Shown: positions 1 through 29,964 of the stretch, one piece after another
Position numbering within the stretch: position 1 is the first letter of the stretch
Layout of the letters: each line of letters opens with the position of its first letter
Virus record (IMG/VR): IMGVR_UViG_3300033144_007587
Coordinates: 1-29,964 of that record
Length of the DNA stretch: 29,964 nucleotides
Source: a virus
Direction: 5' to 3' (one strand)
Position numbers and translations under genes: made by a program
Notes under the pieces: model-generated
Database searches by the model: none
What the model saw: only the letters and a program-made list of their open reading frames with translations
What the model was told of the DNA's origin: nothing

Positions 1-1726
1 CCCACAAATCTGTTCGCTCATTAAACTCATCCGGAAGGTAACTGGACTCATCACCATAAAGAACAGCATTACGTATAGTAAGATTACTGGAATCACAAAA
101 ATGCTGGGTAAGTGTCTTCTTGTTTAAAAAACTACTATTTGCTACACCTTTGATATAATTATCATTCAATTCGGTGGAACAGGCAATAGTAACATCACCA
201 ATCCATAATGTATTTACGCCATAAGAAGGATTATCAATTCTATTTCGTATAGCCCCACCAATACAAAACACAAAATTCTCATCAACGCCATTGGGATAAT
301 GTGTATCAATAAAATCTGAAAAGGGGATTGTTGCTGATATTTCACATGTATGTAAACTCCGATCCCATTCTGAGGCTGGGACGGTCGTTACATTTAATCC
401 ATAAAAACTCCCTCCAGCTTCATAAACAATATCCCAAAGACCAGCGTCATCGTCATACTTTATAAATATATTTTTATTGACAGTTTTGCCAGGTGTTCCA
501 ACCTTCAGATACCAATAGAAATCAACGTCCCACTCCTCAATTTCTCCAGGAGTAAATATATCACCATAAACTCCTGCCTTATAAGAAATTGTCATATTCA
601 AATCATCTCTGACAGTTGTTCTAAAGGTGACATACGATCCACGATGCATACCAGTTGGTCCAAGAGCTAACCAACCGTACGCTTTTGTGATGTTGCGAAA
701 AGGCAGTCCTAAAAGATCCCAATCCAATGATGTGTCATAGAACAACCATTGACGAAATCCAGGCTCTGGTTCATCCTCGCCAGTAAATTCCCCATCTTCA
801 AAATTATTGATTACCAAACTAAATAAATGTTGTTGTTCTATGTTTACTTCAATTTCTTTTTGTCCTGGAATTATACTTATCATTTGGGAGGTGTTGGTTT
901 TCGTAAGACCAACAAAATCAGTAACTGTTTTAGTGGTATTAAACGTTGATCCGGTATCTGGTGGGTAATAAGGAGTTCCTGAAACATAAGTCACATACGC
1001 AGGAGACTCCTCCCAAATATCAGCATACCGTTCGATGTAGTAATAATCATCATACCAATAAAGATAGCAATCGAAAGTAACCAATATCTTTTTGATGATA
1101 TCCAATGCCGAGTCTCTGTCAATATTATCTTTCCAGAAAGTTTCTTTATAAATGCCACATTTGTTGAATAGTGTCTGTCCAGGTGAAAGTGGGGCACCTA
1201 TTGGGTACAAAGAGCAATTAACACGAATGGAAAATCCCAAAGGATGAGTACCAACTTGGTCAAGACAGTCCATAATGATATTAATGAACGAATCATTCTC
1301 CAAAACTTCGATTGTTGGAGCATATACGTATTGCAATTTGGATAGATATCCAGAAGCGTTAAATTTGATATCTTGGCGCATCAGGTATTTTTGTTCTATG
1401 TCTTCGCAATTCAAAAACCCTTTGAAATATACTTTGTTTGGTGCTTTATCAAGTTCTTCTATAACAACCAAATATTTCCTTTCCTCTGCAGTCATCAATG
1501 GAAGAAGATCAAAGAAATCACTTTCCTCATTAACAATAGAAAACGATGCCGTTAAACCAATAATTGGCTCATCCCAATTTTGCCATTTGTAACGAATCTT
1601 GATACTGTCTGCACGAGCAGTCAACGTTTCCGTACCACCACCGTAGCCCTCTTCATAAATAAGGATTCTTCCAGTATTCCCATCGATATTGGTATACCCA
1701 GCAGTGTAATGTAAGTTATATGCCAT
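1..1726 (-). CDS. Tail-tip / distal tail protein, 3' end cut by window edge
   Basis: An uninterrupted frame runs from an ATG at 1726 to the left edge, 575 codons without a stop. I checked each sequence line for stops in this frame. It starts 2 nt after the tape measure stop, where siphoviruses encode the distal tail or baseplate-hub protein. The N-terminus (MAYNLHYTAGYTN) followed by an immunoglobulin-like, beta-rich region resembles tail proteins placed after the tape measure in Bacteroidota phages. Residues from about 150 to 245 contain the aromatic run WYDDYYYIERY. The later part (about 330-560) is beta-rich and carbohydrate-module-like, with Trp/Tyr-rich strands. The likely role is to cap the tail tube and link it to receptor-binding parts. 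Family assignment rests on position and general resemblance; the C-terminus is outside the window. Confidence 0.75.
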   Translation of the reverse strand, partial: MAYNLHYTAGYTNIDGNTGRILIYEEGYGGGTETLTARADSIKIRYKWQNWDEPIIGLTASFSIVNEESDFFDLLPLMTAEERKYLVVIEELDKAPNKVYFKGFLNCEDIEQKYLMRQDIKFNASGYLSKLQYVYAPTIEVLENDSFINIIMDCLDQVGTHPLGFSIRVNCSLYPIGAPLSPGQTLFNKCGIYKETFWKDNIDRDSALDIIKKILVTFDCYLYWYDDYYYIERYADIWEESPAYVTYVSGTPYYPPDTGSTFNTTKTVTDFVGLTKTNTSQMISIIPGQKEIEVNIEQQHLFSLVINNFEDGEFTGEDEPEPGFRQWLFYDTSLDWDLLGLPFRNITKAYGWLALGPTGMHRGSYVTFRTTVRDDLNMTISYKAGVYGDIFTPGEIEEWDVDFYWYLKVGTPGKTVNKNIFIKYDDDAGLWDIVYEAGGSFYGLNVTTVPASEWDRSLHTCEISATIPFSDFIDTHYPNGVDENFVFCIGGAIRNRIDNPSYGVNTLWIGDVTIACSTELNDNYIKGVANSSFLNKKTLTQHFCDSSNLTIRNAVLYGDESSYLPDEFNERTDLW

Positions 1727-1728
1727 GA

Positions 1729-4700
1729 TTAAAAGTTTGCGTTAACCGATTCTCGTTTTTTCAATATACCTACCAGTTCATCGCCTTCAATTTTAAATAC
1801 AACCTCACCCCCCATCATATCATCTCTTGACCTTCTTCTGGCTGGAAGAACCTCTTCCCCGGATGTCAATAGAGCCGGGAAGGAGTCGTTAGGATAGCCT
1901 GAGGGAATAATCCCACCTTTTGCCATTGGTGCGGCTGCAATTGCTGCGACTTGAACTGCTCCAGCTGCAGCAGCAATACCAGCGGCAATTAAACCCAACG
2001 GAATAAATGGTTGGGTTTGCAATGCATTTATAACAGCAATAGCCACTCCTGCGATAGCCTCGCCAATCATCATTGCTCTTCGCCTTTTTGCATATTGCTT
2101 TTCAATTTTCTCACGTTCCTTGGCTATCCACTTTTCAGTTTTATTCTTCTTTTGGGCAATTGTTTCCATGGTAGCAATTTCCGTTGCCATGTTAGCTTCT
2201 ATAAGTTCACCAATACCTCCCCAAAGTTGACGGAAGTTTTGAGCAATCATGCGTAATTGCTTTTGATTCTCCTTAGCAAAAACTTGTATTTTCTGACCAA
2301 TGGACAAATCGCCCCAAGCATCGGCCAAGCCCTCCGAAAGAAACTTCACATAATTTGCGTCTTCCCCCGAGCTCTGTGCCTGCTTCAACTCATTCTGATA
2401 GGCTAGAAAACTCTCAAGTGCTGGTTGAAATCCTTTTACACCGAGTTTTCCAATATTTGCAATAAGTTCTATTTGTGCCCCAAGAGCTTTCATACCCTTC
2501 ATACCCTCTGCAAATTTGTCTGTCTGATAGAGTTCATATTGCAAATCACCAAGTATTTCTACAAGTCCAGCGATCTCCTTTTCCGCACCTTGCACACCAT
2601 TCTTAACAAGTTTTTCCAGTGCATCGGTAACCAAGTATATGTGCTCCTCAACCATGTTGAATTTGTCCCCAAAGACTTGCCCCATGACATCGGCAACATC
2701 GAGTTGGGTATTCAGATCTGCCATGACACTATTCAATGTCACAATCTTTCCCTTTAAAGCCTCCACCTGAGGTGCTACCACACCCGTTCGTTCTGCCCAA
2801 ATAGCCAATTGATCATTTATTACTTTCAGCTGACCCTCAGTTGCACCCAGTGTCAACATGGTCAGTGCTTTCATACTCTGGTCAAGCAAACTTAATTCAT
2901 CTGTTAATGACGCTGTGGTGTCCCCGGTGAACTTTTCCATCATGGCGATGGAATGCAGTTGTTGTTTAAAGTCTTTTAGAACTGCATTGAGTGCTGCGGA
3001 TTTAGTTGCTATCTCTTCCTCCCTTTTCCCACTAGAAAGAGCAGCGTCACGCTTTTTCATAGCATCTTCAACTGCTTCGGCATACAATTCCATATCACGC
3101 TTTTGTTGCACTAACGATTCCACCATAGCTTGACCTTCTCTAGCCACTGCTGAATTCATATCATGCATGGCCCACTGCCTCTTTTCAGCGGAATCTTCAA
3201 ATATGCTATTTACTTCCCCATAAGCACTACCATACATGTCTGTCATGTTGCTCAGAAAACCCCCTGCTTTCTTTGTGCCTTCTTCAAGAACTTTTATTCC
3301 GGCGAAATCTATTTGTGCCCAATTGCTCTCATTTTCCTTTAAGATTGCCCGAACCGTTAGAAGTTCGTCATCTATCCTTTCCCTATAGGATATGATCATC
3401 ATCTCGGCATCTTCCAATTGCCTATCATCCAATGATGGCAACATCATCATCCGTTCCTGTTCAAATACACCAATTTGCCCTAACAAATCCTTGGTCCTGC
3501 CATATGTTTTTTCCAATTTCTTTGTGCGATCCTCTTCAGCAATAGCATCCAGCAATAACATTTTTTTCTTCACCCCTGTCCAACGCAGTCGTTTTATTAT
3601 AGCCTGCTTCTCCTCTTCTGCAAGTTCATCAAAATCAAAACCACGCTGATACAACTGCTCTTGGATGTTGAGTACTTCTTTTGCTTTCCCAAAATAAGTT
3701 ATCAAAGCAAGTGTCACCCCAGTTATTGCAACTGCAAGTAAAGCCCACGGCTGTGTAGCCAAGAATTTTACCAAACGCACCATAGTTGTCCCAAGTACCA
3801 CCGCCTTGGTTGACATCATAGCGAATCCTTTTATTACCATGGGAACCACACTCCCAACAAGAAAACCTAAAATTGTGACCAGTGGGCCCAATGCGGCTAC
3901 CACTGCGCCTATCGTCACAATGGTTCTTTTTTGTGCTTCGCTTAAGTTGTCAAAACGTTCAGCAAGTCCTTCAATCCATACAGCAGTACGTTCTAACAAT
4001 GGAATCAACACCTTTGATAAAGACGCACCAAACATAACCAAACTCTTCTGTACCCTGGCAAAAGCCTGTTGCATACGAAATTTAATAGTGTCTGCTGTTT
4101 CCTGAAACATTCTATTTGCATCCCCGGCAGAGTTCTTAATGGCCTCAAAAATCAACGCATTTTCTTCAGCATTCTCCCCCATGATGTCCAAGACACCTGT
4201 CAGAGAACGTATATTAGGAATAACCTTACCCAACATCTCTATTCCATATTCTTTAGAGATCTTACTGAGTTCCTCCAGTGCAGCAAGTAACCCATCATCA
4301 CGGATCATCTTACGCAGTTCTGCACTGGATGTCCCCATATTCCCCAAAGCCTCTTCAGCCTCTTTAGCTGGTTTCAGTATGGAGTTGAATATCTGCCTCA
4401 ACTGGATGGCCGCAGTAGCAGCTTTAGTACCTGTACGGGTCATTGCAGCAGTAGCAGCACCAACCTGGTCAAACGTTGCCCCCATCGCGGACGCAATTGG
4501 AAGTACTAAACCCATTGACTGAGCCAACAGAGCCGCTTCGGCTTTACCTTCCCTCACCGTAGCTACCAGAACATCGTTCGCCTGGGCAGCAGATAAGTTT
4601 TCTTTGCCATAAGCATTCATAGCAGAAGTCAATAGGTCAGCAACAACCTTGACTTCACCTAATCCCCCGGCAGAGGATTTAGCAGATTCCTCCAAAATCT

Positions 4701-5121
4701 CCAGGGTTTCTTTACCACGGATACCGGCAGAAGTAATAAAATACATAGCATCTGCCAATTCCCGGGGAGACTTTCCAACAGTTGGACCCAATGCAAGGAC
4801 CGATTTAGTCCACTCATCCACCTGTTTCCTGGCAACCCCTACAAGGCTGACTACTTTATTCATACTGAACTCAAAGTCAGCATACATCTTCAAAGCAGCA
4901 CCACCGACAAGAACCATTGGGACAGTCATGAATTGTGTCATATTGCGTCCAAATGTTTTCATAGCCGCACCAGCTGCTGTAAAATTTTTGGCCACCCCCA
5001 TCAATGCCTTGCGACTGGCAGTATTGAATTGCTGCATCTTTACCATAGCATGATCCAATGAAGTTGTATTCACTGCGATCTGCGCGTATAGCGTCCCTAA
5101 AAAAGCTGAATTAGCTGTCAT
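1729..5121 (-). CDS. Tail tape measure protein (TP901 type)
   Basis: This protein of 1,130 residues fixes tail length and is threaded through the tail tube, probably helping DNA entry. It shows the TP901-type core at about residues 60-350, rich in Ala, Gly and Met, with the typical early helices (LVGGAALKMYADFE) and a stretch around SAGIRGKETLEILEESAKSS. Hydrophobic segments lie at about 400-430 and 458-477, and an Ala/Ile-rich segment follows near 1030-1080. The middle is helical and probably coiled-coil, with many Glu and Lys. At the usual 0.15 nm per residue the tail would be about 170 nm long; that is inference. Its ATG overlaps the stop of the chaperone fusion by 4 nt (ATGA), so translation is coupled. 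No lytic transglycosylase or peptidase motif was seen. Confidence 0.93.
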   Translation of the reverse strand: MTANSAFLGTLYAQIAVNTTSLDHAMVKMQQFNTASRKALMGVAKNFTAAGAAMKTFGRNMTQFMTVPMVLVGGAALKMYADFEFSMNKVVSLVGVARKQVDEWTKSVLALGPTVGKSPRELADAMYFITSAGIRGKETLEILEESAKSSAGGLGEVKVVADLLTSAMNAYGKENLSAAQANDVLVATVREGKAEAALLAQSMGLVLPIASAMGATFDQVGAATAAMTRTGTKAATAAIQLRQIFNSILKPAKEAEEALGNMGTSSAELRKMIRDDGLLAALEELSKISKEYGIEMLGKVIPNIRSLTGVLDIMGENAEENALIFEAIKNSAGDANRMFQETADTIKFRMQQAFARVQKSLVMFGASLSKVLIPLLERTAVWIEGLAERFDNLSEAQKRTIVTIGAVVAALGPLVTILGFLVGSVVPMVIKGFAMMSTKAVVLGTTMVRLVKFLATQPWALLAVAITGVTLALITYFGKAKEVLNIQEQLYQRGFDFDELAEEEKQAIIKRLRWTGVKKKMLLLDAIAEEDRTKKLEKTYGRTKDLLGQIGVFEQERMMMLPSLDDRQLEDAEMMIISYRERIDDELLTVRAILKENESNWAQIDFAGIKVLEEGTKKAGGFLSNMTDMYGSAYGEVNSIFEDSAEKRQWAMHDMNSAVAREGQAMVESLVQQKRDMELYAEAVEDAMKKRDAALSSGKREEEIATKSAALNAVLKDFKQQLHSIAMMEKFTGDTTASLTDELSLLDQSMKALTMLTLGATEGQLKVINDQLAIWAERTGVVAPQVEALKGKIVTLNSVMADLNTQLDVADVMGQVFGDKFNMVEEHIYLVTDALEKLVKNGVQGAEKEIAGLVEILGDLQYELYQTDKFAEGMKGMKALGAQIELIANIGKLGVKGFQPALESFLAYQNELKQAQSSGEDANYVKFLSEGLADAWGDLSIGQKIQVFAKENQKQLRMIAQNFRQLWGGIGELIEANMATEIATMETIAQKKNKTEKWIAKEREKIEKQYAKRRRAMMIGEAIAGVAIAVINALQTQPFIPLGLIAAGIAAAAGAVQVAAIAAAPMAKGGIIPSGYPNDSFPALLTSGEEVLPARRRSRDDMMGGEVVFKIEGDELVGILKKRESVNANF

Positions 5122-5495
5122 TTTATTTTCTTTTTTGCACCTTGTACACTCGCTATTCCCATTAATATCTGTCTCATATCCTCAACAGATTGTTTCTTAG
5201 GCTCTGGTTTCTGTTCTTCCACTTCTCCCCACTTCATCATAAAATCCATCGGTGTGGTGAGTTTTGGTTTGCGCCCTTTCTCAGGGTACAATTGTTTTAC
5301 AATATTTGCAATCAAAGAACTTAGCGAAGCAAAACCCAATTCATCTCTCCATTTGCCTATTGGATCCAATCTATCATACGCTTCCCACTCAGTAAGTTGC
5401 TCGGAGGTCAAACTCTTTAACAGGTAATCGGGATGTGGGTATCCCAACTCTCTACACAGTCTGAAATAGAACTGACGACTTGGCCTCCCTTTCAG
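5118..5495 (-). CDS. Tail assembly chaperone, downstream (T-like) part reached by -1 frameshift
   Basis: This frame opens directly on the slippery site and gives 125 residues before its stop. Its first residues (LKGRPSRQFYFRLCRELG) have the look of a lambda-T-type junction, where a gpG-like protein is extended by frameshift. A stand-alone start is poor: the only early candidate is TTG at 5447 without a clear SD. The part after the junction reads GYPHPDYLLKSLTSEQLTEW, typical of the tail chaperone C-terminal domain (short LxxxLTxxELxEW helices). The extended protein would have 245 residues (120 + 125) and recruit tail tube subunits to the tape measure. The stop overlaps the tape measure ATG. 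A separate small protein from TTG 5447 cannot be excluded. Confidence 0.85.
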   Translation of the reverse strand: MKGRPSRQFYFRLCRELGYPHPDYLLKSLTSEQLTEWEAYDRLDPIGKWRDELGFASLSSLIANIVKQLYPEKGRKPKLTTPMDFMMKWGEVEEQKPEPKKQSVEDMRQILMGIASVQGAKKKIK

Positions 5496-5854
5496 TTTTT
5501 TACCAACTCCTCCTTATCTTCCTCGGTAATCTTATTGATTTTCTGAGCCACTTCAACAATCTTCTCAAGACGGGCTGCACTCATCATCCGACTCAATACC
5601 TTGGCGTCGGCTTGCTTGAATACTAACTTCCCATCTCCATCACAAGCGGTGCAAACCACAAGCTTGGCGCGGAAATCATCCATCTTGCGTTCAATTTTAC
5701 CTTTGTCATCAACATTAATAATACTGCGTTCCCAAATATCACGCTCATAGCCAGTCATCTGACGAACACAAATACCTTCCCCTTTACCGAGGTCAACTTC
5801 AACAATTTCAAGCTCCTCCTTCTGGAGTAAAGCTTCACGATTTAAAAGTTTCAT
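5492..5854 (-). CDS. Tail assembly chaperone, upstream (G-like) protein
   Basis: This 120-residue acidic, helical protein lies between the tail tube and the tape measure, the conserved place for lambda gpG-like chaperones. It coats the tape measure during tail assembly and is not part of the mature virion in known systems. The sequence has an N-terminal beta part (EIVEVDLGKGEGICVRQMTG) followed by helices. A CxxC pair lies in VCTACDGDGK (about residues 68-77), unusual for this family and possibly metal-binding. The gene ends Val-Lys-Asn-stop on a run of six A, where a fraction of ribosomes should slip into the downstream frame. The start ATG has an A/T-rich leader with no SD and comes after a predicted terminator hairpin. 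Confidence 0.85.
   Translation of the reverse strand: MKLLNREALLQKEELEIVEVDLGKGEGICVRQMTGYERDIWERSIINVDDKGKIERKMDDFRAKLVVCTACDGDGKLVFKQADAKVLSRMMSAARLEKIVEVAQKINKITEEDKEELVKN
5495..5515 (-). promoter_or_regulatory. Programmed -1 frameshift signal: slippery heptamer plus SD-like stimulator
   Basis: On the minus strand the zero-frame codons before the stop are GTA AAA AAC TGA, so the heptamer A AAA AAC sits exactly in the X XXY YYZ phase (5501-5495). An SD-like AAGGAGG lies just upstream (5515-5509), 7 nt from the heptamer. This is the arrangement known to stimulate -1 slippage in E. coli dnaX. Slipping back one base gives CTG AAA GGG and enters the downstream frame with no stop before 5118. 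The placement in the tail chaperone gene matches the lambda G/GT paradigm. Confidence 0.85.
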
Positions 5855-5876
5855 GATTAAACTTTTTTAATGATTA

Positions 5877-5906
5877 ATAAAAACAAACAATCCCTGATTA
5901 GGATTG
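5877..5906 (-). terminator. Rho-independent terminator-like hairpin after tail tube gene
   Basis: The gap between the tail tube stop and the chaperone start is 59 nt. It holds a perfect 6-bp inverted repeat, CAATCC and GGATTG (5888-5893 and 5901-5906), with a 7-nt loop. On the minus strand it is followed at once by TTTGTTTTTATT. This is the form of an intrinsic terminator, though the short stem suggests partial read-through, which would lower expression of the chaperone and tape measure compared with the tube. Confidence 0.6.
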
Positions 5907-5913
5907 AGTACTG

Positions 5914-6345
5914 TTAGACACTTGAATCAGCGCCTGAGTTCATAACAACCGCACCAGTGATCTGGATGGTCACATCTGCTGTGACTTTGTCATCCGGTGG
6001 TATGGTCAGGGGCAGTTCAGTTACCAGACCTTCAAATTCCATTGTGGTATTATCATCATCTGGTAAAATGATTTCATAATTCGAAGCCGTATTGCTATCA
6101 AAATCAGTCAGCATCAACTCATACGATGCGCGAGTGAAGTTCATAGCAAGTGATATGGTTCCGGCATTACGAAATCCAGTGATAAACTCTCGGTATCCTC
6201 CAGTGGAATCCAATGAAGTGACATCGATAGTATCACGAGTCATGCCTGGTCCGGTAATAGAATTAATCTCAGCGACGTCCGCGTAAGCGGCACCTCCCCA
6301 ACGACGAAATCTTGTTCCTACACCAGCAATAGCACTACTAGCCAT
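5914..6345 (-). CDS. Major tail tube protein
   Basis: This 143-residue protein has the tail-tube (lambda gpV-like) pattern: a disordered start, then beta strands with the marker region VAEINSITGPGMTRDTIDV and a Thr/Ser-Leu-Asp-Ser turn followed by GYREFITGFRNAG. That signature is common in siphovirus tube proteins. It polymerises as hexameric rings around the tape measure. A strong AAGGAGG SD lies just upstream of the ATG (about 6352-6358) and overlaps the end of the tail terminator gene, fitting high expression. It is followed by a terminator-like hairpin. Length is normal, and no extra C-terminal Ig domain is present. Confidence 0.9.
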   Translation of the reverse strand: MASSAIAGVGTRFRRWGGAAYADVAEINSITGPGMTRDTIDVTSLDSTGGYREFITGFRNAGTISLAMNFTRASYELMLTDFDSNTASNYEIILPDDDNTTMEFEGLVTELPLTIPPDDKVTADVTIQITGAVVMNSGADSSV

Positions 6346-6348
6346 AAT

Positions 6349-6744
6349 TTACCTCCTTTGTAAGTTAAAATTAATAATAAATCGTACCCTCTCGGAAGCG
6401 TCCCAGTCTAACAAGGCGATTCCACCTGGGGTATAAATAACACTATATAAAGTCCCGTTCCATGTCTCTTGTCCCCGGCCATGTAATGAGGTTTTTATAT
6501 CATTGATTAAACTCCATCCAACTTGATAATCAAAATTGCGTACCCGTATTTGGACGGAAGGGTACTCATATCTTTCCTCTTTATTGAAAGTTAGTTGTTC
6601 GGGAAATCCACCGGTATCAAATATAGTCACGGTGTTATCCGGTGTTTCTGGTTCCTTACCAATAAACAAGTCGGTTGCGAATACGAGCCCTAAAGCACTT
6701 TCCGCTTCCAACATATCTTTTATGTCTTCTGATTGTGGGTTCAT
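6349..6744 (-). CDS. Tail terminator / tail completion protein
   Basis: This 131-residue protein lies between the gp10-like gene and the tail tube, the standard place of the tail terminator (lambda gpU-like). It would stop tube growth and join the tail to the head. Visible features are an N-terminal helix, a strand with NTVTIFDTGGFPEQ, the segment YEYPSVQIRVRNFDYQVG, and a C-terminal strand ending FIINFNLQRR. This is the alpha/beta pattern of the family, including the Pro-Ser-Val-Gln-Ile-Arg-Val strand often seen there. The ATG overlaps the preceding stop by 4 nt. Assignment relies on position together with this pattern. Confidence 0.78.
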   Translation of the reverse strand: MNPQSEDIKDMLEAESALGLVFATDLFIGKEPETPDNTVTIFDTGGFPEQLTFNKEERYEYPSVQIRVRNFDYQVGWSLINDIKTSLHGRGQETWNGTLYSVIYTPGGIALLDWDASERVRFIINFNLQRR

Positions 6745-7187
6745 CTTTTTATTTTTGCACCTTTACTAATCAAATGAAATATTCGATCCGCGTTCCTTTT
6801 AATCGCATACTCAAACCACTTTGCCCCGGAATTTTTACGGGACCAGTTTGTTGGCCCAAGCCTTTCATGGACATACAAGGCATAGTTTGCACTGTATCCA
6901 AAAATAATGACACTCTGCTTATTCTTACGAAAGAACCTTGTTGTCCAACTACTGCGAAGATTTCCAGTATCCACAGGAGTCAATGGTGGTGTTTTTTCTG
7001 TATCTGCGTGAATAAACTCTGCTGCTTCGACCAATCCCGCAGCAGAACCAACTTCTATATACGTAAGTGCAGCGTTCAAATTACGTAGAACCCTATCCAT
7101 GCCATGGAACTTCCTGCTCGTTGACGTTGTGACATTAAGAGCGGGGTTCCTACGATATATGTTTCCTGCTAGGGATCTCTGTGCCAT
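6741..7187 (-). CDS. HK97 gp10-like neck/tail protein
   Basis: This 148-residue basic protein carries the hallmark of the HK97 gp10 family: TPPLTPVDTGNLRSSW at about residues 66-81, then a strand and ANYALYVHERLG. In the family the PVDTGxLRxS and YAxxVHE segments are conserved. Members sit at the head-tail joint or help tail completion. The start codon shares one base with the stop of the preceding head-closure gene (TAATG), so translation is coupled. The N-terminus is Arg-rich and probably flexible. Confidence 0.88.
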   Translation of the reverse strand: MAQRSLAGNIYRRNPALNVTTSTSRKFHGMDRVLRNLNAALTYIEVGSAAGLVEAAEFIHADTEKTPPLTPVDTGNLRSSWTTRFFRKNKQSVIIFGYSANYALYVHERLGPTNWSRKNSGAKWFEYAIKRNADRIFHLISKGAKIKR

Positions 7188-7558
7188 TATAAATATGCTT
7201 TACGTACAAATTCAGTTGTTGATCCAAGACTTGGGGTTTTGTCAAATCGTTTGATCTCCCATGCCCCGTCAATTATTTTTGGATCCACAACAGGGTCCCC
7301 ACTGCTATCAGCAATATCAACCAATTCCCCCAAGTACAGAAACCCGTTTTCATCCACATCCTGTAAGGTATAAACATGAGCTTTTGAATAGCTTTGCTCT
7401 CCTTTATTACTCATAAACGTTCCCGTTCTATCTTCCCAACGACACAGGATCTCTACAGCGGCGTCAAATGTATTACTCCCATACCCATCTGGCGTGGGAT
7501 TTCCCCAATACACAGCAGTCTGTGTACAGGCCTGTATTATGGTTTCTGCTATACTCAT
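7187..7558 (-). CDS. Probable head closure (stopper) protein
   Basis: This 123-residue protein sits between the adaptor and gp10-like genes, where the head closure protein is normally found. It has a short N-terminal helix, a segment CRWEDRTGTFMSNKGEQ followed by beta strands, and FLYLGELVDIADSSGDP. A compact beta barrel with a helical lead is typical of stopper proteins such as SPP1 gp16. No catalytic motif is seen. It shares single bases with both neighbours (TAATG at 7558 and 7187). Assignment is mainly by order, with moderate support from size and composition. Confidence 0.65.
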   Translation of the reverse strand: MSIAETIIQACTQTAVYWGNPTPDGYGSNTFDAAVEILCRWEDRTGTFMSNKGEQSYSKAHVYTLQDVDENGFLYLGELVDIADSSGDPVVDPKIIDGAWEIKRFDKTPSLGSTTEFVRKAYL

Positions 7559-7959
7559 TAGTCAAAACTTTCTATTGCGTACATTATAGCTGCTCTCTTA
7601 CCAACCCTATTCATCTTACCTGTCGTATCCAATGCCAAGACAGTCTGACCATACGTAGTGGATCTGAGCATATCATATCCCTTCCCAACATACTCCACCT
7701 TGCTGCCATACTCTACCTCGGCATCACCAACCTTCTCACGGGCAATTGTGGCTACTCTCCAAATAGTCGATGTTACAAGATGAGCCGAATACCAACGCTC
7801 TATCTCTTTCAATATCTCATCACTTGTAGTCGTATCATTTACAAAGATCTTGTTAATGATCAGATTCGCCGCAATGATAAATATATCAATAGTAGAATCC
7901 GCTACCGTACAATCTGTCATGATTGCCTTTACTTCAGTTGCTGTTACTCTTACTGCCAT
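7558..7959 (-). CDS. Head-tail adaptor (DUF4054 / gp6-like)
   Basis: This 133-residue, mostly helical protein starts VTATEVKAIMTDC and contains IDIFIIAANLIINKIF. That matches the usual adaptor opening, a helix followed by long residues facing the portal. The later part reads GKGYDMLRSTTYGQTVLALD, a C-terminal element common in DUF4054-type connectors. It would bind under the portal and join it to the head closure protein. A strong GGGAGGAG SD (7963-7970) lies inside the end of the APS-kinase-like gene, and the genes overlap by 10 nt. This is the first clear virion gene after the glycan cassette, so it marks the cassette's downstream border. Confidence 0.75.
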   Translation of the reverse strand: MAVRVTATEVKAIMTDCTVADSTIDIFIIAANLIINKIFVNDTTTSDEILKEIERWYSAHLVTSTIWRVATIAREKVGDAEVEYGSKVEYVGKGYDMLRSTTYGQTVLALDTTGKMNRVGKRAAIMYAIESFD

Positions 7960-8360
7960 GATCTCCTCCCTTCAGGTGCCTTGTATAAGGCGTGTAATAC
8001 TAGTTCTCCATCTGTTGGTCGTTCATATGTGGTATTCTTCCACAGGGTTCCACCTGGTATATAAACGACAATACTCATCCTCCAATACTCTCTCATTGCA
8101 TCTCTCCACGCCCTCTTCGGACTGACGAAAGCACAGATTACAATTTTTCCTTCTGCTTCGAGCTCTGCAGCCATCTCAGCTGCATCCATTAGATTCATGA
8201 CTCTGCCTTTATCGGTATAGTCATCATTTTTTCTTTTTTCCCGCAACACATCACCATCAATCATAGCCACGCTAAAACCTGCTAGTTTATATTCCGCAGC
8301 AAGTGCCTCGGCATAATGCGTTTTGCCTGCGCCTGCTTTACCTGTTATCAAGTACACCAT
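7950..8360 (-). CDS. Short APS kinase-like protein
   Basis: This 136-residue P-loop protein has the adenylylsulfate kinase pattern. The Walker A motif GKAGAGKT is at residues 7-14, MIDGD at 33-37 (family: DGD), the Asn of RVMNLMDAAEMA at about 56, and AFVSP at 77-81, whose Ser matches the phosphorylated Ser of bacterial APS kinases. The family makes PAPS, the sulfate donor of sulfotransferases, from ATP and APS. It is short (about 200 residues is usual). The mobile lid seems reduced, although YERPTDGELVL resembles the family's late YEPPxxxEIxL segment. It overlaps the upstream sulfotransferase by 23 nt, which fits PAPS supply. Another small-molecule kinase role is possible. No SD is visible. 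Confidence 0.75.
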   Translation of the reverse strand: MVYLITGKAGAGKTHYAEALAAEYKLAGFSVAMIDGDVLREKRKNDDYTDKGRVMNLMDAAEMAAELEAEGKIVICAFVSPKRAWRDAMREYWRMSIVVYIPGGTLWKNTTYERPTDGELVLHALYKAPEGRRSWQ

Positions 8361-9078
8361 TTTGGTTGGGTTGTTTTAATTGTTTTCTACTATGCCACAT
8401 TAATGGATCTATGAAATCAAGTAATTCTGGATTCCATTCCAATCCCAGCCAATCGATTGCCTCATACAACTGTTGGTAATCCCCGTTCACAAATCGGTGT
8501 GGCCAGACCTGCTTGCAATTTGGTCCCTCTTCTTCAGACATCATCTCAATGAAACGCTCTATATGCTGATGCACCCACCATTTCCACCCCTCTTCGACAC
8601 TACTAGCACCAACGGCTCTCTGATTTGCTGAATTGTTAAAAGCTTTCATAAATCCAGTCTTCCCACAGGATTGGATAATGTCACCTGTTCTGCGACGTAC
8701 TATAATCCACTTTGCATTGGGAAAGGCGTAATGCCAGATAGGCCACATCAAACACATCTTTGCCCCTTTATACATCCAGGGCCCACCCTCATACCCCTGC
8801 GCGTGTATTACTGCTTCCACCCTGTGTTTCCAATCTCTGGGAATTGTCATATTAGCAACATCAGGCAATGGGTATTGCCCCAAGGGATCTACACCCAATT
8901 CTCTCAAATAAGGCTTCATGATGTTACTGCGTATATCGGCATTCTCAAACATCCCCTTCTGATTATTACTATTGGGTCCGGACATATTCCCACCAAACGC
9001 ACCACACATATTAATTATGCCTGCAATCATGCTGGTGCCACTACGAGCACATCCTGTTATTAAAATCGGGTCTTTCAT
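8338..9078 (-). CDS. PAPS-dependent sulfotransferase
   Basis: This 246-residue protein carries both PAPS-binding signatures. The 5'-phosphosulfate loop is ILITGCARSGTSMIAGI at residues 5-21, and the 3'-phosphate region is KWIIVRRRTGDIIQSC at 123-138. The family moves sulfate from PAPS to hydroxyl or amino groups of carbohydrates or small molecules. The fold resembles the phage and bacterial Sulfotransfer_1/3 group rather than the neighbouring Sulfotransfer_2 protein, so the two are probably not recent copies. The acceptor cannot be read from sequence; the neighbourhood suggests a glycan. It starts 2 nt after the radical SAM/SPASM stop and overlaps the APS-kinase-like gene by 23 nt. No SD precedes the ATG. 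Confidence 0.85.
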   Translation of the reverse strand: MKDPILITGCARSGTSMIAGIINMCGAFGGNMSGPNSNNQKGMFENADIRSNIMKPYLRELGVDPLGQYPLPDVANMTIPRDWKHRVEAVIHAQGYEGGPWMYKGAKMCLMWPIWHYAFPNAKWIIVRRRTGDIIQSCGKTGFMKAFNNSANQRAVGASSVEEGWKWWVHQHIERFIEMMSEEEGPNCKQVWPHRFVNGDYQQLYEAIDWLGLEWNPELLDFIDPLMWHSRKQLKQPNQNGVLDNR

Positions 9079-9080
9079 AT

Positions 9081-10193
9081 CTATGGAAAATATTTACACA
9101 TTGTATCATCAATAATAACCTTTTCAACTATTTCATTGTATGCACCAAAGGTACACCTGGGGCAATCGTCAATCTTTACACTACGGATTATTTCCCGGTG
9201 CCTGTCTGTATTCCATATCTTCAATAGTTCATATGGATCGGGATCATGCCTACACATTATCAAGTCCTCGCGGCCACGCATGTCAAAACACAAATGGACA
9301 TTGCCATCAGCGCCAAATGTCGGAATCAGTGGTATGGCCCAGCAACGGGAGAAACTAAGTTTCCTTGAGAAATCGGGATTGAATTTATGCCTGATTCCAA
9401 ATACCCTAAAATCCTTTGTCTCCAATTTCATCCCCTCCTCTATTTGATCATTTATATGATGGATGGTTGTGACATCGAATTCTGGCTTTTCCTTTACCTT
9501 CGACAGGTTATCCCATCCAGCTGGCCGGAGGTGGAAATCCTTTACACCAACCTCTTTTGCCAGTTTTATAGCGGCATATATTTCACCAGCATTGTCCGGA
9601 GTAAGCAGAAACTTGAAAGCCACATCACACTTGCTTTTATGGTGGTCCACACGCTTCACAAGTTTTTTCATATTTTCAATGACCCTATCAAATGCACCTT
9701 CGCTCTCAATACCTTTTATCTTCGTGTAGGTAGCACTGGTGGCTGCATCTACAGAGAACCCAACCCAACGCGCTGTTATCGCAGCAACATCGATATCTTT
9801 ATCATTCATGGGGAAACCTGTTGTGATAATCCCGGACTCCAAACCATTGCCGTACATGGCCTCAAGCAGGGTTGTCATTTCCTTGTTTATATAAGGCTCA
9901 CCACCACCACTGATACAAGCACTCATGGGAGTAAAATGTCTGGTAGATCCACGCCAGGTTGCTAAGAAGTCAACAAGTTTCAACATATGTTTCCCAGTCA
10001 TAAGCTTGTTGCTGTGGCTCATCATAGTATAGGCATTGCAGTGTGGACAATCGAACATACACTTATTTGACGGATCGATGTCAACAGTCACCGGAGGCAA
10101 ATACTCTTCCTTTGCACATGCTTCCAGGTGCTCTTTCCACAACAACACTTTTGCGCTGTTAAACGGATTCCATGGATTTGACCACTCTTTCAT
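9081..10193 (-). CDS. Radical SAM enzyme with SPASM-like C-terminus
   Basis: This 370-residue protein has the radical SAM CxxxCxxC motif as CMFDCPHC (Cys45, 49, 52), which binds a 4Fe-4S cluster that cleaves SAM. A Gly-rich SAM-binding strand follows (ACISGGGEPYINKEM). The C-terminal part has a Cys pattern (SRCWAIPLIPTFGADG, HLCFDMRG, DDCPRCTFGAYNE, final DTMCKYF), like SPASM/Twitch domains that hold extra clusters. Known members mature peptides, or oxidise or rearrange sugars and alcohols. No short precursor peptide gene is seen nearby, so a sugar or small-molecule substrate fits better; that is inference. The ATG overlaps the sulfotransferase-2 gene by 35 nt, with an A-rich leader and no SD. 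Confidence 0.85.
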   Translation of the reverse strand: MKEWSNPWNPFNSAKVLLWKEHLEACAKEEYLPPVTVDIDPSNKCMFDCPHCNAYTMMSHSNKLMTGKHMLKLVDFLATWRGSTRHFTPMSACISGGGEPYINKEMTTLLEAMYGNGLESGIITTGFPMNDKDIDVAAITARWVGFSVDAATSATYTKIKGIESEGAFDRVIENMKKLVKRVDHHKSKCDVAFKFLLTPDNAGEIYAAIKLAKEVGVKDFHLRPAGWDNLSKVKEKPEFDVTTIHHINDQIEEGMKLETKDFRVFGIRHKFNPDFSRKLSFSRCWAIPLIPTFGADGNVHLCFDMRGREDLIMCRHDPDPYELLKIWNTDRHREIIRSVKIDDCPRCTFGAYNEIVEKVIIDDTMCKYFP

Positions 10194-10830
10194 ATTTTTC
10201 TTTTTTCACTTTCGTGTACAGATCATAATCTTCACTATACATGTCAATGATTTTTGTTTCTAATCTACTATCCCTTCGTATTACATCCATGAGGTATTTT
10301 TGCAATCCAGGCTCCATTGAGCGATTGATCCACACATCGTAATTTATTTGTTTGCGTGTCGTATGCACGTCAACAAAAGCCCTGATGTCATCCAAAAGTA
10401 TATCATACAATAATATGTAATCCATAATGTCTGGATCATACATCTGGTATACCTGCGGCATTATATGTGTATCAAATACATTGTCTTCAATATCACAAAT
10501 GAATTGCCTAAACCTTTTATGTGGATTAATGATTCTATAATATGGCAATGACCTAGTGTACTTTGGTGACCCGTCATGACGCAGCTTCTCTATTTCCAAA
10601 TATCCGGAGACAATCCGTGTCAGTGGATCCCGCACACATGTGAATTTCACCATTTTAGAAGTGTTTGTCTTGTAGGCAGATTTGGATATGTTCCTTTTTT
10701 GGAAAAACATGCGGCTTATTGTGGAATTGGCATTTTTGGACACAGGAAAGAAGCAAAACTTGCCTGTGGTGTTCGTAAAGAACAACCCGTGTTTCCATTT
10801 CCTACGCACTATGTCATTGAATTCCATCAT
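10159..10830 (-). CDS. Sulfotransferase family 2 (carbohydrate type)
   Basis: This 223-residue protein shows the Sulfotransfer_2 layout: FFPVSKNANSTISRMF (about 27-42), matching the family's PKxAxTSxxxxF phosphosulfate loop, and KFTCVRDPLTRIVSGYLE (about 62-79), matching the 3'-phosphate site RDPxxRxxSxY. Eukaryotic relatives sulfate chondroitin, heparan or HNK-1 sugars. Bacterial and phage members are presumed to act on surface glycans. Length is a little short but the core is complete. The second Met (10827) could also serve as start. The ATG overlaps the epimerase stop by 4 nt, with AAGGT a few bases upstream. Together with the second sulfotransferase and the APS-kinase-like gene it forms a sulfation set. 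Confidence 0.82.
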   Translation of the reverse strand: MMEFNDIVRRKWKHGLFFTNTTGKFCFFPVSKNANSTISRMFFQKRNISKSAYKTNTSKMVKFTCVRDPLTRIVSGYLEIEKLRHDGSPKYTRSLPYYRIINPHKRFRQFICDIEDNVFDTHIMPQVYQMYDPDIMDYILLYDILLDDIRAFVDVHTTRKQINYDVWINRSMEPGLQKYLMDVIRRDSRLETKIIDMYSEDYDLYTKVKKEKYERVVKSMESV

Positions 10831-11516
10831 ACCTTTTCATGGATTATTTCCTGTAAATATTCTTCAGGTGTTTTAAACTGTAAATCTGATGTTTTGTACT
10901 TATATATTTGTTTTTTAGCATCTGCACTCACGAACGGATCCTTATCAAACATTTGACAGATGTCACTTACTGCAATCCATCCATCGGAATAAAACCGAAG
11001 TAATTCCTTATTGTGGTTGCTGAACGCAAATGGGATCTTTTTTGCCACCTCTTCAGCTGAAATGACTTGTATTTGGCTGTCCTTTGTAACAAACAACTTC
11101 ACACCCATCAACACATCATGCACAATCCCCTTAGTCATATTCTCACCTATTACAGAACACAATCTGACAATGGTCCATTTGGGACAGTAATGCTTGACAA
11201 TGCGTTCTGCGAGTTTTCTGTGAAATCCATAATTACTTTTACCAGGTGTCTCCGCATCTATAGATGATATGTAAATATATTTGCCATACTTTAAATGACT
11301 GACACGGTACATAACAGAATTGACCGATGCTTCAAAGTCCTGATTTGGATCAGATTCAGCCAGGTACTTCATACTGCTACCGTTGGCATCTATCACGACA
11401 TCATAATAGCTGTCATCCCAATCTGCACGAAATATTGGGTACCGATCACCATCCGGCAGATGATTGAAAATCTCCCGGCCAATAAACCCATTTGCTCCTA
11501 TAACTCCTATTCTCAT
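10827..11516 (-). CDS. NAD-dependent epimerase/dehydratase-like protein (extended SDR)
   Basis: This 229-residue protein has a Rossmann nucleotide-binding loop at the N-terminus (GVIGANGFIGREIF, GxxGxxG type), the strand YIYISSIDAETPG and the catalytic pair in NYGFHRKLAE (Tyr-x-x-x-Lys). These mark an extended short-chain dehydrogenase of the sugar-nucleotide epimerase/dehydratase class. It is shorter than typical UDP-sugar epimerases (about 310-340), with a reduced C-terminal substrate domain, so the substrate may differ. A role in making or altering an activated sugar for the cassette fits. It overlaps the methyltransferase upstream and the sulfotransferase downstream by 4 nt each. Confidence 0.8.
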   Translation of the reverse strand: MRIGVIGANGFIGREIFNHLPDGDRYPIFRADWDDSYYDVVIDANGSSMKYLAESDPNQDFEASVNSVMYRVSHLKYGKYIYISSIDAETPGKSNYGFHRKLAERIVKHYCPKWTIVRLCSVIGENMTKGIVHDVLMGVKLFVTKDSQIQVISAEEVAKKIPFAFSNHNKELLRFYSDGWIAVSDICQMFDKDPFVSADAKKQIYKYKTSDLQFKTPEEYLQEIIHEKV

Positions 11517-12175
11517 AATACTTTGTAAACTTTTTGTATGCTACGCCGCAGTCCACGGCTGTGTATTTCAATTGCCTTAACAGAATGTTCTTCCAACATC
11601 TCTTTCCACGCCAAACTTTCCCCACCCTTATATTCTTTCGTGGCACCCCAATCATCAAAGTATACCACGGTGCCTGGGACAATCAACCAATTCTCAAACA
11701 TAAATTTAAGTGCATCCCGCGTGGACGTGTACAGATCGACATCGATTTCAACAAGTGAAGCAGGATTCATCCTCTCCTTCTTCAGAAGATCTGTATCAAG
11801 TGTGTCACAAAGAAATCCGGGAATGAGCTTGAGTCGTTCGTTTCCAATCCCCTTTGTTATGATGTCCACAACCTTTACAATGGAACAATCGTATAACTTT
11901 GTGGAGGAAAACCCTCCTTTATCAAACTTAACATTCCTTTTATTATACTGCTGACCATTCTCTTTGGGGAAACCAATGAATGAATCAAACCCGAACATTT
12001 TCCCATACTGTATTTGCTTTTCATCCAAATACTCAGATATGTATTTGGCAGACATTCCAGACCATACCCCATATAAATAGACATCACCTATGAAAGTGAT
12101 GGCGTCCATGGCTTCTCTACGACCAGGCCTCATGGTCTTTATGGTTTCTGATATTTCTGTGAATGTTTTAGGCAT
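11513..12175 (-). CDS. TylF/MycF-like O-methyltransferase
   Basis: This 220-residue protein resembles the TylF/MycF (macrocin O-methyltransferase) family, metal-dependent SAM enzymes that methylate sugar hydroxyls in antibiotics and surface glycans. Visible marks are VYLYGVWSGMSAKY (SAM-binding part), FGFDSFIGFP, the acidic metal-binding stretch EIDVDLYTSTRDAL, and VYFDDWG near the end. This order is that of the family. It overlaps the radical SAM gene upstream by 8 nt and the epimerase by 4 nt. The leader has no SD. A sugar acceptor is likely from family and context; the exact position methylated cannot be inferred. Confidence 0.85.
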   Translation of the reverse strand: MPKTFTEISETIKTMRPGRREAMDAITFIGDVYLYGVWSGMSAKYISEYLDEKQIQYGKMFGFDSFIGFPKENGQQYNKRNVKFDKGGFSSTKLYDCSIVKVVDIITKGIGNERLKLIPGFLCDTLDTDLLKKERMNPASLVEIDVDLYTSTRDALKFMFENWLIVPGTVVYFDDWGATKEYKGGESLAWKEMLEEHSVKAIEIHSRGLRRSIQKVYKVL

Positions 12176-13379
12176 TGGTTGCTGCGTTAAATTCGTGTCT
12201 TAACTCAATAAGTTCAGATATGGACATAGTTTCATGTGTGATATTTGAATCAATATAATAGTTCTCCGGATACTCTTCCCTGATCTCATAACCATTCTCT
12301 TTGCAATAATCCCACAGCCTGGTGCCTGGAAAGACACTCAAGAGGGTCATCTTGCCTGACTGCACCCCACACTCCACATTGAGGGCGATCGTCGCTCTGA
12401 TGTCCTCTGTTGTCTCTGTGGGGGCTCCTATGATGTTGTATGAAGTCGTCTTCAGACCCACTTTCTTCGCTGTGTGAAATGCATCGAGAATCTTCTTTCG
12501 GGACATGTTGCGTTTATAAAGCCCGTTGCGAATCCTATCCACACCACTTTCAATACCCATCCGGATAGTGGTACAACCTGCTTCCTTAAGTGCTACCAAG
12601 ACTTCTTCATTGACAGTATCTGGTCTGGTTTCCACAGAGAATGGTACTGATATGGAATCCCTATACTTTGCACACAACTCAATAGTTCGCTTCTTATTCA
12701 CGGTAAATGTCTCATCAGTGAACCAAACCATATCCATATCATACTTTCTTGTAATGAAACCTACTTCATCAATGATATCATCAACTTCACGGAACCTGGT
12801 TATTTTCTCCTCATACAACTTGGCCATAGCATCACATGAACAATAGGTGCATCGGAACGGGCATCCCCGGGCGGTAAGAAACACACCAGATGCTCTATGC
12901 TCTTCAGATTCCCAATTAAGTTGTTTGGCAAAGTGCCTTTGGAACATCCCATGGTCCGGCCAAGGCAGTGCATCTACATCGGCAAGCTTGCCTGTGATGA
13001 CACTCGTCAATGACTGACCTTGTAAATAATCGAGAAGGGCATATTCTGCTTCACCAATAATTGCAGAGTCAAATACTCCAGAATCAAAAGGTGTGAATGT
13101 TGCGTGGTAACCACCTATTACAAAGGGAACATTGGTCATGATCTTCAACTCCCGAGCTAATTCCTTTACAAAGGTGTAATCCGGTGACAGGGCACTGAAG
13201 CAAATGACATCAGGTTCTATCGATTTTACCTGTATCTTGAGGAAGTTCACCGTTTCAAATGTACCATCCCACAAGAACACTTCTATCCCATTATACTTCA
13301 GATATGAAGATATGTAAGCCAGCCCCATAGGAATCTGTAGGGTCTTAGCCACGTTAGGATATATGAGTAGGACTTTCAT
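12168..13379 (-). CDS. B12-binding-domain radical SAM protein
   Basis: This 403-residue protein has an N-terminal Rossmann domain of the B12-binding type (residues 1-130, starting MKVLLIYPNVAKTLQIPMG). The radical SAM motif GCPFRCTYC follows, with Cys173, 177 and 180. Later come VWFTDETFTVNKKR and IRMGIESGVDRI, both typical of the class. The canonical cobalt-ligand DxHxxG is not present, as in several members that may not bind cobalamin tightly. Members methylate unactivated carbons or do other radical steps in natural-product, lipid and glycan pathways. It overlaps the preceding methyltransferase by 26 nt and the next by 8 nt. The substrate is unknown. Confidence 0.88.
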   Translation of the reverse strand: MKVLLIYPNVAKTLQIPMGLAYISSYLKYNGIEVFLWDGTFETVNFLKIQVKSIEPDVICFSALSPDYTFVKELARELKIMTNVPFVIGGYHATFTPFDSGVFDSAIIGEAEYALLDYLQGQSLTSVITGKLADVDALPWPDHGMFQRHFAKQLNWESEEHRASGVFLTARGCPFRCTYCSCDAMAKLYEEKITRFREVDDIIDEVGFITRKYDMDMVWFTDETFTVNKKRTIELCAKYRDSISVPFSVETRPDTVNEEVLVALKEAGCTTIRMGIESGVDRIRNGLYKRNMSRKKILDAFHTAKKVGLKTTSYNIIGAPTETTEDIRATIALNVECGVQSGKMTLLSVFPGTRLWDYCKENGYEIREEYPENYYIDSNITHETMSISELIELRHEFNAATNA

Positions 13380-14052
13380 TAAGTTTTTTTATGACCAGTA
13401 CAGAAGCATCGTCTTCTTGATTTAAAAAAGTTGTATGGGTTCTCTCAATTTTTGCGAACTCCCATCCTGGTGGCTGTATTCGTTTAAAAAACGTTTCATA
13501 ATTTCTTCTCTGGAAATTTTCCTGCAAAACTATTGTCTTTCTGGCAGACATGCATATATTGAGAATCGCTTTTCCACAATTGACATCACTGAGGTGCATC
13601 AATACCGCACTGGATACAATACAATCAACAGGAGGAACACTATTTTTCACAATATCAACACACCCCACGAAAGGGATCAAACTCAAATGATCTGTTTTGA
13701 GAGATACTATTTGCTCCTCTGATATGTCTGATCCGTAAACTTGTATTTTTCCATTGGACAACATACTTATATTGGATAGGTGATTTCCACGACCACAACC
13801 GATTTCATGAAGATCTTTGGGAGCAAGTTTTAAAATCATTTCATATAACAACTTATGCTGTGGATGTATTTGTAAACACCCTTTTTCAATATACAATTCA
13901 TTATCTACATACACATGATTCTCATCAGACAAAACAAGGGTATACGTATTCTCAAGATCTACCAGTTTTTGATTGTATAACGATGGATACCTGCCCCAAT
14001 CGTAATCATCCTCTCGCACACCTCTACGCATCTTATATGGCTTCCTTGACAT
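13354..14052 (-). CDS. Class I SAM-dependent methyltransferase
   Basis: I place the start at ATG 14052 (232 residues). A TTG at 14058 would add two residues and is less likely. The SAM-binding glycine loop is DLHEIGCGRGNHL, followed by the acidic strand end VYGSDIS and the post-motif region SSAVLMHLSD, as in Methyltransf_11/25-type enzymes. The N-terminus (YDWGRYPSLYNQKL) and C-terminus are not diagnostic. The acceptor is unknown; by context a sugar or other cassette intermediate. It overlaps the GT10-like gene upstream and the radical SAM gene downstream by about 20-26 nt. No SD is visible. Confidence 0.82.
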   Translation of the reverse strand: MSRKPYKMRRGVREDDYDWGRYPSLYNQKLVDLENTYTLVLSDENHVYVDNELYIEKGCLQIHPQHKLLYEMILKLAPKDLHEIGCGRGNHLSNISMLSNGKIQVYGSDISEEQIVSLKTDHLSLIPFVGCVDIVKNSVPPVDCIVSSAVLMHLSDVNCGKAILNICMSARKTIVLQENFQRRNYETFFKRIQPPGWEFAKIERTHTTFLNQEDDASVLVIKKLNESPTHIS

Positions 14053-14749
14053 GATCAAATTGTTTAAAAAAGTTATGGTATAAATAATCTTCTATGACCT
14101 TGTAGCCATGGAAGGCTGTTTTAAAATTGTGTTTTATTGCTGGCATGCGTAACCCGGTAGCAAAACAATCAATGAGGATGTCAGACCAGTAATCTTTTAC
14201 CGATGTGTTGTGGATGGCCACCTGGTACATATACGGGGCATATACTTCTGCCCTTGCTTCTGGGGGAAATGGTTTGTATCCTCTACCAACAACGTGTAAT
14301 ACATCAGCAAATTCTTTCACAACCTCGTGCCTGAAACGATGTCCCACGGCTTTGCGCTTATCACCAACTACGGTAAGAACGAGCTCTGACTTGGGATAGA
14401 TCTTCCACTCATGAGAATATAATGAAGAACCACTGCCCGGGCAAAAGACTCTTTTTTTCTCAGGAAATAATTCCAAGAAGTCCAAATCATGAGAAATGAT
14501 ATAGTCATATTGCTCTGCATATTTCTGTAAAACATTATAAGCTTTGAAATTTATCACAGCAGGCTCTATAATCCACGCTACCTGCAAAGTATCGGCCATA
14601 CGTTTTACAGTGGGGAGATAAGCGGCAGTATACACATTGACTTTTCTGATTCTATTATCCCTCTTCCACTGCACATGCTGTGGCGAGTCATATCCGTTGA
14701 AACAAGGGACATGCCTGATATTTTTATCCATGAGGGTTATTTCCATCAT
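14033..14749 (-). CDS. GT10-like putative glycosyltransferase
   Basis: This 238-residue protein has no single strong family motif. The segment YQVAIHNTSVKDYWSDILID, followed by CFATGLRMP, parallels the acceptor/donor region of GT10 fucosyltransferases (family: FENSxxxxYxTEKxxDxxxxGxxP). The usual TEK is replaced by SDI here. Earlier parts (YIISHDLDFLEL; FCPGSGSSLYSHEW) look like GT-B N-terminal strands. The likely role is sugar transfer to a surface glycan, perhaps with fucose or a related sugar, next to a GT11 fucosyltransferase-like gene. The altered TEK motif makes the donor uncertain. Alternatives are another GT-B family or a non-catalytic relative. It starts with a double ATG overlapping the carbamoyltransferase stop. 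Confidence 0.55.
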   Translation of the reverse strand: MMEITLMDKNIRHVPCFNGYDSPQHVQWKRDNRIRKVNVYTAAYLPTVKRMADTLQVAWIIEPAVINFKAYNVLQKYAEQYDYIISHDLDFLELFPEKKRVFCPGSGSSLYSHEWKIYPKSELVLTVVGDKRKAVGHRFRHEVVKEFADVLHVVGRGYKPFPPEARAEVYAPYMYQVAIHNTSVKDYWSDILIDCFATGLRMPAIKHNFKTAFHGYKVIEDYLYHNFFKQFDHVKEAI

Positions 14750-16293
14750 GACTTTTCAAATAAATAATTTTCTACTACTACGTAATCCATCTCGGTATTG
14801 TATAATATGTGTAGAGCGTCTTCAATTGTTGTCAGAATAGGCTTTCCCTTTATATTGAAAGATGTGTTCAAAAGGACATCTTTGCCATAATCACTGCTCA
14901 TGTACCCCAACAAGCTATGCAGGAATGAGTTCTCACTTGCCTTCACTGTCTGAATCCTGGCCGTGCCATCAACATGTGTAATTGCTGGAAGACGGACGTG
15001 TGATTTAACCCGCGTACAAAATGACATAAATGGAGATTCTCCGGAAAACTCAAAATACTTCTCCCTTTTCTCATACTGGACCACCGGCGCATAGGGACGA
15101 TACCATTCCCGGAACTTGACCTTCTTATTGAGTATGTCTTTCATATCCGGATACGTGGGATCACACAGTATACTCCTGTTACCAAGCGCACGTGGTCCCA
15201 CCTCGGAATCACCCTGCACCACACCTATAATATTTCCCTGGTCCAGAAGTGTGGCAATCCGTTTAATATTGCATTTTTTTGCCTTATATTTTTTCACATA
15301 CATCTCGATCTTGTCCGCATCTAAGACAGGAAATCCTTTGTACGTGATATCAAGTTTTTCATCTGAGTTTATCTCCCGGGCGATCATGCCAAAGGATAGA
15401 CCGCAATCATTGGGATTAGGTGGGACAAACACAGGATTATCTATACCACGCCGTAGTTCTTCATTGAACAGGACGTTCAAAGCACACCCGCCCGTAAGAA
15501 CAATAGGAAGATTGTAGTTGTCTAATACACTGTTTATTTGTTCCAAAACAAGTGCCTCAAAAACAAATTGTGAAGTAGCGGCCAGATCATATGCATTCTC
15601 TCCGGACAATGAGTTCACACCAAGATACAGGCCTATATTAAGTTTTTTCAAAGACTTGGGATGATGCCCACTGCAGTGCATGTAAAATTGCTTCACAGGA
15701 CGTAACCACTCCTTACGTATATTACCATAAGCAGCTAAACCCATTTTCTTCCCGGCAAACGATAACAGATAACTTCCCCAATTCAACTTGTTTTCCTTGG
15801 TCACCTCGTTCAAGGGCATTGCCAAGAGATTGTATCCGGATCCCACTCTTGGATGGGTGATCGATTTTATTTTGTTAATTGTACCATCCTTGACATGGTA
15901 TATGTTGAAGTAAGAAACCTTGCCGTAATCCCATCCCCCGTCGTCATAAGAAACCACAATAGCTTCTTTGAATCCGGAAAGGTGGTATGCCCCGGCAGCA
16001 TGTTCCAGGTGGTGGCCACCTTCTTTAAAGGCCTTTATATCCCAAATCTCTTTGAGGTAGGTAATATGTGAGTTTGGGACACCGTGCGTAATACAGAGAT
16101 CAAAAACAGGTAGTCCAAATTCTTTTTCAATCAATTCGGTTATGATCCGATATATTAGTTTGAAATCGGCATAGGTGTTAAGCGTAAAGTACCTTTCCTT
16201 TACCAACCGCTCCAGTTCGAAAATACGAACCTTGCCGTCAGAGTAAACGGTAATATTTGCGTCATGATGTCCGTAAATACTTATAATCATCAT
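14746..16293 (-). CDS. Carbamoyltransferase (NodU/CmcH family)
   Basis: This 515-residue protein has the full carbamoyltransferase pattern. The N-terminus GHHDANITVYSDG is followed by GGHHLEHAAGAYHLSG (metal-binding His94, 95, 98), SYDDGGWD, VLTGGCALNVLFN (about 265-277), QGDSEVGPRALGNRSILCDP (360-379), KVKFREWYRPYAPVV and LLNTSFNIKGKP near the end. The family moves a carbamoyl group from carbamoyl phosphate through carbamoyl-AMP to a hydroxyl of a sugar or antibiotic: NodU on Nod factors, CmcH on cephamycin, and GdmN/NovN-type enzymes. Both the TsaD-like catalytic part and the C-terminal domain are intact, so it should be active. It overlaps its neighbours by 4 nt each. A sugar acceptor is inferred from context. 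Confidence 0.93.
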   Translation of the reverse strand: MMIISIYGHHDANITVYSDGKVRIFELERLVKERYFTLNTYADFKLIYRIITELIEKEFGLPVFDLCITHGVPNSHITYLKEIWDIKAFKEGGHHLEHAAGAYHLSGFKEAIVVSYDDGGWDYGKVSYFNIYHVKDGTINKIKSITHPRVGSGYNLLAMPLNEVTKENKLNWGSYLLSFAGKKMGLAAYGNIRKEWLRPVKQFYMHCSGHHPKSLKKLNIGLYLGVNSLSGENAYDLAATSQFVFEALVLEQINSVLDNYNLPIVLTGGCALNVLFNEELRRGIDNPVFVPPNPNDCGLSFGMIAREINSDEKLDITYKGFPVLDADKIEMYVKKYKAKKCNIKRIATLLDQGNIIGVVQGDSEVGPRALGNRSILCDPTYPDMKDILNKKVKFREWYRPYAPVVQYEKREKYFEFSGESPFMSFCTRVKSHVRLPAITHVDGTARIQTVKASENSFLHSLLGYMSSDYGKDVLLNTSFNIKGKPILTTIEDALHILYNTEMDYVVVENYLFEKS

Positions 16294-17108
16294 TTCTCAA
16301 ATTCAAGATCAATACGCACCCACTCCTTGGGGCATATGTCACAGTTAGTATATTTTGAATCCACACTCCACCTGGAAGCTGCGATTATTGTTTTCTTCAT
16401 GTTTGGTATAAGCCATGCACCCCACCAGCTAAAACAACTATTTGGGATTATGGCGTGATCACATTTGCTCATAAAGCTCATTGTCGCGTAATCAGTATAA
16501 TCACGACTGTCCAAAACGTAATTAAATTCTCCTTTCATATTTGCAGCCACCCAGTCCCGGGCATCCGTAAAACATACAAATTGGGGATCTTTAAACCATT
16601 CCCGCATCATCTGCATTCCCCTGAGATAAAAATCTCTGGGCACGAGTCCGTGTTTCTGTTTTGCCACACCGTCTGTTCTTTCTCCCCTACGCACATGCAC
16701 AAAGACAGATGGTCTTGTCCGCAACATAGTTTCAAAGTAAGCCATGGATTCATGGTAGGGATCATTCTTCAATGTAAACTCCGCAAGAAGTGTATTCCTG
16801 TAATTTCTGAAGTAATCGGCATCCTGGAAATACCCACTATACACCACATTCCCAAATGGACGAAGTAGGCTCGGGTCATATCCAGCATATTTTTCCGCTC
16901 TTTTTTCATGATTAACAGCAGTGGACTCATTATTGGTAATATTGAATTTATCCAAGACATAGGGGTAATTATACACGTGGTTGCTATTATACCAACTGGT
17001 GTCAAGCACCAAGGATGCGTCATGCTTCAGAGACTGGGCCCTCCCAAAAGCATACTGGAACATCTGATTTCCAAGCCCTCCTTTTAGTATAATTTTGACT
17101 TCTTTCAT
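16290..17108 (-). CDS. GT11 alpha-1,2-fucosyltransferase-like protein
   Basis: This 272-residue protein carries GT11 hallmarks: GGLGNQMFQYAFGRA at 10-24, YSGYFQDADYF at about 90-100, VFVHVRRGER at about 135-144 (the HxRRGD donor-binding motif), and NSCFSWWGAWL near residue 225. Bacterial members add fucose or related sugars from GDP-linked donors to O-antigen, capsule or oligosaccharides. One change is seen: the usual Asp after RRG is Glu. No GDP-fucose synthesis genes are in view, so donor sugar would come from the host. It overlaps the GT25 gene upstream and the carbamoyltransferase downstream by 4 nt, with no SD. Confidence 0.93.
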   Translation of the reverse strand: MKEVKIILKGGLGNQMFQYAFGRAQSLKHDASLVLDTSWYNSNHVYNYPYVLDKFNITNNESTAVNHEKRAEKYAGYDPSLLRPFGNVVYSGYFQDADYFRNYRNTLLAEFTLKNDPYHESMAYFETMLRTRPSVFVHVRRGERTDGVAKQKHGLVPRDFYLRGMQMMREWFKDPQFVCFTDARDWVAANMKGEFNYVLDSRDYTDYATMSFMSKCDHAIIPNSCFSWWGAWLIPNMKKTIIAASRWSVDSKYTNCDICPKEWVRIDLEFEK

Positions 17109-17764
17109 ATCAACGGTTTTTTAAACCTATCAACATAATCACGGTGACCATTCTGGATATCGGAATGATCTGCCCTCTGCCACGCCATTGGTGGATTGAA
17201 AGCATATGCCTTTAACGTGGTCTGCAAAGTTCTGAGATACCCATCCACAGAATCCTTCAAAAAAGGAAAACCACTGTACCATATATTCAATACTTCTGCG
17301 AAAACTCTTTGATTCACAGCATACGCATGTGTTGATGTCATTTCAGTAATGGCAACAACATGTTCCTTAATACCCTCTACATACTGCCCCACACCATTTA
17401 ACCCACCCAGATATAACATATCCCAATCAGAGGGGACATTTTCCGACCAGAGATCGAACTTTTCCGAGAAATGATCCACAAATTCACAATCATCCTCAAA
17501 AACCAACACGGATTGCACATCATCCTTCATAGCATCTCTTAATATCGATATATGTGTAGATATACATCCAGACATACCTTCAAATCCTCTCAGGGGTGGT
17601 TTATATGCGTCCGGTTTCCATCCCCATGTATTTCCTTCAACTGCGCGAATACGACCAGCACTTATTCCATTAGCAAGAAGCAACTGATCCATCCTCTTTC
17701 TGCGATCTGCTCGTTTAGGAAGATTGATATAACATATCCGGTCGAAGAATGTATTAATCTGCAT
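17105..17764 (-). CDS. GT25-family (LPS-type) glycosyltransferase
   Basis: This 219-residue protein has the GT25 order: YINLPKRADRRKRM near the N-terminus (family YxINLxxRxDR), GCISTHISILRDA, and VLVFEDDCEF (the acidic EDD metal/donor motif), then STHAYAVNQRVF. Relatives include LgtB/LpsA enzymes, which transfer galactose or glucose in lipooligosaccharide, and the collagen galactosyltransferases. Its length is about normal for short bacterial and phage members. A strong AAAGGAGG SD lies 6 nt before the ATG (17771-17778), inside the upstream glycosyltransferase gene, which it overlaps by 11 nt. Acceptor and sugar cannot be read from sequence. Confidence 0.9.
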   Translation of the reverse strand: MQINTFFDRICYINLPKRADRRKRMDQLLLANGISAGRIRAVEGNTWGWKPDAYKPPLRGFEGMSGCISTHISILRDAMKDDVQSVLVFEDDCEFVDHFSEKFDLWSENVPSDWDMLYLGGLNGVGQYVEGIKEHVVAITEMTSTHAYAVNQRVFAEVLNIWYSGFPFLKDSVDGYLRTLQTTLKAYAFNPPMAWQRADHSDIQNGHRDYVDRFKKPLI

Positions 17765-18440
17765 ACCATGCCTCCTTTACCCATTGTGCATCCACCTGGT
17801 TTGGTCTGGGGGATCCGTGAAAACATATGATACGGGCATCCTCTTTTAATCCAAATCGTTTTACATGCCTTTTATAACTACAAATCCCACTAACCACATT
17901 TTGCCAATGGACATAACGCTTACCGGCTTGTTTCAATTGGAAACTCAAATAATCCTGATCTCCTGCAAATTTACGGGAGTACAACTCATAGTTGAACTGC
18001 TCAAAGAGGAAGTTGAAAGACCCATCATTTCTCCAACTCATAATCGCAGATGCTACATAATTTTCCCACCGTGATCGTGTTGGGTTGAAAGGACGCAAAC
18101 CAATGAAATCAAAATCTTGCATCAACAGATCATCGATGTTGGCAAGAATGATTGTATCCAAATCAAAATAAAGGATGCGATCTGCATCAACCAAGTCTGG
18201 CCTAAACAACTCCACCTTTGACCACCATCCATGGTAATCAAACCTTAGTGGTAAAGCAAAAGGTTGTAGTACATCTGCCCCTGTATGTACCATATTCACA
18301 ATTGAACGACCTGTATCTGTCAAGCAATAGAAATCATAAGGTACGGTAATGTTCTTCTCCAACATGCCTTTCAAACGAATTACATCAATTGGGTGAAAAT
18401 CACCTCCAGATTTCAATACACATATTATTGCCGTTTTCAT
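17754..18440 (-). CDS. GT-A glycosyltransferase with DxD motif (GT8-like)
   Basis: This 228-residue protein opens with the strand TAIICVLKSGG, has GWWSKVELFRPDL, and then ILYFDLDTIIL, a clear DxD nucleotide-sugar and metal site. The later GDQDYLSFQL and ICFHGSPRPNQVD fit GT8-type or phage glycosyltransferases, where the FHGxPxP segment lies near the active site. A strong GGGAGGAG SD lies 6 nt before the ATG (18447-18454). The gene overlaps the DUF115-like gene by 4 nt and the GT25 gene by 11 nt. Such genes often follow capsid genes in environmental phages. Whether the acceptor is a virion protein or a host glycan is unknown. Confidence 0.85.
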   Translation of the reverse strand: MKTAIICVLKSGGDFHPIDVIRLKGMLEKNITVPYDFYCLTDTGRSIVNMVHTGADVLQPFALPLRFDYHGWWSKVELFRPDLVDADRILYFDLDTIILANIDDLLMQDFDFIGLRPFNPTRSRWENYVASAIMSWRNDGSFNFLFEQFNYELYSRKFAGDQDYLSFQLKQAGKRYVHWQNVVSGICSYKRHVKRFGLKEDARIICFHGSPRPNQVDAQWVKEAWYAD

Positions 18441-19234
18441 TTCCTTCTCCTCCCTCGTATTATCTTAACCTGTGGACTGGCCGGTGGGGGTAATTTTGTA
18501 ATGTCCACAACCGGAACCGGTAACCCCTTTAAAACATCCTTAACAGTCATTTTCGGAAAAATATCAATTGCACTGTCAGGACTAGCATTAATAATCACAA
18601 TCCCACGAACTGCAGCATCTCTGGCAATCGCGGGAAACCCGGACATATGGCGTATAAATGGGAGTTTTTCCTTTTTACGTGGTGTGTACTTACCGGGACC
18701 GGAATAGTCTGAATGCCAATGCTGTCTGCCATCATCACCCAATTTCATATCAAATCCCAATAACACAATACGTTTTGCACCCATATTCGCTGCCACACTT
18801 ATTGCCGCTGCACCACTGTTGCCGTTCCAAGCGACTTTGTGTGGGTCCGGAGTTATTCCTTTGTTATGGGAATTGTCCTTGGGAGTATGTTTGACATTCT
18901 CAGAACGGAATCTGCCATTGGCAAAATAAGGATGGCTCGTCACCTTTAATCCTGTAAATTCTGCCAGTAGTTTCCTGTGCTTAAGATACCAACCCTTATC
19001 TCCCCAGAACACAACATCAATCCAGTTACCTATCAGAAACGCTGTATTGACTCCAATCGCATGTTTTTTGTGAATGGAATCCATATAGGGTGAATAGGCA
19101 CTGAGCGGTAAATCCTGAGACATCACATTCTGGATGATTTCTTCCGGGACATCAAATTGTCTCGGTAAAGATGGTCCTCCACCTAATATCCAACATTCGC
19201 CGCCTTCCCATATTCTAGGAATGCGCCAGGCCAT
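18437..19234 (-). CDS. DUF115-like / 'norphogenetic' Rossmann protein
   Basis: This 265-residue protein begins with CWILGGGPSL (residues 14-23), a nucleotide-binding-like glycine loop. It then has GVNTAFLIGNWIDVVFWGD, NGNSGAAAISVAANMGAKRI and VLLGFDMKLG followed by QHWHSDY. This order is that of the DUF115/MptE-like proteins found in many phage structural regions, some annotated as norphogenetic protein. The fold is related to sialyltransferase-like and 6-hydroxymethylpterin diphosphokinase-like enzymes; function in phages is not known. The C-terminus is Pro-rich and ends in a basic GRRRK tail. Start and preceding stop share one base (TAATG). It may belong to the head region or open the glycan cassette. 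Confidence 0.75.
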   Translation of the reverse strand: MAWRIPRIWEGGECWILGGGPSLPRQFDVPEEIIQNVMSQDLPLSAYSPYMDSIHKKHAIGVNTAFLIGNWIDVVFWGDKGWYLKHRKLLAEFTGLKVTSHPYFANGRFRSENVKHTPKDNSHNKGITPDPHKVAWNGNSGAAAISVAANMGAKRIVLLGFDMKLGDDGRQHWHSDYSGPGKYTPRKKEKLPFIRHMSGFPAIARDAAVRGIVIINASPDSAIDIFPKMTVKDVLKGLPVPVVDITKLPPPASPQVKIIRGRRRK

Positions 19235-19578
19235 TATGCCTGCAGACCCTCGATGAATTTCTCAGCTGCCTCTTTCCCTTTGATCGCTTCTTCATTCACG
19301 ACCTTTTCATTGGAATCAAGTATATTGTAGAAACCACCACTACGGTGCTTTACAGTATACTCGGGCTTGACCACCTTTACAGGTGCTGCGGCTTCCTCCT
19401 TTGCAGGATTCTTATCCAAGCAAATAATAACATCACGGAAACCCTGAGGTATCTCATGATCATATGCCATAAATTCCTGCCCAGGCTTAATAATCCGATT
19501 ACTCTTCATACGGAAGGATCCTCCACCGATCTTTTTCCACTTGAGCTTTTTTTCGTCTGTATTTTTTGAACGTTCCAT
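19234..19578 (-). CDS. Small hypothetical phage protein downstream of capsid gene
   Basis: This 114-residue protein has two parts. Residues 1-55 are basic with short strands (FRMKSNRIIKPGQEFMAYD). After an Ala/Pro-Val-Lys linker comes YTVKHRSGGFYNILDSNEKV and a C-terminal helix (GKEAAEKFIEGL). This two-part shape occurs in small phage proteins near the capsid gene; I do not recognise a function. A head accessory or decoration role is possible. It is separated from the capsid gene by 45 nt holding a terminator-like hairpin, has no SD, and shares one base with the next gene. Confidence 0.6.
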   Translation of the reverse strand: MERSKNTDEKKLKWKKIGGGSFRMKSNRIIKPGQEFMAYDHEIPQGFRDVIICLDKNPAKEEAAAPVKVVKPEYTVKHRSGGFYNILDSNEKVVNEEAIKGKEAAEKFIEGLQA

Positions 19579-19587
19579 TGTCTTAAG

Positions 19588-19616
19588 TTTTTAAAAGAAT
19601 CACTTGATTAGTGATT
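19588..19616 (-). terminator. Hairpin after major capsid gene, possible attenuating terminator
   Basis: The 45-nt gap after the capsid stop has a perfect 7-bp inverted repeat, AATCACT and AGTGATT (19598-19604 and 19610-19616), with a 5-nt loop. On the minus strand it is followed by CTTTTAAAA. The stem is A/T-rich and the T-run short, so termination would be weak. It may end part of the capsid transcripts or stabilise their 3' end. Confidence 0.45.
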
Positions 19617-19623
19617 ACTTGAT

Positions 19624-20727
19624 TTAAGAAGCGTGAACAACCCCACATTTGCCGTCTTGGTCAGAACGAATCTGCGGCACCTGGATTGTCATTACTTTGT
19701 ATTTGGTTACAAACCTACCTTCTTCTGTCCACTGGACATTCTGGATTCCCATACCACGAACCAGGCGAACAGTTTCCTTGCTCATCTGAACCATGAGTAC
19801 GTTATCAGCCGTAAGGGTGTCAACCACCTTTATACCTTTGATACCACTAATCTTCAGGAGTCTCTCACGAATGGTTCCAGAAGTTCTGGTATCAGGAGTA
19901 GCATGGACATAATCTTCATCCAGTTTGGTTTCATATGCTGTAGGAATATACACCATAAACGGACCTTGCTGGAAATTATTAAGCATTGACTGTTTCCAAG
20001 CCAAAACCTGATCAACAATGTCCTTACCGGAAGCAGCTGAATCATCCCAATTGGTTCCCAGCGTCTGGGTATCCCGGTCTGGGTGATTGAGGTAACTGTA
20101 AATACTGTTCCTGCTGCGTGAATCCTTTGTACCCCATGCATATTCGGTATCCGTAAAAAGCATTTGCTCCAGCTTCAGCTTTATTTTACGAGTAGCACGT
20201 TCAGCCATTGTGGTGTCAATACCATTACCCATATTCCTGGAAACCGTGAGAGCACGAGTGTTTATTTCGTAGTCTGCATGGATTATCGGAATGGGTAAGT
20301 AGTTATGTTGCCATTCTGGCCTGTCGTTCTGTCCACGGGGTAAACCGTCCATGGTCAGTTCAGCAGTCAACGCATCGGATACGTCATGCCATTCCAGCAC
20401 GGTTGTACCCATCCCGTTTCCGAGATCATAGGTTAATCCATTTGAAACCAGATCCTCAATACCACCAAGCCTGGACTCGGAGATACCAATTACAGCTTCA
20501 TCAAGTCTCTTCCATTCATCCCTTCTCAGGGTGGCGTTGACATTAATGGACTGGGTTGCATAATTCTTGGGATCCTCACGGTCCCCACTTCCTTTATAGA
20601 CCGACATGTATGCCCGACCATCGTTTCCAACGAAAGGACGTAATGAACCAGGGTCCATTTGGTTATTTGCCTGTAGTGTGTGAGCGATATCGCCCTTCAT
20701 ATCTACCTGTACATTTGTATTTGGCAT
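19624..20727 (-). CDS. Major capsid protein (HK97 fold, linocin/encapsulin-like)
   Basis: This 367-residue protein has the pattern of capsid proteins related to Linocin M18/encapsulin. The stretch LRRDEWKRLDEAVIGISESR is followed by GLTYDLGNGMGTTVLEWHDV, then PIPIIHADYEINTRALTVSR and an E-rich helix (RKIKLKLEQMLFTD). The C-terminal part (GIKVVDTLTADNVLMVQMS; MTIQVPQIRSD) forms the usual strands of the A and P domains. It builds the icosahedral shell. The position after scaffold and decoration genes agrees. An AAGGAG SD (20736-20741) precedes the ATG with good spacing, and a hairpin follows the stop, both fitting high expression. No encapsulin cargo gene is seen, and the portal and protease show it serves a phage. 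Confidence 0.9.
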   Translation of the reverse strand: MPNTNVQVDMKGDIAHTLQANNQMDPGSLRPFVGNDGRAYMSVYKGSGDREDPKNYATQSINVNATLRRDEWKRLDEAVIGISESRLGGIEDLVSNGLTYDLGNGMGTTVLEWHDVSDALTAELTMDGLPRGQNDRPEWQHNYLPIPIIHADYEINTRALTVSRNMGNGIDTTMAERATRKIKLKLEQMLFTDTEYAWGTKDSRSRNSIYSYLNHPDRDTQTLGTNWDDSAASGKDIVDQVLAWKQSMLNNFQQGPFMVYIPTAYETKLDEDYVHATPDTRTSGTIRERLLKISGIKGIKVVDTLTADNVLMVQMSKETVRLVRGMGIQNVQWTEEGRFVTKYKVMTIQVPQIRSDQDGKCGVVHAS

Positions 20728-20747
20728 TTGAATTTCTCCTTTCTGTT

Positions 20748-21227
20748 TTAAACGATCCTGACCTTGATGCGACCACCCAATACCAATGGAGACACACTTG
20801 AGTCCGCACTGGAATTAAGCAGATCGAGCGCCTCAAGAGCCTGACCTACGATTTGATTAGTGACGTTCGGTGCATTACTGGCATCGGCAGCATGTGCCTG
20901 CATTAATCCCGAGCCATTGGATTCCAAAAAGTCTCCAATGGATACATCTTCGTCATCAGCTAAAATAGCCATAACGATATCGCCGCGACCTGGGATCCAG
21001 CATTGGATCTTGTCACTGGCAGCGTAGGTATCATCGATACCTTTTCCCTGTAGTTCATCCTCAACAGCGAACATGGGAAGAACATTCCCACCGGCAGTTG
21101 CATGTGCTTGCACATTTGCACTACTGTCAATCGCTATTAACGTTCCCGGAATGATAGCAACTGCAGTTGCAGTATACTCTTCATTGACATCCGAGAAATT
21201 TTTGATCTTAATAGACTTTAAAGCCAT
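20748..21227 (-). CDS. Capsid decoration / cement-like protein
   Basis: This 159-residue, Ala/Asp/Ser-rich protein sits just before the capsid gene, the usual place of a head decoration protein. It has an N-terminal FSDVNEEYTATAVAIIPGTL, beta-rich middle segments (IQCWIPGRGDIVMAILADD; VSIGDFLESNGSG) and the C-terminal strand LGGRIKVRIV. This resembles the DUF2190-like small beta-barrel proteins that bind the capsid surface. GGAGG with good spacing lies before the ATG (21235-21240). No motif for an enzyme is present. Assignment rests on position, size and the pattern PGTLIAIDSS...GDFLxSNGSG. Confidence 0.75.
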   Translation of the reverse strand: MALKSIKIKNFSDVNEEYTATAVAIIPGTLIAIDSSANVQAHATAGGNVLPMFAVEDELQGKGIDDTYAASDKIQCWIPGRGDIVMAILADDEDVSIGDFLESNGSGLMQAHAADASNAPNVTNQIVGQALEALDLLNSSADSSVSPLVLGGRIKVRIV

Positions 21228-21243
21228 ATTTTATCCTCCTCTC

Positions 21244-21789
21244 TTAAGCGGTTGCCTTCTTCGTGGCAAAAGGAGGCAGTAAAGGCTCCTCGCCATCGAT
21301 ATTCACCTCCACGGTTTCTACGCCATTCAATGAATAATCAGCAACTGTTGTTGTTACAACGGATTTGAAAACATTCTCCAGAGTTTCAATCTCCATAACT
21401 TTGAGTTTGTCCTCTGTCCAGACATCTTCCGTATTATCAAGAATGGCTTTCACCATTTTTGTACGAGCCTCCTGATGGAGTCTCAGACCGGAACTAAATT
21501 GTTCCTTGAATTCATTCGGTACGGACTCCAAAAAATCCTCCACCTTTTCAAACTTAGGTGTGGCATTTGCAGTCACGTCGGCTGGCTTTGTCTCGGCATT
21601 CGCCTCAACTACTGGCTCTGTTTTTACAGGGGGATCTTTCTTGACCTCGTTCTGCACGAGTTTGGCAATTTCCTCCTCCTTCAGAGTCAGCAACCATGGT
21701 TTTGCCTCGGCGGTGTATACAGTTTTCTCGTTGGCAATCAACGCATCAATCGCATCTTCGCAGCAAGGCTTGGCAATCTTGTCACTCAT
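21244..21789 (-). CDS. Nested in-frame scaffold protein from internal start
   Basis: An ATG at 21789 is in the same frame as the protease gene (codon 369) and would give 181 residues starting MSDKIAKPCCEDAIDAL. It is preceded by AAGGAGG at 21798-21804, with 8 nt between GGAGG and the ATG. This is far better than the leader of the full gene, which has no SD. The product is acidic, helical and low in aromatic residues except near the start, as scaffolds are. Known parallels are lambda Nu3 inside C and Mu Z inside I. Two adjacent Cys at residues 9-10 are notable. A further Met at 22167 has a GGAGG 13 nt away and is less likely. Confidence 0.7.
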   Translation of the reverse strand: MSDKIAKPCCEDAIDALIANEKTVYTAEAKPWLLTLKEEEIAKLVQNEVKKDPPVKTEPVVEANAETKPADVTANATPKFEKVEDFLESVPNEFKEQFSSGLRLHQEARTKMVKAILDNTEDVWTEDKLKVMEIETLENVFKSVVTTTVADYSLNGVETVEVNIDGEEPLLPPFATKKATA

Positions 21790-22893
21790 GTTGGTAACCT
21801 CCTTTTTAGAATTGTTATTATTTGTACGTCGTATAAGACCACCCCTTGTGAGGGTAACGTACGTTACTTGTTTGCGTACTTCCGTAGGCTCCTCCGCAAA
21901 CGTAAGTTCTCCATTGTCATTAACGGAGTAATCACGCCTGTACATTTTCGGGGGAATCACAGGATCACGCGACCTGACACTATAAACAAAGTAATCGTCA
22001 TACACATTTTCAGTGTAATACGATTTAAGATCAGTGTCCATTGCATCAAGTTTGGTCTGAATCAGAGACATTATCTCACGATAACCCGATTCCGCATTGG
22101 CAATCAGATCCGCAAGATATTGCTCCTTACTCAAAACCGTCAATTTTTCATCCTTTTCTGTTTTCATAGTTTTACTCTTTCCTCCTTCCTTATTAGCACG
22201 AACGCCACAGCCATCATCAATCGAACATGCACCAACCTCTCCGGGTAAAAGAGCGAGATGATCTGGTCTATGATTTCTGGATATAGCATTGTAAGTTTCA
22301 CCTTTCCATTCACCTGATACGTTTTCGTCTTCACTGAACAGTCCCGCACTCACTTCCATGAGCTCACCACTGTCAATGGTGCTTAAAGCCTCAGGAGATT
22401 TTTGTTTTATCTCCCCCTCCTCTATCCAAGCCTCTGCACGTAATCGATCTCCATCCATTCTCACGTCCTCGATTACTCCCACACCATATTCTTCCAAGAT
22501 TCCTGGTACCTGGGCAGAGACATATTCTCCACCACTTTGTGGGTGACTAATTGTAACAGGTACACCGTTCCAAGCATCTGCTGCGGCTCCTAGTTCTTCC
22601 GCTGAATGGTACAGGGGACCATGATTTCCACTATGGACCCCTTCAACCATCATAGTTACTGGAACGACGATATATTTTTTTCCATTGCGTTCTTCCCTAC
22701 GAACCGTGTAATCGGCATTCACACAGAAAATGGACTTTAAATGGGTACGAATCGCACCATTAGCCCGTCGAATAGCTGAATTCTCCTGACCACCACGGGT
22801 AAGGGTGTTATTTGCTATTCTTACCCACTGATCTTTTTGCTTCTCAGTAAGTCCTTTTTTGTGCTCGTCTACGTCTTCAATTGTCCATGACAT
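21244..22893 (-). CDS. Prohead protease-like (DUF2213) protein fused to scaffold
   Basis: This 549-residue protein has two regions. Residues 1-235 look like the DUF2213 phage protease-like domain: HSAEELGAAADAWNGVPVTI then SHPQ, a central VSAGLFSEDENVSGE, and ISRNHRPDHLALLPGEVGA. The Ser and His in these motifs are candidate catalytic residues. Residues from about 370 on are acidic, Lys/Glu-rich and helical (EEEIAKLVQNEVKKD; VEDFLESVPNEFKEQF), as expected for an internal scaffold. The linker holds YVTLTRGG and an Asn-rich stretch. In phages with this layout the full protein cleaves scaffold and capsid during maturation. A strong internal start at 21789 would give scaffold alone, as in lambda C/Nu3. 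Confidence 0.82.
   Translation of the reverse strand: MSWTIEDVDEHKKGLTEKQKDQWVRIANNTLTRGGQENSAIRRANGAIRTHLKSIFCVNADYTVRREERNGKKYIVVPVTMMVEGVHSGNHGPLYHSAEELGAAADAWNGVPVTISHPQSGGEYVSAQVPGILEEYGVGVIEDVRMDGDRLRAEAWIEEGEIKQKSPEALSTIDSGELMEVSAGLFSEDENVSGEWKGETYNAISRNHRPDHLALLPGEVGACSIDDGCGVRANKEGGKSKTMKTEKDEKLTVLSKEQYLADLIANAESGYREIMSLIQTKLDAMDTDLKSYYTENVYDDYFVYSVRSRDPVIPPKMYRRDYSVNDNGELTFAEEPTEVRKQVTYVTLTRGGLIRRTNNNNSKKEVTNMSDKIAKPCCEDAIDALIANEKTVYTAEAKPWLLTLKEEEIAKLVQNEVKKDPPVKTEPVVEANAETKPADVTANATPKFEKVEDFLESVPNEFKEQFSSGLRLHQEARTKMVKAILDNTEDVWTEDKLKVMEIETLENVFKSVVTTTVADYSLNGVETVEVNIDGEEPLLPPFATKKATA
21798..21804 (-). promoter_or_regulatory. Internal ribosome binding site for nested scaffold
   Basis: The minus strand reads AAGGAGG TTACCAAC ATG, a near-perfect anti-SD match at optimal spacing, inside the protease/scaffold gene. 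The coding frame is kept, and the SD falls in the Lys-Lys-Glu-Val stretch of the linker, where sequence constraint should be low. Confidence 0.75.
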
Positions 22894-22897
22894 AACT

Positions 22898-23878
22898 TTA
22901 CGTATTTGCAGGGATTGTCTCCCTGAGTGTTTCCCATTCTTTTCTGTATGGCAATGCCAAACAGCGGCATTGTGGGTGTAAGGGAATCATATTCATTGCT
23001 ACTTCCAATGTAAATGTTTCTCCTTCATGTGCTTCACATCGTTCACATACCCTATGATCTCCAGCAGTTTTCCATTCTGCCAAGATTGTAACGCCTTGCA
23101 TTCCCCAATTCATGTATTCTTGGATCATGCCTTGATGGTGGGCCCGGATGATTTCTGTTCTTGCAAGTATCTCTGCTCTTCGCGCTGCCGGTATATACCT
23201 CCCCAAACTATCAGTAATACCTAGTTCACCCGCGCCCGTACCATCGATTACTGCAACAAGTTTCCTTGCCAGCAAGCGGGGATTATCTCCATCAGCTATT
23301 CCTTGTGCCAGGATCCTGCTTATAATCTGATCCATTTGCGCTGTAACTCCTTTCAATTCCGCGAATACCCGGGTATACAACACACCCAATCGATCTAAGT
23401 GGAGTGGGAGTCCCACTGCGAGATCAATTCCACCTGTAGAATCAATTGATGGGATGTTAACATCATGCCTACGTATCTCGTATCTTGCCCGTTGGATACC
23501 GCGTTTATACGAATCCAATATGTATTTATTTGTCCATGCTCCTTCTAATCCAACACCGAATTGCTCGAGTTCTCCAGTAGTGAGAATACCAACTTCAACC
23601 TGGTGTTCTAGCCATCGCAGGAATGCCTCCAGTTTATCCACACTACGTGGAAAAGCAAATGCCCCAGCCCCGGGTATTTGTATCTGATTGAACAAAAAGG
23701 AGCCGGGAGCATTTCCCTCACTTAAACCAAACGCGTTGTTCACACCCACACCTACCCTAATAGCACGAATCAATTCCTTAAAACGTCGTTTCATATCACG
23801 AGCAAACGCATTCCGCAATGCCGTGGTCCGAGTTGGATCGACTTGCGTAAGTATTCTATGTGTAAGTACTTCACTCAT
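22898..23878 (-). CDS. Minor head protein (Mu gpF / SPP1 gp7 family)
   Basis: This 326-residue protein has the C-terminal signature of phage head morphogenesis proteins: ARTEIIRAHHQGMIQEYMNW, then WKTAGDHRVCERCEAHEGE and LHPQCRCLALPY. The Cys-x2-Cys pair together with HPQCRC probably binds zinc. It lies right after the portal, as is usual. Family members bind the portal, are packaged in small numbers in the capsid and help DNA ejection or assembly. The N-terminal half is helical with FAFPRSVDKLEAFLRWLEHQ. The ATG overlaps the portal stop by 8 nt, without an SD. No ADP-ribosyltransferase or toxin fusion, sometimes found at the C-terminus of this family, is present. Confidence 0.9.
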   Translation of the reverse strand: MSEVLTHRILTQVDPTRTTALRNAFARDMKRRFKELIRAIRVGVGVNNAFGLSEGNAPGSFLFNQIQIPGAGAFAFPRSVDKLEAFLRWLEHQVEVGILTTGELEQFGVGLEGAWTNKYILDSYKRGIQRARYEIRRHDVNIPSIDSTGGIDLAVGLPLHLDRLGVLYTRVFAELKGVTAQMDQIISRILAQGIADGDNPRLLARKLVAVIDGTGAGELGITDSLGRYIPAARRAEILARTEIIRAHHQGMIQEYMNWGMQGVTILAEWKTAGDHRVCERCEAHEGETFTLEVAMNMIPLHPQCRCLALPYRKEWETLRETIPANT

Positions 23879-25301
23879 TATTTACTGTTACTGCCACTGC
23901 TTCTTCACTGATTATGGACTCCTCTGTAGGAGTTACTGTTTTTTCTTCTTCTGTCATTTCAGATCGTGCCTGCTCTACCATGGCCTTTTCCTGTGGGCTC
24001 AATCCCAACATGATATCAACAAAAGTATCTGGTGGGATGATTGTCTCAGCCAATGGATTCTGTGAGTACTCCCTGAGAGCCATTGCCCGGGCTTTACCAA
24101 CCTCTACACGTTCCTTCTCATTCAATACAAATAGGTCTTCCCAGGCAATATCGTAATCAGCATCCTTTGGTTTTGGGAGAATCCCAAATTCCATACAACG
24201 ATCTGCAAACGGCCTGACAATGTTGGGTTCGGCATATTCTTCACGCCGACCAGTCACAAAGGATAGGTATTCTGATTTATCCTGACTACTGGCCAGTTCC
24301 CCACGCTCAGAACCGGTGAGGATCCTCTTTGGGATGCCTGTAACCGCAGATATCATCTGTATCTGTACATCGACATGATCACCTGGCTCCGCGATCTGCT
24401 GGGCTAGTGCCTGGAGGTCAATTCCTTCATTAACCAAAATTCTTCGCATATTGTGTTCAAACTCAGCAATCTGATCTTTCAAATCAGCTTCCATCTCCGC
24501 TGTGAGTTGGAAATCAGGATCCACTTTCCCCTGATAACCAGGACGAGCTCCTCGCCAGAACATCTCAGCATCACCACCCACGATCTTCTCCAAGTCCATG
24601 AGCCTGTTATACACGGCTTCAAGTCTGGGAATCCCAAAAATCTCAGATTCCAAACTCTCTCCAATGACATGTATGACACGGGAATGGTGTACGATGATAT
24701 CTTCTGTCACACCGGCTTCAGCTACCTGCACCCTGACCTCATAAGTCTTTGGCAGACCATATCTGGGATTGCCTGTATCTGTAATATAATCTCTGATTAT
24801 TGCTTTATCTTGTCCAAACGGTTTAATATAAAGCAGTTTATGTTTTTTATTTTTACGGACTTCTCTTTTGAAGCTGTCACGCCCGTTTGCATCATCCAAT
24901 CCCAATAAAAGCACACCATATTGACCAATGCCAGAAAGACGATCTAAACGAGCAAACTTATTTTTGAGATTAAGTTCTTTATTAAGAGTATCCCATGCAG
25001 CTTCAAGTGGTGTATCTTCTTTACCAGGATCGTCTATGATACGCATGGCACCCTGCCACGTAGCACCGACCGGACGATCAATTATGGCTTTTGCAATATC
25101 CTGGCGTTGGTACCGAACCAAAAAGTCTTCATAGGTCAGAGTTGTTTTGTATCCCAACGCTTCATACAGATCACGGTCTGTGCCATATTGTGCACCTAAT
25201 TTAGAAGCAAGATTGGCACGACTCATCAACTCAGTAAACACCTGTAACTTCTGATTGAGGATCAACCCCTCTGACGCTTTATTATTAACCACTCGTTCCA
25301 T
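23871..25301 (-). CDS. Portal protein (DUF1073-type)
   Basis: I choose ATG 25301, which gives 476 residues starting MERVVNNKASEGLILNQK. The frame is open further up to a Met at 25388, but that would overlap the small membrane gene by 76 nt. The segment RQDIAKAIIDRPVGATWQGA is typical of the DUF1073 portal family, as are IFGIPRLEAVYNRLMDLEKI and the C-terminal ITG-rich region TGIPKRILTGSERGELASSQ. The portal is the dodecameric ring at the packaging vertex. The C-terminus is acidic. No terminase gene is in the window; it is expected upstream (beyond 29964) or elsewhere. Neither candidate start has a good SD. Confidence 0.9.
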   Translation of the reverse strand: MERVVNNKASEGLILNQKLQVFTELMSRANLASKLGAQYGTDRDLYEALGYKTTLTYEDFLVRYQRQDIAKAIIDRPVGATWQGAMRIIDDPGKEDTPLEAAWDTLNKELNLKNKFARLDRLSGIGQYGVLLLGLDDANGRDSFKREVRKNKKHKLLYIKPFGQDKAIIRDYITDTGNPRYGLPKTYEVRVQVAEAGVTEDIIVHHSRVIHVIGESLESEIFGIPRLEAVYNRLMDLEKIVGGDAEMFWRGARPGYQGKVDPDFQLTAEMEADLKDQIAEFEHNMRRILVNEGIDLQALAQQIAEPGDHVDVQIQMISAVTGIPKRILTGSERGELASSQDKSEYLSFVTGRREEYAEPNIVRPFADRCMEFGILPKPKDADYDIAWEDLFVLNEKERVEVGKARAMALREYSQNPLAETIIPPDTFVDIMLGLSPQEKAMVEQARSEMTEEEKTVTPTEESIISEEAVAVTVNNE

Positions 25302-25312
25302 TATATTATGCT

Positions 25313-25543
25313 TTAAATTTTCGTTAGTGCTGTGAGCAAAAGACCACACAATCCTACGACTGCCCCCACTAGCAACGATACCATCCATCGCTGACGGACG
25401 TCCTTCCTATCTCGGATCTTCTGTTTTAATTCCCTTTCCGTTTCCATCTTAACCTGGAATTTCATAAGTCCTATCACGTTGCTATCCACAATCCATAACT
25501 TATCGTCCATTTGTTTTTGATTGTCAATAGATTTACTAGCCAT
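25313..25543 (-). CDS. Small C-terminal-anchored membrane protein, holin/XhlA-like
   Basis: This 76-residue protein has a charged, helical N-terminal part (about 1-50, rich in Lys, Glu, Arg and Gln, coiled-coil-like) and one hydrophobic segment (WMVSLLVGAVVGLCGLLLTA) at about 53-72, ending Thr-Lys-Ile. The shape resembles XhlA-type holin partners and other phage membrane proteins, but no sequence signature is decisive. It is 5 nt after the lipoprotein gene and 11 nt before the portal start. If it is a holin, lysis genes would lie unusually close to the head module; an endolysin is not seen in the window. Confidence 0.6.
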   Translation of the reverse strand: MASKSIDNQKQMDDKLWIVDSNVIGLMKFQVKMETERELKQKIRDRKDVRQRWMVSLLVGAVVGLCGLLLTALTKI

Positions 25544-25548
25544 AGATT

Positions 25549-27714
25549 TTAACGAATCACCATTCGTGCCTTCGATAACAACTTCATTAAATACCTTATA
25601 TGTTCTAGGGCTTCATCCAAATTATATATAGGGATATCATTAGCTACTGCATATTCAAATACACCACCTACCCCCACAAGCGCATCCTTTACATTCTCCC
25701 GATATGTGTGTACAAACATTATTACCATGCGTTTTTCAGCAAGGCATATATCAAGTTGTGCTTTTATAGCTGCCAGTTCGTCGGTGTTCGGTGAGTTTGA
25801 CAGATTATATAAATTACCAGCTGGTACGTTTATGTCCAACGGCATACTTTGTAACCTGAACAAGTCTGGGTACAGGGAACAAATACCGTAGGTGCTATCA
25901 GCTGTGTAATTAGCAGCTGTGTGATGCGTCTTTAATCCCAATTTATGAGCGATGTAATCAATGGTGGGATTGGAACTGCTATGACGATTTCCCATATAGT
26001 GATTGACTGTGAGATTCTCTGATCGCATGGCATTAACTGTATTGGTCATATCCAACTCTATACGATCGACATAATACAATGTCGAATAGTCGATGTCCGA
26101 GTCATTGTTAGCCACCATTATATAATCATCGTCTTGTAACAGGCGTAATGTATCAAATCCATGGTACTGACTGTTCCCGGCTTCGGCTGGGTGTATTCCC
26201 ACAAAGGGTTCTATATCGAATGGGTCGAGAAAGGGTTTCCAGGTGTCATAAATATCATTAAATCCATCATCCAGGCGAAACACCAACATCCCAGTATCAG
26301 CCTTCAGGCGTCCCATCTGCAAATACCCACTACCATCACAAACCGTATCACCTGTGGCGTCCCGTACCGTTGTAATTATATCATTGGTTTGGGCAAGGAT
26401 CCTGAATTGACTGTCCCCGGTTTTGTCGGTATCATATAAGAATATGCTCGTCAACCGACGGCGATCCCACTCTTCAACTGAATTGTCATCCCAATCCACA
26501 TACAGCTTTCCTCTGTATCCTGTATTCAATGCATCATATATCCATTTTTGATTGAGTTCCGTGATATGGAAGTCTGACGGGTTATCGGAATCATAATAAC
26601 CGAATTCAGATCGTGCCGTATCAGCCCAAATGGTAGAGTTCGATCGATCAAAGAAGGCGTGTGTAAACCGGAGCTTGCAATCGCGCAAGGTGACGTAATC
26701 ACTGGGACCGCGTTCGTATACGAGCCGTGACGCCACCCAAAACGTAGCAGCCACACGTGATGGTGTATTTATAGTCCCATCGACCGAGCGTCCAATTTGC
26801 CGCATCGTCGTGGCGTTCCACCCATTCTCGAATGCATCAAATCCATAACGTAATAACCAATCGTGAGTGGCAGTGTACACAATATCAGCAGTGGTTACTT
26901 CAGAATACGCAAAATCTATCTGATTACCACTTATATCAGCCGCTGCCCAAACGTTAGGCACATGGACCTGTAAGTTGTACACCACACTATCCGTTTGACA
27001 TTGAACCAGGGTTTTAATAGCTGAGAACTTCTTGACATTCGTGATAACAAAATACTCTGAATTAAACTTCCAAGAAGTGAAATTGTTATCTGTATTAAAA
27101 TCATACGCTGTTATATCTTGACTGTACGGTGTAATCACAGCATCACCATCCTGGTCATAGATATTGCAGGTGATGGCGCTGGTAGTAACTGTGACAATAA
27201 CATCATACACCTCAGTACTGTCAAACAGGGCATTTATGTCTGCGCCAATCGCAGAACTGTATCCCGTGGTACCATCTGCTGACAGGATCCAGAAATTCCC
27301 ATTGAAGCTCTGGAAATGTAATCCTCTCTGCTCATCTAGTACACCACCTCCAAATTCTACGATATCATCCGAACCTTCTTGTGGAAGAAAATCCATACGC
27401 TTAAACTGAAAGTACAGGGTATAGCTGGTTCCAGTAAACCATTTTTCCCCATCCCGCGAAGCATCTCCCAAGATCTGCGCACTGCCGTCGGCGTCCTTCA
27501 TAAACGTAGGGATAAGGATGGTCACATCTTTAGTACCAACCTTGTCCTCCAATATCAAGTCGCTACGCTTATCGATGCGGAATACCAAATCGTCTTGGTA
27601 CAACAACTGATTACCAGGCAACGTACCTGTTCCTACAACGTTCAGGGTATTTGAAGTCTGACCACTACAAGACAAGCAAATTAATGCCGTTAGTATAATT
27701 GAGAATAATTTCAT
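25549..27714 (-). CDS. Lipoprotein with LamG-like and polysaccharide-deacetylase-like regions
   Basis: This 721-residue protein begins with MKLFSIILTALICLSCSGQ, a lipoprotein signal with Cys16 as probable lipidation site. The first part (about 40-230) is beta-rich, with TSYTLYFQFKRMDF and IYDQDGDAVITPY, like a concanavalin/LamG module. The C-terminal part (from about 485) looks like a NodB-type deacetylase: MLVFRLDDGFNDIYDTW (motif 1, DDG), VNHYMGNRHSSSNPTIDYIA, and VIMFVHTY. The usual motif-2 HxxxH is not seen where expected (YIMVANNDSDID), so activity is doubtful or altered. Possible roles are a fibre or tailspike-like protein, a surface enzyme, or a protein altering the host envelope. It overlaps the preceding gene by 4 nt and has no SD. 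Confidence 0.65.
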   Translation of the reverse strand: MKLFSIILTALICLSCSGQTSNTLNVVGTGTLPGNQLLYQDDLVFRIDKRSDLILEDKVGTKDVTILIPTFMKDADGSAQILGDASRDGEKWFTGTSYTLYFQFKRMDFLPQEGSDDIVEFGGGVLDEQRGLHFQSFNGNFWILSADGTTGYSSAIGADINALFDSTEVYDVIVTVTTSAITCNIYDQDGDAVITPYSQDITAYDFNTDNNFTSWKFNSEYFVITNVKKFSAIKTLVQCQTDSVVYNLQVHVPNVWAAADISGNQIDFAYSEVTTADIVYTATHDWLLRYGFDAFENGWNATTMRQIGRSVDGTINTPSRVAATFWVASRLVYERGPSDYVTLRDCKLRFTHAFFDRSNSTIWADTARSEFGYYDSDNPSDFHITELNQKWIYDALNTGYRGKLYVDWDDNSVEEWDRRRLTSIFLYDTDKTGDSQFRILAQTNDIITTVRDATGDTVCDGSGYLQMGRLKADTGMLVFRLDDGFNDIYDTWKPFLDPFDIEPFVGIHPAEAGNSQYHGFDTLRLLQDDDYIMVANNDSDIDYSTLYYVDRIELDMTNTVNAMRSENLTVNHYMGNRHSSSNPTIDYIAHKLGLKTHHTAANYTADSTYGICSLYPDLFRLQSMPLDINVPAGNLYNLSNSPNTDELAAIKAQLDICLAEKRMVIMFVHTYRENVKDALVGVGGVFEYAVANDIPIYNLDEALEHIRYLMKLLSKARMVIR

Positions 27715-28685
27715 GCACTTTGTTTTCTACGTGTGTATATCATACATAATAATAATAAGTAAAACGACTCCGGTATTACTCCGATGCCCAGAGCATCCAT
27801 GTACACTTCAATGGCGTTGGTTAATACTCTGATTTGATCTGCTGTTAGTCCAGCACCAATAAAGGCTGCCGCGCTTTGTCGTGGTGATACGCCACTAATG
27901 GCAGCAGCATGTCGGGCCAAGATGTATATAGTTTTATTTGGTAGTGCCGTAGCTGCTTGTGAATTGGAATATACACTCGCACCATTCTTGTACAATGCTC
28001 GGGCATCTGCTGCTGTTCGGTTTATAATATAGAACCCACGAGCATCAGTTACGCTTGACACAAACCCCGAACCCGCATCGTTAATTCTTATAGAGGTTTG
28101 GTTTGATGCATTACGCGCGAACAACCACAAGTCATTGCTTCCGTCATCCAATCCCATATCCACGTAGGCATTGGAAGCATTGTTAGTGCGAATATAGGTA
28201 CCAAACGATGCCGAGTTGAGTGAGAAGTTGCTGGTAGCAGTTTCAACAGTGGGATTAAAAAATGTTTCCAATGCCCCAGATATTACAACATTCCCTGTAA
28301 ATCCCTCATAACGATCCCACGTTGGATAGTGAGCGTCATCATCTGTTACTGGTAGTACATTATACTTAGCCAGATTTACCCAATTCCATTTAGCTTCTGC
28401 AGAATCTGTTTGAGCATATATCCAAAGTGCATCCAGTGCATCCCAAGTAGAGAAACTGTCCACGAGGGTTTTAACCAAGGTATTCTGCCAAGTCAGGGTA
28501 TCTCCCGTTGGGTCGGTCGTCATGGAGTCCAACAGCGCCTGATATTGTGTCTCGTACGCCGCAGACGCTATAGTTTGCATAACATACAAATTATGCTTCG
28601 AATCCTCAGGAGACAAGTTGATCGTAGTTTGTCCGAAGACAAGCGACGGTATCAATAATAATAATAAATAAAGTAGCTTTTTCAT
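27711..28685 (-). CDS. Secreted LamG-like phage surface/fibre protein
   Basis: This 324-residue protein starts with a clear signal peptide (MKKLLYLLLLLIPSLVFGQ), with probable cleavage next to Gln, as is common in Bacteroidota. The region WDALDALWIYAQTDSAEAKW then NWVNLAKYN, and DRYEGFTGNVVISG, match the pattern of phage tail proteins with a concanavalin-like domain. The LamG-like part spans about 125-310 and ends in GAGLTADQIRVLTNAIEVYM, a usual closing helix of such domains. The last residues are hydrophobic then basic (FYLLLLCMIYTRRKQ), which might anchor the C-terminus. It starts 1 nt after the upstream stop with an A/T-rich leader. A receptor-binding or cell-surface role is inferred. Confidence 0.65.
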   Translation of the reverse strand: MKKLLYLLLLLIPSLVFGQTTINLSPEDSKHNLYVMQTIASAAYETQYQALLDSMTTDPTGDTLTWQNTLVKTLVDSFSTWDALDALWIYAQTDSAEAKWNWVNLAKYNVLPVTDDDAHYPTWDRYEGFTGNVVISGALETFFNPTVETATSNFSLNSASFGTYIRTNNASNAYVDMGLDDGSNDLWLFARNASNQTSIRINDAGSGFVSSVTDARGFYIINRTAADARALYKNGASVYSNSQAATALPNKTIYILARHAAAISGVSPRQSAAAFIGAGLTADQIRVLTNAIEVYMDALGIGVIPESFYLLLLCMIYTRRKQSA

Positions 28686-28686
28686 C

Positions 28687-29964
28687 TTATTTAAATTTTA
28701 CGTACACCGGATAACTATCATAAAAATTAGCCGCGTTGATATCCGTCCGGAACCACCCATCAGCATTCGGTGGGTGTATTCTATTAAAACGCATAGCCCC
28801 TGACAGACTTGATAGGGTTACTTCCGTCCAAGTCGTACCCAGATCAGACGATATATAAATCTTATTATCTGCTGTAGCTGCGCTCGCAGCTATAATTGTA
28901 TTACCAGAAATAATCATATCTGTTAATACTCCACTAGCAGCATATATCTTAACATGATCCCCTGTACTGGCAATATCATCCGGATGGCATTTAAAGATGC
29001 CCAGTTCCGGAGCACCACCATCCGTAGCATCTGAAACAAAATATATTGTGTCGTTGACGAAGTTTAATCCCGCAGACTTATATCTTGTCGCGTTAGACGC
29101 GGACACAACATTTGTCCATACCCAACTATCCCCGCCTACAGTGTATACTCCCTTCAACCAATGGTTCTCATACAACGGTCCTGCTTGATCAAAGTCCCCA
29201 GTGGTTACATAAAACGTATTATTGTCCTCATCACAGGTAATGGAATGTATGTGCCGGCAGATACTGTCGTTCGTGGCATCACCAAGTAATTCACCGGTCA
29301 CCCCGCCATCGAACGTGCCATCATCCCGATAGGTTGGGTTCTGTCCAAATGTATACGCCACCTTGATCGTTACGCCATTGTCTCTGGTATAATACACATT
29401 TGACGGATTCGCTCCATCCCCAATATTGCCATAGTTACCCCACACCGCCATTTCCGCACCACCTACTGTAAATGATTGTATGGCATTCAACTGCCGGAAG
29501 TAATTCCCGGGGAAATCGACATCGTCAGGGGTATGTGGGGTATATGGAGAATCGTCAGTGTCCTTGACCGTAATCTCCGCAGAAGATGCAAACGACGCCG
29601 CCGCTCTGTATATCTTGTCCTGGGTAGCGAACATCACATCCCCATTGGCAAATATGTAAGACATCTCTATCAGATAGGCATCAGCAAACGATAGAGAACT
29701 GTAACTGGCACCACCATCAGATGAATGATATATCTTAGTCAGATCAGTTGCAAACCGGTAATCATCGCGTTGACAATCCACATGGAACGCTTCTCGCTTG
29801 TAATAAATATCGTCTGTTTCGTAATAATCGGGAAGGGCTTGGAGTTGCACAACGTACGAGGATATAATACTATTGAGAGTATTAAACTCAGCTTCCGTGA
29901 ATCCTTCCCCATACATGAACATCATCATGCGATTCATTGTACCTGGTCCCGGTGATCCACTGAT
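28687..29964 (-). CDS. BNR/sialidase-like propeller protein, 5' end cut by window edge
   Basis: The frame is open to the right edge (425 codons in view). The Met at 29937 is probably internal, because in-frame codons upstream read ISGSPGPGT without a stop. The first visible part (EGFTEAEFNTLNSIISSYV) resembles the closing helix of a LamG-like module, so a LamG domain may precede it outside the window. The rest is a beta-propeller with BNR-type Asp-box repeats: HSSDGGASYSS, TRDNGVTI and SSDLGTTWTEV. Tail or surface proteins with this layout bind or cut glycans. Catalytic Arg/Tyr of sialidases cannot be confirmed. Ends in YVKFK. Confidence 0.65.
   Translation of the reverse strand: MSGSPGPGTMNRMMMFMYGEGFTEAEFNTLNSIISSYVVQLQALPDYYETDDIYYKREAFHVDCQRDDYRFATDLTKIYHSSDGGASYSSLSFADAYLIEMSYIFANGDVMFATQDKIYRAAASFASSAEITVKDTDDSPYTPHTPDDVDFPGNYFRQLNAIQSFTVGGAEMAVWGNYGNIGDGANPSNVYYTRDNGVTIKVAYTFGQNPTYRDDGTFDGGVTGELLGDATNDSICRHIHSITCDEDNNTFYVTTGDFDQAGPLYENHWLKGVYTVGGDSWVWTNVVSASNATRYKSAGLNFVNDTIYFVSDATDGGAPELGIFKCHPDDIASTGDHVKIYAASGVLTDMIISGNTIIAASAATADNKIYISSDLGTTWTEVTLSSLSGAMRFNRIHPPNADGWFRTDINAANFYDSYPVYVKFK

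Follow-up and report, generated by a model that had tools for sequence, protein, structure and literature searches.

The window, by which we mean the whole stretch of DNA that was analysed (29,964 nucleotides), carries on its minus strand a block of 14 co-directional enzyme ORFs, most of them overlapping, that fills positions 7950-19234 between the capsid and adaptor genes. This slot is flanked by a small post-capsid gene (19234-19578) and by a DUF4054/adaptor-like gene (7558-7959). The slot, its borders and the two virion proteins considered below are as follows.

5914-6345, minus strand: tail-tube protein (Pfam 5.4e-13) with a candidate acceptor in its C-terminal tail, NSGADSSV (5917-5940)
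7558-7959, minus strand: head-tail adaptor-like gene (DUF4054; Pfam 3.1e-6, PHROG-302 2.3e-6), downstream slot border, conserved in relatives
7950-8360, minus strand: short APS kinase-like P-loop protein (136 aa; Pfam 2.5e-18), proposed PAPS supply
8338-9078, minus strand: sulfotransferase, Sulfotransfer_3-like (Pfam 1e-5; 26.3 bits, cut-off 27), usual last slot enzyme
9081-10193, minus strand: radical SAM enzyme (Pfam 4.4e-10); homologues 85% identical in relatives L116 and L117
10159-10830, minus strand: second sulfotransferase, Sulfotransfer_2 (Pfam 1.7e-11)
10827-11516, minus strand: SDR/epimerase-like protein (weak, below the Pfam cut-off); homologues at 58% in L116 and L117
11513-12175, minus strand: TylF-like O-methyltransferase (Pfam 4.7e-15)
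12168-13379, minus strand: B12-binding radical SAM enzyme (Pfam 6.8e-25, 2.6e-16); 89% identical fragment in L117
13354-14058, minus strand: class-I SAM methyltransferase (Pfam 1.7e-6, PHROG 2.5e-10)
14033-14749, minus strand: unassigned protein, fucosyltransferase-like by eye only
14746-16293, minus strand: NodU/Nol-like carbamoyltransferase (Pfam 6.2e-61, PHROG-1601 4.2e-115)
16290-17108, minus strand: GT11 glycosyltransferase (Pfam 4.9e-21, PHROG 1.4e-37)
17105-17764, minus strand: GT25 glycosyltransferase (Pfam 4e-10)
17754-18440, minus strand: PHROG-1962 glycosyltransferase (PHROG 2.8e-29), relative of P1 PmgQ (33.5% identity)
18437-19234, minus strand: DUF115/Maf-like glycosyltransferase (PHROG-4603, 'sialyltransferase', 1.8e-31), constant first gene, proposed initiator
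19234-19578, minus strand: small protein of two domains that separates capsid and slot, with homologues in relatives (model mean pLDDT 81)
19624-20727, minus strand: major capsid protein, MCP (DUF6260 8.1e-20, PHROG-771 5.6e-21), upstream slot border
20748-21227, minus strand: head decoration protein (PHROG-766 5.8e-9) with a candidate acceptor in its Ser-rich loop, NSSADSSVSP (20787-20816)

The chain of 13-14 enzymes described in the original prediction was confirmed at 14 ORFs. Their chaining also held, although adjacent ORFs overlap by 1 to 35 nt instead of 4 to 35 nt and are separated once, by a 2-nt gap at 9078/9081. Family matches, several of them weak, were obtained for 13 of the 14 enzymes. 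The remaining protein (14033-14749) gave no credible match in Pfam, PHROG, NCBIfam or PDB, no relatives of it were found, and its single-sequence fold model (pLDDT 32) was uninformative; in the original prediction it had been counted as the fourth likely glycosyltransferase. The description of the pathway as complete was overstated, since no clear nucleotide-sugar synthesis set is present in the slot of the window, and the sugar donors would consequently come from the host. The statement that the block has no visible promoter of its own held. Promoter-like sites (43, against a shuffled expectation of 39 +/- 6) and terminator-like sites (14, against 10.4 +/- 3.8) were not in excess, and no Bacteroidota-type promoter was matched on the coding strand. 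A promoter proper to the block was rejected, sigma-70 and Bacteroidota-type sites not being above the shuffled expectation. No Terminase_6N match was found in the window.

Some of these assignments require comment. The protein encoded at 7950-8360 passed the Pfam cut-off with a match that spans positions 4-98 of 152, but scored far below all the NCBIfam cut-offs; it is named APS kinase-like only, because a full-length domain above a curated cut-off was not obtained. In the Sulfotransfer_3-like protein, the TGxxRSGxS and RRxxxDIxxSC residues are 89-100% conserved among 88 homologues, and those binding the 5'- and 3'-phosphates of PAPS (T8, G9, R12, S13, G14, R128 and S137) are conserved in 95-99% of them. 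No homologue of the Sulfotransfer_2 protein was found among the relatives that were fetched. The DUF115/Maf-like protein reached 20.6 bits against the Pfam MptE-like family, below the cut-off of 34.6, and a PDB profile search gave no match for it.

Capsid-matched IMG/VR loci were used as the comparison set, and 73 of them were long enough to judge the first gene. In all 73, the capsid gene was closely followed by a DUF115/Maf-like gene. Among 40 nonredundant loci in which the slot reached the adaptor gene, a PAPS-type sulfotransferase was the last slot enzyme in 30. Wherever an APS kinase homologue was present, it adjoined a sulfotransferase (28/28). When pairs of loci with capsids at least 80% alike were compared, the first gene was shared in 60 of 72 cases, and interior genes in only 20 of 184. 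This shows that the block occupies a slot whose place in the head operon is fixed across dozens of related contigs; its first gene is constant, its last is usually a sulfotransferase, sometimes with APS kinase, and its interior is hypervariable. The search for the same gene order, proposed in the original prediction as a check, had therefore a positive outcome, with constant ends and a variable middle that were not visible to its author. The possibility of an assembly chimera, named there as a refutation, was rejected for the arrangement, because dozens of independent contigs contain the slot with its borders and two loci from other metagenomes (L116 and L117) share with the window the same SDR, radical SAM, sulfotransferase, APS kinase and adaptor junction. 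Correlations of identity with MCP identity (0.30 for DUF115, 0.16 for the last sulfotransferase and 0.17-0.53 for structural genes) were not decisive. Four loci (L103, L202, L227 and L102) have a sulfotransferase without DUF115, and one (L042) has DUF115 without a sulfotransferase.

No membrane segment was predicted in 433 of 449 slot proteins, under conditions in which the membrane proteins of the control O-antigen and GtrABC loci were clearly detected. The undecaprenyl-sugar initiator family PF02397 was found in none of 28 records, and no flippase or polymerase was recognised among the slot proteins. Hence, the criterion for a Wzx/Wzy- or Gtr-type locus, namely a membrane flippase or polymerase plus a lipid-linked initiator, is not met.

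Two virion proteins contain candidate acceptor segments. The Ser cluster of the decoration protein was present in 90 of 112 DUF115-positive relatives (it is missing from the other 22) against 1 of 10 DUF115-negative ones. This motif was defined post hoc, after the data had been seen, and the Ser plus Thr content of the decoration region did not differ between the two groups. With control for the tree, the association of DUF115 with the decoration loop had the expected direction, but was underpowered (4 supported pairs). A Ser/Gly C-terminal tail occurs on the tail-tube protein of most DUF115-positive relatives and is absent from most other structural proteins; only three DUF115-negative tail-tube proteins were available for comparison. 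Both the Ser-rich loop and the tail are present in L042, whose slot has DUF115 only, and the decoration loop is missing from the sulfotransferase-only L103 and L202. The small protein at 19234-19578 has no conserved Ser or Thr except one Ser in a GGGS stretch, and is for this reason a weaker acceptor candidate; a Foldseek search with its model gave no match at E<=0.001.

Partial precedents exist. In mycobacteriophages (Che8 and relatives; Freeman et al. 2023, cited in PMC12619734 and PMC11256854) the capsid and tail-tube subunits carry glycans at their C-termini. Phage-encoded glycosyltransferases are common to these phages and the window, in which they are profile matches to GT11, GT25, PHROG-1962 and DUF115-like families. 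However, those of mycobacteriophages are few, and in Maravista they lie near the 3' end of the genome, whereas in the window lineage a slot fixed in the head operon holds as many as 14 genes, sulfotransferases among them, and the glycan is only predicted. In Pseudomonas phage D3, a DUF115-like gene (orf7) comes right after the capsid gene and a small neighbour, as in the window, but alone, without a cassette. The marine isolate S20 (NC_020840) has the same placement and a head-operon set of glycosyltransferases and methyltransferases, most of it after the adaptor-like gene. Unlike in the window, no sulfotransferase was recognised in D3 or S20, and no cultured phage carrying a Sulfotransfer_3-like slot sulfotransferase was found. 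Maf (motility-associated factor) enzymes glycosylate proteins in the cytoplasm at Ser/Thr. The window protein has a distant DUF115/MptE-like relationship to those acting on flagellin, but its substrate would be virion proteins. In the open-access literature that was searched, neither phage DUF115 nor phage genomes combining sulfotransferase and carbamoyltransferase were the subject of any paper, and such a slot was not described.

The original prediction preferred late decoration of virions to early takeover of the host. The comparison supports this preference, because of the recurring head-operon slot, the mostly soluble proteins and the Ser/Gly-rich segments in two virion proteins; co-transcription and virion modification remain inferred. 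On balance, we favour, without firm commitment, the interpretation that the block represents one of many alleles at a modular locus for virion glycosylation, in which DUF115 starts the glycan and sulfation often ends it. This rests on the fixed slot with shared ends and exchanged interior, the soluble proteins, the absence of PF02397, the Ser segments and their pattern in L042, L103 and L202, the APS kinase adjoining the sulfotransferase, the conserved PAPS-binding residues, the gene placement in D3 and S20 and the mycobacteriophage precedent. The chemical steps that follow are inferences, without measurements of glycans, transcripts or enzyme activities behind them. The DUF115/Maf-like enzyme would work in the cytoplasm and put the first sugar on Ser, the loop of the decoration protein and the tail of the tail-tube protein being the most likely sites. 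With sugar nucleotides from the host, the variable glycosyltransferases would lengthen the chain, which the carbamoyl-, methyl-, radical SAM and SDR enzymes would modify. The sulfotransferases would sulfate it, with PAPS from the APS kinase-like protein as donor. If the block is expressed with the structural genes late in infection, virions would receive the glycan while they assemble, and related phages that swap interiors would alter their particle surface in the manner of serotypes. A bolder reading, which may equally well prove right or wrong, is that a 'virion serotype locus' exists in a widespread phage lineage: a capsule-like cassette, exchangeable but constant in its first gene, by which head and tail are glycosylated, often with a sulfate cap, and particles acquire strain-specific carbohydrate surfaces.

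Among the alternatives, late modification of a host envelope glycan, for superinfection block or for keeping released virions off debris, survives best, and is unlikely. Envelope-glycan loci commonly carry GT11, GT25, carbamoyl- and sulfotransferases, and bacterial O-antigen and capsule loci resemble the slot in their constant borders and exchangeable, hypervariable interior; however, membrane proteins are almost absent from the slot, the flippase, polymerase and lipid-linked initiator of such loci went undetected, its head-operon position is fixed, and virion proteins hold the candidate acceptors. It is very unlikely that the slot is a set of unrelated virion-protein modifiers whose sulfotransferases modify proteins or host glycans without depending on DUF115. 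The loci with one of the two genes favour this, and those with the sulfotransferase alone count against a single pathway, since that enzyme may have another substrate; yet in most loci the two genes frame multi-gene glycosyltransferase sets. Less likely still is a hypermodified base protecting phage DNA. Phage DNA glycosylation is known and sulfotransferases are mentioned in nucleotide-modification systems (PMC10829341, PMC12619734), but a thymidylate synthase family was found in 1 of 28 records and not in the window's own record (these records may be fragments), and both the head-operon placement and the DUF115-associated Ser-rich virion segments oppose it. Synthesis of a small diffusible product, for example a glycoside, is suggested by TylF, B12-radical SAM and NodU-type families known also from natural-product loci, but is very improbable, as genes for scaffold synthesis, export or a peptide precursor were not recognised and the slot interior differs in almost every relative.

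Few phages have so far been shown to bear glycans on their particles. If virion glycosylation by this locus is correct, a large recurring family would build them, often sulfated, with multi-gene exchangeable cassettes, and particle surface chemistry would be a variable trait, much as bacteria vary their capsules. This would bear on phage diffusion, adhesion, escape from predators or antibodies, and classification, and the enzymes and acceptor sites named here are testable. The model phage P1 has two unexplained genes, pmgO and pmgQ, for which it also suggests a possible role. Their products, of unknown function, are a DUF115-like protein and a PHROG-1962 glycosyltransferase encoded in one late cluster, like the pair in the window, though not between capsid and adaptor.

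The window record, an IMG/VR virus fragment of 29,964 bases, carries all its head and tail genes on the minus strand, in the following order:

Head side, minus strand: portal, Mu-F-like and protease/scaffold-like genes
20748-21227, minus strand: decoration protein
19624-20727, minus strand: capsid
19234-19578, minus strand: small protein
7950-19234, minus strand: the slot, with 14 enzyme genes, including those for a DUF115-like glycosyltransferase (18437-19234), a terminal sulfotransferase (8338-9078) and an APS kinase-like protein (7950-8360)
7558-7959, minus strand: adaptor-like gene, then stopper-like, neck and connector genes
5914-6345, minus strand: tail tube, then chaperones and tape measure

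Neighbouring slot genes share 1 to 35 nt, except at one 2-nt gap. Thirteen of the 14 are supported by family matches, some strong and some weak; only the ORF at 14033-14749 has none. Promoter-like and terminator-like matches in the window were not in excess over the shuffled expectation. Therefore, transcription of the slot together with the structural genes, as in the original prediction, is the simplest reading, inferred from sequence alone without transcript data.

Searches of IMG/VR and GTDB genomes with capsid, DUF115-like and sulfotransferase queries yielded more than 150 related loci, which showed the position of the slot, its constant first gene, its usual last gene and its gene content. 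Wherever the downstream sequence of a capsid-fetched viral locus was 1.3 kb or longer (73/73), the DUF115-like gene was located at most three genes after the capsid; this figure rests on the closest capsid relatives. In the 40 nonredundant capsid-fetched viral loci reaching the adaptor (sulfotransferase-fetched loci were excluded to avoid bias), the first enzyme was always DUF115 (40/40) and the last a sulfotransferase in 30/40; these slots held 1 to 12 genes, with a median gap of 5.4 kb. The window gap (11,665 bases) is the largest among 71 nonredundant loci. A later divergent-capsid search and genome contigs gave 11 DUF115-less relatives in all, the nearly empty slots including L101, L207 and Brevundimonas phage MaInes. 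Natural dissociations of the two ends were also observed: related loci L103, L202, L227 and L102 have a slot sulfotransferase without DUF115, whereas L042 has DUF115 only. One slot-bearing head operon (L110, CP070742.1) lies inside a 3.7-Mb Zixiibacteriota MAG chromosome, and may be a prophage, judging only by this placement.

The interior of the slot is variable. Where two loci had capsids of ≥80% identity, the first slot gene was shared (homologue at ≥60% identity) in 60/72 comparisons and interior genes in 20/184. L037 and L042 have capsids 95% identical, yet their slots contain five genes and one gene, respectively. The window and its closest relative (L031) have three slot genes in common at ≥60%: DUF115, terminal sulfotransferase and APS kinase. 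Among representatives of the interior genes, the matches are to methyltransferases, GT2, FkbM, radical SAM, GDP-mannose dehydratase, epimerases, cupins and sulfotransferases. Bacterial surface-polysaccharide loci show the same population pattern, found here within a phage head operon.

The enzymes might act on the envelope, on DNA or on virions. Predicted membrane proteins are nearly absent from the slots: a hydropathy measure that detected the controls (O-antigen WbbH and RfbX, P22 GtrABC) found no membrane segment in 433/449 slot proteins, the remaining 16 being mostly borderline. The undecaprenyl-sugar initiator family was found in 0/28 phage records and thymidylate synthase, with which the route to hypermodified pyrimidines usually starts, in 1/28 (records may be fragments). 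Virions are therefore favoured over envelope or DNA; of the virion and host-glycan targets of the original prediction, the former fares better. Action on virion proteins remains an inference.

Two virion proteins show sequence features of candidate acceptors. In DUF115-bearing phages the decoration protein has a Ser-rich loop ahead of its last strand (e.g. SGSSGEESSG; NSSADSSVSP in the window). The Ser cluster was present in 90/112 DUF115-bearing and 1/10 DUF115-negative relatives (Fisher 1.4e-5), with Ser counts in this region of 4.0 and 1.5; Ser plus Thr did not differ. The motif was defined after inspecting alignments, and a tree-controlled test had only four supported independent pairs, all agreeing in direction. 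Ser/Gly tails (e.g. NSGSGS) form the C-terminus of the tail-tube protein, whose final eight residues include on average 4.5 Ser+Gly, compared with 0.4-3.4 in seven other structural proteins; the tail was seen in 0/3 DUF115-negative proteins, the only ones available. Since L042 has both segments and L103 and L202 lack the loop, DUF115 is the likely initiating enzyme. That the slot enzymes would modify these two proteins, and in what order, is inferred.

The terminal sulfotransferase keeps its PAPS-binding residues in 88 homologues, and APS kinase-like genes lie next to a sulfotransferase in 28/28 cases. Given the short length of the APS kinase-like protein and its scores under NCBIfam cut-offs, PAPS supply by it is only an inference, as are glycan sulfation and any benefit to the phage. 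Slots without a terminal sulfotransferase often end, by eye, in another glycosyltransferase-like gene, so sulfation would be common but not universal.

The host is not established, the hints being signal-peptide style by eye and the MAG origin of capsid relatives (Bacteroidota and several others). Upstream of the portal (25549-29964) there are three ORFs, two starting, by eye, with Bacteroidota-style signal peptides. The ORF at 25549-27714 contains an 'FRLDDG' stretch, polysaccharide-deacetylase-like by eye, with no Pfam match and no homologue in the relatives compared.

Neither a constant-end exchangeable slot nor virion sulfation was described in the open-access literature searched. Mycobacteriophages bear glycans on capsid and tail-tube C-termini (PMC12619734, PMC11256854). 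Phage D3 has DUF115 at the same place as the slot, and S20 (L188, NC_020840, 6130-11713) has a head-operon cassette, with DUF115, FkbM-like, GT2-like and PHROG-1962-like genes interrupted by an adaptor-like gene; this marine isolate, with an algal host on record, is a tailed phage. In phage P1 (L187, NC_005856) DUF115-like PmgO is paired with the glycosyltransferase PmgQ, a relative of the window's 17754-18440 protein; pmgO-to-pmgQ is a late cluster of unknown function. A DUF115-like and PHROG-1962-like pair also lies upstream of the small terminase in Citrobacter phage phiNP (L186, 5472-6657).

Follow-up and report, generated by a model that had tools for sequence, protein, structure and literature searches.

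Tailed phages are generally considered to produce their virion proteins, and put them together, inside the cytoplasm. The Llp protein of phage T5, a small periplasmic lipoprotein that is made early, shuts a receptor (PMC9586334). Separately, phages of Porphyromonas gingivalis carry Q-rule signals on genes of unknown function, and a use of host secretion has been proposed (PMC10367356). Note that the Q-rule, meaning Gln at +1 of signal peptidase I (SPI) signals, is expected for Bacteroidetes hosts (PMC5837995). In the open-licence literature, we found no report of signal peptides on tail-fibre-type proteins.

Here, we describe two adjacent genes, FGQ and LIPO, that join export signals to proteins of a phage structural operon. 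Like Llp-type lipoproteins, their products are phage-encoded, predicted to be exported to the envelope and to face the periplasm, and may keep progeny off the infected cell and debris. Unlike Llp-type proteins, they are 324 and 721 aa long, involve fibre-derived lectin modules from domain-swapping cassettes, and are encoded amid late genes, in one run with the head genes (timing is judged from gene order); in addition, the LIPO lipobox is not canonical. The P. gingivalis genes are similar in being Bacteroidetes phage genes with Q-rule signals. The difference is that, here, the signals are on proteins of tail-fibre or lectin type, whose genes occupy one slot throughout a clade. The phrog_18498 fibre domain, of phiN3 YapH and Microcystis phage Mwe-JY13, is the same lectin domain as that of FGQ by sequence and fold, but those proteins have neither a signal nor the hydrophobic-RRK tail described below. 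Finally, exported LamG and beta-helix proteins of Bacteroidota hosts, including T9SS cargo, share the Sec signal, Gln at +1 and similar domains. They differ in that the slot proteins searched here show no T9SS C-terminal domain (CTD), are encoded in a phage operon, and include a lectin whose closest relatives are phage proteins. We file the finding with exported phage envelope proteins, as a new variant.

The window, that is the whole stretch of DNA analysed, spans 29,964 bases and represents an entire IMG/VR contig, with all main genes on the minus strand. Every feature located below, from the portal gene to the contig end, is on this strand. Gene order begins with a protein that combines the end of a LamG-like domain and a BNR/sialidase-type propeller (28687-29964; gene truncated at its 5' end by the contig edge), which has weak Pfam matches to Sortilin-Vps10 and BNR and homologues in relatives L090 and L062. 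FGQ (27711-28685) and LIPO (25549-27714) follow, overlapping by 4 bases. Next are a 76 aa protein with a C-terminal transmembrane (TM) segment, a holin-like neighbour that has a homologue at the equivalent position of L099 (25313-25543 in the window), and the portal gene (23871-25301; phrog_146, 2.1e-66). Genes for a MuF-type head protein, a protease, a small head protein and the major capsid protein come after the portal, and then a glycan/sulfation block, tail genes, tape measure and tail hub. FGQ and LIPO thus sit within a tailed-phage structural operon. Note that the portal reading frame, as listed, has 29 extra codons at its start, which reach into the 76 aa gene (25301-25388); the portal start is codon 30 (M30 is invariant in homologues). 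The glycan/sulfation block, of about 11 kb (7950-19234), lies between capsid and tail genes. It encodes an APS kinase, two sulfotransferases, two radical SAM proteins, methyltransferases, a NodU-type carbamoyltransferase, GT11, GT25 and further glycosyltransferases. Relatives keep an MptE-like gene adjoining the capsid gene and a sulfotransferase adjoining the first tail gene; the glycan genes between vary.

Both reading frames lie where the sequence-only reading placed them, and signals are present at both N-termini. In FGQ, the 324 aa product comprises a signal peptide, a LamG/ConA-type lectin and a C-terminal hydrophobic tail. The Sec signal, MKKLLYLLLLLIPSLVFG (28632-28685), ends LVFG and is followed by QTTINL, placing Gln at +1. 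By our rules, this is the Bacteroidetes SPI layout of basic N-region, hydrophobic core and Gln at +1 (PMC5837995), and there is no lipobox. The N-terminus of LIPO, MKLFSIILTALICLSCSG followed by QTSNTL, ends LSCSG before the Gln. Judged by sequence, it can be read in two ways: as a lipoprotein signal of residues 1-15 (27670-27714) ahead of Cys16, or as an SPI Q-rule site between G18 and Q19. The lipobox has Cys at -3, Leu at -2 and Ser at -1, which is non-canonical. Hence, although signals on both genes are real, the earlier description of them as textbook was too strong for LIPO. Our signal calls came from our own rule set, rather than SignalP or LipoP, applied to genes called as greedy longest open reading frames. 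Among 33 window genes, only FGQ and LIPO were flagged. FGQ matched no Pfam family at E<=1 and, hence, no PEP-CTERM model, although signals so short can be missed.

Sampling of relatives depended on the search used. The major capsid protein of the window identified 22, most with 53-65% identity, and a portal profile identified more than 550 loci. We kept 80 of the latter and used 79 non-redundant portal contigs for signal counts. Pattern searches with LIPO, FGQ or portal alone returned no close relative, or one weak match (L002); given the yields from capsid and portal profile, this emptiness reflects a limit of the method. The isolate collection searched held no close relative (its best capsid match reaches 32.7% identity) and the window portal found none in 395 Bacteroidota genomes.

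We defined the slot as the region between terminase, or contig start, and portal, and counted its genes of >=150 aa. A strict signal required Gln at +1, or a lipobox, and one rule set was used throughout. Across the 79 contigs, strict signals occurred in 27 of 96 slot genes and in none of 604 genes elsewhere (Fisher p 1.5e-25, which overstates independence, since the contigs share ancestry and include some near-duplicate proteins, as in L098/L109; the contrast is still large). A looser rule gave 34 of 96 and 4 of 604, respectively. Half of the contigs with a slot gene of at least 150 aa (19/38) had one signal or more. Since only two window genes were flagged, and strict calls were absent from the non-slot genes of relatives, a chance pair of adjacent signals is very unlikely. 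Gln was at +1 in 23 of 30 SPI-type calls; this, together with the signals themselves, points to Bacteroidota as the host phylum. Export signals on fibre-like proteins recur across the clade. On our best reading, the viruses are a large clade of uncultured Bacteroidota siphophages, and the slot is a swappable cassette upstream of the portal.

We then considered what the signals are attached to. The sequence-only reading had assigned FGQ a concanavalin-like layout, and an AlphaFold model and fold searches agree. The domain (aa 40-302; 27780-28568) matches phrog_18498 over aa 47-299 (1.4e-21) and phrog_26223 over aa 39-284 (4e-14), and is 25-34% identical to C-terminal domains of phage tail-type proteins. 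The model, built with 11 sequences (pLDDT 76.5, pTM 0.75), is a lectin jelly-roll. Its fold matches a domain of arabinanase AbnA (VIA Z 17.5, rmsd 2.8 over 192 residues) and, in BFVD, Sinorhizobium phage phiN3 YapH (E 1.6e-21). Modelling and homology thus identify FGQ as a LamG/ConA-type lectin, kin to the C-terminal domains of phage tail proteins. PDB matches to toxin-binding domains and sialidases were set aside as a guide to function, since they reflect only the common lectin jelly-roll. In other phages, this domain belongs to signal-less proteins of tail-tip, spike or short structural type. The lectin profile had four matches in the 395 Bacteroidota genomes: three phage-like proteins without a signal, and a weakly matching host protein that is probably a chance hit. 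Full-length, signal-bearing homologues of FGQ occupy the same slot in L063 (32%) and L071 (35%).

These three signal-bearing FGQ proteins end with a hydrophobic stretch and then RRK (VIPESFYLLLLCMIYTRRKQSA in the window, 27714-27779; VISEMMWLILLLIPNIRRKEEEFKIAA in L071). By alignment, the tail of FGQ is common to L063 and L071 only; signal-less relatives stop short of it, so that signal and tail occur together only in slot homologues. The same type of hydrophobic-RRK tail is on an unrelated lectin in L074. Codon differences in the tail, between L071 and L063, are 9 synonymous and 2 nonsynonymous. For the signal and linker, between L044 and L071, they are 10 and 4. Because changes are mainly synonymous, both signal and tail appear to be kept as protein sequence.

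A second fibre-like part, the N-terminal module QKIEDL...TDLLIIDQ...GISI..FF, has swapped domains behind it. We found eight contigs by scanning with the module only, four of them already in the portal set. The signal precedes the module at the same offset in all eight. In isolates, the 39-aa module had no match.

These data bear on whether the signals might be an artefact, either not real or not translated, with true starts further in. Our reliance on a rule set of our own making leaves some room for this. However, both starts are coupled to preceding stops: FGQ begins 1 nt past the stop upstream of it, and the start codon of LIPO shares bases with the stop codon of FGQ (ATGA). Within FGQ, no further ATG occurs before codon 36. 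The starts therefore look right, and this check favours those annotated. With the synonymous change in the signal region, the constant offset from the module and the absence of strict calls in 604 other genes, we consider an artefact very improbable and have rejected wrong starts.

Fibre character is evident in further signal carriers. The L100 protein (5904-8057) matches six tail-fibre PHROGs at E <1e-5 (best 2.8e-10) from residue 33, just past the signal. In L060 (2237-4726), a motif right after the signal resembles baseplate/tail-fibre connectors of other phages, a weak match (best E 6e-3). The L044 protein (2380-3174) matches a virion structural family (8.3e-10). For LIPO, being fibre-like is less certain. 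Only its segment of approximately aa 322-467 (26314-26751) is common to other slot proteins (L090, 32%, 3e-9; L079, 25%, 4e-4), and profile searches placed LIPO in no known family. Note that fibre homology alone may lead exported proteins to be labelled 'tail fibre' in annotation.

A clade in which host export signals are joined to fibre and lectin modules would be making either exported envelope effectors or fibres assembled by a route that is undescribed for tailed phages. The second option, that these are true virion fibres which mature outside the cytoplasm, is a serious rival, although an unlikely one. The proteins would leave the cytoplasm, lose the signal, perhaps acquire glycans or undergo oxidation in the periplasm, and join tails once lysis lets the periplasm and cytoplasm mix. 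It is serious because G398 and G400 have no obvious fibre other than the tail hub, and because the fibre module is retained. Indeed, the full fibre layout continues past the signal, with N-terminal module, swapped tip domains and tail-fibre PHROG matches, and the module protein of L165 is encoded where fibres usually are, downstream of the genes for the tail hub. The Bacteroidota O-glycosylation sequon is in modest excess among slot proteins with a signal (105 against 71 expected, z 3.9), and numbers 81 against 78 expected in those without; the excess fits export, but weakly, and was given no weight. Such maturation could draw on the phage-encoded glycan and sulfation genes. Conversely, lipobox signals and the hydrophobic-RRK tail predict retention of the proteins at membranes, and separate, signal-less fibre-like proteins coexist with them in L100, L063, L090, G397 and G399. 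We also know of no described tailed phage that matures fibres outside the cytoplasm. An explicit two-compartment scheme, with receptor-binding fibres passing through Sec, maturing in the periplasm and attaching to tails only at lysis, is in our view doubtful. The maturation would comprise signal removal, pyroglutamate formation and, possibly, glycosylation with phage-encoded sugar or sulfate chemistry.

We favour placement in the host envelope, because of the Q-rule signals, the hydrophobic-RRK tail of the FGQ branch, the lipobox-type signals in the slot and the separate signal-less fibre-like proteins. To this extent, the earlier suggestion that the proteins are put on the infected cell is preferred over ordinary virion fibres; exposure at its surface is the part that found no support. 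In ten slot proteins (both window proteins and eight from relatives), no T9SS CTD was found up to E 0.1, and T9SS cargo thus lacks support as an explanation. Surface lipoproteins of Capnocytophaga have a lipoprotein export signal (LES) after the Cys, either K-(D/E)2 or Q-A-(D/E)2 (PMC5080379). For LIPO, the Cys16 reading gives a mature N-terminus of C-S-G-Q-T-S, with the acidic LES absent. Taken together, the missing CTD and LES make a periplasmic, or periplasm-facing, location more likely.

Slot genes adjoin holin-like and endolysin genes in L044, L041 and L164. With the head genes also adjacent, gene order makes late expression likely. A role in lysogenic cells, also raised by the sequence-only reading, found no support: the genes are co-directional with head genes, and the window showed no integrase.

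Our leading explanation, which we hold at about even confidence, is that the cassette encodes fibre-derived glycan-binding proteins with host-type Sec signals. These would be sent to the host envelope at a late stage, perhaps to mask receptors or exclude superinfecting phages. Slot proteins would be made late, with head and lysis genes. Sec export would be followed by an SPI cut leaving an N-terminal Gln, or by lipidation. The C-terminal hydrophobic-RRK tail would probably keep FGQ at the membrane, and a lipid anchor might do so for LIPO. In the periplasm, outer membrane and lysate, lectin domains might then bind the kind of glycan recognised by the phage's own fibres. The result would be that virions are kept off the infected cell and debris. 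If so, the proteins would offer a new means of preventing superinfection or unproductive adsorption. The roles named by the earlier reading, namely superinfection exclusion, adhesion and glycan change, are candidates.

Several observations count against envelope placement. The fibre N-terminal module is retained, which would be needless for a pure decoy, and in G398 and G400 the tail hub would be the only obvious fibre left. The small size of Llp-type proteins, and the early production of T5 Llp (PMC9586334), also contrast with slot proteins. Furthermore, the tail has a hydrophobic core of about 11-12 residues, which is rather few to cross a membrane.

The cassette might instead encode exported enzymes or adhesins that alter capsule, exopolysaccharide or biofilm, for progeny release or host behaviour rather than exclusion. 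Several slot proteins have pectate-lyase-like beta-helices or, by eye, SGNH-hydrolase-like ends, and the LIPO C-terminus looks NodB-like by eye only. However, the FGQ lectin has no catalytic domain. In LIPO, LDDG is present but, by eye, the second His motif of NodB, H(S/T)xxH, is absent. Identity as a NodB polysaccharide deacetylase found no support, with no Pfam match up to E 10 and no PDB relative. Nor was a T9SS domain, for release outside the cell, found in the ten slot proteins. We consider this explanation improbable. A single-sequence structure model of LIPO was discarded (pLDDT 32).

Some signal-bearing and neighbouring proteins are of separate interest. L065 has an open-ended one of 861 aa past the portal (4448-7030), perhaps the same type of cassette elsewhere. 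Small signal-bearing proteins lie upstream of the portal in L036 (283-1098) and L041 (479-1484). Within these regions, L036 634-1098 and L041 888-1484 look to be one protein type common to both phages; the small L041 protein is near an amidase and is perhaps lysis-related. The 273 aa protein of G399 (67953-68774; L155), beside an endolysin and a TM gene, resembles the caspase-like fold by eye, and L109 8655-9476 looks similar. Also in L109 (1565-5659), two slot proteins have matches to the tail tube protein and, at 481 and 881 aa, greatly exceed it in length, as if modules of the tail tube had been joined to fibre-like parts.
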